In this document: piece after piece, positions 1-64,000 of the stretch
Layout of the letters: every line of letters begins with the position of its first letter
How positions within the stretch are numbered: position 1 is the first letter of the stretch
Notes under the pieces: generated by a model
Databases searched by the model: none
The model's input: the letters and a program-made list of their open reading frames with translations, nothing else
What the model was told of the DNA's origin: nothing
Program-made: the position numbers and the translations under genes
Source of the DNA: Pseudonocardia autotrophica
Lineage (GTDB): Bacteria > Actinomycetota > Actinomycetes > Mycobacteriales > Pseudonocardiaceae
Assembly (NCBI RefSeq): GCF_003945385.1
Contig: NZ_AP018920.1
Location: forward strand, 186,001-250,000
Direction: 5' to 3'
DNA length: 64,000 bases

Positions 1-1
1 G

Positions 2-1306
2 CCCGACCAGGGCACCCGCAAGGTCCGCGACGAGGCCGGCTACGAGCAGGCCGCCGCGGTGCTCGGGGACCGGCTGCGGATCATCGACCAGCCCAACCTC
101 GGCGGGTCCGGCGGCTACGCCCGGATCATGTACGAGGTCCTGCACGGCACCGGGCCGCACGCCGGCGGCATCGACTGCGAGCAGATCCTCTACATGGACG
201 ACGACATCCTGCTGGAGCCCGACTCGGTGCTCCGCGCGGTCGCGTTCTCCCGGTTCGCCCGCGAGCCGATGCTGGTCGGCGGGCAGATGCTGTCGCTGCA
301 GGCCCGCTCGCAGCTGTCCACGATGGGCGAGGTCGTCGACCGCAACCAGTTCATGTGGCGGCCCGCGCCGGAGACCGAGTCGCACCACGACCTGGCCGCG
401 CGCACCCTGCGCCAGTCGCCGTGGCTGCACCGCCGGGTCGACGTCGACTACAACGCCTGGTGGATGTGCCTGATCCCGCGCCGGGTCGCCGAGGACCTCG
501 GCCTGCCGCTGCCGCTGTTCATCAAGTGGGACGACGCCGAGTACGGCCTGCGCGCCAGGGCCGCCGGCTACCGCACGGCGACCGTGCCCGGCATCGCGAT
601 CTGGCACATGTCGTTCATCGAGAAGGACGACTCGTCCGACTGGCAGGCCTACTTCCACTACCGCAACCGGCTGGTCGCCGCCGCGCTGCGCGGCCCGGAC
701 GACCCGCGTGCGCTGTTGCGCGAGACCTTCAAGCGCACCCTGCGGCACCTGATGCTGATGGAGTACTCGGCGGTGGCGCTGCAGATCAAGGCGTTCACCG
801 ACTTCCTGGCCGGGCCGGAGGCGCTGTTCCCGAAGCTGCCGGTGGTGCTCGACGAGATCCGCGAGCTGCGGTCCCGCTACGACGACGGCCGGCCGCTGAA
901 CTCGGCCACCGACGTCCCGCTCGCCGATCTCGACGCGCTGGGCGCCCAGCTGTTCCCGGAGCCGCCGGTGGGGCGCGCGAAGGCCGCGCTCGGCCTGGCC
1001 CGCGGCGTCCTGCGCAACCTGCGCACCCCGGATCCTGCGCTGCGCGAGCGCCCGCAGCGCAACGTCCCGTGGGCGAACGCCCAGTGGTTCGTCCTGGCCG
1101 GACTGGACTCGGCGACGGTGTCCACACCGGACGGCCGCGGGGTGACCTTCCGGCGCCGTGATCCGCTGCTGTTCAAGCAGATGATCACCGAGTCGGTGCG
1201 GCTGCACCGCGCGGTCGCGGCCGACTGGGGGACGCTGCGCGGTCGCTACCGGGCCGCGGAGCCGACGCTGACCGGCCGGGACGGCTGGAAGCACATCTTC
1301 GAGTGA
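2..1306 (+). CDS. glfT2: Galactofuranosyltransferase GlfT2 paralogue A (5' end cut by window edge)
   Basis: The frame is open from base 2, so the N-terminal part, roughly a third of a ~637-residue GlfT2, lies outside the window; 434 residues are visible. GlfT2 is a GT2-family enzyme that uses UDP-Galf to extend the galactan of arabinogalactan at the inner face of the membrane. Visible family marks are the metal-binding DDD in YMDDDILLEPD (Asp codons 197-205), the NLGGSGGY loop before it, WDDAEYGLR carrying the catalytic-base Asp pair, and the downstream WHMSF His. The stop overlaps the next gene's GTG by 4 nt, so galactan extension is translationally coupled to an Emb-type arabinosyltransferase. 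A second paralogue lies at 5282-7180. The family is certain; which linkages each copy makes is not. Confidence 0.93.
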   Translation, partial: PDQGTRKVRDEAGYEQAAAVLGDRLRIIDQPNLGGSGGYARIMYEVLHGTGPHAGGIDCEQILYMDDDILLEPDSVLRAVAFSRFAREPMLVGGQMLSLQARSQLSTMGEVVDRNQFMWRPAPETESHHDLAARTLRQSPWLHRRVDVDYNAWWMCLIPRRVAEDLGLPLPLFIKWDDAEYGLRARAAGYRTATVPGIAIWHMSFIEKDDSSDWQAYFHYRNRLVAAALRGPDDPRALLRETFKRTLRHLMLMEYSAVALQIKAFTDFLAGPEALFPKLPVVLDEIRELRSRYDDGRPLNSATDVPLADLDALGAQLFPEPPVGRAKAALGLARGVLRNLRTPDPALRERPQRNVPWANAQWFVLAGLDSATVSTPDGRGVTFRRRDPLLFKQMITESVRLHRAVAADWGTLRGRYRAAEPTLTGRDGWKHIFE

Positions 1307-4300
1307 ATCCCGGGGCCGGACGCCGGGCGCGGCTCCTGCTGCTGCTGGGCATCCTCACCTGCCTGCTCGGCGGTGCCGCCGCGCTCGCCCCGGTGCAGGC
1401 GGACACCCCGGCCGTCAGCTGGCCGTCGGTCGACGCCGACCCGATGGCGCCGTCCACGGTGCTGCCGCTCTCGCCGTACCGGCCGCTGCAGCTCACGGTG
1501 ACGATGTCGTGCGCCTCGGCGAGCGCCGTCGGCGAGGGGGACGTGCTGCGCACGATGCCCGCCGCCGTCGACGACCCGATCACCGCACCGGGGCTGTCGG
1601 TGACCGTCTCCGACGGCACGCTGGTGATCCGGTCCGGGCCCGAGGAGCTGTATCGCGGCCCGGTCGGCGAGGGCTGCATGTGGATGCTGTACTCGGGTCC
1701 CGACGGCACCGATCTGACCCGGGACGGCCGGGTCGTCGCGGACCGGCCCGATCTGGCCCCGCCGCAGATCGCCGAGCTGTCCACCGCGCTGACCGGATCC
1801 GACCTGGACGGTCTCCGGGTGCGGGTGGACACCGACGCCCGCTACGAGTCGTCGCCGACCCCGCTCAAGATCGGCCTGCTGGTCGCGCACCTGATCGCGC
1901 TGGGGGCCACCCTGGCGGTCGCCGTCCGCACCTGGACCGGGACCCGGCGGATCCTCGCGGTGCGCCCGCGGCCCGGGATCGCCGACGCCGTCGTGGTCGT
2001 GGTGACACTGGCCTGGGCGGTGCTCGGACCGGTCAACATCGACGACTCCTGGTACGCGCTGATGGCCCGCCAGGGCGCCGAGACCGGCGCGATCGGCAAC
2101 GCGATCTACCAGTTCAACGTCACCGAGGCGCCGTTCACCACCGGCCAGTACCTGATGCAGTTCTGGGGGAGCCTCGCCGGCTGGGGACTGCTGCCGATGC
2201 GGGCCGTGCCGGTGCTGCTCGGCCTCGGTACCTGGGTGCTGCTGCGGCTGACGATGGTGGTGCTCGCCGACCGGATCGGCGCGCGGGCCGGGGTGGTCGC
2301 GGCGCTCGCCGTCGCCCACCTGGCCTGGTTCCTGCCCTACGGGATCACGCTGCGCCCGGAGCCGGTCGGGACGTTCGCCGCGGCCGGGGTACTGCTGCTG
2401 GTCGCCGCCGCGCTGCGCACCGGCGCGGTCGGCCTGCTCGCCCCCGCGACGGCCGTCGCCGTGCTGGGCGTGACCGCCGCGCCCGCCGCGGTGGCGGCCG
2501 AGGTGCCGCTGCTGCTCGCGCTGTCGCTGGTGTGGTGGCATCTCGTGCACGCCGGGTGGATCACCCGGTTCGCGACGGTCGCGGTCGCGTTCGCCGCGGC
2601 GAGCGTCGTCGTGCCACTCGGGCTGGCCGACGCCACCCTCGCCGACGTGCGGGAATCCGTCGCCGTGCACCGCTGGTACTACCTGCAGTACCCGTGGTGG
2701 CGGGAGATCGTGCACTACGCCAACCTGCTCGGCCCGGACGACCAGGGCGCCTGGGGCAGGCGGCTGCCGGTCCTGCTGACGGTGGTCGTCGTCGTGCTGG
2801 GGGTGGTCCGGCTCGCCACCCGGCGCGGCACCGGTGGTCCGCTCGGGCGGGCGTTCGGGTTCGCGCTCGCCGCGACCGCGCTCGCCCTGGTGGCCGTCGC
2901 CCTCAGCCCGACCAAGTGGGTCAACCACTTCGGTGCCGTCGCCGCCCCCGCCACCCTGCTGCTCGCGATCGCGCTGGCCCGCGGCCCGCTGCCACGGGGC
3001 GCCCCGGGCCGGCTGATCGCGGTCGGGACGACGGCGCTCGGCCTGGTCGCCGCCGTCATCTACGCCGGTCCGAACCTGTGGCGGCCGTTCGGGGACTGGG
3101 GGCAGCCGTTCGGCAACCACTCGGTGGTCGACGCGCCCATCCACCAGCAGGTGCTCGCGCCGCACCTCGGCTCGTTCTACCTGCACAGCCCGCTGCTGTG
3201 GCTGCTGGTCGCGGTGGCCGCGCTGGGCTGGGCGCACCGGCGACGGCGCTCCGGACGGCCGTCCGGTCCCGGGCCGGACGGCGTGCTGCTGCGCACCGCC
3301 ACCGCCGGTGGGGTGGTGCTGATGCTGCTCGTGTTCACGCTCGCACCGGTGCAGCAGGCCCCCGGCGCGTCGGTCGCGTCGATGAACCTCGCGTCGCTGG
3401 GCGGCGAGCCGTGCGGACTTGCCGACGCCGTCACCGTGCAGGTGCCCGACGACGGACCGCCCCCACAGACCGGGCCCGCCGAGCTCACCGGCGCGCTGGC
3501 CGAGGGCCCGCCACCGGGCCGCCCCCCGCTGCCCGGACCGGTGTGGCACGCCGTCGGCGCCGGCACACTGCGCACCGGATGGTTCGACGTCCGGCCGGGT
3601 GCCGCCGCGCTGCTCGTCCCGGTGACCGGTGAGTTCTCCGACGGCACGTCGGTGACCGTCGAGCTCGCCGTCGGCGCCGACGGCACCGACGGCACGGACG
3701 GCACCGACGGCACGGACGGCGCCGACGGCACGGACGGCGCCGACGGCACGGACGGCACGGACGGCACGGACGGCACGGACGGCACGATCCGGCCGCAGCT
3801 GCCCGGCTCGGGCACCGACGAGTGGCACGACCTGGAGGTCGACCTGTCCGGCATGTCCGGGGTGTCCCGGGCCCGGCTGGTCGTCGAGAACCCCCCGGGG
3901 GCCCTGATCGGTGTCGGCGCCCCGCTGCCGTCCCGGGAACGTCCGGCGTCCGACGTCGTCCGCGGTGATCCGGTGTTCGCCGACCAGGTCTCGGCGCTGC
4001 TGTGGCCGTGCGAGGACCAGATCGTCGTGCGGCACGGGATCGCGCAGACCCCGCAGTGGCGGCTGCGGGTCGGTGACGGCCTGGAGGGCGCCACCGAGGA
4101 CAACGCCTTCTTCGTCCCCAACGGGGGCGTGCTCGCCGGGATCGGGCGGACCGCGACCTTCGACGAGCTGCCGACCCGGCTGGACCCGCCGCCCGGGCGG
4201 GCCGCGTTCGGCTGGGGGCACGTCGAGCGGGTGGTGTACGACCACCCGACCGACGGCTACGACCTGAGTGTCGGCACCGAGTGGCGATGGGGCTGGGAGC

Positions 4301-4353
4301 GGTTGCCGAGCCTGGCGAACAAGGAGTACACGGGGCGGGACTTCCTGGGCTGA
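1303..4353 (+). CDS. Arabinosyltransferase, EmbA/B/C family (paralogue A)
   Basis: This 1016-residue integral membrane enzyme is of the GT-C type that adds D-arabinofuranose from decaprenyl-phosphoryl-arabinose to arabinogalactan on the outer face of the membrane. An N-terminal membrane segment (about 8-30) leads into an extracellular beta domain, then a multi-spanning core (about 190-700) and a C-terminal carbohydrate-binding domain. The catalytic Asp pair is at 247-248 in the sequence NIDDSW; the usual form is DDGY. The GTG start overlaps glfT2 as GTGA. The C-terminal domain contains an in-frame low-complexity insert of twelve Asp-Gly-Thr/Ala units (3679-3786) not expected in Emb proteins. 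Assignment among EmbA, EmbB and EmbC is not possible by eye, so no symbol is given. Confidence 0.9.
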   Translation: MNPGAGRRARLLLLLGILTCLLGGAAALAPVQADTPAVSWPSVDADPMAPSTVLPLSPYRPLQLTVTMSCASASAVGEGDVLRTMPAAVDDPITAPGLSVTVSDGTLVIRSGPEELYRGPVGEGCMWMLYSGPDGTDLTRDGRVVADRPDLAPPQIAELSTALTGSDLDGLRVRVDTDARYESSPTPLKIGLLVAHLIALGATLAVAVRTWTGTRRILAVRPRPGIADAVVVVVTLAWAVLGPVNIDDSWYALMARQGAETGAIGNAIYQFNVTEAPFTTGQYLMQFWGSLAGWGLLPMRAVPVLLGLGTWVLLRLTMVVLADRIGARAGVVAALAVAHLAWFLPYGITLRPEPVGTFAAAGVLLLVAAALRTGAVGLLAPATAVAVLGVTAAPAAVAAEVPLLLALSLVWWHLVHAGWITRFATVAVAFAAASVVVPLGLADATLADVRESVAVHRWYYLQYPWWREIVHYANLLGPDDQGAWGRRLPVLLTVVVVVLGVVRLATRRGTGGPLGRAFGFALAATALALVAVALSPTKWVNHFGAVAAPATLLLAIALARGPLPRGAPGRLIAVGTTALGLVAAVIYAGPNLWRPFGDWGQPFGNHSVVDAPIHQQVLAPHLGSFYLHSPLLWLLVAVAALGWAHRRRRSGRPSGPGPDGVLLRTATAGGVVLMLLVFTLAPVQQAPGASVASMNLASLGGEPCGLADAVTVQVPDDGPPPQTGPAELTGALAEGPPPGRPPLPGPVWHAVGAGTLRTGWFDVRPGAAALLVPVTGEFSDGTSVTVELAVGADGTDGTDGTDGTDGADGTDGADGTDGTDGTDGTDGTIRPQLPGSGTDEWHDLEVDLSGMSGVSRARLVVENPPGALIGVGAPLPSRERPASDVVRGDPVFADQVSALLWPCEDQIVVRHGIAQTPQWRLRVGDGLEGATEDNAFFVPNGGVLAGIGRTATFDELPTRLDPPPGRAAFGWGHVERVVYDHPTDGYDLSVGTEWRWGWERLPSLANKEYTGRDFLG
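3679..3786 (+). repeat. Twelve 9-bp in-frame repeats encoding Asp-Gly-Thr/Ala
   Basis: Twelve tandem 9-bp units (GACGGCACS, twice GACGGCGCC) code for DGT/DGA triplets within the C-terminal carbohydrate-binding domain of the Emb-type protein. The near-identical units suggest expansion by slippage. The insert sits in what should be a surface loop between beta strands. Confidence 0.9.
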
Positions 4354-4380
4354 GGGAGCGGGTTGCACGGCCCGGCTCCC
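4354..4380 (+). terminator. Possible terminator hairpin after the glfT2-emb pair
   Basis: GGGAGCGGG and CCCGGCTCCC form a nine-pair stem with one bulged base and an 8-nt loop, starting at the stop codon of the Emb-type gene. There is no U tract, which is common for terminators in GC-rich actinobacteria. Confidence 0.4.
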
Positions 4381-4523
4381 GGTGGATACCTGCCGATGTG
4401 CGGGCCGCGCTCGCCGCCGGCTCGGCGGCGGGTCCGGCTACGTCCGTGTGACGACCCACCCCCGGGCGGAAGTCCGGGTCCCGGACCGAGGTGCCGGGGC
4501 GGCGTGCCGGGTGAGGTGGACCC

Positions 4524-5183
4524 GTGCTCACCACCAGGACCTGGCGCCGGATCACCATCTGGCTGCACGTGCTCACATCCGTCGGCTGGATGGCGCTCGC
4601 CGCGTCGCTGGCCGTGCTGCTCGCGCTCGCCGCGGCCGATCCGGTGGCCCGCGCACCGGCGCTGGTCGCCGCGCACCACCTCGACGGGGTGCTGCTCGCC
4701 CCGCTCGCCACCGGCTCGGCCCTGACCGGGATCGTGCTTGGCGCCGCGACCCCCTACGGGGTCTTCCACCACTGGTGGACCACGGTGAAGTTCGCGAGCA
4801 CCCTGACCCTGCTCTACCTGGGGATCGTCGTGCTGTCGGCGTCCCTCGACGCCGCGCACGACGATCCGGCGGCCGTGCCACCGGCCGGCCTGCTCACGGC
4901 GACCCTGCTCATGGTGACCGCGATCGGGTTCCAGGCCTGGGTCTCGATCGACAAGCCGTGGGGCCGCACGCCGTGGTCGGCGGGCCGGCCGAAGCCGGTG
5001 ACGGGGCCGCGGTGGATGTTCGTGGTGGGATGCACGGCGGTCGTCACCGACCTGGTCGTCGGGCTCGTGATCGGGAACCCGGCGCCGGTGCTGTCGGTGC
5101 TCGCGCTGGTCGCTGTGCTCACCGGGCGGATGTGGACCGGGCGGATGGGGAACGGCCGCCGGGCTCCCGTCGGCAGGGCCTGA
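4524..5183 (+). CDS. Small multi-pass membrane protein of unknown function
   Basis: The product is 219 residues starting at GTG, with gaggtgga just upstream as a possible ribosome-binding site. I see about five hydrophobic segments (about 10-33, 52-73, 88-108, 120-143, 170-200), an N-terminal WRRITIWLHVLTSVGWM stretch and the pair HHWWTTVKF in a loop. The early TM pattern with an N-terminal His resembles DUF2269-type membrane proteins, but I cannot confirm that. It lies between the two glfT2/emb pairs on the plus strand. Nothing shows a catalytic function. Confidence 0.75.
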   Translation: MLTTRTWRRITIWLHVLTSVGWMALAASLAVLLALAAADPVARAPALVAAHHLDGVLLAPLATGSALTGIVLGAATPYGVFHHWWTTVKFASTLTLLYLGIVVLSASLDAAHDDPAAVPPAGLLTATLLMVTAIGFQAWVSIDKPWGRTPWSAGRPKPVTGPRWMFVVGCTAVVTDLVVGLVIGNPAPVLSVLALVAVLTGRMWTGRMGNGRRAPVGRA

Positions 5184-5281
5184 CCACGACCGTGCTGCGG
5201 GACCCCGGGCACCGGGACACGCGGGCCGCTCCTCCGGGACCCGGTGGCGCGGGCCGCCCGCTCCGGTGGGCGCCGGTCGGC

Positions 5282-7180
5282 TCAGGCCTCGCCGTACAAC
5301 CGCGCCCAGGTCTCGCGTGCGGTGAGCCGCGGCTCGGCGGCCTTCCAGGCCCGGGCCGCGTCCGGGCCCTCGCTGTACAGCCGCCGCACGGTGCGCACCC
5401 CGCGGGTGGCCAGCTCGCGGAGCCGCTCGCGGTCCCGGGTCCGGATCCGGACGCCGGTCTCGGCCATGTCGGTCACGATCGCCCGCTCGAACAGCGCCAC
5501 GTGCCACCAGTGCGCCTCGCCGGCCGGCACCATCCCACTGCGGAACGGCACCCGTCCGGACGCCTGCAGCACGGCCCGCTTGAGCCACGTCCTGATCATC
5601 TTGGACGGCTTGCCGCCAGCCAGGTGGACCACGGAATCCCGCGGGTCCAGCCCGGCCTCGGCGATCGGCACGGCTGTCGTCTCCGGGTAGGCGGCACGGA
5701 TCCGGCGGATCATGGCGGCGGCAGCGGCCGAGCCGTCGTCGAGGACCCGCGGGCCCTCCAGGAAGTCGTCCACGGCGGTCAGCAGGGTCGCGGCCAGCCC
5801 GTACTGCATCGCCACCAGATACTGGGCCAGCAGCTCGGCCACCGTCGAGGCGACCGTGCGCCGGTCGAAACCGGTGCGCAGGGCCGCGGTGATCAGACCG
5901 TTGCGCTGGTTGAAGTAGCGGTGCCACTCGTCCCAGTCCTTCCAGCCGAAGTCGGCGTGCCACACGCCGGCGCCGGGGAGGGAGACGGTGGGGAAGCCGT
6001 GCTCGCGGGCGCGGTAGCCGAACTCGACGTCGTCCCACTGGAAGAACAGCGGCAGCGGGTAGCCGATCGCGCGCACCACCGGGGCCGGGATCAGACAGGA
6101 CCACCAGCCGTTGTACTCGGTGTCGACCCGGCGTTCCTGCACGATCGGCAGCAGCCGCTCGTCGCGGCCGAGCAGGAAGCCCTCCTCGAGCGCGCCCGGC
6201 ACCGGCCTGCCGACCCGCAGCTTCTCCGGCTCGGCGTACTCGGCGGTGATGTGCACGTGCCCCGGGTGCAGCAGGTTCAGCATCTGCCCGCCGACGATCG
6301 TCGGGGTGGTCGTGCAGGCGGCGAAGCCGGTCAGCCGCACCACGATCTCGGGATCGAGCAGCACGTCGTCGTCCATCAGCAGGACGTCGTGGTCGTCGGC
6401 CGGGTCCCCGGCGGTCGCCTCGTACAGGCCGCGGCTGAATCCGCCCGCGCCGCCCAGGTTCGGCTGCCGCTGGTGCACGAGCTGCGCGCCGAAGTCCTCC
6501 GCAATCCCGGCGAACCGGTCGTGCGCGTCCAGCGGGTCGCTGCCCTGGTCGACCACCCGGACCTGCGCGACCCGGGCCAGCGCGGCCGGGTCGTCGAGCA
6601 GCGCCTGCAGGGTGTTGAGGCAGTCCTCGACCCGGTTGTGCGTGCAGATCGTGATCGAGGTCGGGCGGGGCGGCCGCGGCACCTGCACGGTCCACTCCAC
6701 ACCGGACACGGCCAGCTCGCCGGTGTCGGTGCCGAACTCCAGCCAGAGCCCGCCGCCGTCGATGAACCGGTCGATCGCACCGGTCAGCTCGACCCGCCGG
6801 GAGCCGTCCACATCGGCGTAGGCGACGGCCCGGCCGACCTTGTTGGTGTCCGAGGCCATCAGCCACACCCGGCCGCGGCCCGCCGCGTTCAGCGACACCC
6901 GGACCTGCGGCACCGCCGTCCACCGGTGCCAGTAGGTGGCGTGCAGCCGGCCCCAGTAGGTGTTGGTGGTGACGAGGGTGGCCGGGGCCAGCTCGATCCG
7001 GTCCCGCTCGCGCCGGGCGGCTCCGCGGAGCACCTCGGCGTAGAGGTCCTCGGGGACCAGCGGGGTCGGGCCGGTGAACGGCCCCCGTTGCACCACGAGC
7101 CTGCCGGGTCGCGGGTCACCGCCCTGCGGTGCGGCGGGAGCGGGGTCTCCGTCGCGGGTGGGACGCGCGGTGTCCAGCAT
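5282..7180 (-). CDS. glfT2: Galactofuranosyltransferase GlfT2 paralogue B (full length)
   Basis: The 632 residues match the usual GlfT2 length. An N-terminal beta-sandwich domain (about 1-165) is followed by the GT-A domain starting at ITICTHNR (about 176). The Asp triad is at 270-272 (LLMDDDVLLDPE), QWDD at 381-384 and the WH pair at 407-408; these correspond to the metal-binding and catalytic residues of GlfT2. It should polymerise beta-1,5/1,6 galactofuranose onto the lipid-linked galactan primer in the cytoplasm. On the minus strand it lies 53 nt downstream of the second Emb-type gene and probably shares its transcript. With the copy at the left edge this makes two GlfT2 enzymes in one island. 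Confidence 0.95.
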   Translation of the reverse strand: MLDTARPTRDGDPAPAAPQGGDPRPGRLVVQRGPFTGPTPLVPEDLYAEVLRGAARRERDRIELAPATLVTTNTYWGRLHATYWHRWTAVPQVRVSLNAAGRGRVWLMASDTNKVGRAVAYADVDGSRRVELTGAIDRFIDGGGLWLEFGTDTGELAVSGVEWTVQVPRPPRPTSITICTHNRVEDCLNTLQALLDDPAALARVAQVRVVDQGSDPLDAHDRFAGIAEDFGAQLVHQRQPNLGGAGGFSRGLYEATAGDPADDHDVLLMDDDVLLDPEIVVRLTGFAACTTTPTIVGGQMLNLLHPGHVHITAEYAEPEKLRVGRPVPGALEEGFLLGRDERLLPIVQERRVDTEYNGWWSCLIPAPVVRAIGYPLPLFFQWDDVEFGYRAREHGFPTVSLPGAGVWHADFGWKDWDEWHRYFNQRNGLITAALRTGFDRRTVASTVAELLAQYLVAMQYGLAATLLTAVDDFLEGPRVLDDGSAAAAAMIRRIRAAYPETTAVPIAEAGLDPRDSVVHLAGGKPSKMIRTWLKRAVLQASGRVPFRSGMVPAGEAHWWHVALFERAIVTDMAETGVRIRTRDRERLRELATRGVRTVRRLYSEGPDAARAWKAAEPRLTARETWARLYGEA

Positions 7181-7233
7181 GTCTCGGGAGTGCCTCTCGG
7201 TCGGGTGGGCCGGATGAAGAGTCTGCCGTCCGG

Positions 7234-10200
7234 TCAGCCGGGCAGCGGCGGCGGGTCACCCGGCGCGGCGCCGATCCCGCCGACCTGCTGCCACCCCCAC
7301 ATGGTGCGCTCGCCGCGTTCCACCGGCGCGGGCACCGACTGCGGGGTGTACGGCTCGTAGATCCGGAACTGGCCCCAGTCGAAGTCCCACTCACCCGGGA
7401 GATACGTCGGGAGCACCCGTTCGGCCCCGACCAGTGCCGTCCAGCCGCGCGGCCCGCCGCCCGAGGCAGCACCCCATTCGTCGCCGACCGAGCGCTGCTG
7501 GGTGTCGGCGAGCAGCCGGAACGCCGGCACGTCGGCGATCCCGCCGTTCACGTCGAACCGGCGCAGGCAGGGGTGCACGAACGCGGTGGGCCAGTCCAGG
7601 TAGCCGGGACGGCCGCCGACGACGTCGGTCAGCGGCGTCAGCTGCGGGACCCGGGGCTGCGCGACGGCGAGCCAGGAGTTCGGCCCGAGCCCCCGGTCGG
7701 ACGCGACGACCCGGACCCGGTCCGCCTCGGCGGCGGCGGTGCCGGACAGATCGAGCCGGATGTCGCGCCACGCGGTCCCGCCGGCCGCGGTGCCCGCGTT
7801 GTCGGCCACCGAGGTGACGGTGCCCGCGTTGCCGGACGGCGTGATCGTCTCCACCGGGCGGTCGCCGGAGGCGAACTCCAGGGTCAGCGAGTTGGCGCCG
7901 CCGATGGTCCCGGCGATGCCGAGCACCAGCGGTGCCTCGCCCCGGCGGGCCGCCTCGGGCAGCGTGTACCAGCCGGAACGGTAGTCGCCGGTGTGCTCCG
8001 GATCCGGCGACCAGCTGCCGCTCACCGGGCCGCCCTGTGGTCCGGTGCCGGTGATCCCGGGCTGGGACTCGCCGGTGCCGTCGTTGTCGCGCAGCGAGCC
8101 GGGACCGGTGGGCGGCAGACCGTCGCGGACGAAGCCCTGCTCCAGCGGCGGCTCGTCGAGCGCACCGGGCGGGGCCGGCGGGAGCACGCTCGCGGCTGGG
8201 TCGGTCTCGACGAGCAGGCGTCCGGCGAGGCCGCACTGCGATCCCGTCGGGTCGCCGATGATGTCGGCGCCGAGCGAGTAGGAGCCCGCCTGCTTCTCCA
8301 TGCCCTTCGCCAGCGACGCGACCTGGAACAGCACCATGAACGCGCAGATGAGCGCGATCGGGGCCGAGCCGAGACGGACCGCGCGGGCCTGCCCGCCGCG
8401 CCGCCGCGACCGGCGTCCACCGGCCTGCGACGGCGGCACCGGGCGTGGCACACCGGGCGTGCGCAGGTGCTCGATCATGCCGACGACCAGCGAGATCCCG
8501 GCCAGGCCGAGCAGCATTCCGGTCGCCGAGAACCCGGCCACCGACGGCGGCTTGTCGAACCACGGCACGCCCCAGTTCGAGACGTACCACCAGGTGTTCG
8601 GGCCGGTGAAGGCGAGCGCGGTCACCGCGAGGACCGCGGCGAGGAACAACGCCTGGTTGCGCCGGGAGCGCAGCACACCGGTGCTGGTTGCCAGCGCGGC
8701 CAGCGCGGCGACGCCCGCCGCCAGCGCGGCGAACGCGCCGAAGTGGTGGGTCCACTTCGTCGGGGTCAGCGCCAGCACGGCGAACGACAGCACGGTGCTG
8801 CCGAGCAGCCGCCGGGAGAACCCGAGCGCGGCCCCGGGGATCCGGCCACGGCGCAGCAGCACGGCACCGGCGACCGCGGTGCACAGCCACAGCAGCAGCA
8901 CCGGGAACCGGCGTTGCAGCGAGCCGTCCCGGGACTCGGCGAACAGCAGGTCGTAGCGGGACAGCTCCTGGTACCAGGACAGGTTCGGCCCGAGCTCGGT
9001 GCGGACCCGGGTGGCCTCGGAGATCGTCGCCCAGGTCTGGTCGCCGAACACGGCCAGCAGCACGATCAGGCCGGCGGCCAGCAGCGGGGCCAGCGTCGGC
9101 ACCCAGCCGGCCCGCGCGGCGCGCTCGGTGAACAGCCGCAGCAGCGGCCGGGTGGCGGCGAGGAACGGTGCCAGCGCGATCAGGCCGGTCGGGGTCGCCG
9201 CGACCGCGAACGCCGCCGCGATCAGTGCCCCGGCGACCGGCAGCAGCCGCCGGGTCGCCAGCGCCCGCTCCAGCATCACCAGCGACACCAGCGCAGCGAT
9301 CACCACGACGCTCTCCGGGCGCAGGCCGTTGTCGAACGGCAGCCAGAAGCACAGGAACACCCCGGCCGCCGCCCAGCCGGCGGACCGGCTGCGGCGGACC
9401 CGGGTGCCGAGCCGGGGGAGCAGCGCCCTGCTGATCAGGAACCAGGACGCGATGCCCATCGCGAGCGCGGGCAGCCGCAGCCACAGAACCGCCTCGGAGA
9501 CCCCGCTCCAGAGCGAGTAGAGCTGGTAGAACCAGCCGAACGGGGCCTCGGGCGAGTTGAACCAGCGGAAGTAGTTGCCGATGTAGCCGGCCGCGTCGTT
9601 GCCCCGGGAGATCGCGAGGATGTACCCGTCGTCCGAGGTCATGGAACCGATCACGGCCCATACCGCGAGCACCCCGACGACGACGGCGTCGCGCACCGAG
9701 TCGCGCCCGCGCAACACCCCGGCGAGCCTGCGGCCGTGCACGATCCGGCGGCCGTCCCGGTCGTCGATCCGGCGCAGGAACCACAGGCAGCCGGCCAGTG
9801 AGACGGCCGCGAGCACCCCGGTCGCCGCCTTCAGCCCGGTCGCGGAGGTGTCGTAGCGGTTGTCGGTGTCGAACGACACCGACGTTCCGCTCATCGGGTC
9901 CAGCGCACCGTCCAGATCGGAGTGGACGCCGACGACCTGCGGGCGCACGTCACCCGCCGCATCGATCACGGTGCTGCCGCCGAGCGTCGCGGTGGTCGCG
10001 GCATCGGTCGAGATCAGCGTGAACGCGCAGCCCGGGCCCGGCGCCGGGAGCGGCTCGGTGACGGCCCGCTGGCCGCGGTTGTCGACGGTGAGGACGCCGT
10101 CGGCGACACCGACCTGCAGGCCGACGGCCGCGCCGTGCGGTGCCTGCGGGGGGACCGTCGCGAGGACCGTGGCCGGCCCGGGGGTGCGCTCGTCGAGGCT

Positions 10201-10467
10201 GCGGATCGCGTCGCAGGTGAGGGTGATCTGCAGCGCCTCCGGCCGGTACGCGACCAGCGGCGCGTCGATCGGGGCGGTACCGGTCGAGGCGGTCGGCCAG
10301 GTCACGCTCGCGGTGCTCTGCACGACCGGCAGGAACGGGATGAGCAGTGCGAACACCGCGGAGAGGAGCCCGAGTGCGGCGGCGAGGAAACGGTCGGTGC
10401 CACGGGATCCGCGATCACCGGGCCCGGGCCCGACCCGCTGATCGGGTTCGCTCTCGACGCTCACCAC
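7234..10467 (-). CDS. Arabinosyltransferase, EmbA/B/C family (paralogue B)
   Basis: The 1077-residue length is typical of Emb proteins. It starts at GTG (a second GTG follows at once). An N-terminal TM segment (about 26-48), an extracellular beta domain, a polytopic core and a C-terminal carbohydrate-binding region are visible. The canonical MTSDDGYI motif places the catalytic Asp pair at 279-280, so this copy is closer to the mycobacterial enzymes than the DDSW copy at 1303-4353. LTPTKWTHHFG in the core and the WGW near the C-terminus are also Emb-like. It is divergent from the acyltransferase at 10650 and heads a two-gene unit with glfT2 B. It would extend arabinan using decaprenyl-phosphoryl-arabinose made by DprE1/DprE2. 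Confidence 0.93.
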   Translation of the reverse strand: MVSVESEPDQRVGPGPGDRGSRGTDRFLAAALGLLSAVFALLIPFLPVVQSTASVTWPTASTGTAPIDAPLVAYRPEALQITLTCDAIRSLDERTPGPATVLATVPPQAPHGAAVGLQVGVADGVLTVDNRGQRAVTEPLPAPGPGCAFTLISTDAATTATLGGSTVIDAAGDVRPQVVGVHSDLDGALDPMSGTSVSFDTDNRYDTSATGLKAATGVLAAVSLAGCLWFLRRIDDRDGRRIVHGRRLAGVLRGRDSVRDAVVVGVLAVWAVIGSMTSDDGYILAISRGNDAAGYIGNYFRWFNSPEAPFGWFYQLYSLWSGVSEAVLWLRLPALAMGIASWFLISRALLPRLGTRVRRSRSAGWAAAGVFLCFWLPFDNGLRPESVVVIAALVSLVMLERALATRRLLPVAGALIAAAFAVAATPTGLIALAPFLAATRPLLRLFTERAARAGWVPTLAPLLAAGLIVLLAVFGDQTWATISEATRVRTELGPNLSWYQELSRYDLLFAESRDGSLQRRFPVLLLWLCTAVAGAVLLRRGRIPGAALGFSRRLLGSTVLSFAVLALTPTKWTHHFGAFAALAAGVAALAALATSTGVLRSRRNQALFLAAVLAVTALAFTGPNTWWYVSNWGVPWFDKPPSVAGFSATGMLLGLAGISLVVGMIEHLRTPGVPRPVPPSQAGGRRSRRRGGQARAVRLGSAPIALICAFMVLFQVASLAKGMEKQAGSYSLGADIIGDPTGSQCGLAGRLLVETDPAASVLPPAPPGALDEPPLEQGFVRDGLPPTGPGSLRDNDGTGESQPGITGTGPQGGPVSGSWSPDPEHTGDYRSGWYTLPEAARRGEAPLVLGIAGTIGGANSLTLEFASGDRPVETITPSGNAGTVTSVADNAGTAAGGTAWRDIRLDLSGTAAAEADRVRVVASDRGLGPNSWLAVAQPRVPQLTPLTDVVGGRPGYLDWPTAFVHPCLRRFDVNGGIADVPAFRLLADTQQRSVGDEWGAASGGGPRGWTALVGAERVLPTYLPGEWDFDWGQFRIYEPYTPQSVPAPVERGERTMWGWQQVGGIGAAPGDPPPLPG

Positions 10468-10649
10468 GCGGCCGAGGCTAGACGGGCGCCCAAGATCGAC
10501 CGTGACACCCCCGTGATGACCGCTCCTGGATGTCGCCCTGCCGAGGTCTCAAGCGGGCTGACAATTACACTCTGTCACCGAATGCGACATTCGGGCCCTC
10601 TTCAGGTGTCACCGGTGACGGTGGTGCTGATCTTTCGTTGGCCCCTCAC

Positions 10650-13034
10650 GTGAGCATTCGCACTTCCGAGCGCCGGCCGGTGGAGATCCCGGCCCAGGGC
10701 GCGTCCGGCACCGGCGACACCCACGCCGACCGGGCCGAACCGGCCGCCCCCGGCGGGCGGGCCGAGGTGCGGGCGCTCACCGGTCTGCGGCTCGTCGCGG
10801 CGCTGTGGGTGGTGGCGTTCCACTTCCACTTCACCCCGCTGGCCGGCGTGGAGGCACTGAACAACTGGCTCGGTCCGCTGGTCACGCAGGGTGCGCTCGG
10901 GGTGGATCTGTTCTTCGTCCTGAGCGGTTTCGTGATCGCCTGGACCTACCTCGAGCAGCTCGGCCCACGGTTGCGGATACGCGACGCGGGCGGCTTCGTG
11001 TGGGCCAGGGTGGCCCGGATGTGGCCGGCCTACGCGGTCGTCCTGCACCTGTTCGGGATGTGGCTGGTGGCTCGGGCGCTGATCGGCGGCACCGACGAGA
11101 TCGCCTACCAGGCGGTGCAGCCGGAGCTGAGCGTCGGCGCCTGGCTGGAGCAGGTGCTGCTCGTCCAGATGTGGACCGAGCCGTACCTGGACGGCGCGTC
11201 CTGGGTCGGGCCGACCTGGTCGGTCAGCGCGGAGTGGCTCGCCTACCTGTTGTTCCCGCTGCTCGCGGTCGTGTTCTTCCGGCTGCGGAACCTGCCGTTC
11301 GTGGTGCTGGCGGCCGGGTCGCTGCTGTGTGTGGCGCCACTCGCGTCGGCGTTCGTCGTGGTCGGGTCGCCGTACTACCCGTACAGCTGGCTGGTCCGGA
11401 TCCTCGGCGGGTTCTCCGCGGGGGTGCTGGCGATGCTGGCCGTGCGCAGGTTGCGCCGGCGGCCGGCGGGCTCGTCCGCGTCGGTCGCGTCGTCGGTGGC
11501 GACGTTCACCTTCGCCGCGATCCCGTTCGTCCTGCTCGCCGGCGGCGTCGCCGGTCACGGGCTGCACGGCCTCACCGTGCTGCTGTTCCCGGTCCTGGTC
11601 GGTGCGCTCGCGCTCGCCGACCGCGGACCGGTGCACCGGCTGCTGTCCCGGGGCCCTGTGGTGCACGGGGGCCGCATCTCGTACGCGCTCTACCTCGTCC
11701 ACATCCCGATGTTCGAGGTCTACTGGTTCCTGAGCGACTCCGGTGTCGTCCCCGCTGGCGGGGAGACCGGGCATCTGATCGCGCTCACCGTCTTCGTGGG
11801 GACACTGCCCGTGGCACACCTGCTCTACACGCTCGTCGAACGCCCCGCCCGCCGGTGGATGCGGGCGCTGCCCGGCCGTCGTGCCGAGCCGGCCCCGCAG
11901 GCCGACGTCGCGGCGCCGGTGCCCGCCGGTCCGAGCAGCGGCCCCGCTGCGGGTCTGCCGGTCGACCTGCGGGTCGGCGTGCCTGTCGACTCCGATGCGG
12001 CCCGCCGCGACCCGGAGACGACCGTGTTCGCGGCCATCGCGGCTCCCAGCTCTGCGGCTCCCAGCTCTGCGGCTCCTGTCGCTGCGGCTTCCATCGTTGC
12101 GGCTCCCGTTGCGGCCGGTCGGGCTCGGCACCGGGTCACCACCGACGACGCCCGGGTCGATCCGGAGACCGCCCTGATCCCGGTGATCGGGCGGGCGACC
12201 GACCGGCCGGCGGCGGTGCGCCCCACGGCGGTCCCGGTGAACCGGGCGGCAGAGCGACCTGCTGTTGCTGCGGTGGACCGGGATGCGGAGCGGCCGGCTG
12301 TCGCGCCGGTGGACCACGGTGCGGAGCGACCGGCTGGTGTCCCGGTCAGCCGGGATGCGGAACGTCCGGCTGTCGCCCCGGTCAGCCGGGATGCGGGGCG
12401 ACCGGCTGTTGTGCCGGCGAATCGGGATGCGGGGCGGCCGGCGGCTGCGCCGGTCAACCGGGGTGCCGAGCGGCCCGCGGAGCCCGCGGCACCGGCGGCC
12501 GGACCGGCCCCGGCCGGCTCGGATGAGGCGACCGTCGACGGTGAGCTCCCGAGCCGGCTCGACGACCGGGTCCCGGCCCCGTCCGGCGAGGTCGTTCCGG
12601 TCGGTACGGCGCGCTGGGTGCTGGACCGGCTCGCGGCCGCCCGTGCCGTGGGCGGAGACGGGCTCACCGGTGGCGTCGCGGCCGATCTCGTCGCGCTCAC
12701 CCGCGCCCGCAACGACGATGTGCGCGGCCCGGAACTTTTCCGTCCGGTCGTCGACGGGCCGGGACCGTCCAGCGGCGCCGACCGGGTGGAGCGACTGCGG
12801 TCGCTGCAGCGGGCGGCCCGCGAGCTGAAGGACACCCCGCGCGGTGGCGTGGTGCCCGCGCCGCGCGCGATCCGGTCGGCGTCGGCGCTGCCGGGGACCC
12901 GCAGCGGGGCGGAGAACTGCGGCCGCGGGTCGCACCGGCGCGACGTCGCGCACGGCAGCGCCGCCACCCCGATCGTCGCCGCCTCGGGGGAGGCCGCGCG
13001 CCGCCGCCGCAAGCGGCCCTCGCACGGAGCCTGA
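10650..13034 (+). CDS. Acyltransferase-3 family membrane protein with long repetitive tail
   Basis: I start the gene at GTG 10650 because conserved sequence begins soon after, giving 794 residues. Residues about 35-390 form an acyltransferase-3 (OafA-like) domain with RALTGLRLVAALWVVAFHFHF at its start, GVDLFFVLSGFVI, the RMWPAY segment and about ten TM helices. Such enzymes move acyl groups onto envelope glycans. The remaining ~400 residues are Ala/Pro/Arg-rich and look disordered. They contain seven copies of a 12-residue unit (VxRDAERPAVAP, DNA 12238-12480) and APSSA repeats. The location among arabinogalactan genes suggests acylation of a wall glycan or lipid carrier, which is inference. 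The tail is predicted to be cytoplasmic or extended; its role is unknown. Confidence 0.82.
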   Translation: MSIRTSERRPVEIPAQGASGTGDTHADRAEPAAPGGRAEVRALTGLRLVAALWVVAFHFHFTPLAGVEALNNWLGPLVTQGALGVDLFFVLSGFVIAWTYLEQLGPRLRIRDAGGFVWARVARMWPAYAVVLHLFGMWLVARALIGGTDEIAYQAVQPELSVGAWLEQVLLVQMWTEPYLDGASWVGPTWSVSAEWLAYLLFPLLAVVFFRLRNLPFVVLAAGSLLCVAPLASAFVVVGSPYYPYSWLVRILGGFSAGVLAMLAVRRLRRRPAGSSASVASSVATFTFAAIPFVLLAGGVAGHGLHGLTVLLFPVLVGALALADRGPVHRLLSRGPVVHGGRISYALYLVHIPMFEVYWFLSDSGVVPAGGETGHLIALTVFVGTLPVAHLLYTLVERPARRWMRALPGRRAEPAPQADVAAPVPAGPSSGPAAGLPVDLRVGVPVDSDAARRDPETTVFAAIAAPSSAAPSSAAPVAAASIVAAPVAAGRARHRVTTDDARVDPETALIPVIGRATDRPAAVRPTAVPVNRAAERPAVAAVDRDAERPAVAPVDHGAERPAGVPVSRDAERPAVAPVSRDAGRPAVVPANRDAGRPAAAPVNRGAERPAEPAAPAAGPAPAGSDEATVDGELPSRLDDRVPAPSGEVVPVGTARWVLDRLAAARAVGGDGLTGGVAADLVALTRARNDDVRGPELFRPVVDGPGPSSGADRVERLRSLQRAARELKDTPRGGVVPAPRAIRSASALPGTRSGAENCGRGSHRRDVAHGSAATPIVAASGEAARRRRKRPSHGA
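12238..12480 (+). repeat. Seven 36-bp in-frame repeats in the acyltransferase tail
   Basis: Tandem 36-bp units encode variants of V-x-R-D-A-E-R-P-A-V-A-P. Units differ mostly at the second to fourth and last residues. A shorter 15-bp tandem (gcggctcccagctct) at about 12050-12085 precedes them. The pattern suggests repeat expansion in an unstructured region. Confidence 0.8.
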
Positions 13035-13374
13035 AGCGGACCTGAAGCGGGCGTGAAGTGAGACCTGAAGCGGGGCTTGACGTGAGGGCTGAAACGGGGC
13101 CCGAAGCTGGGGCCTGAGGTGGGGCCCGAAGTGGGGCCGGAAGCGGCCCGAACCGGGGTCCGAGCCGGGTCCGGGACGCGGCGAGCGGCGCACAGTGGGC
13201 GGCCGGGCCCGAGAACGGGTCCGAGCCGGGGGACAATGTTGGCGACCGACTGTTGGCGACCGACTGTTGGCGACCGACTGTTGGCGACCAGCCCGATCGC
13301 GATCAGCCCGATCGCGACCAGCTGATCCCGACCAGCCGGTCGACCGCCCCGATCCCGCCGACCCCTGTGGACCG
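13035..13374. repeat. Intergenic stretch of degenerate and exact short tandem repeats
   Basis: This gene-free gap begins with degenerate copies of a ctgaagcgggg-like unit (13030-13160). From 13237 to 13290 it carries three full and one partial copy of a 14-bp unit, tgttggcgaccgac. From 13290 come two 15-bp copies of agcccgatcgcgayc and a shorter variant. There is no spacer structure as in CRISPR and no clear promoter. The repeats could be spurious extensions of the neighbouring reading frames but are best read as intergenic minisatellite. Confidence 0.75.
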
Positions 13375-14034
13375 ATGATCCCGACCAGCTCCTCCCGCAC
13401 CGACCTCCCGCCGGACGACGCAGCCCTGCACTGGTACCTGCGCCTGGTCCGCCGTCACCTGGGCCGCGGGCCCTATCTCGACGTCGACGGCGCCGGCGGG
13501 CTGCTGCTCGCCGGTCTGGCCCGGCTCGGCCCGGTGTCCGGTCTGGCCGGATCCGACGCGGATGCCGACGCGATGCGCGCGGGCGCCCCGGGATGCCCGG
13601 TGCACCGCCGGATCGACGAGCTGCCCGGCGCGGTGGCTGCGGTGACCGCCGTCGAGGTGCTGGACCGGCTCCCGGACGACGCGCTGGCCGGTGACACCGG
13701 GCCCGGCGGCTGGTTCCGGGTGCTGGAGCCGGGTGGGCACGCACTGGTCGTCGCCGCCGACGCCGAGGGACGGGGCCGCGAGCTCGCCGGTGCGCGCTGG
13801 GTCCCGCCGCGCGTCCCACGGGGGCACGTCCGGATCCGGGAGATCCTCACCGGAGCCGGGTTCGAGGTCGTCCGCGAGGGTTCCGACGGGCTGACCCGGC
13901 CGCCCTACGGGGGCGTCCCGGCACTGCTCGACCCGCGACTGACGGCGACCAGGGCGCAGCGCTCGTCCGGACGCCTGAGCATGGCCGTCGGCAGCGGCGA
14001 GCGGGCGGTGTTCGTGCTCCGCAAGCCCGGCTGA
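13375..14034 (+). CDS. Class I SAM-dependent methyltransferase-like protein
   Basis: I take ATG 13375 as the start, because upstream codons fall in the tandem repeats; this gives 219 residues. The first conserved block is YLDVDGAGGLLLAGLARLG (about 35-55), a motif I-like glycine-rich loop, followed by GLAGSDADADAM (acidic motif II) and VTAVEVLDRLPD (motif IV-like). The middle and C-terminus resemble small-molecule methyltransferases (FRVLEPGGHALV). The glycine motif reads DVDGAGG instead of D-x-G-C-G-x-G, so substrate and even activity are uncertain. It lies between the acyltransferase and the nitroreductase on the same strand. The substrate cannot be read from the sequence. Confidence 0.7.
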   Translation: MIPTSSSRTDLPPDDAALHWYLRLVRRHLGRGPYLDVDGAGGLLLAGLARLGPVSGLAGSDADADAMRAGAPGCPVHRRIDELPGAVAAVTAVEVLDRLPDDALAGDTGPGGWFRVLEPGGHALVVAADAEGRGRELAGARWVPPRVPRGHVRIREILTGAGFEVVREGSDGLTRPPYGGVPALLDPRLTATRAQRSSGRLSMAVGSGERAVFVLRKPG

Positions 14035-14058
14035 GGGAACCGGGGCAGGATGGTTGAT

Positions 14059-14709
14059 ATGAGCGACGTTCTTCCCCTGACGCCCGACGAGCTGCTCGCC
14101 ACCACCCGGTCGGTCCGCAAGCGCCTCGACCTGACCCGTGACGTCCCGCTGGATGTGGTCCGCGACGCCCTCGAGGTCGCGCTGCAGGCCCCGAGCGGCT
14201 CCAACCAGCAGGGCTGGCACTGGCTGGTCGTGACCGACGCGGAGAAGCGGAAGGCGATCGGCGAGTACTACCGCGAGTCCTACACCGCGTACCGGAGCAA
14301 CTCGGCACACCCCGCGAACCGGTCCACCGGTGACGCCGAGCGGGACGCCACCCAGAACCGCGTCTCCGACAGCGCGACCTACCTCGCGGAGAAGATGGGG
14401 GAGGTACCGGTTCTGGTGATCGGGGCGCTGACGGCGTCGGCCGAGCTGCCGGCGTCCAACCAGGCAGGTATGTGGGGGTCGCTGCTGCCTGCCGCGTGGA
14501 GCCTGCAGCTCGCGCTGCGCGCTCGCGGGCTCGGCAGCGCGTGGACCACCCTGCACCTGCGCTACGAGAAGGAGATCTCGCAGCTCCTGGGCGTCCCCGA
14601 TCACGTCCGTCAGGGCGTGCTGCTGCCCGTCGCGTACTACACCGGGGACACCTTCAAGCCCGCGAAGCGGGCACCGATCGACACCGTCCTGCACATCGAC
14701 GGCTGGTGA
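14059..14709 (+). CDS. Nitroreductase family protein (FMN-dependent)
   Basis: The 216-residue protein shows the nitroreductase fold signatures: RSVRKRLDL near the N-terminus (FMN phosphate contact), APSGSNQQGWHW (about 40-51) and GSAWTTLHL in the C-terminal half. I prefer ATG 14059 to 14050 because ggggcagga lies at good spacing before 14059. Family members reduce nitro groups, quinones or flavin with NAD(P)H; the substrate here is unknown. It ends six bases from the dprE2 stop on the other strand. Confidence 0.85.
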   Translation: MSDVLPLTPDELLATTRSVRKRLDLTRDVPLDVVRDALEVALQAPSGSNQQGWHWLVVTDAEKRKAIGEYYRESYTAYRSNSAHPANRSTGDAERDATQNRVSDSATYLAEKMGEVPVLVIGALTASAELPASNQAGMWGSLLPAAWSLQLALRARGLGSAWTTLHLRYEKEISQLLGVPDHVRQGVLLPVAYYTGDTFKPAKRAPIDTVLHIDGW

Positions 14710-14715
14710 GCCGGG

Positions 14716-15471
14716 TCAGATCGGCAGCTTCCGGAAGATCGGGCGCGGCACGTGCCGCAGCGCGCTCATCACGAACCGCATCGGCGCCGGTGCCCACACC
14801 AGCTCCTTGTGCTTGCGCACCGCGTCGGTGATCACGTCCGCGACCGCCTGCGGCGTGGTCGCCAGCGGGGCAGGGTCGAGGCCGTCGGTCATCTTCGAGT
14901 GCACGAACCCGGGGCGGACGATCGTCACGGTCACCCCGTGCTCGCGCAGCGCCTCGGTCAGACCGGTGTAGAACGCGTCCATCCCGGCCTTCGTGGAGCC
15001 GTAGACGAAGTTCGAGCGCCGCGCCCGCTCCCCGGCGACCGAGGAGATCGCGACGATCGAGCCGTGCCCCTGCTCGCGGAACCGCTCGGCCAGCGCGACC
15101 CCGGTGGAGACGGTCGCGGTGTAGTTGACCTGGGCGAGCTCGACGGCGTGCTCGACGTCGGTCCAGGCCTTCTCGTTGTCGCCGAGCAGACCGAACGCGA
15201 CGATCGCGATGTCGACGTCACCACCGGCGAACGCGGTGCGCACCACCTCGGCGTGCGTGTCGAGCTGCGCGGCGTCGAACTCGACGGTCTCCACCCCGCA
15301 GCCCAGCGCCTCCAGCTCGGTCCGGGCGGCGTCCAGCCGGGGGCCCGGCCGGGCGGCCAGCACCACCCGCATCGGGCGGTCCGACGCGAACGCGCGGACG
15401 GTGGCCAGGCCGATCTCGGAGGTTCCACCGAGCAGCAGGATGCTCTGCGGGTTGCCCACGGCGTCGATCAT
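14716..15471 (-). CDS. dprE2: DprE2, decaprenylphosphoryl-2-keto-ribose reductase
   Basis: This 251-residue short-chain dehydrogenase has the nucleotide-binding GGTSEIG (about 15-21), the Ser of AISSVAG (about 141-147) and the catalytic Tyr157/Lys161 pair (YGSTK). It is the NADH-dependent partner of DprE1. DprE1 oxidises the 2'-OH of decaprenyl-phosphoryl-ribose and DprE2 reduces the ketone with inversion, giving decaprenyl-phosphoryl-arabinose, the donor for Emb enzymes. It lies 18 nt downstream of dprE1 on the same strand, the usual dprE1-dprE2 order. Hydrophobic residues near the C-terminus fit a membrane-peripheral location. Confidence 0.95.
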   Translation of the reverse strand: MIDAVGNPQSILLLGGTSEIGLATVRAFASDRPMRVVLAARPGPRLDAARTELEALGCGVETVEFDAAQLDTHAEVVRTAFAGGDVDIAIVAFGLLGDNEKAWTDVEHAVELAQVNYTATVSTGVALAERFREQGHGSIVAISSVAGERARRSNFVYGSTKAGMDAFYTGLTEALREHGVTVTIVRPGFVHSKMTDGLDPAPLATTPQAVADVITDAVRKHKELVWAPAPMRFVMSALRHVPRPIFRKLPI

Positions 15472-15489
15472 CGTTCGGGAACTCCCAGG

Positions 15490-16896
15490 TCAGAGGGTGA
15501 GCTTGAGGCGGCGGGACATGTCGGAGGCGAAGACGCCGGCCGGGTCGGCAGCGTCGCGGATCGCCTTCCACTCGTCGAACCGGGGGTAGCCGGCGGCGAA
15601 CGCCTCCGGTGAGGTCCGCGACTCCTTCGCCAGGTACAGCCGTCCGCCCGTGGCCAGCACCAGCTCGTCGAGCTCGGTGCAGAACCGGGACAGACCGCTG
15701 GTGATCGGGAAGTCGACGGTGATCGTCCAGCCCTCGGTGGGGAACGACAGCGGTGCGTCGTTGCCCGCGCCGAAGCGCTTGAACACGTTCAGTGCGGAGT
15801 CGAACGGCGACTGCGAGATCCGCTCGACGATCCGGCGCAGCGCGGTCTCCTCGCCGCGCGGCACCACGAACTGGTACTGCAGGAACCCCTTGGACCCGTA
15901 GACCCGGTTCCAGCCGCCGAAGACGTCGAGTACCTGGTAGAAGGCCGTGATGTTCTGCACCGAGCCGCGCTGGCGGCGGGGTGCCTTGCGGAACCACAGC
16001 TCGCTGAACGCCCGCACCGACAGCTTGTTGATCAGCCCGTTCGGGAAGGCGTCCGGGAAGCTCAGCAGCTGCGGCGCGTCGAACTTCAGCGGGTCGCAGC
16101 GCAGATTCGCGGGCAGCTGGTCGACGGTCGCGAGCGAGCCGCGGGTGAGCACGCTGCGGCCCAGCCGTGCTCCGGTGGCGGTGGTGTCGAACCAGGCGGC
16201 GGAGTAGCCGTAGGTGTCGTCGGAGCCGTCGGTGAGCAGCTCCAGCAGGCCGTCCAGGTCGTCGGTCCGGTCGGTGTCGACGACGAAGTACGCCGACTCG
16301 GTGCGGTGCAGCCGCACCCGCGCCCGGGTGATCACCCCGGTCAGGCCCATGCCGCCGACGGTGGCCCAGAACAGCTTCGCGTCGGGTCCGTCCGGGGTCA
16401 GCTCGCGCACCGAGCCGTCGGCCGTGACCAGCTGCAGCCACTCCACGTGGTTGCCGAAGCTGCCCTTGGTGTGGTGGTTCTTGCCGTGCACGTCGGCGCC
16501 GATCGCACCGCCGATGGTGACCTGGCGGGTGCCGGGCAGTACCGGGACCCACAGCCCGTGCGGCAGTGCGGCACGCATCAGCTGGTCCAGCGAGACGCCC
16601 GCGTCGACGTCGGCGACGCCGGTGCCCTGGTCGATCGTGTGGATCCGGTCCATGCCCGGCATGTCCAGGACGACGCCGCCGGCGTTCTGCGCGGGGTCGC
16701 CGTAGGAACGGCCCAGGCCGCGGGCGATCACACCCCGCTCACCGGCGGTGCGGACGGCCTCGGCGACGTCCTCCACACCGCGGGGGGTGACGAGCTGCGC
16801 GATCGTGGGCGCGGTCCGTCCCCAGCCGTGCAGGGCGGTGGTCCGGCGGGTGGGTGTCCCGGACCGGATGCTGCCGGGAGCGGTCGTGTCCGTCAC
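15490..16896 (-). CDS. dprE1: DprE1, decaprenylphosphoryl-ribose 2'-oxidase, with Thr at the Cys387 position
   Basis: This FAD-dependent oxidase of 468 residues (GTG 16896; an in-frame GTG at 16914 is an alternative) has the vanillyl-alcohol-oxidase-type FAD domain with ARGLGRSYGD and GADVHGKNHHTKGSFG near the N-terminus. The substrate domain contains PLKFDAPQLL, FLQYQF and YLAKESRTS, whose Lys corresponds to the catalytic Lys418 of the tuberculosis enzyme. In GWTITVDFP the second Thr (codon 15718-15720, about residue 393) replaces the Cys387 that benzothiazinones modify covalently. The rest of the active site looks intact, so the enzyme should be functional. It heads the dprE1-dprE2 pair and has repeated palindromic sequence upstream. 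Confidence 0.96.
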   Translation of the reverse strand: MTDTTAPGSIRSGTPTRRTTALHGWGRTAPTIAQLVTPRGVEDVAEAVRTAGERGVIARGLGRSYGDPAQNAGGVVLDMPGMDRIHTIDQGTGVADVDAGVSLDQLMRAALPHGLWVPVLPGTRQVTIGGAIGADVHGKNHHTKGSFGNHVEWLQLVTADGSVRELTPDGPDAKLFWATVGGMGLTGVITRARVRLHRTESAYFVVDTDRTDDLDGLLELLTDGSDDTYGYSAAWFDTTATGARLGRSVLTRGSLATVDQLPANLRCDPLKFDAPQLLSFPDAFPNGLINKLSVRAFSELWFRKAPRRQRGSVQNITAFYQVLDVFGGWNRVYGSKGFLQYQFVVPRGEETALRRIVERISQSPFDSALNVFKRFGAGNDAPLSFPTEGWTITVDFPITSGLSRFCTELDELVLATGGRLYLAKESRTSPEAFAAGYPRFDEWKAIRDAADPAGVFASDMSRRLKLTL

Positions 16897-16936
16897 CGGG
16901 CCCAGGGTAGACACCCGTCCGGCGCCGGCTCGTCGC

Positions 16937-17044
16937 GGTGCAACCGCGCGGTGCGGCGCTGTGGTGCAACCGCGCGGTGCGGCGCTGTGGTGCGACTGTG
17001 GGGGAGTGGGGTCGCGGTGACCGGCGCTGCGGTGACCGGCGCTG
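16937..17044. repeat. 26-bp and 15-bp tandem repeats between dprE1 and the divergent gene
   Basis: Two exact 26-bp copies (16937-16962, 16963-16988) each contain the 10-bp perfect palindrome ACCGCGCGGT. A partial third copy follows. Two exact 15-bp copies of cggtgaccggcgctg (17015-17044) come next. The array fills most of the gap between the divergent starts at 16896 and 17137, where promoters for both genes must lie. It may be a regulatory site or a neutral minisatellite. Confidence 0.75.
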
Positions 17045-17136
17045 CGGAGTCCGGTGCTCCGGTGGGACCGCACAGTCCGGCACAGCGGGTGGGCCCGCGG
17101 TGACCGGCCGCGAGCGGGAGGCGCCACACTGGGCGG

Positions 17137-18951
17137 GTGCTGGACGAGCGGCAGGCCCCGCGTGCACTGGGCTCGCTGCCGCCGCGGCGCCCCCGCGCCG
17201 CCACGATCGGCTGCTACCTGCTGCTCGGCGCCGGTTACCTGCTCGGCTCGCTGTGGCTGCAGCGCCGCGCGCTGGCCGACCCGGGCGGGGTGCTCATCGG
17301 GCACGTCACCGCCGACGCCGACATGTTCGCCTGGTGGCTGAACTGGCTCCCGTTCGCGATGGCGCACGGCGAGAACCCGCTGCTCACCGACTGGATGCAC
17401 TGGCCGTTCGGGCTGAACGCGCTGTGGAACACCGCGGTCCCGCTGCTCGGTGTGCTGCTCGCGCCGGTCACCGTGACGGCCGGTTCGATCGCCGCGTTCA
17501 ACGTCGGTGTCGTCCTCGGGCCGGTGGTGTCCGGTCTGCTGCTGGTCGCCGCGCTCGGCCCGTTCGTGACGTCCACCGGGGCGCGCGGCTGGATCGCCCG
17601 CGGTGCCGCCGGGGCGCTGTACGCGTTCTCCCCGTTCCATCTCGCGCACGCCGTCGCCGGGCACCTGAACCTCACCTGGTCGGTGCTGCCGCCGCTGCTG
17701 CTCCTGCTCGCCCACCACCTGTTCGGCCGCGGCCCGGTCGCGCGGCCGTGGCTGCTCGGCGGGCTGGCCGGGCTGGCGTTCGCCGGGCAGCTCGTGCTGT
17801 ACACCCAGACGCTGGCGATCGGCGTGATCGTCCTGGTGCTGACGGCGGTGCTGCTGGCGCTTCGCTACCCACGGCGGGTGCGGGCGCAGCTGCCCGGCCT
17901 GTTCCGGGCCGGGGTGGCCTGTATCGGCGTGTTCGCTGTGGTCGGCGCCTATCCGCTGTTCCTGGTGCTGGCCGGTCCGAACCGGCCGCGCTCGGCGATC
18001 CGGAACGTGCACGCGACCGGGGCGGACCTGGCGAACGTGCTGGTCCCGACCCGGATGACGGCGTTGCGGCTGACCCCGGACGTGACCGGCGAGCAGCTGC
18101 GCGGGCACATCGGGGAGCAGGGCGGCTACCTCGGCCTGGCGATGCTGGCGCTGGTCGTCGTCGCGGTGGTGGTGGTCCGCTCGACGGTGCTGCGGGTGCT
18201 GGCGGCGGTCGCGGCGCTGACCTGGCTGTGCTCACTCGGCACCGGGCTGGTGCTGTTCGACCGGGAGACCGGGATCCCGCTGCCGTGGCTGGCGTTCGCC
18301 CGGGTGCCGTTGCTGAGCGACGTCGAGCCGGTGCGGATCCAGATCATCACCGCGCTGTGCGTGGCGGCGGTGGTCGCGATCTGGATCGACCGGATGCCGC
18401 TGACCTCGCCGGGCACCCGGGCCGGTGCGCTCGCGCTCACCGGTTTCGCACTCGTCAGCTGGCTGCCTGCCGACGCGCAGGAGGTCCGTCCGGCCCCGGT
18501 CCCGGAGTTCTTCACCGCCGGCGCCGGCGGGCTCGGCCCGGCCGACGTCGTCGAGATCTATCCGCGGATCACCGCCGCCTGGGACGACGGCGCGCAGGGT
18601 CTGCGCTGGCAGGCGGCGTCCGGGCCGGACTTCCGGATGCGCGGCGGCTACTTCATCGCCTCCGATCCCGACGACGACGTCGTCGTGCAGAGCCGCTGGA
18701 ACCGCTACCAGATCGGCGCGCAGTGGGTGGCCGACGGGAAGAACGACCCCAGCGACGGCTACGCGGCCGAGGCGAACGCCGAGCTGCGCCGGCTGGGGAT
18801 CACCGCGGTGGTGATGGTGCCGGGCCGGGCGGTCGACGGCGGCGACGAGGACCGCGTCGTCGACTGGACCCGCCGGGTGACCGGCGATCCGGGCCGCTTC
18901 GACGGTGGCGCGTGGCTGTTCCGGCTCCCCGTCGCCGCCCCGGTCGGCTGA
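17137..18951 (+). CDS. Polytopic membrane protein, GT-C glycosyltransferase-like
   Basis: The 604-residue protein starts at GTG and has an N-terminal TM segment (about 25-45). A loop with ADADMFAWWLNWLPFAMAHGENPLL follows, resembling the first extracellular loop of lipid-dependent GT-C transferases with its acidic pair. About ten further TM helices come next, then a soluble C-terminal domain from about residue 455. That architecture fits enzymes taking sugars from polyprenyl-phosphate carriers outside the membrane. Divergence from dprE1 hints at a decaprenyl-phosphate sugar donor, but that is inference. I do not recognise it as AftA, AftB or another named arabinosyltransferase. Confidence 0.7.
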   Translation: MLDERQAPRALGSLPPRRPRAATIGCYLLLGAGYLLGSLWLQRRALADPGGVLIGHVTADADMFAWWLNWLPFAMAHGENPLLTDWMHWPFGLNALWNTAVPLLGVLLAPVTVTAGSIAAFNVGVVLGPVVSGLLLVAALGPFVTSTGARGWIARGAAGALYAFSPFHLAHAVAGHLNLTWSVLPPLLLLLAHHLFGRGPVARPWLLGGLAGLAFAGQLVLYTQTLAIGVIVLVLTAVLLALRYPRRVRAQLPGLFRAGVACIGVFAVVGAYPLFLVLAGPNRPRSAIRNVHATGADLANVLVPTRMTALRLTPDVTGEQLRGHIGEQGGYLGLAMLALVVVAVVVVRSTVLRVLAAVAALTWLCSLGTGLVLFDRETGIPLPWLAFARVPLLSDVEPVRIQIITALCVAAVVAIWIDRMPLTSPGTRAGALALTGFALVSWLPADAQEVRPAPVPEFFTAGAGGLGPADVVEIYPRITAAWDDGAQGLRWQAASGPDFRMRGGYFIASDPDDDVVVQSRWNRYQIGAQWVADGKNDPSDGYAAEANAELRRLGITAVVMVPGRAVDGGDEDRVVDWTRRVTGDPGRFDGGAWLFRLPVAAPVG

Positions 18952-18978
18952 GCACCGCACGGCGTTTACCCTGGACAC

Positions 18979-19581
18979 GTGGACGGTCGGCGGCTTCCCG
19001 ACGAGCGGCGCGAGATCAGGATCTCCGACGCCGACCGTGAGCGCGCCGCCGAACGGCTCAACCGGGCCATGGCGGAAGGCCGTATCTCGGTCGACGAACT
19101 GGAGGAGCGGCTGCGCACCGTGTACGCGGCCCGGTTCGGGGCCGATCTGGTGCCGGTGCTCGACGATCTGCCCGGCGACCCGCTGAACCTGAGCGCCGAC
19201 ATCCTCGCCACCCCGGTCGGTCCGCCGACGGTGCTGCGCGGCGGGCTCGGCGCACTGAAGCGGCGCGGGCAGTGGAACGTGCCGGCCCGGTTGCGGGTGC
19301 AGAGCTCGTTCGGCCCGGTCCTGCTGGACTTCTGCGAGGCCGAGCTTCCCTCGCCCGTCGTCGAGGTGGAGCTGGAGCTCGGCGCGGGCTCGGCCCGGCT
19401 GCTGGTGCCCGACGACGCCACCGCCGACGTCGACGGCCTGGAGTCGTCGTTCGGCTCGGTCCGTTCGAAGATCGCGGCGCGACCGGTGCACGGCCGTCCG
19501 CACTTCCGGATCTACGGCCGGACGTCCGCCGGCTCGGTGACGGTCCGGACCCGCTACACGTTCGCCGGCCGACACTTCTGA
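18979..19581 (+). CDS. DUF1707 domain protein with LiaF-like C-terminal half
   Basis: The 200-residue protein starts at GTG 18979. It opens with a DUF1707 domain (about 10-62): RISDADRERAAERLNRAMAEGRISVDELEERL, a short helical module common in actinobacterial membrane-stress or unknown proteins. The C-terminal part (about 95-200) is beta-rich with SSFGPVLLD and ESSFGSVRSKI, resembling the DUF2154/LiaF-like cell-wall-stress domain. No TM segment is visible. It follows the GT-C-like gene by 27 nt and is followed by a strong hairpin. A paralogue with the same architecture is at 55399-55959. Confidence 0.8.
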   Translation: MDGRRLPDERREIRISDADRERAAERLNRAMAEGRISVDELEERLRTVYAARFGADLVPVLDDLPGDPLNLSADILATPVGPPTVLRGGLGALKRRGQWNVPARLRVQSSFGPVLLDFCEAELPSPVVEVELELGAGSARLLVPDDATADVDGLESSFGSVRSKIAARPVHGRPHFRIYGRTSAGSVTVRTRYTFAGRHF

Positions 19582-19589
19582 CACGAGGG

Positions 19590-19629
19590 CCCCGGCGCGG
19601 CCCCGACCCCCCTCGGAGCCGCGCCGGGG
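19590..19629. terminator. Bidirectional terminator between convergent genes
   Basis: CCCCGGCGCGGC (19590-19601) and GCCGCGCCGGGG (19618-19629) form a perfect 12-bp stem with a 16-nt loop, between the DUF1707 stop and the stop of the ABC permease gene on the other strand. Confidence 0.75.
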
Positions 19630-19635
19630 AGTCGG

Positions 19636-20406
19636 TCAGCGGAAGCGGCGCCCCTCGTCGCGGCGGTAGGCCCAGCCGGCGACCAGCGCCGCCAGGACCG
19701 TCCAGCCGACGAAGGCGAGCACCGTCAGAAGTCCGGGTGCGGGCCCGCCGAGGCTGAGGATCAGCAGGTCACGGGCACCGCGGGTGGGGAGCAGCGAGGA
19801 CACGATCTGCATCCAGTCCGGGAACAGCTCCGGTGGCAGCAGCAGCCCGCCGCCGAATGCCATCGGGAAGAACACCAGCTGCACCACCGGCAGCGCGGCC
19901 TTCGTCGGCAGCGAGTAGCCGATCGCCAGCCCGCCGAGCAGGAACGGCAACCCGCCGAGTGCCAGCATCGCGATGCCGCCGAGCACCCGGTCCGCCGGCA
20001 CGGTCGCCGCGGTGAACACCGCACCGACCACGAGCACCGGCAGCACCGACAGCAGCGCGAAGAACGCGCCGCACACCAGCCGGGCCACGATCCGGGCCGC
20101 GGCGGGCGCCGGGAGCGTCCGGAGGTAGGGGTCCCACGGCTTCTCCCGGTCGTCGGCGACTCCCACGCCGAAGGTGAACAGGAACCCGGTCAGCACCCCG
20201 AACAGCGCCAGCTGGGCGACCGCCGCGGTGGCGGCGGCGGGATCCTGCGAGTAGTCGAACGGCAGCACGAAGAACAGCAGCGTCAGGGCCGGGAACAGCG
20301 CCGACGAGAGCACCGCGATCGGGATCCGGAGCTGTTCGAGCACCAGGTATCGGATGTGCGCCACGATCAGCGACGCGGCCGGACGGGCCGGGGCCAGGGT
20401 GCTCAT
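19636..20406 (-). CDS. ABC-2 type exporter permease
   Basis: The 256-residue membrane protein starts at ATG 20406, overlapping the ATPase gene stop by 4 nt. Six hydrophobic segments are visible (about 35-55, 68-90, 110-133, 140-165, 172-190, 225-248). PFDYSQDP and GLLLPPELFPDWMQ in the loops fit ABC-2 type permeases. It pairs with the ATPase upstream as a typical two-component drug- or lipid-efflux ABC exporter. The substrate is unknown. Confidence 0.85.
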   Translation of the reverse strand: MSTLAPARPAASLIVAHIRYLVLEQLRIPIAVLSSALFPALTLLFFVLPFDYSQDPAAATAAVAQLALFGVLTGFLFTFGVGVADDREKPWDPYLRTLPAPAAARIVARLVCGAFFALLSVLPVLVVGAVFTAATVPADRVLGGIAMLALGGLPFLLGGLAIGYSLPTKAALPVVQLVFFPMAFGGGLLLPPELFPDWMQIVSSLLPTRGARDLLILSLGGPAPGLLTVLAFVGWTVLAALVAGWAYRRDEGRRFR

Positions 20407-21305
20407 CGGGAACCTCCGGTCGCCGGTTCGGTGGTCGTCGACCGTCCGGTCAGGGAGAGGAAGGCGTCCTCCAGCGATGCCCGCTGCACACCGAGATCGG
20501 AGAACGCGACGCCGTCGCGGACCAGCGCCCGGACGAGCTCGTCGGCGTCCGGGGTGTGCAGGGTCCAGCGGTCCCCGTCCTGCTCGGCGTGCTCGACGCC
20601 CGGCAGCTCGGGCAGCAGGTGCGCGCGCAGCGTGACGCGGCTGCGCCGGACCGCCCCGCGCACGGTGCCGACGTCGCCGTCGGCGCGGATCCGGCCACCG
20701 GCGAGCACGACCACCCGCTCGGCGAGGTTCTCGATCTCGTCCAGGTAGTGGGTGGTGAGCAGCACGGTGCCGCCGCCGGCATGGAAGTCGCGGACGGCGT
20801 CCCACAGCGCCCGGCGTCCCTCGACGTCGAGGCCGGTGGTCGGCTCGTCGAGCAGCACCAGCCGGGGCCGCCCGCAGAAGGCCAGCGCGACGGCGAGCCG
20901 GCGCCGCTGACCGCCGGACAGCCCGCCGGTCTGCCGCCGTTCCAGACCGTCGAGGCCGAAACGTTCCAGCAGCTCGCCGGCCGGGACCGGATCGGGGAAG
21001 TGCCCGGAGACGAAGCGGACGACCTCGCCGACCCGCAGCGTCTCGGGCAGCCCGGTCTGCTGCGGCGTGGTGCCCAGCGCGACCCGGTTGGCGGCGTCCC
21101 GCGGGTCGCCGCCGAACAGCCGGACCGTGCCGGAGTCGGCCCGGCGGAGGCCGGCGACCAGGTTGACCAGGGTGGACTTGCCTGCGCCGTTCGGTCCGAG
21201 CAGGCCGGTGAGGCTGCCGGGCTCGAGCGTGAGATCGACGTCGTCGAGTGCGACGGTGCCGCCGTAGCGGCGGCTCACCCCCGCGAGTACGACCGGTGCG
21301 GTCAC
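20403..21305 (-). CDS. ABC transporter ATP-binding protein
   Basis: The 300-residue ATPase starts at GTG. It shows Walker A GPNGAGKST (about 37-45), signature LSGGQRRR, Walker B LVLLDEPTTGLD and the switch His in TTHYLDE. The C-terminal ~80 residues are the extension usual for DrrA/CcmA-like ATPases of ABC-2 exporters. It lies between the winged-helix regulator and the permease with 4-nt overlaps on both sides, so it is in the same regulated operon. Confidence 0.93.
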   Translation of the reverse strand: MTAPVVLAGVSRRYGGTVALDDVDLTLEPGSLTGLLGPNGAGKSTLVNLVAGLRRADSGTVRLFGGDPRDAANRVALGTTPQQTGLPETLRVGEVVRFVSGHFPDPVPAGELLERFGLDGLERRQTGGLSGGQRRRLAVALAFCGRPRLVLLDEPTTGLDVEGRRALWDAVRDFHAGGGTVLLTTHYLDEIENLAERVVVLAGGRIRADGDVGTVRGAVRRSRVTLRAHLLPELPGVEHAEQDGDRWTLHTPDADELVRALVRDGVAFSDLGVQRASLEDAFLSLTGRSTTTEPATGGSR

Positions 21306-21616
21306 GATCCGACCTCCGTTCCGGGCTGTGGCGCCAGCAGGGTGCGCAGCGCCGCGGTGTAGTCCTCGAAGGCCCGGCGACCCGCCCGCGTCAGCTCGAC
21401 GTAGGTGACCGGGGTGCGGCGCTGGTGGGTCTTGGTGATCGCGACGTAGCCGGCGTCCTCCAGCTTCCGCAGGTGGGTCGACAGGTTCCCGGCGGTCATC
21501 GCCAGCAGCTCCTGGAGCCGGGGGAACGTCATCCGGTCACCGTCGGACAGCGCCGCGAGGCTGGCGGTGACCCGCAGCCGCGCCTGGGCGTGGATGACCG
21601 GATCGAGCTCGGTCAC
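21302..21616 (-). CDS. Winged-helix transcriptional regulator (HTH_34-like)
   Basis: The 104-residue regulator starts at GTG 21616. RLQELLAMTAGNLSTHLRKLEDAGYVAITK is a winged-helix DNA-binding domain of the MarR/ArsR-like type found beside ABC-2 exporters. It lacks metal-binding Cys residues. It is the second gene of a four-gene operon (membrane protein, regulator, ATPase, permease) joined by GTGA overlaps. It most likely represses its own operon through the inverted repeat at 22268-22284. Confidence 0.85.
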   Translation of the reverse strand: MTELDPVIHAQARLRVTASLAALSDGDRMTFPRLQELLAMTAGNLSTHLRKLEDAGYVAITKTHQRRTPVTYVELTRAGRRAFEDYTAALRTLLAPQPGTEVGS

Positions 21617-22221
21617 CGCGCCCTCCGGGACAGCAGCCCGGCGACGATCAGCGCGCCGCCACCGCCGATCCCCATCACCAGCGAGTTCCACGGGACCGGG
21701 GTGAAGGCGGTGACGACGGCGATCACCTGCACCACGATCCCGAGGACGTAGTCGAAGGTGGATCGATGGAACGCCCCGGTCGCGGTGTACAGCACACCGA
21801 CGACGAACACGAACAGGGCCGGGATCAGGTTCCCGCCGGCCGGCCCGGTGGTGGCCACCAGCGCCCCGCCGAGTGCCCCGGTCCCGATCATCGCGATGAG
21901 CCATCCGATGCCGTACATCGCGCCGAAGGTGCTGGACGGTCCGGACACCCCACGCCCGATCCGGGTCCCCATGAACGCGCTGGTCCCGATCCCGACGACG
22001 ACCAGCAGTCCGGTCGTGATCCCGGCGGTACCGGCGGACCAGAGCCCCTGGTGCGCCCCGAACCAGGCGCCGCCCATCAGCGCCCAGGCCACACCCCACA
22101 GCAGGAAGTAGGGGCCGACGTCCGGCTCCTGCCGGGCCTGCTCCTGCTCGATGATCGCGAGCGCGTCGGCCGGTGAGGCCGGCGGGTCGTCGTCGGGCCC
22201 GGTGATCGGTGGGTCCTGCAT
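21613..22221 (-). CDS. Polytopic membrane protein leading the exporter operon
   Basis: The 202-residue protein starts at ATG 22221 behind a strong site (aggggag). It has about six TM segments (about 40-60, 68-90, 101-125, 130-150, 157-175, 180-198). An N-terminal cytoplasmic stretch with DALAIIEQEQARQE is seen in membrane proteins encoded beside HTH_34 regulators. Its stop overlaps the regulator start. It could sense membrane state or modulate the regulator, but no function is shown. Confidence 0.75.
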   Translation of the reverse strand: MQDPPITGPDDDPPASPADALAIIEQEQARQEPDVGPYFLLWGVAWALMGGAWFGAHQGLWSAGTAGITTGLLVVVGIGTSAFMGTRIGRGVSGPSSTFGAMYGIGWLIAMIGTGALGGALVATTGPAGGNLIPALFVFVVGVLYTATGAFHRSTFDYVLGIVVQVIAVVTAFTPVPWNSLVMGIGGGGALIVAGLLSRRAR

Positions 22222-22267
22222 CGTCTCCCCCTGGGCGGATCGCACCAACTGATTTGCGAACACAGCT

Positions 22268-22284
22268 ACTTTGTAGCGCAAAGT
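22268..22284. promoter_or_regulatory. Inverted repeat, likely operator of the exporter operon
   Basis: ACTTTGTAGCGCAAAGT is a perfect 6-5-6 inverted repeat. It overlaps a second hairpin, GCTAC-TTT-GTAGC (22265-22277), and the wider pair TTTGCG (22253-22258)/CGCAAA (22277-22282). The spot is locally AT-rich and lies 47 bp upstream of the first gene of the minus-strand operon that encodes a winged-helix regulator. Confidence 0.6.
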
Positions 22285-22404
22285 CATTGGTGGTGTCCAT
22301 CCCGATCGGCCCGGCGACCGCATCCGCGCAGGTGGAGGGCCGTCGAACGGCGGCATCCCGTGGGTCGCCGACGGGCGGGCGTTGCGCGCCGCTACCCTCG
22401 ATGT

Positions 22405-22854
22405 GTGACCGCCACCGAGCCCTCGCGGGCCGAGAGCCCGGCGCCCGACGCGGTGCCCGCGCCGCGCCGCGGACTGGTCAGCCAGCTCGGGAGCTTCATC
22501 GTCGTCGGCGTGCTCGCCGCGGCGGTCGACTTCGGGATCTACCACCTTCTGCTGAACCTGGGCCTGTGGGTTCCGGTGTCGAAGGGGATCAGCTTCATCC
22601 TCGGCACCACGACGGCCTATCTACTCAACAAGCGGTTCACCTTCACCGGGGCCAACACCGGTGGCAAGGGTCGCTTCGCCGGCTTCGTCGCCCTCTACGG
22701 CACGACCTTCGCCGTGAACGTCGGGATGAACTCGCTCGTGCTGTACCTGCTGCCGCCGCTGGACCACGACACGTCGCTGGCCTGGCTGGTCGCCCAGGGC
22801 ACCGCCACGGCGATCAACTTCGTGATGCTCCGCTACGTGATCTTCAAGGACTGA
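22405..22854 (+). CDS. GtrA-like membrane protein, possible polyprenyl-phosphate-arabinose flippase
   Basis: The 149-residue protein starts at GTG 22405. It has the GtrA family pattern of four TM helices (about 27-48, 55-78, 92-115, 120-142) with GSFIVVGVLAAAVDFGIYHLLL at the start, ISFILGTTTAYLLNKRFTF in the second helix and NFVMLRYVIF at the end. Family members help transfer lipid-linked sugars. The mycobacterial relative Rv3789 sits beside dprE1 and has been linked to decaprenyl-phosphoryl-arabinose. Here it lies ~5.5 kb from dprE1 and next to the glfT1-wzt-wzm group. A 13-bp stem hairpin begins just after its stop. Confidence 0.85.
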   Translation: MTATEPSRAESPAPDAVPAPRRGLVSQLGSFIVVGVLAAAVDFGIYHLLLNLGLWVPVSKGISFILGTTTAYLLNKRFTFTGANTGGKGRFAGFVALYGTTFAVNVGMNSLVLYLLPPLDHDTSLAWLVAQGTATAINFVMLRYVIFKD

Positions 22855-22856
22855 CC

Positions 22857-22920
22857 GCACCCCTTCGTCCCGGTTCGCACCGGTCGCAGCGGGTGCGAAC
22901 CGGGGCGACGGGGTGCGAAC
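22857..22920. repeat. Hairpin repeat, copy L, between gtrA and the AbiEi-like gene
   Basis: CCCGGTTCGCACC (22869-22881) and GGTGCGAACCGGG (22892-22904) form a perfect 13-bp stem with a 10-nt loop. GCACCCC and GGGGTGC further out give a longer imperfect stem. It can serve as a bidirectional terminator for the convergent genes. A related copy lies at 23976-24037 on the other side of the AbiEi-like gene, about 80% identical by eye in the same orientation. Confidence 0.8.
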
Positions 22921-23885
22921 TCACCGCGCCAGTCGTCGTCGCAGGCCCGCGACCATGCCGTCGGGCCCTGGGGAGCCGATCTCCGACCACACCCCGCGGC
23001 CGTCCACCCCGCGGCCCGGATCCGGTCCTCCCGGCGCTTCTCCCGCCACAGGATCTCGCCCACATCCATCCCCGGGAGCAGCGCGCGGCCGTACTTCACC
23101 CGGCCGTCGAACTCGCCGAGCAGGCCGTGATCCGGCCATGCGAAGTCGACCCGGTAGCGGGTGCCCGGAACCGGCCACTGGGTGACGGGTGCGGGCAAGC
23201 CCGCCAGATGCATCCGGAAGCGGCTACGGGACTCTCCGGGGCTCTCGCTCAGCGGATCCGCGAGGCCGAGCACCCTGCGTGCGGCGGGGGCACCGCGTGC
23301 GCTCGGCAGCCGCGCCACGATCGCCCCGATCTCGCCGGGCGTGACCGCGCCCGGATCGGGAACGGCGGTACGGGCACGGACGACCGCCTTGTGCAGCGCC
23401 CCGTCCACCGCGACGAGCGCCTGCTCCGGGGGCACCGAGCGGGCGAGGTCGACGACGGTCCGCGCGGGCGTCGTCACCCGTACGCCGCCGAGATCCAGCA
23501 CGTCCCCGATGGGCAGCCGGGCGCAGTGCACGTGCATGCCCCGGCGCACCCGGCCACCGGACGATCGGTCCCGGATCACGTGCAGCCGGTCCAGCGGCAG
23601 CCCCCACAACGGTAACCCGAGCAACGCAGCGGCCGTGGTACGAGCGAACACGGTGCCCGCCGACAGCTCGGGTGCGGCGGCGCGTGCCCGCAGCGCGTGG
23701 TCCGCCTCCGGGGACGACGGCGATGACCGTTCGCCGGCCAGTCGATAGACCCCGCGCCGCACGAGGATCAGCACTCCGGAGCGCAGCAGCCGATCGATCT
23801 CACCGGCGTCGAAGCCGGCGGCACGCAGCTCCGTACGGCGGAGCAGCCCGTCGGCGTCGGGGTTCAGGAGCGAGGAGGTGTCCAC
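22921..23885 (-). pseudogene. AbiEi-type antitoxin domain / DUF559-like protein, frameshifted near its 3' end
   Basis: The start is GTG 23885 (GTG 23906 possible). The N-terminus (LLRRTELRAAGFDAGEIDRLLRSGVLILVRRGVYRL) is the winged-helix domain of AbiEi-type antitoxin proteins. The C-terminal region (RYRVDFAWPDHGLLGEFDGRVKYG, REKRREDRIRAAGW) is endonuclease-like, as in DUF559 proteins. After AAGW the expected ending (GVWSEIGSPGPDGMVAGLRRRL, stop at 22921) lies in another frame. One missing G in the GGGG run at about 22999 explains this. In the uncorrected frame the protein would overrun into gtrA. No toxin gene (AbiEii) is adjacent. It is either a real pseudogene or a sequencing error. Confidence 0.7.
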
Positions 23886-23975
23886 ACCACCGACCGTGCA
23901 CCCCACCAGCGGCGCCCACAGCCACCGTCCGTCGACCTGTGGACAACCGGCCGGGCTGTGGACAGATAGGGGTTC

Positions 23976-24037
23976 GCACCCCTACGCCTCGGTTCACACC
24001 CTCCGCAGCAGGTGCGAACCGATGCGACGGGGTGCGG
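23976..24037. repeat. Hairpin repeat, copy R, between the AbiEi-like gene and glfT1
   Basis: It resembles the copy at 22857-22920: GCACCCC at the left, CGGTTCACACC and GGTGCGAACCG arms (one mismatch) around ctccgcagca, and GGGGTGC at the right. It lies upstream of the AbiEi-like gene and downstream of the glfT1 stop, where it could end the wzm-wzt-glfT1 transcript. Confidence 0.75.
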
Positions 24038-24048
24038 TCGGTGGCAGA

Positions 24049-24954
24049 TCAGGGAGCGCGGTGGAAGCGCTCGGCACGCCCCTGCTTCAGCAGTCGCAGC
24101 CACTCCCGGAACCCGCGCGGATCCCGCTTGGTGACCAGGAAGTACCAGGCGAACCGCGGCAGCTCCAGCAACCCGATCCGCCGCATCCCGGGCTGGCTCA
24201 TCAGGTAGCCACGGTTGCGGTAGGTGTAGTAGCGCTTCACCGCGTCGCCCGGATCCTGCGCGTGCAACCGGCCGCCGAGCATCGGCTTGAACTCGTCCGA
24301 GCCGTAGGGGTGCAGGTAGGTGGCGTGCAGGGCGGTCCCGAACGGCAGCCCGGAGCGCACCATCCGGCGGTGCATCTCCACCTCGTCGCCGCGGACGAAC
24401 AGCCGCAGGTCCGGCACCCCGATCACCTCGAGCGTCGAGGCCCGGAACAGCGCCCCGTTGAAGAACGAGGCGATGCCGGGGAGCAGATCGTCGTCGCCGA
24501 GCGCGGAACGGTTGCGATGCCAGGTCACGCCGCGCCGCAGCGGGAACGCCAGCCGGTCCGGCCGGGCCTTGTCGGCGACCACCGGGGAGACCGCCGCCAG
24601 CCCGTGCCGCTGCGCGACGTCGACCAGCGTGGCGAGGGTGCCGGCGTCGGCGGCGTGGCCGTCGTCGTCGGCGAGGAAGACCCAGTCCGCGCCCATCGCG
24701 AGTGCGTGCAGCATGCCCAGCGCGAACCCGCCCGCACCGCCCAGGTTGGTCCACGACGGCAGCCAGGTGGTCGGCAGCGGGCACGCCTCGACGGCGTCGC
24801 GGGCCGGCTGGTCGGGCCCGTTGTCGACGACGATCAGGTGCGCCAGCGGGTGCGTCTGCTTCGCCATCGCGTTCAGCGAGTCGACCAGCATCTCCGCACG
24901 GTGCCGGGTGACGATCACGCCGACGACCGAGCCGGGCGCGAGCCGTGAGCTCAC
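24049..24954 (-). CDS. glfT1: GlfT1, galactan-initiating galactofuranosyltransferase
   Basis: The 301-residue GT2-family enzyme starts at GTG 24954, overlapping the wzt stop (GTGA). It shows VVGVIVTRHRAEML at the N-terminus, NLGGAGGFALGM, the metal-binding FLADDDG (Asp 96-98), VRGDEVEMHRRM and YYTYRNRGYL. GlfT1 adds the first galactofuranose units to decaprenyl-PP-GlcNAc-Rha before GlfT2 extends the chain. It is co-directional and overlapping with wzt and wzm, the arrangement seen in mycobacteria (Rv3781-Rv3783), which supports a coupled synthesis-export role. Confidence 0.94.
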   Translation of the reverse strand: MSSRLAPGSVVGVIVTRHRAEMLVDSLNAMAKQTHPLAHLIVVDNGPDQPARDAVEACPLPTTWLPSWTNLGGAGGFALGMLHALAMGADWVFLADDDGHAADAGTLATLVDVAQRHGLAAVSPVVADKARPDRLAFPLRRGVTWHRNRSALGDDDLLPGIASFFNGALFRASTLEVIGVPDLRLFVRGDEVEMHRRMVRSGLPFGTALHATYLHPYGSDEFKPMLGGRLHAQDPGDAVKRYYTYRNRGYLMSQPGMRRIGLLELPRFAWYFLVTKRDPRGFREWLRLLKQGRAERFHRAP

Positions 24955-25712
24955 GAGGGGGTCCGGCCCTTGTAGGAGTCCAGCACGTCCTGCAGCGGGC
25001 CGTACTCCTTGATCGTCCCGTGCTCCATCCACAGCGCGGTGTCGCAGAGGTCGGCCAGGAACTCGTCGGAGTGCGAGGCGAACACCAGGATCCCGGACCG
25101 GTCGACGAGCTCGTGCAGCCGGCCGCGGGCCTTGTCGAGGAACTCGGCGTCGACGGCGCCGATGCCCTCGTCGAGCAGCAGGATGTCCGGATCGATCGAG
25201 GTGACGACGCCGAGCGCGAGCCGCACCCGCATACCCGTCGAGTACGCCCGCAGCGGCATCTCGAGGTAGTCGCCGAGCTCGGTGAACTCGGCGATGTCGT
25301 CGATCCGCTCCTCCATCTGCTTGCGTGTCATGCCCAGGAACAGACCGCGGATGAGGATGTTGTCGTAGCCGGAGATCTCCGGGTCCATGCCGACGGCCAG
25401 GTCGAAGACCGGCGCGACCTTGCCGCGCACCGCCGACCGGCCCCGGGTCGGCTCGTAGATCCCCGCCATCAGGCGCAGCAGGGTGGACTTCCCGGCGCCG
25501 TTGTGCCCGACCAGGGCGACCCGGTCGCCCTTGGAGAGGGTCAGGTTGATGTCCCGGAGGGCCTCGATGATCGGGACCTTCGACGCGGTGCCGATCCGGC
25601 CGCCGGCGCGGCCGAGCACGGCCTTCTTCAGTGACCGGGTCTTCGCGTCGAAGATCGGGAAGTCGACGGCGGCGCTGTCGATGCGGATGGACGGTTCCGG
25701 CACGGTGTTCAC
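24951..25712 (-). CDS. wzt: Wzt-like ATPase of the lipid-linked galactan exporter
   Basis: The 253-residue ATPase starts at GTG. It has Walker A GHNGAGKST (69-77), signature YSTGM, Walker B ILLLDEGIGAVD and the SHS switch. The first ~55 residues precede the nucleotide-binding domain, as in polysaccharide-export ATPases (RfbE/TagH type), and no carbohydrate-binding extension follows. It forms an operon with the permease upstream and glfT1 downstream, with 4-nt overlaps. It would power transport of undecorated lipid-linked galactan across the membrane. Confidence 0.94.
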   Translation of the reverse strand: MNTVPEPSIRIDSAAVDFPIFDAKTRSLKKAVLGRAGGRIGTASKVPIIEALRDINLTLSKGDRVALVGHNGAGKSTLLRLMAGIYEPTRGRSAVRGKVAPVFDLAVGMDPEISGYDNILIRGLFLGMTRKQMEERIDDIAEFTELGDYLEMPLRAYSTGMRVRLALGVVTSIDPDILLLDEGIGAVDAEFLDKARGRLHELVDRSGILVFASHSDEFLADLCDTALWMEHGTIKEYGPLQDVLDSYKGRTPS

Positions 25713-26578
25713 ACCCAGTACGCGACGCGGGAACGGTAGTTGCGCAGGCAGACCAGTGCTGCGGTCCAGCCGACGATCGTGATGACGCCGGTGACCAGCC
25801 AGTACCGGCCGACGATCTCCTGACCGAGCAGCGGCTGGCGGACGATCTCCACGAAGTGGAACACCGGGTTGAACTCGACCAGGCTGGCCCGCTCACGGGC
25901 CGCCTCGTTGTCCCGCAGGATGTCGACCGACCACACGATCGGGGTCAGGTAGAAGACCAGCTGGGTCACGCTGGCGATGATCGGCGGGATGTCCCGGAAC
26001 CGGGTCGCGAGGATCCCGGCGAGGATCGCCACCCAGGCGCCGTTGATCGCGAGCAGCGCGAACGCCGGGATCGCGAGCAGCGACGAGAATCCCAGCGGGT
26101 GCGGGAAGATGATCATCAGCACCAACCAGACCACCAGGTTGTGCAGGAAGAACAGCGTCTGTCGCCACACCAGGCGGTAGATGTGCAGGCTCAGTGGCGC
26201 CGGCAGGAACTTGATCAGGCCTTCGTTGGAGATGAAGACCTCGCTGCCCTCGATGATGCAGCCGGACACGAAGTTCCAGATCAGCAGCCCGACGGCGACG
26301 TGCGGCAGGAACGTCGCGATCGGGATCTCGAACAGCGCCGAGTAGAGGATGCCCAGCCCGAGCGCGATGACGCCCATGCTGATCGAGATCCAGAGCGGGC
26401 CCAGCACCGAGCGGCGGTAGCGCTGCTTGATGTCCTGCCAGCCGAGGTACCCCCACAGCGGGCGCTGACGCCAGCCTGCGGCGAGATCCGCGAACGCCCG
26501 GCGCCAGCTGCGCGGGCTCGACACCTCGGACGGGTCGATGAGATCGCCCGGCTCGTTGTCGGTCACGGTCACGGCCAC
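25709..26578 (-). CDS. wzm: Wzm-like permease of the lipid-linked galactan exporter
   Basis: The 289-residue ABC-2 permease has LWGYLGWQDIKQRYRRSVLGPLW before its first TM helix, a typical coupling segment of polysaccharide and teichoic-acid exporters. Six TM helices follow (about 58-80, 88-110, 140-165, 170-195, 205-222, 258-280). GTG 26578 is taken as the start; GTGs follow at 26572 and 26566. It is the first gene of wzm-wzt-glfT1, separated from bpa by a strong hairpin. Confidence 0.92.
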   Translation of the reverse strand: MAVTVTDNEPGDLIDPSEVSSPRSWRRAFADLAAGWRQRPLWGYLGWQDIKQRYRRSVLGPLWISISMGVIALGLGILYSALFEIPIATFLPHVAVGLLIWNFVSGCIIEGSEVFISNEGLIKFLPAPLSLHIYRLVWRQTLFFLHNLVVWLVLMIIFPHPLGFSSLLAIPAFALLAINGAWVAILAGILATRFRDIPPIIASVTQLVFYLTPIVWSVDILRDNEAARERASLVEFNPVFHFVEIVRQPLLGQEIVGRYWLVTGVITIVGWTAALVCLRNYRSRVAYWV

Positions 26579-26603
26579 CCGACGAGGGTACTCAGAGGCC
26601 TGC

Positions 26604-26640
26604 GCGGTGCCCGGCCGGGGAGCCCCCCGCCGGGCACCGC
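26604..26640 (-). terminator. Terminator hairpin after bpa
   Basis: GCGGTGCCCGGC (26604-26615) and GCCGGGCACCGC (26629-26640) form a perfect 12-bp stem with a 13-nt loop, just downstream of the bpa stop and upstream of wzm. Confidence 0.75.
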
Positions 26641-26650
26641 GAAGCGCAGC

Positions 26651-27199
26651 TCAGAGGTACTGACCGGTGCCCCGACCCAGACCCTCGGGAACGCCGGCCT
26701 GCTCGGGCCCGCCGCCGGCGCCCGGCGGCAGTCCGCGGCGCATCTGCTCCAGCTGGGCGCGGGCGGCCATCTGCTGGGCGAACAGCGCCGTCTGGATGCC
26801 GTGGAACAGCCCCTCCAGCCACCCGACCAGCTGCGCCTGGGCGATCCGCAGCTCGCTCTCCGACGGCGTCTCGTCGGCGGTGAACGGCAGGCTGAGCCGC
26901 TGCAGCTCCTCGCGGAGCTCCGGGGCGAGCCCGTCCTCGAGCTCCTTCACGGAGTTCTCGTGGATCTCCTTCAGCCTGCTGCGGGACGCCTCGTCCAGCG
27001 GCGCCGCCTTCACCTCCTCCAGCAGCTGCTTGATCATGGTGCCGATCCGCATGACCTTCGCGGGCTGCTCGACCATGCTCGCCGGACTCTGCTGCTCGAC
27101 CTCGTCGTCGCCGGAGGGGATCGTCGCCATGCCCACCGGGCGGCCGTCGGCGCCGACCACCACGACCCGCTCGCCGGGGGTCTCCTGCTCGTCGCTCAT
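26651..27199 (-). CDS. bpa: Bacterial proteasome activator Bpa
   Basis: The 182-residue protein starts at ATG 27199 behind ggggaa. Its helical middle (KVMRIGTMIKQLLEEVK to the Gln-rich QAQLVGWLEGLFHGIQTALFAQQMAARAQLEQMRRG) forms the four-helix bundle of Bpa/PafE. The C-terminus is GQYL, the proteasome-docking motif that inserts between 20S alpha subunits and opens the gate without ATP. This gene next to wzm-wzt-glfT1 reproduces the mycobacterial order (Rv3780-Rv3783). It implies a 20S proteasome elsewhere in the genome. Confidence 0.96.
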   Translation of the reverse strand: MSDEQETPGERVVVVGADGRPVGMATIPSGDDEVEQQSPASMVEQPAKVMRIGTMIKQLLEEVKAAPLDEASRSRLKEIHENSVKELEDGLAPELREELQRLSLPFTADETPSESELRIAQAQLVGWLEGLFHGIQTALFAQQMAARAQLEQMRRGLPPGAGGGPEQAGVPEGLGRGTGQYL

Positions 27200-27242
27200 G
27201 TTCCCCATTCTGGCCCTCTCGGTGCACACCCCGCAGCGGGGA

Positions 27243-28235
27243 TCAGGCGTCCGGGTTCAGCAGCAGCAGCTTGCCGACGACGCCGCCATCGGCCAGCCTG
27301 CGGTGCGCATCGGCGGCGTCGGCCATCGAGAACCGCTCGTGGACGACCGGGCGGACGCTCCCGGACCCGAACAGCGGCCACACCTGCTCCCGGACCTGCT
27401 CGACGATCTCGGCCTTGGAGTTCGGGCCGGTCACCGGGCGTCCGCGCAGGCCCATCGCGGAGATGTGGCCGCGCTTGGCCAGCAGCGCACCGATGTTCAG
27501 CTCGGCCTTCACGCCGCCCTGCATCCCGATGATCATGAGACGGCCGTCGCGGGCCAGCGCGGACAGGTTGTTCGCCAGGCCCTTGGCCCCCATGTTGTCC
27601 AGGATGACGTCGGCGCCGCGCCCGTCGGTCGCCTTCTTCAGCTCCTCGGCGACGTCGTCGTGGTAGTCGATGGCGATGTCCGCGCCCAGGTCACGGCAGA
27701 ACTGCAGCCGGTCGGGAGTGCCCGCGGTCGCCGCGACGCGGGCGCCGAACGCCTTCGCCACCTGGATCGCGTGCGTCCCGATGCCGGACGAACCGCCCTG
27801 GATCAGGAACGTCTCGCCGGCGGCGAGCCGGCCCTCCATGAACACGTTCGACCGGACGGTGCAGGCCACCTCGGGCAACCCGCCGGCGTCCTCGATCGAC
27901 ACGCCGTCCGGGATCGGGAGCAGCTGTACCGCCGGCACGACGACCTTCTGCGCGTAGCCGCCGCCGGCCAGCAGCGCGCACACCTCGTCGCCGACGTTCC
28001 AGCCGGTGACGCCGTCGCCGAGCGCGGCGATCCGGCCCGAACACTCCAGACCGAGGATGTCGGACGCACCCGGCGGGACCGGATAGTTCCCCTGCACCTG
28101 GAGCAGGTCGGCCCGGTTCACCGCGGACGCGACGACGTCGAGCAGCACCTCGCCGGGCCCCGGCTCGGGATCCGAGACCTCCGCCCAGGTCATCTGTTCG
28201 GGGCCGCCGTACTCCGCCAAGGTGATCGCCTTCAT
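27243..28235 (-). CDS. NAD(P)H:quinone oxidoreductase, zinc-free MDR family
   Basis: The 330 residues begin MKAITLAEYGGPEQM at ATG 28235. The N-terminal GroES-like domain lacks the zinc-ligand Cys set of alcohol dehydrogenases. The Rossmann part has QGGSSGIGTHAIQVAKAFGARV (about 142-163). The features fit quinone oxidoreductases of the PIG3/QorA type that reduce quinones with NADPH. It is divergent from the GNAT gene and 43 nt upstream of... the bpa start lies beyond its stop, on the same strand, so the two could share a transcript. Confidence 0.88.
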   Translation of the reverse strand: MKAITLAEYGGPEQMTWAEVSDPEPGPGEVLLDVVASAVNRADLLQVQGNYPVPPGASDILGLECSGRIAALGDGVTGWNVGDEVCALLAGGGYAQKVVVPAVQLLPIPDGVSIEDAGGLPEVACTVRSNVFMEGRLAAGETFLIQGGSSGIGTHAIQVAKAFGARVAATAGTPDRLQFCRDLGADIAIDYHDDVAEELKKATDGRGADVILDNMGAKGLANNLSALARDGRLMIIGMQGGVKAELNIGALLAKRGHISAMGLRGRPVTGPNSKAEIVEQVREQVWPLFGSGSVRPVVHERFSMADAADAHRRLADGGVVGKLLLLNPDA

Positions 28236-28290
28236 GGGGACGACGGTATTCCGTCGCACCACGGGGGGCGATCCGGCAAGGTCACGCGTC

Positions 28291-28980
28291 GTGGACCGGC
28301 TTCCCGCACCGATCGACCCGGTGCCCGACCCGTGGCCGCTGCACGGGCTGGTGCTGCGGACCCCACGACTCGAACTGCGTCCGGACGACGACGGATCGCT
28401 GCGTGAGCTGGTCACGATGCTGCACGCGACGGGCGTCCATCCGGCGTCGGCGATGCCGTTCTCCGTGCCGTGGACCGACGCCGATCCCCGCTACCTCGGA
28501 CGTGGGGTCGTGCAGTACTTCTGGTCCGAGCGGGCCCGGACCGGGCCGGAGTCCTGGGCGCTGCACCTGGTGGTGCGCAGCGAGGGCCGGGTGATCGGGT
28601 TGCAGAGCCTGACCGCCGACCGGTTCGGTCTGCTGCGCGGCGTGGAGACCGGCTCCTACCTGGGCCTGAGCTACCAGGGGACGGGGTACGGCACCGAGAT
28701 GCGGGCCGCCGTGCTGGCGTTCGCGTTCGACCACCTCGGGGCGACGACCGCCCGCTCGGACTACGTCGAGGGCAACGACGCCTCGGCCGCGGTGTCGCGC
28801 CGCCTCGGCTACCGCGCCGACGGGACGTCGCTGAACTCGGCCCGCGAGGTGCGGACGGTGCAGCACCGGGTGCTGCTCACGCCGGAGGAGTTCGTCCGGC
28901 CCGGGTGGGAGCTGGGCGTGCGGGGCTACACCGACGAGCTGGCCGGGTTCCTCGGAGCACAGCCGCCGCGCGGGGGGTGA
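28291..28980 (+). CDS. GNAT-family N-acetyltransferase (RimJ/RimL-like)
   Basis: The 229-residue protein starts at GTG 28291 by similarity of its beginning (LRTPRLELRPDDDGSLREL). The acetyl-CoA loop appears as YQGTGYGTEMRAAVLAFAFDHLG (about 128-150), with ARSDYVEGNDASAAVSRRLGYR following. That is the RimJ/RimL type acting on protein N-termini or small amines. Substrate unknown. Confidence 0.85.
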   Translation: MDRLPAPIDPVPDPWPLHGLVLRTPRLELRPDDDGSLRELVTMLHATGVHPASAMPFSVPWTDADPRYLGRGVVQYFWSERARTGPESWALHLVVRSEGRVIGLQSLTADRFGLLRGVETGSYLGLSYQGTGYGTEMRAAVLAFAFDHLGATTARSDYVEGNDASAAVSRRLGYRADGTSLNSAREVRTVQHRVLLTPEEFVRPGWELGVRGYTDELAGFLGAQPPRGG

Positions 28981-29007
28981 GCGCGGCCGGCTCACCCTCG
29001 CTCGGCG

Positions 29008-29946
29008 CTATCCGAGGTCGCGGGCGGAGAACGTGTCGCAGGACCGGGGGTCGCCGCTGTCCAGGCCGGTCGTGAACCACCGCTCGCGCTGCTGGGAGCT
29101 CCCGTGCGAGAACTGGGACTCGTCGACCCGGCCGGAGCCGAGGTTCTCCTGGATGAAGTCGTCGCCGATCCGGGACGCGGTGTCCAGCGCGGCGTCGATG
29201 TCGGCCTGGGTCAGCTCGGTGATCAACGGGCGCCCGGACTCGCCGGGGACGGTCGTCGCGTGGTGCGTCCAGACCCCCGCGTAGCAGTCGGCCTGCAGCT
29301 CGACCCGGACCTGACCGGACTCCGGCCCGGTCTCCCGGCCGGCGCGCTGCAGATCGCCGGTCAGGTTCTGGATGTGGTGGCCGTACTCGTGGGCCATCAC
29401 GTAGGCCTGCGAGAACGGGCCACCCTGGGCGCCGAAGCGGGTCTCCAGGTCCCGGAAGAACGTCAGGTCGATGTAGATCTCCGAGTCCGCCGGGCAGTAG
29501 AACGGCCCGCTGTCCGACGACGCCGCCCCGCAGCCGCCGGTGCTGACGCCGCCGGAGAAGAAGTTCGTCCGCGGCCGCTCGAACCCGGAGCTGAACCGGG
29601 TCGCCCAGAAGTCGTCCAGCGAGTTCACGACGGCGACCATCCGGCAGTCCGTCGAGTCGTTCGCGGACGCCCCGGTCGCGCAGTTCTGCTGCAACGACGA
29701 GTTGTCCGCGGTCTGGCCCGACCCGACCTGGTCCAGGCTCGGGTAACCGCCGCCGGCGGCCATCCCGCCCAGGTCGACGCCCGCGAAGTTCGACAGCAAC
29801 AGGTAGATGATCACGCCGACGATGCCGAGCCCGCCGCCGGCGCCGGCGACCCGCCCGCCGACACCGCCGCCGGCCCGGCCACCGCCGGATCCACGCAGGT
29901 CGTCCACCCCGGACGTGTCCAGCCGAGCGTTCTCGTCGAACCGCAC
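29008..29946 (-). CDS. YpfJ-like neutral zinc metallopeptidase, membrane-anchored
   Basis: The 312-residue protein starts at GTG after gggggagg. A Gly-rich N-terminal cytoplasmic stretch and one TM helix (about 38-55) anchor an extracellular domain. That domain has HEYGHH (His186, Glu187, His190), the HExxH zinc site, and ELQADCYAG, the third ligand region. These are hallmarks of the putative neutral zinc metallopeptidase family. Four Cys residues suggest disulphides outside the cell. Substrate unknown. Confidence 0.9.
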   Translation of the reverse strand: MRFDENARLDTSGVDDLRGSGGGRAGGGVGGRVAGAGGGLGIVGVIIYLLLSNFAGVDLGGMAAGGGYPSLDQVGSGQTADNSSLQQNCATGASANDSTDCRMVAVVNSLDDFWATRFSSGFERPRTNFFSGGVSTGGCGAASSDSGPFYCPADSEIYIDLTFFRDLETRFGAQGGPFSQAYVMAHEYGHHIQNLTGDLQRAGRETGPESGQVRVELQADCYAGVWTHHATTVPGESGRPLITELTQADIDAALDTASRIGDDFIQENLGSGRVDESQFSHGSSQQRERWFTTGLDSGDPRSCDTFSARDLG

Positions 29947-30062
29947 GTCGACCTCCCCCTGACGAGTCGGGAAGATCCCACCACACGCCGTTCAGCGGCA
30001 CACGGGCGCTCGGCGCGTCGGGGTGGATCCGCGCGTCCGGGGGGACCGGTAGCCTTCCCGGC

Positions 30063-30148
30063 GGAAGCGTGGCAGAGCGGCCGAATGCACTCGCCTTGAA
30101 AGCGAGCGTCCGAAAGGACCGGGGGTTCGAATCCCCCCGCTTCCGCCA
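30063..30148 (+). tRNA. tRNA-Ser(UGA), intact, AICE attachment target
   Basis: Acceptor stem GGAAGCG/CGCTTCC, anticodon stem CTCGC/GCGAG with loop CTTGAAA (anticodon TGA at 30097-30099), a long variable arm typical of tRNA-Ser, T-arm GGGGGTTCGAATCCCCC and an encoded CCA (30146-30148). The 3' 55 bp recur at 47631-47685, so the gene stays intact on the integrase side of the element. Confidence 0.97.
30094..30148 (+). repeat. attL: 55-bp core repeat inside tRNA-Ser
   Basis: The segment from the last base of the 5' anticodon stem to the CCA end is identical over all 55 bases to 47631-47685. Matching ends, an adjacent integrase and a tRNA target identify it as one border of an integrated element. 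Confidence 0.95.
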
Positions 30149-30235
30149 GCGCTGATCTGCAAGAACGCAACCGCCGCGCGTTCCCGGCTGTTGGGGAACC
30201 CGCGACGGTTGCAGTTCCGGTTGCGGTTCGCCTCC

Positions 30236-31490
30236 TCAGGTGGTCGTCGGCGGCCCGTCGGGCGTCTGCCAGAGCAGCCCGCCGACCCGGGACGCGACGT
30301 CCTGCCGGACAGCCGAGGTGATGTGCTGGTAGCGCGCAGCCATCGCCGTGTTCGACCAGCCCATCACGCCCATCACGCCCATGACGGCCCGCTCGGTCAC
30401 GCCGAGCAGGAGCAGGACCGTCGCCGCAGTGTGCCGGGCGTCGTGCAGGCGACGTTCCGGAACCGCGGCCCGGACGAGGAGCTGCTTCCACTTCTTGGTG
30501 TCGGTCCGTGGATGCAGAACGGAACCGGTCTCGGTGGTGAACACGTAATCGGTGTCGACCCACAGATCAGCCGCCCGGCTCTTCTCGTCGTGCTGCTCGT
30601 TCGCGTGCTCGCGCAGCAACTTCACCAGCGGATCGGGCAGGCCGATTCCCCGACGGCCGGCCTCGGATTTCGTCTCTGCGGTCTCGGGTCGGAGCGCCTG
30701 TCGCTGCGGGCAGCGGCCGGCTTGCTTCCGTTCGCAGGTTCCTCCGCAGCCGTGCGCCCATTTCGGGCGCAGGCGGTTCCGCCGTACGACGATGAATCCG
30801 TCGACGAGGTCGACGTCCTGCCAGCGGAGCCCGAGAGATTCGCCCTGGCGCAGTCCGAGTGCCAGTGCCACAGCCCAGCGTGCACCGTTCGCGCTCCGCG
30901 GCTGCGGCCCGGAGGATCCGGGACACCTCGTCGACCGTGTACGGCTCGACCTCGGTGCTGCGAATGCGAGGCGCCTTTGCCAGCAGCGCTGGATTGGTCG
31001 TGGCGTGCCGACGCCGGACGGCCTCATTCAGCGCTGTTCGGACGGTCCGGTGCACCTGGTGAGCGGTGCCGGGGGCGGCTCCGTTCCGCATCATCTTCTG
31101 ATATAGCCGTTCGAGGTGCTCCGGTTGCAGCTTGTCCAGCTTGTGCGCGCCGATACCGGGGATGAGGTGGACCCGAACCGCGGCCGAGTACGCGTCGTGC
31201 GCATTCGGGCTGATCGCGGGCGGCGCCACGATGGTGTCCAGCCAGTGCATCAGCCACTTCTCGACGGTCCAGTTCGTGCCGGGCTGCGCGATCGTGCACG
31301 CGTCGCGGTTCTTCTCCAACGCCCGGACCTTCTTGGTGACTGCGGCTTGGGTCTTTCCCCGGACGTGACGTCGGTCGGAACGACCATTGTCCTTCGTCCC
31401 GACGGTGACGTAGCCGTGCCACGATCCGTCGCTGCCGAGGTAGATGCTGGACCGGCCGTTGGCGTTGCGGGTGCGCTTGTCGCGTGTCAT
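30236..31490 (-). pseudogene. int: Tyrosine integrase of the AICE, apparent single-base frameshift
   Basis: The N-terminal part (ATG 31490) holds a SAM-like DNA-binding domain. The catalytic part continues in another frame from about 30890: LGLRQGESLGLRW (Arg), HDARHT (His-x-x-Arg) and AARYQHI (nucleophile Tyr). Removing one G near 30888-30892 joins AAAER to NGARWAVALALG and restores a ~417-residue protein. Just before the Tyr a 9-bp tandem repeat (about 30362-30388) gives the odd string MGVMGVMG. The gene lies next to attL and 11 nt after the excisionase. If the frameshift is real, the element cannot integrate or excise by itself. Confidence 0.88.
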
Positions 31491-31501
31491 GTCCGGTCCT
31501 T

Positions 31502-31789
31502 TCAGGCGGCGCGGTGCTTGGCGACGAGTCGGGCGGCGAACTCGGCGATGGCGTCGGCGTGGATGCGCCGGAGCCGGCCGATGAGGACGGATTCCAGCTC
31601 GCCTGTGCGGACGTAGGCGTACGCGGTCGTCTTCCCGATGCCGAGCTGGTCCGCGGCTTCTCCGACCGTGAGCAGGACGCGATTGGGTCGGGGCGTTGCC
31701 TCCGGCTCGCGCGGCGCCGGCTGGTCGGCCATGAGGGTGGCGAGCTGCGCGAGAAGCTGCCCGATCTGCGCGGTGCGGTCATCGGTCAT
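31502..31789 (-). CDS. xis: Excisionase-like helix-turn-helix protein
   Basis: The 95-residue protein contains LLTVGEAADQLGIGKTTAYAYVRTGELESVLIGRLRRIHADAI, the MerR-like winged HTH of excisionases and AlpA-type proteins. It overlaps the DUF3631 gene by ATGA and precedes int by 11 nt. Xis proteins direct integrase toward excision. Confidence 0.88.
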   Translation of the reverse strand: MTDDRTAQIGQLLAQLATLMADQPAPREPEATPRPNRVLLTVGEAADQLGIGKTTAYAYVRTGELESVLIGRLRRIHADAIAEFAARLVAKHRAA

Positions 31790-33156
31790 CGGGCACCCCC
31801 GTCGGTAGCAGTTACATCGGTTACTGCGGTTACGTGCCTGGTCAGGGGCATAACCGCTGAGCGGGGTGTAACCGCTGCGTCGGTTACGGAGATCTGCTCC
31901 GGCGGGTCGTCGGGTAGAGGCTCGACAGGGGGTGTAACCGTGGGTGCGGTTACGCGGTCGGGATCGGTTACGCCTCTGACCTGCGGTGTAACCGGCGTAA
32001 CCGTGGTAACCGCACCTGCCGGGGCGGGTTCGGTGGTGGGTGGGAGGTAGCGGGCGAAGGCGTCGGAGAGTGCTCCGTCGACGTGGTAGCCCTTGGCGAC
32101 GTGCCCGCCGATGCGCAGCGGGCCGGGGCGGACGCCGTAGCGGGCCAGCTCGCGGGCGAGGCGTCGGGCGTCGAGAGGGCGGCCGTCGAGGTCGGCCCAG
32201 CCGGCTTCCTCGTCGGCGCAGAGCCGGCCGATGATGTCGCTGGTCGCCATCCGCTCGGCTTCGTGGGCGGTGAACAGGGCGCGCAGGTCGGCGAGCAGCC
32301 GCGTCCCGACCGACGTGCCGGTCTCGGTGGCCTGCCCGACGAAGTGCATGGCGGCGGCGCGGGCGGTGTCGGGCCAGTGCCCGCCGGCGAGGTCGGCGAT
32401 GGCGAGCAGGGGTTCCCAGACCTCGGCGGCGCGGTCGGTGACCTGTTCGGGCATGACCGGTTCGGCACCGACCAGCTCGTCCTCGCCGACCATGTCGAGC
32501 CAGGCGGCGAGCTGCTCGCGCAGCGGCGTCGCCTCGTTGTCGACCCGGCGCTCGCGGAACGCCTCGGCGCGTTCGTGCGGGGCGCGGCGGCGCATGTGCA
32601 CGGTGATCGCGCGGGTGGTGATCGTGGCAGGCATCGCCCCGGCGATCCCGGCCAGCGCGACCGGGGCGAAGACCGGGAACCGCTCGACCTTCATCCGGGA
32701 GGCGTCGCCGACGCAGCGGGACACGGTGGCCGAGCGCTTGTATCCGGAGTTGAGCAGCCCGCGCAGGTCCTCGTTGTTCCCGCCGCCCTTGGGCGAGAAC
32801 ACGGCGTCGATCTCGTCGAACAGCAGCGTGACCGGGCCGTCGCAGAGCATCCGGAAGATGGCCGCGGTGGTGATCGAGATGGTCATCTCGGGCTTGCGGA
32901 CGAGGTACTGCGCCACTTCCAGGACACGGGTCTTGCCGGAGCCGGGCTCGGCGCTGTCGAGGATGAGGCGCGGGGTCGTGTAGAAGTGCTGGACGGCGTG
33001 GGTGTGGGCGTACCAGAGCGCCAGCATCGGGGCGGTGTGCCGGTCGGGGAACACCGAGAACCGGGAGACGAACGCGGCGACCTGGTCGAGCAGCTCGGCC
33101 GGGGCGATGGCGGGCAGGTCCGGGACGGCGCGCAGGCCGGCGGGTGTGGTGCTCAT
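31786..33156 (-). CDS. DUF3631 ATPase/helicase-like replication protein
   Basis: The 456-residue protein has Walker A EPGSGKT (70-76) and Walker B LLFDEID (111-117), then the DUF3631 region with RLLADLRALF and LARELARYGVRP. It follows prim-pol with an ATGA overlap, so it is likely the helicase partner of the primase in element replication. The last ~60 residues are unlike the rest: many Val-Thr pairs encoded by GGTTAC-type repeats (31810-32011). This tail probably exists because the DNA repeats serve another purpose. Confidence 0.85.
   Translation of the reverse strand: MSTTPAGLRAVPDLPAIAPAELLDQVAAFVSRFSVFPDRHTAPMLALWYAHTHAVQHFYTTPRLILDSAEPGSGKTRVLEVAQYLVRKPEMTISITTAAIFRMLCDGPVTLLFDEIDAVFSPKGGGNNEDLRGLLNSGYKRSATVSRCVGDASRMKVERFPVFAPVALAGIAGAMPATITTRAITVHMRRRAPHERAEAFRERRVDNEATPLREQLAAWLDMVGEDELVGAEPVMPEQVTDRAAEVWEPLLAIADLAGGHWPDTARAAAMHFVGQATETGTSVGTRLLADLRALFTAHEAERMATSDIIGRLCADEEAGWADLDGRPLDARRLARELARYGVRPGPLRIGGHVAKGYHVDGALSDAFARYLPPTTEPAPAGAVTTVTPVTPQVRGVTDPDRVTAPTVTPPVEPLPDDPPEQISVTDAAVTPRSAVMPLTRHVTAVTDVTATDGGAR
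31810..32011. repeat. Cluster of GGTTAC/GTAACC repeats in the 3' end of the DUF3631 gene
   Basis: Ten exact hexamers occur in 202 bp: GGTTAC at 31819, 31828, 31882, 31948 and 31966; GTAACC at 31868, 31934, 31988, 31997 and 32006. AGTTAC (31810) and ATAACC (31850) are one-off variants. Flanks suggest the consensus kCGGTTACr. Three copies at 31988-32011 are spaced by exactly 9 bp. This is a candidate replication origin or protein-binding array. Confidence 0.8.
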
Positions 33157-34100
33157 GCCGACCGCCGCCCCTCGCCGTGGGAGCGAGTGCTCGACAGGGT
33201 GGGCAGCCGACGGGGCCGGCGGGCGCCGTAGCCGAGTCCGGACGCGATCGTGGCGGCGATGTCGCCGGCGGTGCAGTCGCACGGCCCGTCGACGATGTGC
33301 CCGGCCGCAGCGGTCAGGTCCGCGGCGGCCTGGCGGTGGTCGAGCACCCCGGCCCCGACGAGCTGTCCGAGGGCACGGGCGGCGGTGAACACCGCGGCGT
33401 TGTGGCCCCCACGCCCGGCCTGAGCGATGCGCTGCAGCTCGGCCCGCACCACCGCCGACACGTAGGCCCCGGCGTCGCGCGGCGTGGTGGTGGGCCGCTC
33501 AGACGGCGCTGAGTTGGCCGTGGCGGGGCGAACGGACAGGTGCCAGACCAACCACCCCGGCAGAGGGGGCGGGTCGGTGTCGTCGAGCAGTTCGTAGGAG
33601 CCGTTCGGGAGCCGGCTGCCGGGGGCGAGCACCTGTCCGCCGTGCCCGCGACTGTCGAGCATCGGTCCCAACGTGCGAGCGGTGTTGCCGAGCCGGACCC
33701 CGGGATCGGTAGGGGCGCGGAAGTACAGGTGTCGGCCGCCGGACGGTGTGGCGACGGTCCAGGTGTCGGGTAGCCCGCCCCGGCCGGCGGCGAGGCCGGC
33801 GAGCACGGCGGCGCCGTCGCGGCTCTGGTCGGGGTCGGTCGGCTTGGGGGTGTCGCAGTCGACGACCAGGAGCCGGGAGGGGCCGCAGGCGATGCCGGCG
33901 TTGTGGTCGGGGTGGGCGGTGAAGTAGTCCACGATGGTCTCCGGGTGAGTGGTGGCGCGGGACTCCCACGCCGGGATGGCGGGCTGCTTGCGGCCGGGCA
34001 GGACTGGGAAGAGGTGCCAGCCGCGGGCGGCGAGGTCGAGCCAGCCGGCGAGACGAGCACGGTCTGTGGGACTGCCGGAACGGTCACTCTGTGTCGACAT
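33153..34100 (-). CDS. Bifunctional DNA primase/polymerase (prim-pol)
   Basis: The 315-residue protein starts at ATG 34100 (caggag at 6-nt spacing; ATG 34121 is less likely). The prim-pol domain begins with GWHLFPVLPGRKQP and has the metal-binding VVDCDTP (Asp81, Asp83) and TPSGGRHLYF (His124), with a third acidic region later. A helical C-terminal domain (about 205-300) follows. It would prime and copy the excised element, pairing with DUF3631 downstream. Confidence 0.9.
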   Translation of the reverse strand: MSTQSDRSGSPTDRARLAGWLDLAARGWHLFPVLPGRKQPAIPAWESRATTHPETIVDYFTAHPDHNAGIACGPSRLLVVDCDTPKPTDPDQSRDGAAVLAGLAAGRGGLPDTWTVATPSGGRHLYFRAPTDPGVRLGNTARTLGPMLDSRGHGGQVLAPGSRLPNGSYELLDDTDPPPLPGWLVWHLSVRPATANSAPSERPTTTPRDAGAYVSAVVRAELQRIAQAGRGGHNAAVFTAARALGQLVGAGVLDHRQAAADLTAAAGHIVDGPCDCTAGDIAATIASGLGYGARRPRRLPTLSSTRSHGEGRRSA

Positions 34101-34125
34101 TCGGGCTCCTGATTTCGGCATGGGT

Positions 34126-34268
34126 CTAGCGCCGCAGCACCCGCGTGGATGCTGTGTGGAGGGGATTCCGGGTGTGTTCGCCCTGGTGGCGCTAGGTTGC
34201 TAGCGGGCTGATCAGATGTGGTGTGGCGCGCTAGCGGCGGGTGCTAGGTCTAGCGGGGCTCACTGCTA
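34126..34268. repeat. CTAGCG-type repeat cluster between traB and prim-pol
   Basis: Seven CTAG tetranucleotides (34126, 34192, 34200, 34231, 34243, 34250, 34265) fall in 143 bp. Most extend to CTAGCG or its complement, and one forms the palindrome CGCTAGCG (34229-34236). CTAG is generally rare in bacterial DNA. The cluster fills the only sizeable gap in the AICE minus-strand operon, just past the translocase gene. Candidate transfer-recognition or origin repeats. Confidence 0.75.
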
Positions 34269-34299
34269 GTCGCACCCGCCGCCGCGCCGTCCCGGCCTG

Positions 34300-36531
34300 C
34301 TACTCGGTGTCATCGTCGGTGCCGGTGCGGCGCCGCCGTTCTGCGGTCTCCCACGCGGTCGTGATGGCGTCGCGGTGGTAGCCGCGCCGGTTGCGTCCGT
34401 CGCCGGTCTGCGGGTCGGTGCCCCACACCTGCTTGGGCTCGACCCCGTACGGGCGCAGGGCGGCGGCGAGCGTCGCCGGAGTGGTGCCGGTGTAGGTGGT
34501 CGGCCACTGCTCGACCAGCCGGGCGGCGATGACGTCGGACCACAGCCGGTCCTCGCCGGGGGCGAACACCGCGGCCACGTCGCCGAGCGCGGACCGCGAC
34601 GGCCCGCCGGTCTCCTCGACCGTCTCGCCGACAGCGTGGCCGGACAGGGTGCCGGCGGCCTCCCGCAGTGCGCGGGCGCGCGCGGCGATGGTCTCCGCGG
34701 CGGGTGCGTCGATGTAGGCCGAGCGCACGATCTGCGGCTCGTCGGCAGCGCCGACGAGGTAGCCGATGCCCTTGTCCTTCGCGGTGAACGTGGTCGCCCG
34801 GATGCCGTTCTTGTAGGCGCTGGTGCCGAGCACCATGTCGTTCTCGGTCTGGCCCATCACCCGCAGGCAGAACCGGGTGCCGACGTTCGCGCTGACCCCG
34901 GTGGGCAGCGACTTCGCGTCCGGGCGCTGCGTGGCGAGGATGAGGATGATCCCCATCGCCGGGCCGCGCTTGATGATGCCGGTCGCGAGCCGGTCGGCCT
35001 CGTCCTTGAAGTCGGGGTGGGAGAACAGCTCCTGGCACTCGTCGACCGCCAGGACGATCGGGTGAAGGCCCAGGTCACGGCGCCCGGAGATCTGCGGGGT
35101 GACCTTGTTCTCCGGGCACAGCTCCCGCGGCAGCTCCCGGATGCGCGTGGCCCGGGTGTTGAGCTCGGCGTACAGCTCGCGCAGCGACTCCATCGCCAGT
35201 TCCAGCGTGGCGTCGTCGGCACCGGAGGCGTACCGGTGCGCGCACCCCTCCATCGGCGACAGGTCCCCGGTGCCCTTCAACTCGAAGATCCGCAGCTGAG
35301 CTGTCGGGTCCAGAGCGCAGCCCAGCAGCAGCACCCGCAGCGCGAACGTCTTCCCCACCCGCGGCATCGCCCCGATCAGGACGTTCGAGAACATCAGCAG
35401 CAGCGACACCGACCGGCCGCGCTGGTCGGCACCGAACGGCACCGGCTTGAACAGGTCCACCTCGCCGTGCGCGGCGAGCGGCCACGGGCGCGGCTTGGCC
35501 TGGCTCATGTCCTGGTCGCCCACCCACAGCACGAGACGGCCGGCGTGGGCGTCGTACGCGGGCTCGGGCCACACGCAGCCCAGCGGGCGACGCAGGCCGG
35601 AGGCGAGCCGGTCCCGGCGCTCGACGATGTCGGTCACCGTCACCCCGAACGGCAGGTCGACGTCCGCGCGCCAGCCCGGCCCGTCACGGGTGATCGGCGC
35701 GGGAAACGTGATCCCGTTCGGCCCCTTCGCGAGCGCCTTGTTCATCTCACCCAGACCGAGCGCGCCCAGGGCTCGCACGACCATCTCCGAGGTGAGCCGC
35801 GTCGGCCCATATGTGACCACCGACCGCCCGGTGACCGGCTTGTCGGCCGGCGACCCGACCCAGCCGAGCACCAGCACCCCGGCGACCGCCAGGACGGCGA
35901 GCAGCCACGGCGGCGCGAAGGTCCACAGCGCCACCAGGGCACCGGCCCCGCCGAGCACCGCGGCGGCGAGCAGCCGGCGCCGGACCGCGATCCGCTCGGC
36001 GCGAGCGGCGGTCAGACGCAGGTACTGGTCCGGCTCACCGGAGCGGATGGCCTGCTCCCGCAAGGGTCGGGACTCGGCGTCGCCGGCCCACCGAGCGGCG
36101 CCGGCGACCGCGGTCACCGCGCCGCGCGGGGCGCGGGCCGTGAGGCGGGCGGCGTAGAGGGGCGCTCGGACGGTGTGGAACCCGGTGGAGTGCCACGCCC
36201 ATCCGGCGGCCCAGCGGGCGGCGGCCGCGATGTCCTCCCGGCTGCGCAGCCACGGTTCCACGACCGGGCGGCGGGACACCTCACGGCGCCACGGCAGCGC
36301 CACGTCCGTGCCTGCGGGAGGGTCCACCGCGACGTGCTGCACGTCGGTGCTGTCGACGATCTCGCCGTCGACCACCGTCGGGCGGTCCGAGCGCTCGACA
36401 GGGTCGGCCGAACGCGGGCGGAAGTTCAGCACCCGGGCGCCGGTCCCGTCGTGAACGGTGTCGGGCGCGGGCTCGTGAACGGTCGCCTGGGTCTGCTGGT
36501 CGGGGTTCGGGGTGTGCGGGTGGTCGGTCAT
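34300..36531 (-). CDS. FtsK/SpoIIIE-type DNA translocase of the AICE (TraB/TraSA-like)
   Basis: The 743-residue protein starts at ATG 36531, overlapping the DUF2637-like gene stop. An N-terminal cytoplasmic region leads to one or two TM helices (about 187-227), then the motor domain with Walker A GAMPRVGKT (388-395), Walker B VLAVDECQE (493-501) and LATQRPDAKSLPTG. The C-terminal ~130 residues form a winged-helix-like DNA-recognition region (LVEQWPTTYTGTTPATLAAALRPYGV). In AICEs this hexameric pump moves double-stranded DNA between cells at repeats near its own gene. The CTAGCG cluster directly downstream is the obvious candidate. Confidence 0.92.
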   Translation of the reverse strand: MTDHPHTPNPDQQTQATVHEPAPDTVHDGTGARVLNFRPRSADPVERSDRPTVVDGEIVDSTDVQHVAVDPPAGTDVALPWRREVSRRPVVEPWLRSREDIAAAARWAAGWAWHSTGFHTVRAPLYAARLTARAPRGAVTAVAGAARWAGDAESRPLREQAIRSGEPDQYLRLTAARAERIAVRRRLLAAAVLGGAGALVALWTFAPPWLLAVLAVAGVLVLGWVGSPADKPVTGRSVVTYGPTRLTSEMVVRALGALGLGEMNKALAKGPNGITFPAPITRDGPGWRADVDLPFGVTVTDIVERRDRLASGLRRPLGCVWPEPAYDAHAGRLVLWVGDQDMSQAKPRPWPLAAHGEVDLFKPVPFGADQRGRSVSLLLMFSNVLIGAMPRVGKTFALRVLLLGCALDPTAQLRIFELKGTGDLSPMEGCAHRYASGADDATLELAMESLRELYAELNTRATRIRELPRELCPENKVTPQISGRRDLGLHPIVLAVDECQELFSHPDFKDEADRLATGIIKRGPAMGIILILATQRPDAKSLPTGVSANVGTRFCLRVMGQTENDMVLGTSAYKNGIRATTFTAKDKGIGYLVGAADEPQIVRSAYIDAPAAETIAARARALREAAGTLSGHAVGETVEETGGPSRSALGDVAAVFAPGEDRLWSDVIAARLVEQWPTTYTGTTPATLAAALRPYGVEPKQVWGTDPQTGDGRNRRGYHRDAITTAWETAERRRRTGTDDDTE

Positions 36532-37433
36532 CACGCAGCCACCTCCTCGCCGGCCGACGGCCGGCTGTCGCGGGAACGAGCGGAGTCGATCGAGGCGGGC
36601 GCAGCGCGCAGGGCGGCGGCGACCTTGACGCTGGTGCCGGCCGAGCAGCCCGTCACCTGCCGGCACCACGCCGGCGTGACGTCGACCTGCTCACCGGCGT
36701 CCCGGGCGGTGTCGAGCGCTTCGGACGCGGCACGGACGTAGTCGGCCAGCAGCCGACGCGGCCGGGCCGCCGCCTTCCGTCGGCCACCGCCACGCGGTGC
36801 CCGGACCGGTGCCGCCGCGATTCGCGGAGCGGGCTCGGCGGCCGGCTCGTGAACGACCGGCTCGACCGGGTCGTGAACCACCGGAGTCTGCTCGGCGGTC
36901 GGCGCCGGCCCGGCGGCCACCGCGCGGTGCACCGCCTCGGTGAGCCGGTCACGCAGGACTGGGCCGGTCTCGGCGGTCGCGAACACCACCAGCGGCGGCA
37001 CCGAGTGCAGCACCACCCCGGCAGCGGAGAACGGCGCGTCGCCCAGGCCCCACGAGGTCCAGGTGTTCATGACGTAGGTGGCGGCGAAAGTCAGCCACTT
37101 CGTCCGCCGTGCCCAGGTCGGCAACGCGACCTGGTAGCGGGCGGTGACCTGCTCGGCGCGCAGCACCGCGAGCAGCACCAGCGACACCATCGGGTCCAGC
37201 AGCCACGCGACCCACCACGCGGCCGACCACGCCGGGGCACCGGCGGCGGCGAAGCTCTGGACGTTGACCATCGTGAACGCCAGACCGAGGACGATCCCGG
37301 CCCACAGCAGCCCGTCCACCTGCGCACGCACCCGCTCGACCCGCAGCGCGATCACGTCCGGATCGGTCGTCAGGGCCCGCACCCGAGCCGCATCCGCGGC
37401 CTGATCGGCGAGGCGCTCCACCGCGGCGCTCAC
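36531..37433 (-). CDS. DUF2637-like membrane protein (SpdB-type spread protein)
   Basis: The 300-residue protein starts at GTG 37433. Three or four TM segments lie in the first half (about 40-62, 70-95, 115-135, 140-160). The C-terminal half is a soluble Ala/Pro/Arg-rich region ending in a helix-turn-helix-like stretch (VTPAWCRQVTGCSAGTSVKVAAAL). Such proteins sit upstream of traB in AICEs and assist intramycelial spread. Its stop overlaps the traB start (ATGA). Confidence 0.8.
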   Translation of the reverse strand: MSAAVERLADQAADAARVRALTTDPDVIALRVERVRAQVDGLLWAGIVLGLAFTMVNVQSFAAAGAPAWSAAWWVAWLLDPMVSLVLLAVLRAEQVTARYQVALPTWARRTKWLTFAATYVMNTWTSWGLGDAPFSAAGVVLHSVPPLVVFATAETGPVLRDRLTEAVHRAVAAGPAPTAEQTPVVHDPVEPVVHEPAAEPAPRIAAAPVRAPRGGGRRKAAARPRRLLADYVRAASEALDTARDAGEQVDVTPAWCRQVTGCSAGTSVKVAAALRAAPASIDSARSRDSRPSAGEEVAA

Positions 37434-37447
37434 CGGACACCCCGCGA

Positions 37448-37753
37448 CTAGACGCGGACGACGTCGTCGGGGCCGGCGAGCATCCGCGCCACGGTCACCC
37501 CGGCGATCAACGCCGGGACACCGAGCACGATGACCCACGCGACCGGGTCGGCCGAGAGCTTCACGATCGCCCACTGCACCCCGACCACCACCGCGGCGGT
37601 GGCCAGGATTCGGGCGGCGTTGTTGCCGGTACGGCCGGCGTGGTGGATCGACTTCTGCACCTTGCGCCCGGCGCGTGCGCCGGCCGCCCACGACCACATC
37701 AGGACCAGCCCGGCCAGGACGCCGAGCGCGACGGCGATCGTCTGCCCGTTCAT
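37448..37753 (-). CDS. Small two-TM protein of the AICE transfer operon
   Basis: The 101-residue protein has TM segments at about 5-25 and 48-90, with a basic loop (ARAGRKVQKSIHHAGRTGNNAARIL) between them. It overlaps the Cys-rich gene upstream by ATGA and lies 14 nt before the DUF2637-like gene. Position and size fit Spd-type spread proteins of actinomycete elements. No catalytic features. Confidence 0.75.
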   Translation of the reverse strand: MNGQTIAVALGVLAGLVLMWSWAAGARAGRKVQKSIHHAGRTGNNAARILATAAVVVGVQWAIVKLSADPVAWVIVLGVPALIAGVTVARMLAGPDDVVRV

Positions 37754-38355
37754 CGCTGCTCACCCCCGGCCGGGGTGGCGGGCCGGGGCCGGTTCGGCTC
37801 TACCATCGCGGTCTCCTCACGTGCGTTCTGCTGGTGGGGGAGAGCCAGCCCGGCGGCTACATCCGCCAAGATCCCGTCGCCGGGCTGGTGCTCACTGCGG
37901 TTCCCGTTGCGGCGTGCCGGTTGCGGGCGCAGCTCGCCTCGTTCGAGCGCGGCGATGTAGGCGTCGGCCGCGCGCCCGTCGGCTCGTCGCGATGCCGCGT
38001 CGGCCTGGGTCACGTGCCGGTCGTCGACGTGGTCGCAGCGTCGGCACGTCCGCCACTCCCACCCGCAGCCCTCCCACGAGGTCGGGTCCTGCCACGGCTC
38101 GCAGGTCGAGTGCTCCCACACCGAGCCGTCGCAGGCGCACGCCCGCCACACCGGGGCGGGGCCGAAGTCGTGACCGATCAGTCGGCACAGCGCCGGGTCG
38201 GCACAGGCCGGGCACAGCAGCCGGCCGGACAGCCGGACCACCCAGCCGGCCGTGCGGGCCGCCGCCAGTCCATCGGTCGTTGTCCGAACCTGATCGGTAC
38301 CGGCCAGGGCGATCGCGCAGTCGTCGCAGCCGACGGTGATCCGCAGCGCGATCAC
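37750..38355 (-). CDS. Cysteine-rich AICE protein, possible zinc-binding
   Basis: The 201-residue protein starts at GTG. Pairs CDDC, CPAC, CAC and CRRC plus further Cys/His/Trp residues (WEGCGWEWRTCRRCDHVDDRH) suggest one or two zinc sites in the first 115 residues. The C-terminal part is polar. It is the second gene of the transfer operon, overlapping the two-TM gene. I do not recognise a family. Confidence 0.65.
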   Translation of the reverse strand: MIALRITVGCDDCAIALAGTDQVRTTTDGLAAARTAGWVVRLSGRLLCPACADPALCRLIGHDFGPAPVWRACACDGSVWEHSTCEPWQDPTSWEGCGWEWRTCRRCDHVDDRHVTQADAASRRADGRAADAYIAALERGELRPQPARRNGNRSEHQPGDGILADVAAGLALPHQQNAREETAMVEPNRPRPATPAGGEQR

Positions 38356-38623
38356 GCCGCCTCACCCCCGTAGCTCGGCGCGGTCGCGGTGACTGCGCAG
38401 CGCGGGTCATCCGGGTCATGGCCCGGCGGGTGCTGCGACGGCGCCGGCGCTCGGCCAGCTCCACCAACGCCCCGTCCACCGGCGCCGGCCGCGGGACCGG
38501 GGCCGGGCCCCACTCCTCAGCGATGACGCGGTCCCAGAACTCGTGCAGCACATCGCGCTGCTCGTCGGCCAGGGGCACGGTGCAGTCGTCCAGCTCGGCG
38601 GTGTCGTGTCGATCCGTGTGCAT
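38352..38623 (-). pseudogene. Small hypothetical AICE gene, probable frameshift in its 3' part
   Basis: From ATG 38623 the frame reads TAELDDCTVPLADEQRDVLHEFWDRVIAEEWGP, which looks like a real acidic protein. It has no stop until deep inside the next gene. In another frame the final stretch reads DPDDPRCAVTATAPSYGGEAA and stops at 38352, overlapping the next start as GTGA like every other junction in this operon. A one-base error near 38400-38440 would join the two. Function unknown. Confidence 0.4.
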
Positions 38624-38634
38624 GACGCTCCGAT

Positions 38635-38710
38635 CCGTCTTAATACGGTTGCTGTGGTTGCGACGGTAAGGCGCGACCGTCGCAACGTCAACCGCCGTCT
38701 TGAGACGGCG
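38635..38710. promoter_or_regulatory. Divergent AICE control region with paired operators
   Basis: Between the minus-strand transfer operon (38623) and gntR (38726) lie two near-identical sites: CCGTCTTAATACGG (38635-38648) and CCGTCTTGAGACGG (38695-38708), exactly 60 bp apart with 12/14 matches. The second is the core of a perfect 8-2-8 palindrome. Between them GTTGCGACGG (38657-38666) and CCGTCGCAAC (38677-38686) form another perfect inverted repeat. On the minus strand TTGACG and TACCGT are spaced 17 bp, a possible promoter. The pairing fits autorepression by the GntR protein. Confidence 0.7.
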
Positions 38711-38725
38711 AGTAGCCTCGCCGGC

Positions 38726-39130
38726 ATGGCTGCGCCCGACTCCGAGCCCGACGACGCCGAGCCGCGCCACGCGAGCCACCGCGTCGCCGAGCTGCTCGCC
38801 CGTGACATCGACGCCGGCACCTACGGGCCGGGGGAGCGGCTGCCCTCCTACCGGCAGATCGCGACCGACCACGACATCGCCGTGAACACCGCACAGGCGG
38901 CTGTCCGGCTCCTCGTCGCGTCCGGCCGGGCCGTCGTGCGACCCAGCAGCGGCGCGTTCGTCGCCGACGAGCCGGCCGGGGCGACCCGGACCACCGCGGC
39001 GGACCGGCTCGAACTCGCCGCGCTGCGCGACCAGGTCCGCCGGGCCAAGGCCACGCTCAACGACGTCGAACGGGCCATCGGCGAGATGCTCGACCGGGCG
39101 CCGGCGTCTGGTTCGGACTCGGGTTCGTAG
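38726..39130 (+). CDS. GntR-family regulator of AICE transfer (KorSA-like)
   Basis: The 134-residue protein has the GntR winged HTH at about 15-80 (VAELLARDIDAGTYGPGERLPSYRQIATDHDIAVNTAQAAVRLLVASGRAVV). A short helical tail replaces a ligand domain, as in YtrA- or KorSA-type repressors. It is transcribed away from the transfer operon across the operator region at 38635-38710. In pSAM2 the analogous KorSA represses transfer and replication genes; the same role is inferred here. Confidence 0.88.
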   Translation: MAAPDSEPDDAEPRHASHRVAELLARDIDAGTYGPGERLPSYRQIATDHDIAVNTAQAAVRLLVASGRAVVRPSSGAFVADEPAGATRTTAADRLELAALRDQVRRAKATLNDVERAIGEMLDRAPASGSDSGS

Positions 39131-39289
39131 TGCTCGTCTCGGTGCCATGAACCGAGAATCGAGTCTCCGGACAAATGAGTCCAAGGACCCTCTGACCTAC
39201 CCCGTGACCTGCTAGGACTACCAGGCATAAGCACTGGTCGGAGCCCGTGTCCGCGGGGCCAGCGCCCGAGAGGAAGGCGGAGAATTCTC

Positions 39290-40750
39290 GTGCCAGACGA
39301 GCCGTGGCTGTCGTCCCCCGCGTCATCGGAGCTGGAACTGAACACCGACCTGCTCGGCGAAGTCCTGCGCGAGTACCGCCGCGCCAACAAGATCAACCAG
39401 GCCGACCTGGCCCAACTGCTGCACCTGGATCAGTCCTACGTTTCCAAGATCGAGACAGGCAAGCGCCGGGTTACCGACATCGAGATGCTGTTGCGCATCG
39501 CCCAGCAGCTCAACATCTCGCCGGCCCGTCTCGGACTGTCGGACGAGCTGCTGCGGCCCGTGGCCGAGCCGTCGGACTCGCGGTTGGTCGGCGACGTCGA
39601 CCCGGTCGCGGTGAGCCAGGAGAAGTGGCGCCGGACGCGCCGTGCGCTCAACCGGTCCCGCCGGGAGCTGGCCCAGCGGGCCGCCGACCTCTACCAACCC
39701 GACGTCCGGGTCGGGGACCTGACGTTCCTGGCGCTGCCGCAGTGGACGCCGGAGCGTCCGATCCCGCTCGACGACATCCGCCTGGAGTGGAGCGACAACC
39801 CGCCCCCGGTCAGCATCACCGGCAGCGAGCCGGAGGCAGCGGCCACGTTGCCGCTGAGGGCACCGGGGAAGTCATTCCCGCGCTACACCTCAGCCGTGCG
39901 CTACCTCGACCCGCCGAAGCTGTTCGAGAACCGCACCAGCTACCGCCTCCTTGACGTCGACCTCCGCGACGACCCACGCATGACGTTCGGGCTCGCCGCC
40001 TACTTCGACAAACTCGACCTCGCCGAAGCCATCGCCCACGAGATGGCGGTCGCCGCCGAGCGCGCCGGGAAGAAGCTCGACTGGAGCGAGCTGCCGTTGC
40101 GGGCGCTCATCGGGGACCCCTTCGACCTCGAACGGCGCTACATCATCCCGGCCATCGAGACACTCACGCTCCGCCGCAACCGGGAGACCGGCGAGGCCAC
40201 GTTCCTGCTGCACTGGCGCGACCCGGCCAAGGTCGCCACATCGGCCGGCATCTACGGACTCATTCCGGCAGGGGAGTTCCAGCCGTCGACCGTCGCCACC
40301 CACGACCGCGAGAACGACTTCAGCCTCTGGCGCAGCATGGTGCGCGAGTACAGCGAGGAGATCCTCGGTGACCCGGAGCGTGACGGTAGTTCCGGTGAGC
40401 CACTGGTCTACGAGGGCTGGCAGCTTTACAGGGACATGGAGCGAGCGCGGCAGGATGGGCGGGTGACGCCGTATTGCTTCGGGGTCGGGCTCGACACGCT
40501 CACCCTGACAGCGACGATCCTGACCGTCGTCGTGTTCGACGACGACGCGTTCGACGAGCTATTCGGGGAGGCCGTCTCAGTCAACTCGGAGGGCTCACTT
40601 GTCAGCTCGTCGGACGTCGTCAACGTGACTGACGGACTCCGGTTCGATGAGGCGAACGTGGGGCGTTTATTGCAAGATGAACCGGTTGCTTCGCCGGGGA
40701 GCTGTATTCTGCGGCGCGCGTTCGATGCTAGGGAGACGCTCCTTCGTTGA
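39290..40750 (+). CDS. XRE-type HTH regulator with degenerate Nudix-like C-terminal region
   Basis: The 486-residue protein starts at GTG behind aggaaggcggag. The N-terminal Cro/C1 HTH (about 22-82) has NKINQADLAQLLHLDQSYVSKIETGKRRV. The long C-terminal part includes REYSEEILG (Arg352 to Gly360), close to the RE-x-x-EE-x-G core of a Nudix box but with one extra residue before Gly. pSAM2 encodes a separate Nudix protein, Pif, that limits redundant transfer between donors; this fusion could combine regulation with such a role. The 3' end of the gene has lower GC than its surroundings. Confidence 0.75.
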   Translation: MPDEPWLSSPASSELELNTDLLGEVLREYRRANKINQADLAQLLHLDQSYVSKIETGKRRVTDIEMLLRIAQQLNISPARLGLSDELLRPVAEPSDSRLVGDVDPVAVSQEKWRRTRRALNRSRRELAQRAADLYQPDVRVGDLTFLALPQWTPERPIPLDDIRLEWSDNPPPVSITGSEPEAAATLPLRAPGKSFPRYTSAVRYLDPPKLFENRTSYRLLDVDLRDDPRMTFGLAAYFDKLDLAEAIAHEMAVAAERAGKKLDWSELPLRALIGDPFDLERRYIIPAIETLTLRRNRETGEATFLLHWRDPAKVATSAGIYGLIPAGEFQPSTVATHDRENDFSLWRSMVREYSEEILGDPERDGSSGEPLVYEGWQLYRDMERARQDGRVTPYCFGVGLDTLTLTATILTVVVFDDDAFDELFGEAVSVNSEGSLVSSSDVVNVTDGLRFDEANVGRLLQDEPVASPGSCILRRAFDARETLLR

Positions 40751-40765
40751 GGAGTGGATGGTTCA

Positions 40766-41085
40766 TCAAGACTGTGGATCATGGTGTCGAATCTTCGGTT
40801 CGGCGTATTTGGCCCGGAACTCGGGGTCGCGGCTGACCTTCCAGGTCTTGGTGGCCTGCCAACGCACCCCGCGGCGCACAGGATCCGGTGCACGGTGTCG
40901 GTGTTGATCACGACCCGGTGCGCCGCGGTGAGATGGGCGGTCAGCTTGGTCAGGCTCCACGTGGTGAACGGCAGCCCGGCCTGTTGCGGTGGGGTCCGGG
41001 CGACCCGGCAGACAAGTTCGCGGACGTGGGTGCCGAACTTCGGTCCCTCAGCTTGTCGTCGCCGGCCCTCTCGGGCGTCTGCCAC
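40766..41085 (-). pseudogene. IS630-family transposase remnant, frameshifted and truncated
   Basis: One frame reads GPKFGTHVRELVCRVARTPPQQAGLPFTTWSLTKLTAHLTAAHRVVINTDTVHRILCAAG. It continues in another frame as VRWQATKTWKVSRDPEFRAKYAEP, then a stop. This is the N-terminal winged-helix part of an IS630-type transposase; the DDE catalytic domain is absent. A missing G in CCGCGGGGTG explains the frame change. The remnant sits exactly between the AICE backbone and the Mrp operon. Confidence 0.8.
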
Positions 41086-41379
41086 GTCCCGTGATGCCTC
41101 CGTCTACACTCTCGGGCCATGAGCACCGCATGCGTGCTGCGCGCCATGGAGTGGCTCGTCTCGCACCCTGGTACCAACGGTCACCCGACGTCTTGGGGAC
41201 CGATGCTGGCAGGCGTCGCTCCGGACGCCTGAGCTCCACTCCGCCGCTCGGCAAACCTGCCTGGAGCGACCGGACACGCGTGGGCGCGGTCGTGATCTGA
41301 TCCGAGCCCGTCTCCGTCGGACGACCGGCCGGTTCGACGGTCTGTTTCGCCATGCGCCCGACACCCGGGAGGAGGATTC
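41086..41379. other. Gap upstream of mrpA without a supportable gene
   Basis: No convincing coding sequence. A 37-codon ATG frame from 41119 has no recognisable features. The last 12 bases contain the strong ribosome-binding site gggaggagga (about 41366-41375) for mrpA. The mrp promoter must lie here or further upstream. Confidence 0.6.
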
Positions 41380-44184
41380 GTGTCGTTGCTCCCCGTACTC
41401 GTCACAGCGTGGGTACTGGTGTTGCTCGTGCCGGTGCTGGCGGTACGGCTCGGACCACGTACCGGCTGGGTGGCTGCCGCCGTGCTGGGCGCGCTCACCG
41501 TCGTGGTCGCCGCCGGTCCTGCCTCGTCGCCGGAACCGGTGGACGAGGTGCTCCCCTGGATCCCGGCCCTCGAGGTGATGCTGCGACTGCGGATGGACGG
41601 CCTCGGCGCACTCTTCGCACTGGTCGTGCTCGGCATCGGCGCCGTGATCATGGCGTACTCGACGTCGTACCTGACCGGGAGGGGCTCCGGCGGGTTCTAC
41701 GCGCTGATGACCGCGTTCGCCGCGGCGATGCTGACCCTGGTCCTGGCCGACGACCTGGTCCTGCTGTTCGTCGCGTGGGAGATCACGACAGTCTGCTCGT
41801 ACCTGCTCATCCTGCGGGTCGGCCCGAAGGGCCGCCAGCCGGCCGCCCGCACCCTGCTGATCACCGTCTTCGGCGGGCTCGCCCTGCTCGGTGCCGTGTG
41901 CACGATCGTGGTGCGGACCGGCACGACGCAGCTGTCCGTCGCGCTCGCCGACCCGGCGTGGGGAACCGATCCGGTGTTCGCCGGGGTGGTCGCGGTGCTC
42001 GTCGCGGTGGCTGCGATGACGAAGGCGGCGCAGTTCCCGTTCCACTCCTGGCTCCCGGACGCGATGGTCGCCCCGGCACCGGTGAGCGCCTACCTGCACG
42101 CGGCAGCCATGGTGAAGGCGGGCATCTACCTGCTGATGCGGTTCTCCGGAGCGGCCGCGGCCGCACCGGTGTGGCCATGGCTGCTCGTGACGGTCGGAGT
42201 CGTCACTTCCCTGCTCGGCGGAGTGTTCGCGCTGCAGCGCCATGACCTCAAGGAGCTGCTCGCCTACTCCACTGTGAGCCAACTCGGCCTACTGGTGGCG
42301 GTGATCGGCATCGGAACCCCCACGGCGCTGCTCGCCGCGAGCGCACACGTCGTGGCGCACGCCTTGTTCAAGTCGGCCGGCTTCATGACGGTCGGCCTGC
42401 TCGAACGCCGGGCGGGAACCCGGGATCTGCGTGAGCTGCGCGGCCTGTTCCGGGCGATGCCATGGACCGCGACGATGATCGTTCTCGCCGCGGCCGGCAT
42501 GGCCGGGATCCCGGTCACCCTGGGCTTCGTCTCCAAGGAGTACGTGCTCGACGCCGCGCTGTCCGCCGGCACCGGACCGGGCACGCTCGCGGCCGTCGGG
42601 CTCGGTCTGGCCGCGGTGCTGACCGTCGCCTACAGCGCCCGGATGGTCGTCCCGATCATGTTCGGGTCGGCCGCCGTCCTGCGCCCCGCGGCCGGCGCCC
42701 GGGCGATGGCCGGGACGGTCACGGTGACCGCGCTCGCCGGTGCGGTGCTCGGACCGGCGGCCGGAGTGCTCGATCCGCTGCTCACCTCGTCCGCGGCGGC
42801 CTCGCTCCGGATCCCGCCCGCCGGGGTTGACGGCTTCTACGTGTGGCACGGGCTCGCCCCGGCGCTGCTCGTGTCCGTGCTCGCGGTCGCCACCGGCGTT
42901 GGGCTGGTGCTCGCACGGGCGCGGGTCGACCGGCTGCTCGACCGTCCGCTCTGGCCGTTCACCGGTGTCGCCGCGGTGCAGCGCCTGCGCGCCGGGATCA
43001 TCGACCTCGGCCGCACGACCGGCCGCCCGACCGCCGGTGACGCACCCGCCCGGCACCTGCTCGTCCCGATCCTGCTGATCGCGGTCGGCGGAACCGCCGC
43101 CGTCGCGCTGCGGGCCGGTGACATCGCCGCCGCACCGGACACTTCCCGCACGACGGACGTGCTCCTGCTGCTGCTCTCGGCTGCCGGGATCGGGGCCGTG
43201 CTGATCGCCCGCGACCGGCTCACCGCGGTGCTGGCCGCGGGGGTGGTCGGCTTCTCGGTGGCCCTGTGGTTCTTCGGACTCGGTGCCGCGGACGTCGCCC
43301 TCACCCAGCTCCTGGTCGAGGTGTTGACGGTGGCCGTGATCGTGTTGATCCTGCGCCGGCTCCCCCGTGGCTTCCCCCGGGCTCGCGGCCGGGACCGTCG
43401 CGCCGTCCCACGCGTCGTGCTCGCGGTCGGCGCGGGGGTCGCCGCGACGACCGCGACGCTGTTGATGACGGGATGGCGGGCCCCGTCCGCGGCATCGGTC
43501 TGGTTCCTGGCGGAGGCGGAGGGGCAGACCGGCGGCTCCAACGTCGTCAACACGATCCTGGTCGACTTCCGGGCGCTCGACACGTTCGGCGAGCTCGTGG
43601 TGCTCGCGCTGGCCGCCCTGGTGATGACGGCGCTGCTCGACGCACGCCGCTCGCAGCCGTTGCAGGTGCCCGCCCGTCCGGCCGCCCCGGTGGTCGATCC
43701 ACGGGCGAACGCGATCTTCCTGCGCACGGCGGCGAAGGTGCTCGTCCCGTTCCTGCTTCTCGCGTCGGTCTACGTGCTGCTGCGCGGGCACAACGCCCCC
43801 GGGGGCGGGTTCATCGGCGCTCTCGTCGGCGCATCGGCGCTGGTGCTGGCCTACCTCGCGGCACCGTCCGACACCACCGGCCGGGTCCGGCTGCCGTTCC
43901 TGCTGGTGGCCGGGATGGGGGCGGTCGTCGCGGCGGCGACCGGGCTGCTCGGGCTGCTCGACGGCTCGTTCCTGCGGCCGCTGCACGCCGACGTCCTCGG
44001 TGTCCACCTCTCGACCGCGCTGGTGTTCGACGTCGGGGTGTACTTGGCGGTCCTGGGAGTGGTGGTCGCCGGACTGAACCTGCTCGGGTCGCCGCCGGCC
44101 GACGAGCCGGATCCCGATCCCCCGACCGAACGGTCCGCACAGGACCACGCGTCCGAGGAGGCCTCGCGATGGTCCTCGCCCTGA
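41380..44184 (+). CDS. mrpA: Mrp antiporter subunit A with fused MrpB domain
   Basis: The 934-residue membrane protein starts at GTG. It has the complex-I-like antiporter core: LLFVAWEITTVCSYLLI with Glu134, and AMTKAAQFPFHSWLPDAM with the conserved Lys. About twenty TM helices follow and a C-terminal MrpB domain (about 775-915) beginning IFLRTAAKVLVPFLLLASVYVLLRGHNAPGGGFIGAL. MrpA and MrpB fusion is usual in actinobacteria. Together with MrpC-G it forms the multisubunit Na+(Li+,K+)/H+ antiporter that supports alkali and salt tolerance. It is the first gene of the operon, overlapping mrpC by 16 nt. Confidence 0.95.
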   Translation: MSLLPVLVTAWVLVLLVPVLAVRLGPRTGWVAAAVLGALTVVVAAGPASSPEPVDEVLPWIPALEVMLRLRMDGLGALFALVVLGIGAVIMAYSTSYLTGRGSGGFYALMTAFAAAMLTLVLADDLVLLFVAWEITTVCSYLLILRVGPKGRQPAARTLLITVFGGLALLGAVCTIVVRTGTTQLSVALADPAWGTDPVFAGVVAVLVAVAAMTKAAQFPFHSWLPDAMVAPAPVSAYLHAAAMVKAGIYLLMRFSGAAAAAPVWPWLLVTVGVVTSLLGGVFALQRHDLKELLAYSTVSQLGLLVAVIGIGTPTALLAASAHVVAHALFKSAGFMTVGLLERRAGTRDLRELRGLFRAMPWTATMIVLAAAGMAGIPVTLGFVSKEYVLDAALSAGTGPGTLAAVGLGLAAVLTVAYSARMVVPIMFGSAAVLRPAAGARAMAGTVTVTALAGAVLGPAAGVLDPLLTSSAAASLRIPPAGVDGFYVWHGLAPALLVSVLAVATGVGLVLARARVDRLLDRPLWPFTGVAAVQRLRAGIIDLGRTTGRPTAGDAPARHLLVPILLIAVGGTAAVALRAGDIAAAPDTSRTTDVLLLLLSAAGIGAVLIARDRLTAVLAAGVVGFSVALWFFGLGAADVALTQLLVEVLTVAVIVLILRRLPRGFPRARGRDRRAVPRVVLAVGAGVAATTATLLMTGWRAPSAASVWFLAEAEGQTGGSNVVNTILVDFRALDTFGELVVLALAALVMTALLDARRSQPLQVPARPAAPVVDPRANAIFLRTAAKVLVPFLLLASVYVLLRGHNAPGGGFIGALVGASALVLAYLAAPSDTTGRVRLPFLLVAGMGAVVAAATGLLGLLDGSFLRPLHADVLGVHLSTALVFDVGVYLAVLGVVVAGLNLLGSPPADEPDPDPPTERSAQDHASEEASRWSSP

Positions 44185-44507
44185 CGATCGGTCTCCTCGT
44201 CGCAGGAGCCGCCTACCTCATGCTCGACCGCAGCTACCTGCGTGCGGTGCTCGGCTTCCTGATGCTCGGCCACGCCGTCAACCTGCTGCTGTTCGCCTCC
44301 GGCGGGATCCAGCGCCGCGGCGAGCCCCTGGAGGGCACCGACCCGGCCGCGGCGGCCGACCCGCTGCCACAGGCGTTCGTGCTGACCGCGATCGTGATCG
44401 CGTTCGCGATCACCGTGGTCATGCTCGTGCTCGCCGTGACCGGGCGGGCCGGCGACGACACGGCCGACCGGGAACGTCCGGCCGGGCGATCGGAGCCTGT
44501 CCGATGA
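44169..44507 (+). CDS. mrpC: Mrp antiporter subunit C
   Basis: The 112-residue protein has three TM helices and the NuoK-like signature YLRAVLGFLMLGHAVNLLLF, followed by DPLPQAFVLTAIVIAFAITVVML. The ATG lies within the mrpA 3' end (16-nt overlap) and its stop overlaps the mrpD start. Confidence 0.95.
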   Translation: MVLALTIGLLVAGAAYLMLDRSYLRAVLGFLMLGHAVNLLLFASGGIQRRGEPLEGTDPAAAADPLPQAFVLTAIVIAFAITVVMLVLAVTGRAGDDTADRERPAGRSEPVR

Positions 44508-46015
44508 CGACCGCTGCCCTCCTCCCGCTGCTCGTCGGGCTGCCGCTGGGTGCCGCAGGGCTCACCGCACCGGCCAGGGCCGGTGCGCCGTGGGCACGCG
44601 CGGTGCTGCTCGGGCTGCTCGGCGCGAACCTCGCCGCCGGGATCGCGCTGGTCGTCGCCACCTCCGGTGGCGCAGTGCTCGCCGAGCCGGTCGGGGCCTG
44701 GCCGGGCGGGATCGCGATCCCGTTCGTCGCGGACGCGCTGTCGTCGCTGATGCTCGCCGTGACCGGACTGCTGGCACTGGTCTGCACCGCCTTCGGGCTG
44801 ATGACCGGACCGGGGGCGGCGCGGCTATTCCCGCCCCTGGTCCTGGCGCTGCTCGGTGGGGTCAACGGGGCCCTGCTGACCGCGGACCTGTTCAACCTCT
44901 TCGTCTTCATCGAGGTCATGCTCCTGCCGTCGTACGGGCTGCTGGTGCTCGCCCACCGCAGGCAGGGGACGATGCGCTCGGTCAGCGGCACCCGGCTCTA
45001 CGTCGCGTTCAACCTGTTCGTCTCCACCGTCTTCCTCGCCGGTGTCGCGCTCGTCTACGGCAGTGCGGGCACGGTCAACCTCGCCGAGCTCGCCGGGGCG
45101 GCGCAGGAGTCCGGGACCGTCGCGGCGGCGGTGGGCGTCTGCCTGGCCGCGCTGTCGATGAAGGCCGCGGTCGTTCCCGTGCACGGCTGGCTCGCCCGGG
45201 CCTACCCCTCGACCTCACCGGCCGTCACGGCGCTGTTCTCCGGGCTGCACACCAAGGTCGCGATCTACGCGATCTACCGGATCTACGCGGTCGTGTTCGA
45301 CGGCGAGACGCGCTGGCTCTGGATCGGTGTCCTGCTGTTCTCCGCGACGATGCTGGTCGGCGTCCTCGGCGCGGTCGGCGAGAACACGATGCGTTCGATC
45401 CTGGCCTTCCACATGGTCAGCCAGATCGGCTACATCCTGCTCGGCGTCGCCCTGTTCACCCCGCTCGGGCTGGCGGCGGGAATCTTCTACCTGCTGCATC
45501 ACATGATCGTCAAAGCGTCGCTATTCCTCTCCACCGGCGCGGTCGAGGAGCGCCACGGGACCGGCGCGCTGGACGGGATCCGCGGCGTCGCCCGGCGCGA
45601 CCCGCTGCTGGTCGCCGCGTTCGGGGTGGCCGCCCTGTCCCTGGCCGGGATCCCGCCGTTCTCCGGGTTCGTGGCGAAGCTGACCCTGATCCTCGCGGCG
45701 CTCGACGCCGGCCAGGTCGCCGCCGCGGTCCTCGCGATCGTGGTCAGCCTGCTCACCCTGCTGTCGATGATCAAGATCTGGAACTCGCTGGTGCGCAGGC
45801 CCGACGAGGACGGCGAACCGGCCGGCGGCGGGGGGACCGCCGTCGCGGCTCCCCCGGTGCCCCGGGTGGGGCTGCGGCTGACCCTGCCCGCGCTCACGCT
45901 GGCCGCCGTCACCCTCGGCCTCGGGCTCGGCGCCGAGCTGCTGTACGGGCTGTCCGCCACGGCGGCGGCCGGCCTGCTCGACACCAGCGGATACGTGGAG
46001 GCGGTACTCCGATGA
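44504..46015 (+). CDS. mrpD: Mrp antiporter subunit D
   Basis: The 503-residue complex-I-like subunit (NuoN/NuoM relative) has FNLFVFIEVMLLPSYGLLVL with the conserved Glu and LSMKAAVVPVHGWLARAYPSTSPAVTALFSGLHTKVAIYAI with the conserved Lys. GIPPFSGFVAKLTLI is also typical. About 14 TM helices. It overlaps mrpC and mrpE by ATGA junctions. It forms the proton-translocating core with MrpA. Confidence 0.95.
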   Translation: MTTAALLPLLVGLPLGAAGLTAPARAGAPWARAVLLGLLGANLAAGIALVVATSGGAVLAEPVGAWPGGIAIPFVADALSSLMLAVTGLLALVCTAFGLMTGPGAARLFPPLVLALLGGVNGALLTADLFNLFVFIEVMLLPSYGLLVLAHRRQGTMRSVSGTRLYVAFNLFVSTVFLAGVALVYGSAGTVNLAELAGAAQESGTVAAAVGVCLAALSMKAAVVPVHGWLARAYPSTSPAVTALFSGLHTKVAIYAIYRIYAVVFDGETRWLWIGVLLFSATMLVGVLGAVGENTMRSILAFHMVSQIGYILLGVALFTPLGLAAGIFYLLHHMIVKASLFLSTGAVEERHGTGALDGIRGVARRDPLLVAAFGVAALSLAGIPPFSGFVAKLTLILAALDAGQVAAAVLAIVVSLLTLLSMIKIWNSLVRRPDEDGEPAGGGGTAVAAPPVPRVGLRLTLPALTLAAVTLGLGLGAELLYGLSATAAAGLLDTSGYVEAVLR

Positions 46016-46371
46016 TCCGGTCCCTCGCCCGGGTGCCGTACGTGTTCGTGTTCGGCCTGTGGTTCGCCGGCCAGGTCCTGATCTGCTGCCGGGACGTGCT
46101 GGTCGACGTCCTCACCCCGGGCTCGTCCGCGACGCCGCGGGTGCTCCGGCTGCCGCTCGCCTCCGAGACCGGCTCCCGGGCCGCGGTTATGGGTGCGCTG
46201 ATCACGCTGACGCCGGGGACCCTGACCCTCGGTGTCGTCGACGGCCACCACGAGCTGCTCGTCCACTCGATGTACCACGACGACGCCGAGACCGCGTTGG
46301 CGGAGCTGCGCGACATGGAGGCCCGCATGCTGCGGGCGTTCGGTCCGCTGCGGAGGGGGGTGCCGACGTGA
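46012..46371 (+). CDS. mrpE: Mrp antiporter subunit E
   Basis: The 119-residue protein has MrpE features: PLASETGSRAAVMGALITLTPGTLTLGV and the LLVHSMYHDD segment. The usual N-terminal TM region is present but shortened compared with ~160-residue MrpE proteins. ATGA overlap with mrpD and GTGA overlap with mrpF. Confidence 0.93.
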   Translation: MIRSLARVPYVFVFGLWFAGQVLICCRDVLVDVLTPGSSATPRVLRLPLASETGSRAAVMGALITLTPGTLTLGVVDGHHELLVHSMYHDDAETALAELRDMEARMLRAFGPLRRGVPT

Positions 46372-46625
46372 TCGGCCTCGACATCGCACTCGCCTGCTGC
46401 GGGCTGGCCGCACTGATCGCCGTGGTGCGGATCGTGCGCGGTCCGGACAGCGGCTCCCGGGTCATCGGCGCCGAGCTGCTCACCGTCACCGTGGTCGGCC
46501 TGATCGCGCTCGGTGGTGTCCGCTCGGGCAGCACGTCGACCTTCGATCTCGTGCTCGTCGCGACCATGGTCGCGTTTCTGGCCGCCGTGTCGTTCGCCCG
46601 CGCCCTGACCGGAGGTGGCCGATGA
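46368..46625 (+). CDS. mrpF: Mrp antiporter subunit F
   Basis: The 85-residue protein starts at GTG and has three TM helices with VRIVRGPDSGSRVIGAELLTVTVVGLIAL, the MrpF signature (RGPTxxDRVxAxD in most members, here SGSRVIGAE). Overlaps mrpE and mrpG. Confidence 0.93.
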   Translation: MIGLDIALACCGLAALIAVVRIVRGPDSGSRVIGAELLTVTVVGLIALGGVRSGSTSTFDLVLVATMVAFLAAVSFARALTGGGR

Positions 46626-46978
46626 GCGGGATCCTCGCCGTCCTCGGACAGGTCGTCGCCGTCGCCGGGGGGCTCACGCTGCTGCTCGCCGCGGTCGGGC
46701 TTCTCCGCTTCGGCGACGTGTACATGCGGGCCTCCTCGGTCGCCACCGCCACCGGCGTCGGCATCAGCCTGGTGATCGTCGGGTCGGTGCTCGTGGCGCC
46801 GGGGGTCGCCGACGTCGTGAAGGCGCTGCTGGCGGTCGTCCTGCAGATCGTCACCGCCGCGGTGGGCGGGATCATGGTCGCCCGCTCGGCCGTGCTCACC
46901 GACCACCCGTTCCGACCCGATACCGACATTCCTGAGGCACGGGGCCCAGCCTCAGCCACGGAGGACCCGCCATGCTGA
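46622..46978 (+). CDS. mrpG: Mrp antiporter subunit G
   Basis: The 118-residue protein has three TM helices and the MrpG motif LLRFGDVYMRASSVATATGVGISLVIVGS. The last subunit gene of the operon; its stop overlaps the next small frame by 7 nt. Confidence 0.93.
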   Translation: MSGILAVLGQVVAVAGGLTLLLAAVGLLRFGDVYMRASSVATATGVGISLVIVGSVLVAPGVADVVKALLAVVLQIVTAAVGGIMVARSAVLTDHPFRPDTDIPEARGPASATEDPPC

Positions 46979-47223
46979 GACGACAACCGTCCTGGTGGTC
47001 GCACAACGGCGGGCCACTCGTCCTCCTCGCCGCGGTACTGCTCGTCGCACTGCTCGCTGCAGCGATGCGCGTGTGGATCGGCCCGGGCTCCTCGTCAGAC
47101 TCCGGACTCCTCATCGGCCTCGTGGCGACGAGAGAGATCCCCGACTGTGATGTGATCAGCGAGCCAACGGGTCAGGCGCGGGCGATGAGCGGTTGCCCCT
47201 CGGACTTCTCTGCCGTGGGGTGA
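46972..47223 (+). CDS. Small hypothetical protein after mrpG, possibly degenerate
   Basis: The 83-residue frame starts at ATG 46972, overlapping mrpG. Residues 14-35 form one hydrophobic segment preceded by RRQPSWWSHNG. The rest is polar and unlike any family I know. Coupling to mrpG supports translation. It is not one of the seven Mrp subunits. Confidence 0.5.
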   Translation: MLRRQPSWWSHNGGPLVLLAAVLLVALLAAAMRVWIGPGSSSDSGLLIGLVATREIPDCDVISEPTGQARAMSGCPSDFSAVG

Positions 47224-47630
47224 ACGAGGGTGAACTCAACGTCGCCATGCGCGATGACAGTGCGTCGGTCTTGACCTGCCCGAGGTGCAGGTCGGCCACG
47301 CTGGTCCCGAGCCTCGGCATAAGTCGCGTCGATGTCTATGCTGCGGCGACCGCCCCCGCTCGCCGCGCACGTCCCGCGCGGAGATGGCCCGACGATCGGG
47401 TCGCCTGCCCGCTTGAGTAGGCGAGGCTCAGGTCTCTACGCGGCGGACTCCGGCAGCGGCTCCACGGCATGGATATCACTCGGGCTGGACCGAGCAACGT
47501 CACTCATCCTGGCATCGGTTGCATTCGTGGTTGCAGTCGTCGGTGCTCGCCCCCGATGGTTGGAGGTGGGGCAAACGACGATTGTGATGTGGGGCTGCGA
47601 GACGAGGCTGGCTGAACAGTAGTGTGCAGT
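47224..47630. other. Gene-poor stretch at the attR end of the AICE
   Basis: Only short frames with no recognisable sequence. No hairpin or promoter stands out. It may hold remnants of cargo acquisition. Confidence 0.5.
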
Positions 47631-47685
47631 CCTTGAAAGCGAGCGTCCGAAAGGACCGGGGGTTCGAATCCCCCCGCTTCCGCCA
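47631..47685 (+). repeat. attR: 55-bp copy of the tRNA-Ser 3' end
   Basis: Identical to 30094-30148 over all 55 bases, from the anticodon stem to CCA. It lacks the 5' half of a tRNA, so it is a border repeat and not a second tRNA gene. Confidence 0.95.
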
Positions 47686-47878
47686 CAGGTCAGAGGCGTG
47701 ATCGGCGATCATGACCGGTCCGCGTGATCGTCGTCGACCTCGCCGCAGGCCAGCTCGAAACGCGGGAAAACCGCACCCCGGAACGCCCGAAGGTGCGGCA
47801 ACGACGCTGAGCCGGTCCCGGGTGCGCCTCCGGGATCGGCCCGAGGCGGACCGGCCGACGCAGGACGACGATGCGGAC

Positions 47879-48214
47879 ATGGCCACCGAAACGCTGTACG
47901 TCGCCATCCTCCTGTTCGAGTCGACGTCATCTGCGCCGGACCACCGGCCGCTCTACCGCGAGGACATCGTCACGTTGCGGGCCCGGTCCCTGCGCAGCGC
48001 ACGCGACCGCGCAGAACGACACGGCCGCGCCGCCGAGATCTCCCACATGAATCAAGCAGGGGAGGAGATCAAGGACCGCCTGCTGGAGGTTGTCGACGTA
48101 GCACCCGCCTTGGACGAGACCGATACCTCGCCCGCCGACCTGTACAGCCGTCACTTCCGGGATCTGACCTCCTACCGCAGGTTCGACCCCCTTCTCGACG
48201 GCGAAGCCCTGTGA
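47879..48214 (+). CDS. DUF4288-like small protein
   Basis: The 111-residue protein starts at ATG 47879. ETLYVAILLFESTSSAPDHRPLYREDIVTLRARSLRSARDRAERHGRAAE followed by VVDVAPALDE and LYSRHF resembles DUF4288 proteins: a small alpha/beta fold with no assigned function. It is the first chromosomal gene beyond attR. Confidence 0.65.
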   Translation: MATETLYVAILLFESTSSAPDHRPLYREDIVTLRARSLRSARDRAERHGRAAEISHMNQAGEEIKDRLLEVVDVAPALDETDTSPADLYSRHFRDLTSYRRFDPLLDGEAL

Positions 48215-48309
48215 AGGGCGGTCCTGATCGCCCCGGCCCCTGAAGGTCGCTGCGCCATCACCCCACCGTGACCCCTACCTGGTGACTGTCCGCGCGGGAA
48301 GTCCACTGG

Positions 48310-48507
48310 TCAGCCCGTCGGGAGGCGTGATGCAGTCGGCGACACATCGTCGGGACCGCCGTCGAGTGCCCTCGCCAGCACGGTCCGATCGGTCCCGTCC
48401 AGCGCACCGAGCGGTTTCCGCTGGGCGTTGGCGATCAGCTCCGCCCTCCTGGTCCGCAGGGCCGCACCAGGCCTCAACGGATGACGACGCACCCTGACGC
48501 CGGTCAC
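48310..48507 (-). pseudogene. Possible C-terminal remnant of a MarR-like regulator
   Basis: The frame reads RTRRAELIANAQRKPLGALDGTDRTVLARALDG, which resembles the C-terminal dimerisation helices of MarR regulators. The DNA-binding part is missing. It overlaps the end of the TetR gene by 4 nt. Evidence is weak. Confidence 0.3.
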
Positions 48508-49178
48508 TCGCGGCCGTCGGCCGGGAGTTCGATCACCGCTCGGAGGTCCATTTCCGGAGGCGAGGGCAGGGATCGCGCCGGACCGTCGTCGGGACGCACT
48601 GCGAAGGACTGGAGCAGGTAGGCCAGGAGGCGGCGGGAAGCGACATCCGCGATCTCCGAGGAGGTCGTCGTGATGCCGACCTGCGCGAGCATGATCAGGG
48701 GCAGATCGTGGGGCGAGAAGTCCGCGCGCAGCCGGCCCACGGCCTGGGCACGCCGGACGACCTCGGCGAAGTCCCGCTCGGCCTTGGCGCGCTCGGCGGC
48801 GTGGCCGGCGTCGGGATGCGCGCTCAGGAAGGCCTGGGTGAATCCCCGGTCCCGGATCTGGACAGCACGCACCGACTCCAGGAGGTCACAGAACCCGCGC
48901 CACGGATCGGGGTCGGCGAGCGCGGTCTCGAGCAGCAGCTCGCAGGCTTTGACCTGCTCTGCGAACACCTCGCTCACCAGGGCCTGCTTGGTCGGGAATC
49001 TCCGGAACAACGTGGCGACGCCGACACCGGCCCGTCGGGCGATCGCAGCCATCGGGACGTCGATCCCGCGTAGCGCGAACGCCGCGCGGGCCGCCTCCAG
49101 GATCCGCGTGCGGTTGAGCGCGGCGTCGGACCGCAGGCCTTCGCCGCCCCCGGACATGTGAGTCGGTTCCTGCGCCAT
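48504..49178 (-). CDS. TetR-family transcriptional regulator
   Basis: The start is ATG 49178 (ATG 49208 possible), giving 224 residues. The HTH is at about 19-65: RTRILEAARAAFALRGIDVPMAAIARRAGVGVATLFRRFPTKQALVSEVF. The C-terminal ligand domain is unremarkable. It is divergent from the Ddn-like gene (about 115 bp between starts) and may control it. Confidence 0.9.
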   Translation of the reverse strand: MAQEPTHMSGGGEGLRSDAALNRTRILEAARAAFALRGIDVPMAAIARRAGVGVATLFRRFPTKQALVSEVFAEQVKACELLLETALADPDPWRGFCDLLESVRAVQIRDRGFTQAFLSAHPDAGHAAERAKAERDFAEVVRRAQAVGRLRADFSPHDLPLIMLAQVGITTTSSEIADVASRRLLAYLLQSFAVRPDDGPARSLPSPPEMDLRAVIELPADGRE

Positions 49179-49293
49179 TTCTCTCACTTCTCCAGGAGTG
49201 GAGTTCATCTTCCACTTACGACGCTACCGTCGATTTCGCAGCGCGTCGAGCAGGCGGCCTGAATCGTGGTCGGAAATGAAAGGCAGAAATTTC

Positions 49294-49725
49294 ATGCCCA
49301 GGAAGCTGGACTTCTTCGCTCGACACTTCAACAAGGTTCACCAGAAGCTGTTCCGGGCGAGCCGGGGGCGTATCGGTGCCCGCATGATGGGAGTCGACCT
49401 CGTGGCTCTGACCACGACCGGGCGGAAGTCCGGCCGGCGGCGGACCTCGATGGTCGGGGCGCCGATCGTCGAGGACGACATGGTCGTCGTCATGGCATCG
49501 TATGCGGCCGGGCCGACCAACCCGCAGTGGTACTTCAACCTCCTCGCCGACCCGGAGGTGGAGATCCTGGTGCGGAACCGCACACGCAAGATGACCGCAC
49601 GCGAAGCCGAGGGCAGCGAACTGACCGAGGTATGGGCACGCGTCGCGGCGAAGACGCCGGCACTGGACAGGTACCAGGCGAGAACCGATCGTCGGATTCC
49701 ATTGATCGTCCTTACTCCGGCCTGA
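49294..49725 (+). CDS. Deazaflavin (F420)-dependent nitroreductase family protein, Ddn-like
   Basis: The 143-residue protein (ATG 49294 after aaagg; ATG 49276 possible) has LVALTTTGRKSGRRRTSMVG and NPQWYFNLLADPEVEILV, the two best-known motifs of the DUF385/Ddn family that binds F420 in a split beta-barrel. Such enzymes reduce quinones or small unsaturated substrates. It is divergent from the TetR gene. Confidence 0.88.
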   Translation: MPRKLDFFARHFNKVHQKLFRASRGRIGARMMGVDLVALTTTGRKSGRRRTSMVGAPIVEDDMVVVMASYAAGPTNPQWYFNLLADPEVEILVRNRTRKMTAREAEGSELTEVWARVAAKTPALDRYQARTDRRIPLIVLTPA

Positions 49726-50105
49726 TGTTCGCTGTGCTCGGCGAGTTCACCGGCGACATTTCCCCGGTTTTCTCCACGGCTGTGCTGTCGTGACGTCATT
49801 CTCGCGTGGACGAGGCCGTAGAACCCCGGGAAATGAACTGGGGCGCAGCGCGCGTCGCCCGAGGTCTTGATCGTCGAGAGTCCTGGCGGCGAAGGCTCGT
49901 CGTTCACGGGCCCGTGGAGCAGATCGGCGGCGCGCTGCACGAGCGCCCCGGGGTCTTCCGCTGTGAGCGCGTCGCGCCGGTCGACCACCTTGCTGTTCAT
50001 CAGTCGGGTGTCGAGCACCGCAGCGCGAACGAGGTCGGGGCCCGAGCTCGCCGGCCTCGGCCCGGTGCTGCGAGGCTCACTCGTGACCGGGTGTCCCAGG
50101 ACGCG
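49726..50105. other. Gap without a recognisable gene
   Basis: Frames on both strands are present, including a minus-strand one starting near 50018 (MNSKVVDRRDALTAEDPGALV). None shows a family motif. Possibly a decayed gene. Confidence 0.5.
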
Positions 50106-50597
50106 CTACTCGCGCAGATCCCGGAAATATCGAGCGACGGGCCAGCGCACGAATCCGGACGCCTCGTATGCAGCGCGGGCCGGCGCATGGCCGGGGTCAC
50201 CGCCGGTCTCCACCATGATCATCCGAAGTCCTGCGGCACGTATGCGTTCGAACGCCCGCTGTGTGAGGGCGCTGCCGACGCCTTGTCGTTGATGAACCGG
50301 ATCGACGGCGAGGATGTAGATCTCACCCATGTCGTCCTCCGGGTGTAGCCGGGTGCAGACCCATCCCGCGGCTCGTCCGGAGATCAACGCGATGTCGACG
50401 GAGCCCGGCTCCTCGTCGAGCACCGTGGACAGATCCGCGAGCTGCCGCGTTCGCCAGCCGTCGGGATAGAAGGACTCGTAGACGAAAGCCGGCACGGCCT
50501 GTTCGGTCTGCGGGAAAACCGGCTCCCATGCCCTGATGGCGAGATCGAGGACCGCCTGACGATGGTCGGGGCGGTAAGGAGTGATCGTGACCTGCAC
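50106..50597 (-). CDS. GNAT-family N-acetyltransferase
   Basis: The 163-residue protein starts at GTG. The acetyl-CoA site is EIYILAVDPVHQRQGVGSALTQRAFERI (about 91-118), with RxxGxG/A as RQGVGS. NPARAAYEASGF-like sequence (APARAAYEASGFVR) ends the fold. Substrate unknown. Confidence 0.88.
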   Translation of the reverse strand: MQVTITPYRPDHRQAVLDLAIRAWEPVFPQTEQAVPAFVYESFYPDGWRTRQLADLSTVLDEEPGSVDIALISGRAAGWVCTRLHPEDDMGEIYILAVDPVHQRQGVGSALTQRAFERIRAAGLRMIMVETGGDPGHAPARAAYEASGFVRWPVARYFRDLRE

Positions 50598-51046
50598 GGT
50601 CGCACGGTAGCGAGACGATCGACGCGGCGCGTGCGAGTTCTCCGACTGCGCGCCGATCGCAACCGCGCGTGCAGTCTACCGGAGAAGGTGACGCCCGGCG
50701 GAACGGATACGGACGGGTGTCCAGGGCGATCGACACCGTGACCGGGACTCGGCCGGGTTCCACGACTGCTCCACAGAGCCGGGTTCCGGGCGGCCCCGGC
50801 CGGAACGGTTGTCCGGCGAACGTGAATCGGGGAGCTGTCGGGATCCGTTCCCGGAGGCAACGTCTGCCGCGTGCGGACGGCAACGGTTCCGACGACCGGC
50901 GTGACGAGGTCGGCCGACAGATCGAGGGCAGGAACCGGGCCCACTCGGCGCGACTGCGCGTCCGGAAACCTATGACTCAGCGCACATGTGAGTAGACGTT
51001 CAGGTGTGCGAATGTTGCGCCCGAGACGGAAAGGATCTATTGGCAC
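50598..51046. promoter_or_regulatory. Leader region of the iron-siderophore ABC operon
   Basis: No convincing gene in 449 bp. Close to the fecB-like start is the inverted repeat ACTCA (50975-50979)/TGAGT (50989-50993), centred on cgcacatg and overlapping the 8-bp palindrome CACATGTG (50983-50990). I see no cobalamin riboswitch core and no clear DtxR/IdeR box. Confidence 0.4.
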
Positions 51047-52075
51047 ATGGTGAAACGACGCGTGATGTCAGGTCCGTTCGCCCGTCCGCGAGCGCACAGC
51101 CGACGCCTTCTGGGGATCGGGGTGGTCGGACTCGTCGCGCTCGCCGGCTGCGGCGCACCCGAGGCGTCGCAGGCCGCCGCTCCCGGTGAGGCACCGGCAC
51201 CCATCTCGAGTTGCGGGCGTGATGTCACGCTCGAGGCGGCGCCGACGCGGATCCTGGTCCACCGGGAGATGTCGACCCTGGTCGCGGCCGCAGGTGGAGC
51301 CGACCGGATCGTCGCGCGGGCCGGAGAGGCGGGTGTGCCGCTCGGCCCCTACGCCGACGCCCTCGCCGACGTCCCACAGCTCAACGAGACCGACATGACC
51401 GCGCCGGACCGTGAGGTCGTCCTGGGTGAGCAGGCCGATCTCGTCGTCGCGGGGCGGGTCCAGGCCGACTACCTCGACGCCCTCGAACAGGTCGGGGTTC
51501 CGGCGGTGGTCCCGCCCTGGTTCTGCAGCCAGGTCGCCCCCGGCAACGACGACGCGGCGTCGGTCGGGTTCGACGCGCTCTACGCGACGATCGAGGAGTA
51601 CGGGCGGGCGTTCGGAACCGAGGATGTCGCCACCGGCACCGTCGACGAACTGCGGGAACGGGTCGCCGCCGTCGAGCAGGAGATGAGCGGAGCGCCGCCG
51701 CGCACGGTGGTGAACGCATGGCTCGGGCGCGAGACCGTCACGTCCGTCTACGGCGCGCTGTCGATCAACAACACGGTGCTGACCGCACTGGGGCTGACGA
51801 ACATGTTCGAGGACATGGAGGCGCGGAACCCCACGGTGAGTTTCGAGGCGATCCTCGGCAAGGATCCGGATCTGATCGTCGTGAGCTACCTCCCGTCACA
51901 CGGGTACACCGAGGAGGACGCCGTGCGGGCCTTCTCGGAGACCCCCGGAGCGGATCAGCTGGCCGCGGTCCGCAACGGCAGGGTCGTCGCCATGAACAGC
52001 GGCTACCTCGCCGGCGGGCCGTTGGCCGTGGACGGGCTGGAGATGCTCGCCCAGCGACTGGCCGCACTGGACTGA
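51047..52075 (+). CDS. ABC-transporter substrate-binding lipoprotein (FecB/siderophore type)
   Basis: The 342-residue protein starts at ATG. It has a basic N-terminus, a hydrophobic segment and the lipobox LVALAGC (Cys about residue 35). The class III binding-protein fold shows RDVTLEAAPTRILVHREM and EQADLVVAGRVQADYLDALEQVGVPAVVPP. It fits uptake of iron-siderophore or a similar chelate, since the next genes are FecCD- and FecE-like. Ligand identity cannot be read. Confidence 0.88.
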   Translation: MVKRRVMSGPFARPRAHSRRLLGIGVVGLVALAGCGAPEASQAAAPGEAPAPISSCGRDVTLEAAPTRILVHREMSTLVAAAGGADRIVARAGEAGVPLGPYADALADVPQLNETDMTAPDREVVLGEQADLVVAGRVQADYLDALEQVGVPAVVPPWFCSQVAPGNDDAASVGFDALYATIEEYGRAFGTEDVATGTVDELRERVAAVEQEMSGAPPRTVVNAWLGRETVTSVYGALSINNTVLTALGLTNMFEDMEARNPTVSFEAILGKDPDLIVVSYLPSHGYTEEDAVRAFSETPGADQLAAVRNGRVVAMNSGYLAGGPLAVDGLEMLAQRLAALD

Positions 52076-52088
52076 TCGTGCCCGGACG

Positions 52089-53186
52089 GTGAACGGCCGC
52101 ATACCGGGCGAACCGGACGAGGCAGCGGACGATCTCGAGCACGGCAGGCACCGGCGGCACACCCTGCTCTGGGTCGGCGGGCTCGGGATCGCGCTGATCA
52201 TGACGCTGCCGTTGGCGATCGCGCTGGGACCGGTGCGGGTACCACCCGGGACGGTCGTCGACGTGGTGACCCACCACCTGCTCGGCACACCCCGGACGCC
52301 GTACTGGACGGGTGCGGTGGACAGCATCGTGTGGCAGGTACGCGTTCCCCGAGTGCTGCTCGGCGCGATCGTCGGCGCCGGGCTGGCGCTGACGGGCGCA
52401 GCGCTCCAGGCGATGGTGCGCAACGTCCTCGCCGACCCCTACATCCTCGGGGTGACCGCGGGCGCATCGACGGGGGCGGCGGCGTACATCCTGTTCGGGT
52501 TCGGCGTCGGGGCGGTGTTCGGCATCGGCTCGCTGACCCTCAGCGCTTTCATCGGGGCCGTGGCGGCGACCTGGGCACTCTTCCTGCTGGCACGGGTCGG
52601 GGGCCAGATCACGTCGGTCCGGCTGCTCCTGGCCGGGGTCTCCATCGGGTACGTCCTCTCCGCTGCGACCTCGTTCCTCATCTTCGCCTCGTCGGCCGCC
52701 GAGGGCGCCCGCGACGTGCTGTTCTGGCTGCTCGGCTCGCTCGGCCTCGCCTCGTGGGAGGCGACGCTGCCCGCCGCGATCGTCGTGGGATCGGTGCTGT
52801 TCCTGCTCATCCTGTGGGGGCGCCGGTTCGACGCGCTGGCGATCGGCGACGACACCGCCCGGGCGCTCGGCGTCTCACCGGTCCGGTTCCGCGTCCAGGC
52901 GCTGGTGGTCGTGTCGCTCTGTGTCGGCGGCGTGGTCGCGGTGGCCGGCGGGATCGGTTTCGTCGGCCTCGTCATCCCGCACGTCGCGCGGCTGTGCGTC
53001 GGCAGCGCCCACCGGCGCCTCTATCCGGTCGCGGCCCTGATCGGAGCGAGCTTCCTGGTCTGGGCCGATGTGGCGGCCCGGACCGTGCTCGCGCCGCGGG
53101 AGCTGCCGTTGGGGATCGTCACCGCGGCCGTCGGGGCGCCGCTGCTCTTCGTCCTCGTCCGACGGTTCCATCCCCTTTCGAGGTAG
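52089..53186 (+). CDS. FecCD-family permease
   Basis: The 365-residue permease starts at GTG. About ten TM helices are present, with VWQVRVPRVLLGAIVGAGLALTGAALQAMVRNVLADPYILGVTAGAS and GGIGFVGLVIPHVARL, the hallmarks of BtuC/FecD permeases. It forms a homodimer with the ATPase downstream. It lies 13 nt after the lipoprotein gene. Confidence 0.95.
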   Translation: MNGRIPGEPDEAADDLEHGRHRRHTLLWVGGLGIALIMTLPLAIALGPVRVPPGTVVDVVTHHLLGTPRTPYWTGAVDSIVWQVRVPRVLLGAIVGAGLALTGAALQAMVRNVLADPYILGVTAGASTGAAAYILFGFGVGAVFGIGSLTLSAFIGAVAATWALFLLARVGGQITSVRLLLAGVSIGYVLSAATSFLIFASSAAEGARDVLFWLLGSLGLASWEATLPAAIVVGSVLFLLILWGRRFDALAIGDDTARALGVSPVRFRVQALVVVSLCVGGVVAVAGGIGFVGLVIPHVARLCVGSAHRRLYPVAALIGASFLVWADVAARTVLAPRELPLGIVTAAVGAPLLFVLVRRFHPLSR

Positions 53187-53191
53187 CCGCC

Positions 53192-53977
53192 ATGCTCTCC
53201 GCTCTCGACCTGGCGTTCGACTACGACGGCACCCCGGTGCTGCACGGAGTCCGGCTCACCGCCCACCACGGACGGACGGTGGGGCTCATCGGGCCCAACG
53301 GCAGCGGTAAGACGACGTTGCTCCGGGCCCTCTACGGAGCACTCGCCCCCCGGGCGGGCCTGGTCACCCTCGACGACAGTCCGCTCGACGGGATCAGGGC
53401 CGCGGAGCGCGCGAGACGACTCGCCGTGGTCACCCAGGAGCACGACCCGGACACCCCGCTGACCGTGGCCGACATGGTCATCCTCGGGCGGTCCCCACAT
53501 CGGTCGATGTTCGCCGGATACCGGGCCGAGGACTATCGGGCCGCTGCGGCCGCCCTGACCCGGGTCGGTGCCCGTGACCTCGCGGATCGGGTGTTCAGCT
53601 CGTTGTCGGGCGGGGAGAAGCAGCGGGTGCTGATCGCCCGGACCCTGGCGCAGGAGGCCGACCATCTCCTGCTCGACGAGCCGACGAACCACCTCGACAT
53701 CCGGTACCAGCACAGCATCCTGAGCCTCGTCCGGCGGCTCGACGTCACCACGGTGATCGTCATGCACGATCTCAACCTCGCAGCCCGGTACTGCGACAGT
53801 CTGGTCCTGCTCGACGACGGACGGGTCGTGAGCAGCGGACCGACCGCTGCGGTTCTCGAACCGTCGATCCTCGAACCGGTGTACGGGGTGTCGGTGCGAC
53901 GTATCGAGGACGACGACTGCGTGCAGTTGATCTTCGCCCCGGCCGCTGATGCCGAGCTACCGCCCGCTCCACCGTGA
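53192..53977 (+). CDS. FecE-type ATPase
   Basis: The 261-residue protein has Walker A GPNGSGKTT (about 34-42), signature SLSGGEKQR, Walker B LLLDEPTNHLD and MHDLNLAARYCD with the switch His. It lies 5 nt after the permease gene and completes the importer. Confidence 0.95.
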   Translation: MLSALDLAFDYDGTPVLHGVRLTAHHGRTVGLIGPNGSGKTTLLRALYGALAPRAGLVTLDDSPLDGIRAAERARRLAVVTQEHDPDTPLTVADMVILGRSPHRSMFAGYRAEDYRAAAAALTRVGARDLADRVFSSLSGGEKQRVLIARTLAQEADHLLLDEPTNHLDIRYQHSILSLVRRLDVTTVIVMHDLNLAARYCDSLVLLDDGRVVSSGPTAAVLEPSILEPVYGVSVRRIEDDDCVQLIFAPAADAELPPAPP

Positions 53978-53987
53978 GGACGTCCGC

Positions 53988-54866
53988 TCAGGTCCGCGAC
54001 TCCGGCCCCGGCCCGGCGTCGAGCTGCACGACCACGGCGGCGACCCGGGCCGGCTCGGCGATGATCTCGAAGCTGCTGATGAGGCCGTCGGTGATGGTGA
54101 ATCTCAGCACGAGGGTGACCGTTCCGTCGCGGACCACGGCGGCGCCGGGCCGGCCGTCGACGGTGGCGGGCTCCGCGGCGCGGGCTGGACCGGAGAGGCT
54201 GCGAGCCTCGTCGACGATCGAACGCGCCCCACGCACGGCGGTGGGCCGGCCGGGCGCGAGCAGGGCCGGGTCGACGTGCCGGACGGCGTCCGGGGCGAGG
54301 ACGTCGAGCAGGGCCGCCATGTCGCCGCGGCGGACGGCGCCGAGGAACTGCTCGATGATCCGACGTCGCCCGTCGAGATCACCGGGGTTCGCCGCACCGA
54401 GACGCGCGCGGTGGCGGGCCCTGGCGGCCAGCTTCTTCGTGGCCTCGGTCGATCGGTCCAGGACGGGCGCGATGTCGCTGAACGGGACGGCGAAGACGTC
54501 GTGCAGGACGAACGCGACCCGCTCGGCCGGCGACAGGCTGTCGAGCACCACCATCAGGGCGTGACCGACGGAGTCGGCGAGCACCGCATCCGATGCGGGG
54601 TCGTCCGGCGACGCGTGCTCCGGAGTGTCCTCGCCGAGGAGGGTCTCCCGGCGGGCACGAAGACGGTCCAGGCAGATCCTGGAGGTCACGGTCGTCAGCC
54701 AGCCGCCGAGACTGTCGACGCCGGCGATGCCGTTGCGGTGCAGCCGTAGCCAGGTGTCCTGGACGGCGTCGTCGGCGTCCGACCCGGACCCGAGCAGGCG
54801 GCGGGCCACGGCGCGCAGGCGCGGGCGGTGCTGCTCGAACCGGGCCGCCAGCTCGTCGTCGTCCAC
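53988..54866 (-). CDS. ECF sigma factor with SnoaL-like C-terminal domain
   Basis: GTG 54866 is preferred (gggaggggacac just before it), giving 292 residues. Sigma region 2 (about 10-75) contains DADDAVQDTWLRL. Region 4 (about 110-165) contains LSPAERVAFVLHDVFAVPFSDIAPVLDRS. A NTF2/SnoaL-like domain follows (about 175-290). ECF factors of this type are usually controlled by their own C-terminal domain. It is divergent from the small ABM-like gene, which may be a target. Confidence 0.92.
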   Translation of the reverse strand: MDDDELAARFEQHRPRLRAVARRLLGSGSDADDAVQDTWLRLHRNGIAGVDSLGGWLTTVTSRICLDRLRARRETLLGEDTPEHASPDDPASDAVLADSVGHALMVVLDSLSPAERVAFVLHDVFAVPFSDIAPVLDRSTEATKKLAARARHRARLGAANPGDLDGRRRIIEQFLGAVRRGDMAALLDVLAPDAVRHVDPALLAPGRPTAVRGARSIVDEARSLSGPARAAEPATVDGRPGAAVVRDGTVTLVLRFTITDGLISSFEIIAEPARVAAVVVQLDAGPGPESRT

Positions 54867-54980
54867 GTGTCCCCTCCCGATCCTCGTTGCCGTCATAGGG
54901 GATGACGGTCCGCGCAGCAGGCGCGGGACACCGCTCACCCGAAGGGTGCCCGAGGGCACCGTGTGCGAGGAGTAGGCGAC

Positions 54981-55286
54981 GTGGACGTACGGATGGTTCA
55001 GTTCTCGGTCGACCCGGGCGACGTGGCCGCGGTGGAGCAGTCGCTCGAGCGGATGTGTGCCGCGATCGAGACGCAGGGTCCGGCCGGGACGCGCTTCGCC
55101 GCCTGCAAGCTCGCCGACGGGGTGAGCTTCCTCAACATCCTCCAGCTCGACGACGGCATGCCGAACCCGCTGCCGAGCATCGAGGCCTGCCGCGACTTCC
55201 AGCAGCAGCTGCCGGGCTGGGAGCTCGGAGATCAGGTTCCGGCCGCCGAGCCGGTCGCCGTCATCGGCTCCCACGGGTTGTTCTGA
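54981..55286 (+). CDS. Small ABM-like (dimeric alpha/beta barrel) protein
   Basis: GTG 54981 is chosen because aggag lies 8 nt before it; 101 residues. RMVQFSVDPGDVAAVEQSLERMCAAI, then LADGVSFLNILQLDDG, then an Asp/Glu-rich end fits the antibiotic biosynthesis monooxygenase fold or a sensor-like relative. The divergent position from the sigma gene suggests a regulated partner. No catalytic residue is evident. Confidence 0.6.
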   Translation: MDVRMVQFSVDPGDVAAVEQSLERMCAAIETQGPAGTRFAACKLADGVSFLNILQLDDGMPNPLPSIEACRDFQQQLPGWELGDQVPAAEPVAVIGSHGLF

Positions 55287-55398
55287 CCTGCCGGGCTGCT
55301 CGGGATCCTGGTCCACCGACCGTCGCGGGGGCACCCTGAACCGAGGTCCGGGGGAACCCGGGTCCCCCCCGGCGGGTGGGCCGCATACCGTCGGAATC

Positions 55399-55959
55399 AT
55401 GGACGCACCCGAACGGCCCGACGGATCGGTCGCACCACGGGACCTGCGGGTCTCCCACTCCGACCGCGCACACATCTCCGCGCTGCTGGACCGGCACCAC
55501 GTCGACGGCAGGCTCGACGGGGCGGAGCTCGCCGAGCGCCTGGTCCTGGTCACGGCCGCGGTCACCCGCGCCGACCTGAACCGGGTGGTCGCCGACCTGC
55601 CGGGAGCGGCCGAGGCCGTTCCGGTCCGCGAGGTGCTGGAGCTGACCAACACGGCAGGGGAACTGCGGCGGTCGGGGGAGTGGCTGGTGCCGCCGCGTGT
55701 CGTCGTGCGGTCGTACTTCGGCAACGCCCGGCTGGACATGCGGCGGGCCCGGTTCGTCACCGGGGACGTGGTGATCGAGTCGGAACTGACCGTCGGCAAC
55801 CTGGACATCAGGCTCCCGCCGGGTGCGACCGTCGACCTCACCGGGGCGCGGACCCAGTTCGGGTCGGTCCGGGACAAGCTGGGCGCGACGGACCGGCCGG
55901 GGGCGCCGCACGTGGTCGTCGTCGGCGGGACGTGGTTCGGGAACATCACGGTCCGCTGA
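55399..55959 (+). CDS. DUF1707 domain protein, paralogue of the 18979-19581 product
   Basis: The 186-residue protein has DUF1707 at about 14-66 (RVSHSDRAHISALLDRHHVDGRLDGAELAERL) and a beta-rich C-terminal half with VRSYFGNARLDMRRA and TQFGSVRDKLG. Same architecture as the earlier copy. No TM helix. Function unknown. Confidence 0.82.
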   Translation: MDAPERPDGSVAPRDLRVSHSDRAHISALLDRHHVDGRLDGAELAERLVLVTAAVTRADLNRVVADLPGAAEAVPVREVLELTNTAGELRRSGEWLVPPRVVVRSYFGNARLDMRRARFVTGDVVIESELTVGNLDIRLPPGATVDLTGARTQFGSVRDKLGATDRPGAPHVVVVGGTWFGNITVR

Positions 55960-56061
55960 GCGCAGCCGGCTCCCGGGCATCCGCGGCCGGGACCGACGCA
56001 CCAGCACCCGGGTCACCGGACCCGGGCGGTACCTGTCCGCATTCGGCGGGAGCCTCACCGC

Positions 56062-56565
56062 ATGGACGACGACGACATCCTGCTGCCGGTCGGTGCCGTG
56101 CCGAGCGCGGGCAGCATCCTGAACCCGTTCCTGATCGTGGACGACGCCCCGGGGTTGATCGACTTCGTGGCCGGCGTCTTCGGCGTCGCCGAGATCGAGG
56201 AGGCGCGGACCCCCCGGCCGGACGGGCGGCTCATCCACTCCGAGGTGCGGATGGGCCACGTCGCGCTGATGGTGGCCGATCGGATGGACGGGTGGCCGTC
56301 CCGGCCCGGGCTGCTGCAGGTCTGGGTGCGCGACGTCGCCGCCGTGCTGGAGCGCGGGGTGACGCGCGGAGCGTCCGTGGTCACCGAGCCGCACCCGTTC
56401 TGGGGGGAGACGACGCTGGGCCGGATGCTCGATCCCTGGCAGAACCTGTGGTGGCTGTGGGCGCCTGCGCCGGGACAGGCCGATCCCGGATACCCGGTCG
56501 ACGAGGGCGCCGATCCGGTGTTCGCCACGGTCGACCGGGCACTGCGGGCGATGGGCGACGGCTGA
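56062..56565 (+). CDS. VOC/glyoxalase-family protein (PhnB-like)
   Basis: The 167-residue protein shows two beta-alpha-beta-beta-beta repeats: NPFLIVDDAPGLIDFVAGVFGVAEIE, HSEVRMGHVALMVADR, LLQVWVRDVAAVLERGVTRGASVV and DPWQNLWWLW. These mark the vicinal oxygen chelate fold. Whether it is an enzyme or a binding protein cannot be told. Confidence 0.85.
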   Translation: MDDDDILLPVGAVPSAGSILNPFLIVDDAPGLIDFVAGVFGVAEIEEARTPRPDGRLIHSEVRMGHVALMVADRMDGWPSRPGLLQVWVRDVAAVLERGVTRGASVVTEPHPFWGETTLGRMLDPWQNLWWLWAPAPGQADPGYPVDEGADPVFATVDRALRAMGDG

Positions 56566-56588
56566 GTAGCCCGTGCTGGGATGCCGGT

Positions 56589-57260
56589 GTGCCAGAACCA
56601 CTGCTCGTCGACGTCTTCTGCGGACCCGGCCACACGGCGGGAAACCGGCTCGCCGTGATCCTGGACGATCCCTCCGATCCCGCGGCCCGGCAGCGCCGGG
56701 CGGCCGAACTCGGCTACAGCGAGACGGTGTTCGTCGACGACGGATCGGTCGCCGACATCTACACACCGAGCATCCGGCTGCCGTTCGCCGGGCATCCGAT
56801 GGTCGGGGCGTCGTGGCTGCTCCGGAACCGGCTCGGGGCCTGCGACGTGCTGTATCCCGCGGCCGGTGCGGTCCCGGCCTGGGCGGAGGGTGAGTTCGGC
56901 TGGGTCTCCGGCCGTCCGGAGTGGGTCACCGGCCGGACCACCCAGCGGCTCGCGTCACCGGCGGAGGTCGAGGCGCTCCCGGGGCCGCCGGCGGGCAGCG
57001 GCTTCCTCTACGTCTGGGCCTGGGCGGACGAGCCGGCCGGGCTGGTGCGCGCGCGGGCGTTCCCCCGGCGCGGGGACGCGATCGTGGAGGACGAGGCCAC
57101 CGGCGCCGCCGCGCTCCGGCTCACCGCGGAGCTCGGACGGTCGCTGACGGTGCAGCAGGGCGTCGGCTCGGAGATCCGGACGCGGCTGCTGCCGGAGGAC
57201 CGGATCGGCGTCGGCGGCCGGGTCAGGCAGGTCCCGCATCCCCCGCGGGATGCTCGGTGA
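56589..57260 (+). CDS. PhzF-family isomerase-like protein
   Basis: The 223-residue protein starts at GTG. It has FCGPGHTAGNRLAVI, ELGYSETVFV (the Glu equivalent of PhzF Glu45), LPFAGHPMVGA (the conserved His) and EDEATGAAALRL. It is shorter than typical ~280-residue PhzF proteins. The 3' end overlaps the convergent cupin gene by 38 nt. Confidence 0.85.
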   Translation: MPEPLLVDVFCGPGHTAGNRLAVILDDPSDPAARQRRAAELGYSETVFVDDGSVADIYTPSIRLPFAGHPMVGASWLLRNRLGACDVLYPAAGAVPAWAEGEFGWVSGRPEWVTGRTTQRLASPAEVEALPGPPAGSGFLYVWAWADEPAGLVRARAFPRRGDAIVEDEATGAAALRLTAELGRSLTVQQGVGSEIRTRLLPEDRIGVGGRVRQVPHPPRDAR

Positions 57261-57630
57261 ACCACTCGACGATGCCCGGCATGTGCTGCTCGAACCCGCC
57301 CGGAGCGGACAGGTTGAGCATCCCGGCCCGCACGTCGCCGCGGTTCTCGAAGTCGTGGCGCACGCCGCCGGGCACGGCGACGAACGCGCCCCGCGGCGCG
57401 TCCACCCAGCGATCGCCGACCAGCACCGACATGGTGCCGTCCAGCACGTAGAACACGTCGTCCTCGGGATGGCTGTGCGCGCCGGGGCCGGCGGTGTGCG
57501 GCTCCAGCCACCACTCCGAGATCGAGTACGACGCGGTGTCGGCCTTGAACACCGCCGCGATCCGCCCCATGTCGTAGGAGTTGCCCTCGCCGGGGCCCAG
57601 CACCACCGGTGCCCGGTCCGTCTCATCCAT
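57223..57630 (-). CDS. Cupin-domain protein
   Basis: The 135-residue protein starts at ATG 57630. HSHPEDDVFYVLDGTMSVLVGDRW carries two His and the Glu/Asp metal-ligand cluster of cupin motif 1, and VAVPGGVRHDF is motif 2. Its 5' end overlaps the DUF6194 gene (stop 57623) by 8 nt. Substrate unknown. Confidence 0.87.
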   Translation of the reverse strand: MDETDRAPVVLGPGEGNSYDMGRIAAVFKADTASYSISEWWLEPHTAGPGAHSHPEDDVFYVLDGTMSVLVGDRWVDAPRGAFVAVPGGVRHDFENRGDVRAGMLNLSAPGGFEQHMPGIVEWFTEHPAGDAGPA

Positions 57631-58117
57631 CGCCGTCCTCCTCGCCCGTGCCGGTCGCGTCCGTGCCGACGGTAGGCAGCGGCCGACCCGATGTCGTGGA
57701 CGAACGGGAACTCGCGTTGCGGTGCTTGCGGACGGCGAACCCGTGGGCGGCACCGAGCAGTTCCCGGACCACCGGCCAGGTGGTGTCCGGATTGAGCACC
57801 GACACCCACCGGTACGACGCGTAGACGGGATGCGGGAACAGCACGTCGAGCGCGGCCGGGTCGTGCTCGGCCGGTTCACCGAACAGTTCCCGGAAACGCG
57901 GCGCGGGCAGCCCGATGTTCAGCCGGAACACCCCGGGCCGGTCCAGGCCGGAACAGGCGTCGTTGACGTCCGAGGTCACGACGGTGGCCCAGCCCTGCCG
58001 CGGGCGTCGTTCGTAGTCGAGATCGGGATCGTGAACGGCGAACACGTCGCCGTTCGCCTCGATCAGCCGGGTGTCGGGAAAGGTCGCCAGAAAGGCGATG
58101 ATCTCGTCGGAATCCAC
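57623..58117 (-). CDS. DUF6194-like protein
   Basis: The 164-residue protein starts at GTG. IIAFLATFPDTRLIEANGDVFAVHDP, TVVTSDVNDACSGLDRPGVFRLNIGL, HPVYASYRWVSVLNP and ELLGAAHGFAV fit the DUF6194 pattern. The function of the family is not known. The last ~35 residues are Ser/Gly-rich and not part of the domain. Confidence 0.7.
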   Translation of the reverse strand: MDSDEIIAFLATFPDTRLIEANGDVFAVHDPDLDYERRPRQGWATVVTSDVNDACSGLDRPGVFRLNIGLPAPRFRELFGEPAEHDPAALDVLFPHPVYASYRWVSVLNPDTTWPVVRELLGAAHGFAVRKHRNASSRSSTTSGRPLPTVGTDATGTGEEDGDG

Positions 58118-58165
58118 CGCGCCAAAACAGCACGGTTCCAGCCGGCGATGCCCGCCGAAAGTGAT

Positions 58166-59689
58166 TCATATCACATCCAGTGGGACGGCCGCCCAGGACA
58201 GCGGCGGCAAAGTCACCGACACCTCGCCGCCCTCGATCCGCACCCCGTCCAGTGGCCGCATCCCGACCGCCTCCGGCGCGGTCTCGTTGTTGCCGGTGTG
58301 CCGGTCCTGGCCGGGCCCGGCGGTCAGCACCTCGGCCCGGCCGGGCCGCAGCTCCCCGAAGCCGTGCAGCGCGATCCGTACCTCGGCCGGCTCGGTGAGA
58401 TCACGGTTGGCCAGGAACAGCGCGAGCGTCCCGCCGTCCGGGTCCCAGGTCCCGGCGGCGTCGACCACCGGGGCGTCACCGAGCCGGCCGGCGTCGTAGT
58501 GGTCGCCCCGGGCCCGGACGTCGAGGATCTGCCCGCGGGCGTGCTCGCGCATCACCCGGAACGGGTGCGCCACCGTCTGCGTCCACGCGGCGCCGCCGGG
58601 TTCGCTGCGCACCATCCCGATGACGTTCACCAGCTGCGCCTGGCAGGCGATCCGCACCCGCTCACCGTGCCGGAGCAGCGCGTGCAGCATCGTCGCGACG
58701 ACGACGGCGTCGGTCACCGAGTACTCGTCCTCGATCACCCGCGGGGCCACGGCCCAGTCGTCGGTCTGCTGGTGGATGCCGCCGGAGCGGTGCCGGCTCT
58801 GATACCAGACGTTCCACTCGTCGAACGAGACGTGGATCCGCTTCCGGTGCCGCCCACGGGCCCGGACGGCGTCCGCGGTGGCCACCACCGACTCGATGTA
58901 GGAGTCCATGTCGACGGCCTTCGCGAGGAACTCGCCGGGACCGTCGGTCTCCTCGTAGTAGGTGTGCGCCGAGATGTAGTCGACCTGGTCGTAGGCCAGC
59001 TCCAGGACGGTGCGCTCCCACTCACCGAAGGTCGGCATCGCGCTGTGCGAGCTCCCGCAGGCGACCAGCTCGATCGACGGGTCGACCAGCCGCATCGCGC
59101 GCCCGGCCTCGGCGGCCAGCCGGCCGTACTCGGCGGCCGTCTTGTGGCCCACCTGCCACGGGCCGTCCATCTCGTTGCCCAGGCACCACAGCCGGATGCC
59201 GAACGGGTCCTCGTCGCCGTTGCGCCGGCGCAGGTCCGACCAGGCCGTCCCGCCCGGGTGGTTGGCGTACTCGACCAGGTCGAGGGCCTCCTGCACGCCG
59301 CGGGTCCCCAGGTTGATCGCCATCATCGGCTCGGTGCCGGCGGCCCGCGCCCAGTGCACGAACTCGTGCAGCCCGAACTCGTTGGTCTCGATCGTCCGCC
59401 AGGCCAGGTCCAGCCGCCGCGGACGGTCGGCGACCGGCCCGATCCCGTCCTCCCAGTTGTGCCCGGAGACGTAGTTGCCGCCGGGGTAGCGCACCACGGT
59501 CGGACCGATCTCGCGGACCCGGTCGAGGACGTCGCCGCGGAACCCGCGCTCGTCGGCCGACGGGTGCCCGGGCTCGAAGATCCCGGTGTAGACGCCCCGG
59601 CCCATGTGCTCGACGAACGAGCCGAACAGCCGGGGCGGGACCGTGCCCGCCGTGAAGTCGGCGCCGACGGAGAGGTGCGCGCGTGCCAT
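58166..59689 (-). CDS. Alpha-L-arabinofuranosidase, GH51
   Basis: The 507-residue enzyme has the GH51 catalytic pair: acid/base Glu173 in CLGNEMDGPWQ and nucleophile Glu291 in SFDEWNVWY. RYPGGNYVSGHNWEDGIGP near residue 67 is also a family hallmark. It has no signal peptide, so it would act in the cytoplasm on imported arabino-oligosaccharides, hydrolysing terminal alpha-L-arabinofuranosyl residues. It is the last gene of the operon whose first genes encode a binding protein and two permeases. Confidence 0.94.
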   Translation of the reverse strand: MARAHLSVGADFTAGTVPPRLFGSFVEHMGRGVYTGIFEPGHPSADERGFRGDVLDRVREIGPTVVRYPGGNYVSGHNWEDGIGPVADRPRRLDLAWRTIETNEFGLHEFVHWARAAGTEPMMAINLGTRGVQEALDLVEYANHPGGTAWSDLRRRNGDEDPFGIRLWCLGNEMDGPWQVGHKTAAEYGRLAAEAGRAMRLVDPSIELVACGSSHSAMPTFGEWERTVLELAYDQVDYISAHTYYEETDGPGEFLAKAVDMDSYIESVVATADAVRARGRHRKRIHVSFDEWNVWYQSRHRSGGIHQQTDDWAVAPRVIEDEYSVTDAVVVATMLHALLRHGERVRIACQAQLVNVIGMVRSEPGGAAWTQTVAHPFRVMREHARGQILDVRARGDHYDAGRLGDAPVVDAAGTWDPDGGTLALFLANRDLTEPAEVRIALHGFGELRPGRAEVLTAGPGQDRHTGNNETAPEAVGMRPLDGVRIEGGEVSVTLPPLSWAAVPLDVI

Positions 59690-59704
59690 GGAGTTCCTTT
59701 CGTG

Positions 59705-59746
59705 GGGACTGAGCAGGTTGGGACTGAGCAGGTGGGGGCTGACAGG
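59705..59746. repeat. Short 15-bp tandem repeats between malG-like gene and GH51
   Basis: gggactgagcaggt occurs twice with 15-bp spacing (59705-59718, 59720-59733), followed by a degenerate third copy. They lie in the ~114-bp gap of the operon. Confidence 0.6.
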
Positions 59747-59803
59747 CGGGACGGACCGGTGCGGGCTGACCGGTGGGGACGGACTCGGAGGCCGGACTCG
59801 TGG

Positions 59804-60700
59804 TCACCGGCCGCCGAGGCCGGTCGTGGCGATGCCCTGGACGATCTGGCGCTGGAAGAACAGGAACGCGACCACCAGCGGGAGCCCGGCGAGCACGGCC
59901 CCCGCCATCACCTGCGCATAGCGGACGCCGAACGAGCTCTGCACCTGGACAAGCCCGACCGGCAGCGTCATCAGCGAGGGATCGGACAGGATGATGAAGG
60001 GCCAGAGGAAGTTGTTCCAGCACTGGATGAACACGAAGATCGCGACCGCGGCGAGGATCGGGCGGGACAGCGGGAGCACGATCGTGAGGAAGATCCGCAG
60101 CGGCCCGGCGCCGTCGATCCGGGCGGCCTCCTCCAGCTCGTGCGGGATGGCGTCGAAGAACCGCTTCAGGATGAACACCATCGCCGGGACGACGATCTGC
60201 GGCAGGATCACGCCGAGATAGGTGTCGGCCAGCCCGACGGCCAGCATCTGCTCGTACAGCGGGACGATCAGGATCTGCGACGGCACCATCACCCCGGCGA
60301 CGGTGATCGCGAACAGCGTCCGGCGGCCACGGAACTCGGTGCGGGAGAAGCCGTAGGCGGCAGCCGCCGAGAGCACCAGGGTCAGCGCGGTGACCGCGAC
60401 GGCGACGATCGTGCTGTTCACGAACCAGCGGGTGAGGTCGCCGACCGACAGCACCTCGACGTAGGCCTGCACGGTGAACCCGGAGTCGGGGACCAGCTGT
60501 GGCGGCACGGTGGTGGTCTCGCCCTCGTGCTTGAGCGAGGTGAGTACCGCCCACACCAGCGGCGCCGCCCAGATGACGGTGAGTGCTGCCAGCGCCGAGT
60601 AGATCGTCGCGGTGACCAGCGGGTTGCGCCGGATCCGGCGGCGGGCCGGGCCCGGCGGCGACGTCGTGGCCGGGCCGGGCGGATCGAGGGTCGTGGTCAT
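59804..60700 (-). CDS. Sugar ABC transporter permease (MalG-type)
   Basis: The 298-residue permease starts at ATG 60700. Six TM helices are present, with the inner-membrane motif EEAARIDGAGPLRIFLTIVLPLSRP (EAA loop). It overlaps the MalF-type gene by ATGA. With the binding protein and MalF-type permease it forms a CUT1 importer for oligosaccharides. No ATPase (MsiK-like) gene is present; CUT1 systems of actinobacteria often share one elsewhere. Confidence 0.94.
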   Translation of the reverse strand: MTTTLDPPGPATTSPPGPARRRIRRNPLVTATIYSALAALTVIWAAPLVWAVLTSLKHEGETTTVPPQLVPDSGFTVQAYVEVLSVGDLTRWFVNSTIVAVAVTALTLVLSAAAAYGFSRTEFRGRRTLFAITVAGVMVPSQILIVPLYEQMLAVGLADTYLGVILPQIVVPAMVFILKRFFDAIPHELEEAARIDGAGPLRIFLTIVLPLSRPILAAVAIFVFIQCWNNFLWPFIILSDPSLMTLPVGLVQVQSSFGVRYAQVMAGAVLAGLPLVVAFLFFQRQIVQGIATTGLGGR

Positions 60701-61638
60701 GCGGACCTCCTCCGTCCGGCGAGCCAGGCGTGCGCGAGCGCGATCACCAGGATGAGCAGGAAGAACACGTAGGAGATGGCGGAGGCGTAGCCGAGCCGGT
60801 AGCCGACGAACCCGGTGTCGTAGACGTACTGCAGGACCGGGGTGACCGAGCCCTCCGGCCCGCCGTCGCCGGAGAACAGGATGTAGGCCTGGTCGAACAG
60901 CTTGAGCGAGGCCAGTAGCTGCAGCACCAGCACCAGCCCGGTGGTGGGCGCGATCAGCGGCAGCACGATGGAGCGGGTGGTCCGCCAGCGTCCGGCGCCG
61001 TCGGTGGCGGCGGCCTCCAGCACGTCCGGCGGGATCGCCTGCAGGGCGGCGAGGTAGAGCAGGAAGTTGAACCCGACCGTCCACCACACGGTCAGCAGCA
61101 CCACCGACCACAGCGCCACCGACGGGTCGCTCGTCCAGCCGACGGGCTGCATGCCGAGCACGCCGAGCAGGCCGTTGAGCAGCCCGACGTCGTTCTGGAA
61201 CAGCCAGTTCCAGATCAGCGCCACGGTGGCCACCGGCATCAGGTACGGGGCGAAGAAGGCCAGCCGCCAGAACCACTGCCCGCGCCCGCCCGCATGCACC
61301 AGCAGCGCCATGACCAGTGCGATCAGTACCAGCGGGATCGTCGAGCCGATGGTGAACACCAGAGTTGTCCACAGGCTGGACCACACCAGTGGATCGGCGA
61401 ACAGCCGGGTGTAGTTGTCCAGGCCGACGAACTCGGAACCGGACCGGACCAGGCTGGTGTCGTGGAAGCTCATCCACAGTCCGCGGGTCAGCGGCCAGAT
61501 CACGAACGCGACGTAGCTCAGCATGAACGGCAGCACGAACCAGACCCCCGGCGGGACCCGGCGACGGCGGGAGGCGGGCTCCGCAGCTCCGGCCGGCCCG
61601 GTCTGCTCCGTCCTGCGGACCTCGCTCGGCGCGCTCAC
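60697..61638 (-). CDS. Sugar ABC transporter permease (MalF-type)
   Basis: The 313-residue permease starts at GTG 61638, overlapping the binding-protein stop. Six TM helices are present, with VLEAAATDGAGRWRTTRSIVLPLIAPT as the EAA loop and YILFSGDGGPEGSV in the last extracellular loop. It pairs with the MalG-type permease. Confidence 0.94.
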   Translation of the reverse strand: MSAPSEVRRTEQTGPAGAAEPASRRRRVPPGVWFVLPFMLSYVAFVIWPLTRGLWMSFHDTSLVRSGSEFVGLDNYTRLFADPLVWSSLWTTLVFTIGSTIPLVLIALVMALLVHAGGRGQWFWRLAFFAPYLMPVATVALIWNWLFQNDVGLLNGLLGVLGMQPVGWTSDPSVALWSVVLLTVWWTVGFNFLLYLAALQAIPPDVLEAAATDGAGRWRTTRSIVLPLIAPTTGLVLVLQLLASLKLFDQAYILFSGDGGPEGSVTPVLQYVYDTGFVGYRLGYASAISYVFFLLILVIALAHAWLAGRRRSA

Positions 61639-62930
61639 AGCGGGGACTCCAGCCGCAGCTGCGTGTCCAGCCATGCGGTCAGGTCGTCGGCGCCGCGTTC
61701 GGGTGTCAGCCCGCCGCCGGCGACCGCCTGCAGGGTCTGTGCGGCCCGGTTCATCATCGTCGACCCCGATCCGGAGTAGTAGGCGACCGGGTCGAACTCG
61801 ACGTCGTCGACGACGTCCCGGTAGCGCGACTGCGGCTGCATCGCCAGGTACTCGGGGCTCTCGGCCACCGCGGCCAGCGCCGGGACGTGACCGCCCTCGG
61901 CCCAGGACACACTGTCGTCGAGCATCGACACCGCCAGGTCGTAGGCGGCGGCGCGGACCGTCGGATCGACCGAGTCCTGCCGCGGGACGACGAAGCAGTG
62001 GCTGTCCGCCCGGACGATCGCCCGGTCGCCGAACACGGCGGGGAACCGGGTCATCGAGAACGGGATGCCGGCCGTCTCCGCGGACGTGTACTCCCACGGG
62101 CCGGTCACCAGGAACCCGGACTGGGCGCTCGCGAAGGTGGCCACCGCGGCGTCCGAGTCGAGTGTCGGCGAGGCGATCGTGCCGTCGCAGAAGGCCTGCA
62201 GGTAGCCCATCGCGGTGACCATGGCGTCCCGGTCGACCCGGGCCGGGCCACCGTCGGGCAGGTCCATCCGGCCGCCGGCCTGGTTGTACAGCGACCAGAA
62301 CAGCATCCACGGCTCGTTCGTCCCGGTCGCGGCGAACGCGATCCCGGTCGCGCCGGTGACCTCGGCGGCCCGGCGACCGGCGTCGAGCAGGGTGTCCGGG
62401 CCGTGCAGCGGGCGCAGCTCCCCGGAGGCGTCGAGCAGGCCGGCCCGGTCGCAGACGTCGGTGTTGTAGTAGAGGACCATCGGGTGGGTGTCGAGGGGGA
62501 GGCCGACCAGCTCGCCGTCGACCGCGAGCCGCTCGGTGACCGCGGGCGGGAAGTCGTCGAGGCGGACACCGCGGGCTTCCAGCTCGGCGAGGTCCCAGGG
62601 TTCGAGCAGGTCGCGGCCGAAGGTCACCAGGCGCGAGGTGTGCAGCGTGGCCAGGTCCGGGGCGCGGCCGCCGGCGCAGGCCATCGCGAGCTTCGTGTAG
62701 TAGGGCGATCCCCACTCCAGGGTGGTCGCGCTCACGCCGATCCGCGGGTTGTCCGCCCGGAACCGGTCGACCAGGCCGACCATCCGCTCCCCGTCGCCGC
62801 CGCCGAAGAAGTTCCAGTAGGCGACCGTGACGTCCGGCGAGGGCGCGGTCGCACATCCGGTGAGCAGGACCCCCGCGGTGAAGCCCGCTGCGCCCAGGAA
62901 GCCGCGCCTGCTCAGTGCCGGGCCGCTCAT
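61635..62930 (-). CDS. Extracellular sugar-binding lipoprotein of the arabinose-oligomer importer
   Basis: The 431-residue protein starts at ATG 62930. SRRGFLGAAGFTAGVLLTGC is a twin-arginine-type signal ending in a lipobox Cys (about residue 26). The mature part has the ABC solute-binding family 1 pattern (VTVAYWNFFGGGDG, GLPLDTHPMVLYYNTDV, GIAFAATGTNEPWMLFWSLYNQAGG). Coupling with GH51 suggests arabino-oligosaccharides as ligand. The start overlaps the stop of a 29-codon leader frame. Confidence 0.92.
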   Translation of the reverse strand: MSGPALSRRGFLGAAGFTAGVLLTGCATAPSPDVTVAYWNFFGGGDGERMVGLVDRFRADNPRIGVSATTLEWGSPYYTKLAMACAGGRAPDLATLHTSRLVTFGRDLLEPWDLAELEARGVRLDDFPPAVTERLAVDGELVGLPLDTHPMVLYYNTDVCDRAGLLDASGELRPLHGPDTLLDAGRRAAEVTGATGIAFAATGTNEPWMLFWSLYNQAGGRMDLPDGGPARVDRDAMVTAMGYLQAFCDGTIASPTLDSDAAVATFASAQSGFLVTGPWEYTSAETAGIPFSMTRFPAVFGDRAIVRADSHCFVVPRQDSVDPTVRAAAYDLAVSMLDDSVSWAEGGHVPALAAVAESPEYLAMQPQSRYRDVVDDVEFDPVAYYSGSGSTMMNRAAQTLQAVAGGGLTPERGADDLTAWLDTQLRLESPL

Positions 62931-63016
62931 CGGGGGAGTGGGCCGCTCGGAGTGCCCGGCCCGGCCCGGCCGGAGGGGGGCCGTCGCTCGGTCGGTCGGA
63001 CGCGTGGTCGGTCCAT
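62927..63016 (-). CDS. Possible 29-residue leader peptide coupled to the binding-protein gene
   Basis: A small frame from ATG 63016 has the strong site gggaga at 5-nt spacing. Its stop overlaps the binding-protein start (ATGA), and that start has no ribosome-binding site of its own. The peptide is rich in Pro and Arg (RPPSGRAGPGTPSGPLPR). Translation through this frame may be needed to start the downstream gene. No family. Confidence 0.5.
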   Translation of the reverse strand: MDRPRVRPTERRPPSGRAGPGTPSGPLPR

Positions 63017-63078
63017 CGGATCTCCCGTGTCTCGAGGCTTCGGTGGCTCGAGGCGCCGCGCAGCGCCGGTGCTGCAGC

Positions 63079-63140
63079 GTGAGCGCGGTATGTTTGCGCT
63101 CACATTTTCGGATGGTGCCTGCTCGACCACGGGTGGTCAA
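63079..63140 (-). promoter_or_regulatory. Promoter and LacI-type operator of the arabinofuranosidase operon
   Basis: On the minus strand TTGACC (63140-63135) and CACCAT (63117-63112) are spaced 17 bp, a possible promoter. Just downstream GTGAGCGC (63079-63086) and GCGCTCAC (63096-63103) form a perfect 8-bp inverted repeat with a 9-bp spacer, near where transcription would start. GAGCGC-containing palindromes are typical of LacI-family sugar repressors. Confidence 0.6.
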
Positions 63141-63231
63141 GGGTTGCGTCTCGCTGTACGGCCAGCGCTCTGTCGCCGAGTTCGAGTCGAGTGGGTGCCG
63201 CAGTGCGACGCACGTGTGCAGGTCCGGCGTT

Positions 63232-63247
63232 ATGTTAGCGATAACAT
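63232..63247. promoter_or_regulatory. Second operator-like palindrome upstream of the sugar operon
   Basis: ATGTTAGCGATAACAT is ATGTTA and TAACAT around GCGA. It closely matches the GTTAGCGCTAAC-type sites of LacI/AraR regulators. It lies about 140 bp upstream of the first palindrome, a distance that could allow DNA looping. The 209 bp from here to the DUF6924 stop hold no gene. Confidence 0.6.
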
Positions 63248-63456
63248 TCGAGCTGCTGGGCCCAATGCGGAGCCGCGACTCGGATTCAGCTCGTACCGTG
63301 CCGGGAGGCGATCACTCCGGGGTCGCCGCGGGCGCCGGAACCGTCGGACCCCGGTGCCGGCGTCGGCGGTATGGCGATCCTCTAACGCGAGGCGCCGGCG
63401 TTGTGGGAGGCCGGGATCGAGCGGGCTCGCGCCGGGTGTGCGCTCGCCGGGCTCGG

Positions 63457-63864
63457 TCAGCCGAACCCGCGGAAGACCCGGTCGGGCTGCAGCTGCGCCT
63501 GGTCGGCATACGCGGCGAACTCCACGGCACCGTGCGGCACGTCGGTCCCGACGCTCCAGAGCTGGATGGCCGCGATCCGCAGGGTCCGGCCCGGCTCGTC
63601 GCGCAGATCCGCCGCGACCACCGGGAAGCCGTGATCGGTCAGGGTGCGCTCGTCGACGACGAACAACAGCGGATGCCGCTCGGCGACCCCGTCCTCCAGG
63701 GCGAACGCCACCACCCGATCGACCGGCCAGTCGCCGAACAGGTCCTCGGTGACGACGTCGAACACCGCCGGGGTGATGATCCCGAGCAGCTCGTTCCACG
63801 GTCCCTCGCCGGTGTCGGACGCGGTGCGGACCAGCGGGCACCGGCGTGTCGCGGGGAACTCCAC
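63457..63864 (-). CDS. DUF6924-like protein
   Basis: The 135-residue protein starts at GTG 63864 with ggaagg before it. LVRTASDTGEGPWNELLGIIT, LFVVDERTLTDHGFPVVAADLRDEPGRTLRIAAIQLWSV and VEFAAYADQ...VFRGF fit the DUF6924 pattern. Function unknown. Confidence 0.72.
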   Translation of the reverse strand: MEFPATRRCPLVRTASDTGEGPWNELLGIITPAVFDVVTEDLFGDWPVDRVVAFALEDGVAERHPLLFVVDERTLTDHGFPVVAADLRDEPGRTLRIAAIQLWSVGTDVPHGAVEFAAYADQAQLQPDRVFRGFG

Positions 63865-63894
63865 GCGGCCATCCTTCCGTGTCACGCTGGGCGG

Positions 63895-64000
63895 GTGAGC
63901 AGCGCACCCAGTGTCGACGGCCGCCGGTTCGCCGGGATCAGCAACTCCGGTGACGGTGAGGTCGGTCAGGCGACCGTGTTCACCTATCACGAGGCGGACG
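63895..64000 (+). CDS. Start of an unidentified gene cut by the right edge
   Basis: From GTG 63895 the frame reads SSAPSVDGRRFAGISNSGDGEVGQATVFTYHEAD and runs off the window. The wording resembles small actinobacterial proteins sometimes labelled N-acetylglutamate synthase-like, but the part visible (35 residues) is too short to assign. It is divergent from the DUF6924 gene. Confidence 0.55.
   Translation, partial: MSSAPSVDGRRFAGISNSGDGEVGQATVFTYHEAD

Follow-up and report, generated by a model that had tools for sequence, protein, structure and literature searches.

RepAM and/or Prim-Pol AICEs (pMEA100, pSE211 and similar elements) are covered by Ghinet et al. 2011 (PMC3218068) and, as far as the available text describes them, have an integrase, Xis, DUF3631 and Prim-Pol proteins, an FtsK-type Tra and insertion into a tRNA gene. 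Ion-balance genes are carried as cargo on the integrative conjugative elements of the SXT/R391 type and their relatives, in which, according to the accessible parts of the reports, the antiporters are single genes of Gammaproteobacteria (PMC4857294, PMC5122569); the word 'mrp' is absent from the main texts of both. That Actinobacteria have gained mrp horizontally has, in the sections available, been deduced from trees (PMC3314556), the example being the Salinispora operon, a group 2 Mrp with fused A and B; that text does not use the term 'genomic island'.

Below, we describe a locus of Pseudonocardia autotrophica that has the AICE gene set and tRNA insertion in common with the pMEA100/pSE211 type, and the horizontally gained, fused-AB group 2 operon in common with Salinispora. 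It differs from the former in adding a complete six-gene antiporter operon and in a broken integrase frame, and from the latter in that the carrier is visible: vehicle, borders and a cargo-free sister can be seen together. The window is a stretch of 64,000 nucleotides (contig NZ_AP018920.1, positions 186,001 to 250,000). The overall explanation, to which we give a probability of about 0.87, is an AICE in tRNA-Ser(tga) with a horizontally gained mrp cassette as cargo. The locus allows a test of whether the six genes of a bioenergetic complex can be transferred as a single cassette, and whether a host that has two other Mrp systems can make use of them.

The integrated element

The borders and backbone are as follows.

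30063-30148, + strand: tRNA-Ser(tga), the integration site (ARAGORN, Rfam)
30094-30148, + strand: left att repeat, 3' part of tRNA-Ser(tga) (exact 55-bp repeat)
30236-31490, - strand: tyrosine integrase, split over two frames, 30567-31490 and 30236-31027 (Pfam; frame comparison with three relatives)
31502-31789, - strand: Xis-like HTH_17 protein
31786-33282, - strand: DUF3631 (RepAM) replication protein (PF12307, E 5e-60)
33153-34121, - strand: Prim-Pol protein, start uncertain (PF09250, E 1e-44)
34300-36669, - strand: FtsK/SpoIIIE-type Tra, start uncertain (PF01580, 27.1 bits)
37448-38355, - strand: two small AICE ORFs (37448-37753, 37750-38355), present in related AICEs too
38543-39130, + strand: GntR-type regulator
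39290-40750, + strand: HTH_3 regulator, where the backbone common to the sister AICE L133 ends
47631-47685, + strand: right att repeat (exact 55-bp repeat)

The AICE, of 17.5 kb, lies between direct repeats, one of which is the 3' end of a tRNA gene: the last 55 bases of tRNA-Ser(tga) (30094-30148) are found again with zero mismatch at 47631-47685. When the host was searched with this repeat, three matches were returned, namely the tRNA, the 47631-47685 copy and a 75%-identical place (C1:379006). Two of the recognized Rep modules (RepSA, RepAM or Prim-Pol) are present, DUF3631 together with Prim-Pol, and the Tra protein exceeds its PF01580 cut-off of 24 bits and is 75% and 70% identical to proteins of genus relatives. 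The backbone would have entered the tRNA gene of a Pseudonocardiaceae genome as an AICE with RepAM/Prim-Pol replication and FtsK-type Tra. Its homology to L133, which is without mrp, ends at 40725.

Excision and transfer are properties of AICEs. The broken integrase frame makes the present self-mobility of this one doubtful, save in the event of a sequencing error or of help in trans from another integrase. Both integrase parts are present, in different frames; three relatives have the gene as one open frame, of 458-483 residues. A programmed frameshift in int was considered and set aside; the integrase of G035 is seemingly shifted as well, but, on a reading of coordinates, at another place. 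The first-pass annotation had supposed that the element could spread tolerance between strains, and neither the broken frame nor the search for related AICEs carrying mrp bears this out: a second AICE with mrp was not found (the screen of 80 named loci covering only relatives of the proteins that this AICE encodes), and no second RepAM place beside mrp was seen among the comparable RepAM places of Pseudonocardiaceae. It may be, at a little short of even chances, that the AICE brought mrp but that its own integrase no longer excises, leaving mrp in effect chromosomal, which is compatible with the cargo reading; the comparison with the three intact integrases favours such stranding, but an assembly error is possible, the remaining AICE genes that were searched have open frames, and the integrase relatives present in the genus could act in trans.

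The Mrp operon

41380-44184, + strand: mrpA with fused B (Proton_antipo_M, MbhD, MbhE, MnhB)
44169-44507, + strand: mrpC
44504-46015, + strand: mrpD
46012-46371, + strand: mrpE, 119 aa, short type
46368-46622, + strand: mrpF
46622-46978, + strand: mrpG
46972-47223, + strand: small ORF with one hydrophobic stretch, overlapping mrpG, kept in G005 over 52 aa

It had been proposed that a complete Mrp operon (A with a B domain, C-G) lies inside the att repeats, and indeed the group 2 (CPA3) set A(B)-C-D-E-F-G is found there, all six genes in order. The gene coordinates first given, 41380-46978, stand; as limits of the cassette they do not, since it extends past them at either end, to about 41105 and about 47100, with homology to G005 over 41140-47085. 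Between the HTH regulator gene and the right end there would be a self-contained cassette of promoter, leader ORF, mrpA(B)CDEFG and a small membrane-type ORF.

Among solved structures, the Dietzia Mrp (PDB 7d3u) comes nearest to MrpA, MrpD and MrpE; it has a fused MrpAB, the same subunits and a similarly short MrpE (121 aa). The window operon differs in being AICE-borne and preceded by a leader ORF, the comparison with Dietzia covering the subunits themselves. Charged residues of MrpA and MrpD are functionally important; read from alignments with 7qru, they are present as E134 and K215 in MrpA and E137 and K220 in MrpD. If expressed, the operon would provide a third, Dietzia-type Mrp complex, probably exchanging Na+ for H+ by likeness to this relative, and might be useful to the host at high salt or pH. 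It is rather unlikely that the complex is mainly an exchanger of another cation for protons (e.g. K+) or has a task other than Na+ export: most subunits do not reach the NCBIfam equivalog cut-offs, and mrpD passes one NCBIfam model with the generic description 'putative monovalent cation/H+ antiporter subunit D', but the nearest solved relative of MrpA and MrpD carries the name Na+/H+ antiporter.

A conserved leader ORF

41105-41110, + strand: -10 hexamer TACACT, 8 nt before the leader start
41119-41232, + strand: conserved leader ORF, 37 codons, ...GTNGHPTSWG...

Regulatory leader peptides are, as a class, short ORFs upstream of an operon with Trp and Pro near the end. The start of the cassette resembles them: a conserved short ORF, on the same strand as the operon and putatively translated, has Trp and Pro towards its end and is found again upstream of mrpA in several families of actinobacteria, with the consensus GTNG[YHQ]xxSWG...(A/C)P. 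It differs in having no match to a described family, and its function is putative. Pfam gave no match for four of four leaders and NCBIfam none for four of five, the fifth scoring 12.7 bits where the cut-off is 230; we found no paper describing it. The leader profile finds 35 places, the next score being 12.0 bits, and weak leaders were not seen in mrp loci without the motif. The leader DNA pattern is also matched by 25 viral stretches, which we take as chance because none of them scores above 14.6 bits with the profile, whereas the ten genome matches reach at least 41. Most mrp loci have no leader, its core occurring in 23 of the 105 tested (overlapping loci counted). The Cellulomonas, Micromonospora, Sediminivirga and Microbacterium loci lie near the window MrpA in the tree yet are leaderless, for which loss is the only explanation offered.

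Over about 30 nt of the leader, codon positions 1 and 2 show high conservation, part of the set having been found with patterns that require this, and such conservation would also fit a regulatory RNA or protein-binding site rather than a peptide. Against this alternative, which we consider improbable, third positions vary in nine of ten core codons, and a -10 hexamer directly precedes the start codon in all seven window-like copies (it is absent from this place in seven copies of the other leader type). An RNA element before mrpA was itself sought and rejected: the window copy has no structure beyond that of shuffles, and only the tRNA of the window exceeds its Rfam gathering score, two matches in 40751-41600 falling far under theirs. 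A scan for E. coli-type sites gave no promoter- or terminator-like consensus before mrpA.

The conserved ORF offers a concrete handle on the control of mrp operons. We suggest, tentatively, that the GTNG[YHQ]xxSWG...(A/C)P leaders might form a new peptide family that acts in cis, possibly by stalling ribosomes, and with which the Mrp operons of actinobacteria sense sodium, pH or proton-motive force; the AICE would then carry sensor and antiporter together as a portable, self-regulated tolerance module.

Origin of the cassette and the state of the site in relatives

Comparison with the host's chromosomal mrp, as recommended at first pass, reveals two other clusters, whose MrpA proteins are 41% and 46% identical to that of the window. 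Among 61 other genomes of the genus, one (G005, 76%) has an mrpA more than 50% identical; its mrp sits elsewhere, and relatives of the AICE genes are absent within 34 kb of it. In the MrpA tree, likewise called for, the window copy clusters with that of a single genome of the genus and, next, with Micrococcales and Micromonospora; a clade uniting it with six Pseudonocardiaceae rows is rejected by AU testing (p 4.7e-9), as is one uniting it with the second host-type copies (p 1.4e-4). On this phylogeny the cassette is foreign, from outside Pseudonocardiaceae as far as the tree shows. It would have been acquired horizontally and then combined with an AICE backbone, the sister of which, in a different species, is without it. 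The surroundings of the G005 operon are uninformative on its location as the ancestral mrp site: the neighbouring symporter gene occurs in 10 of 62 genomes, host included, and the symporter regions of the host, G030 and G025 have no other G005 neighbour in common.

The statement that Mrp is usually a core chromosomal system is partly right; against it, MrpD-like matches occur on 380 plasmid records (every one below 60% identity), and among 129 Pseudonocardiaceae genomes with DUF3631 an MnhB match is found in only 24 of 65 and 43 of 64. Searches of plasmids for MrpA relatives at E 1e-60, of plasmid records for the whole element, and of viral contigs for an MrpA relative gave none.

The operon is not the host's only mrp copy, nor is it syntenic with relatives lacking the AICE, and the first-pass view of it as AICE cargo holds. 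That the borders are coincidental, mrp being a resident operon beside an AICE remnant, is very improbable: the broken integrase and the GC content (72.6% in the cassette, 71-72% in its surroundings, no difference) would suit it, but mrp lies between exact att repeats, the host has its two other clusters, mrp is absent from all 14 tRNA-Ser loci fetched from relatives, and right-flank blocks continue downstream of the tRNA in seven of these.

The right-flank gene at 51047-52075 was tried as a marker of the site and set aside, as it was found, at E 1e-60, in the host only of 62 genomes. The joined flanks of the element align 27-53 bp beyond the junction in six of the 14 loci; G039 is the only clean empty site, since the other five (G005, G029, G006, G041, G061) show signs of other elements beside the tRNA. 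In nine other genomes of the genus, the 55-bp tRNA part is duplicated on the same contig at most 22 kb downstream of the tRNA.

The element and its cargo

The last 55 bases of a tRNA-Ser(tga) gene are repeated exactly downstream, and between the two copies lie a tyrosine integrase, an HTH_17 xis, DUF3631 (RepAM), Prim-Pol, an FtsK-type Tra and GntR and HTH_3 regulators. Such genes are listed as AICE modules by Ghinet et al. 2011 (PMC3218068), where ‘MrpA’ denotes a tyrosine recombinase, a homonym of the antiporter subunit. The first-pass annotation placed six mrp genes inside the repeats, and domain and family searches confirmed their positions, with mrpA to mrpG in order.

Features of the element (window positions)
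30063-30148, tRNA-Ser(tga)
30094-30148 and 47631-47685, 55-bp repeats
30236-31027, integrase, catalytic part, other frame
30567-31490, integrase, N-terminal and central part
41119-41232, leader ORF, 37 codons, MSTACVLRAMEWLVSHPGTNGHPTSWGPMLAGVAPDA
41380-44184, mrpA, with Proton_antipo_M, MbhD, MbhE and MnhB domains
44169-44507, mrpC
44504-46015, mrpD
46012-46371, mrpE
46368-46622, mrpF
46622-46978, mrpG

Since the four MrpA domains lie on one ORF, A and B are fused. Dietzia Mrp (structure 7d3u) is the top structural match for MrpA (E 2e-242), MrpD (6e-163) and MrpE (1e-14; 121 residues in Dietzia versus 119 here). In the printed alignments with structure 7qru, MrpA E140/K223 correspond to E134/K215 of the window and MrpD E137/K219 to E137/K220; charged residues at these positions matter. 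By analogy with the Dietzia complex, the window Mrp likely performs Na+/H+ antiport. A small ORF at the end of the operon (46972-47223) has one hydrophobic stretch and is kept in the relative G005 (locus L096, 6471-6626); Cellulomonas loci (L021, L022, L050) have a comparable short ORF directly 3' of mrpG.

When aligned with three single-frame relatives (483, 459 and 458 residues), the integrase falls in two frames, reflecting either a broken gene or an assembly error. The element may have lost its present self-mobility.

Integration site and related elements

A 148-base query ending in the tRNA-Ser matched 61 of 62 genus genomes. An extra 55-bp copy lies at most 22 kb downstream of the tRNA, on the same contig, in nine genomes besides the host, as counted by hand (G003, G005, G010, G016, G027, G029, G041, G057 and G061); tRNA-Ser(tga) is thus a recurrent integration site. 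Loci of this site include L181, L182, L186 and L187, and some of the nine genomes also have int, xis or tra matches there. Among 14 tRNA-Ser loci fetched from the genus, seven have pieces of the window's right flank 3' of the tRNA (G005, G025, G030, G031, G039, G041 and G043). With the window flanks joined, the alignment extends 27-53 bp beyond the junction in six (G005, G006, G029, G039, G041 and G061); next to the tRNA, five of these show an integrase match or a further repeat copy, and the exception, G039, is a clean empty site.

The alternative raised at first pass, that mrpA-G is the sole host copy, syntenic in relatives that lack the AICE, does not hold: no mrp match was obtained in any of the 14 tRNA-Ser loci, and the host has two further mrp clusters. 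The proposal that mrp is AICE cargo is right and well supported, by the gene set inside the att repeats and by relatives' loci without mrp.

The AICE of G042, at tRNA-Tyr (L133, 3642-18570; own repeats about 14.9 kb apart), matches window 31784-40725, for the most part at 77-80%; a gap interrupts the match around 36.3-38.4 kb, where the pieces are weaker, and beyond 40725 there is no match. In place of mrp, the stretch from its regulator to its end holds a D12-class DNA methyltransferase-like gene and an ORF that belongs to no family. The AICE of G037, at tRNA-Arg (L131), carries PIN/TPR-type and HD-domain proteins. As these AICEs carry other genes, mrp is cargo added to a known backbone type; the element is of a known kind, with unusual cargo. 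A further AICE, of G035 at tRNA-Ser(gga) (L141, 1718-17539), has an APH-family phosphotransferase gene in its cargo and integrase and Tra matches in pieces.

Whether related AICEs carry mrp had also been asked at first pass; no second one was found among the DUF3631 places compared. DUF3631 occurs in 130 of 390 family genomes, and MnhB in 24/65 and 43/64 of the two sets making up the 129 other than the host. By eye, among the matches listed, the closest DUF3631-MnhB pair on one contig is ~242 kb apart (G361); at least eight MnhB genomes (G011, G036, G126, G213, G282, G283, G289 and G388) had no DUF3631 place among the matches listed and fall outside this comparison. Four of 11 genomes with the window's mrp type have DUF3631 (the host, G063, G065 and G378), near mrp only in the host among the matches listed. 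In 80 mrp loci of named genomes, some on short contigs, no relatives of the AICE integrase, xis, rep or tra were found at E 1e-5, and the best MrpA identity was 61%.

MrpD-like matches on 380 plasmid records are all below 60% identity, none covering 80%; mobile Mrp in general is not rare. Literature searches, with subscription papers mostly outside their reach, found no report of an Mrp antiporter on an integrative and conjugative element and nothing on AICEs with an antiporter in actinobacteria; the only link between AICE and Mrp was the recombinase homonym. Single antiporter genes have been described on ICEs of other bacteria (PMC4857294, PMC5122569), Salinispora mrp is inferred as gained (PMC3314556), and group 2 mrp operons occur twice per genome in Brevibacterium.

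Relationships of the mrp genes

The host genome (7.5 Mb) has three MnhB matches, that of the window and two at C1:1.88-1.89 Mb. The comparison with chromosomal mrp suggested at first pass gives 41% and 46% identity for MrpA, and 38% and 54% for MrpD. In the host (L097, 3504-16097) and in G043 (L098, 1009-13022), the two chromosomal clusters are mutually unlike and convergent within about 13 kb.

MrpA was matched at E 1e-150 in three of 62 genus genomes (host, G005 at 76%, G043 at 47-48%), and at E 1e-190 in 11 of 390 family genomes (host, G005, nine others at 51-54%). The G005 copy (C3:1.966 Mb) adjoins a sodium:sulfate symporter-type gene. It shares with the window the DNA of 41140-41244, 41463-44461 and 44506-47085, and no resemblance to the element outside the cassette was found within 34 kb around it.

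An MrpA tree, likewise proposed at first pass, was built by a quick method from 42 rows, after near-duplicate, short and low-scoring rows were removed and ten rows of the under-44% set kept. The window pairs with G005 (SH-aLRT 100), nested in a 15-row set (SH-aLRT 97) with Cellulomonas, Microbacterium, Brachybacterium, Sediminivirga, Kineosphaera and Micromonospora, remote from both host-type copies and other family members. With 28 rows and groups chosen after inspection of the first tree, a single clade with six family rows was rejected (p-AU 4.7e-9), as was one with the second host-type copies of the host and G043 (p-AU 1.4e-4).

A conserved leader ORF

The leader ORF, whose stop lies 147 nt ahead of mrpA, is in DNA conserved with G005. 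Its motif, GTNG[YHQ]xxSWG...(A/C)P, precedes mrpA in several actinobacterial families; other copies are at L095 15504-15617, L028 9606-9743, L066 9620-9757 and L019 9643-9783. A core regular expression found 25 places in 2.9 Mb of loci, about 15 of them distinct because loci overlap, a count that alone is no proof of specificity since the loci were mostly chosen for holding mrpA. All but one stand 146-449 bp ahead of a same-strand mrpA match; the 25th (L197) is G005's again, in a locus without an mrpA match after it. The lineages are Tamaricihabitans and other Pseudonocardiaceae, Nocardiopsis, Oerskovia, Isoptericola, Rothia and Demequina. The G378 locus agrees with Tamaricihabitans halophyticus in its MrpA scores and in its leader, which identifies the family sampled here as Pseudonocardiaceae. 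Run over 5.46 million residues, a profile of 14 cores, which themselves match by construction, scored 35 places at or above 36.7 bits; no other place exceeded 12.0 bits.

In 394 class genomes the DNA pattern had 10 matches in 10 genomes (reversed control, 2): the host, G637 (peptide identical to that of Isoptericola, L019), G623 and seven of genus g86, further g86 genomes giving no match. Nine directly precede mrpA. In G623 (L251 8582, minus strand, C12) the gene that follows the motif encodes an FAD-binding monooxygenase, and the 18 kb fetched contain no mrp; the association of the leader with mrp is thus not absolute. Tet(X), the best NCBIfam match of this monooxygenase, was rejected as its name (122 bits, far below the cut-off of 750).

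Third positions vary in nine of ten core codons (19 sequences). Across the GTNG and SWG codons, all pairs, which are not independent, give 373 synonymous versus 50 nonsynonymous differences, the latter partly built in because the search patterns required most core residues. The better evidence for a putative peptide is the free third positions, with the window-G005 comparison made before any pattern. A TANNNT hexamer, noticed before it was counted, stands 6-8 nt ahead of an in-frame start codon in 7/7 copies of the window's leader type versus 62/14000 random positions. It is absent from seven tested copies of other types; some other-type copies have a purine-rich stretch ahead of ATG. Pfam gave no match to the leader, its one NCBIfam match is at chance level, and no Rfam match passes its score. 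Literature searches, judged from listings, found nothing related to a leader peptide of mrpA and, with the motif letters, unrelated papers only; nothing was found on leaderless leader peptides of antiporters in Actinobacteria.

Other repeats in the window

An array of 9-bp units at 3639-3800, inside the ORF 1303-4353, lies in a frame reading mostly DGT and DGA. A 14-bp tandem repeat, TGTTGGCGACCGAC, lies at 13237-13289, between the ORFs 10530-13034 and 14050-14709.
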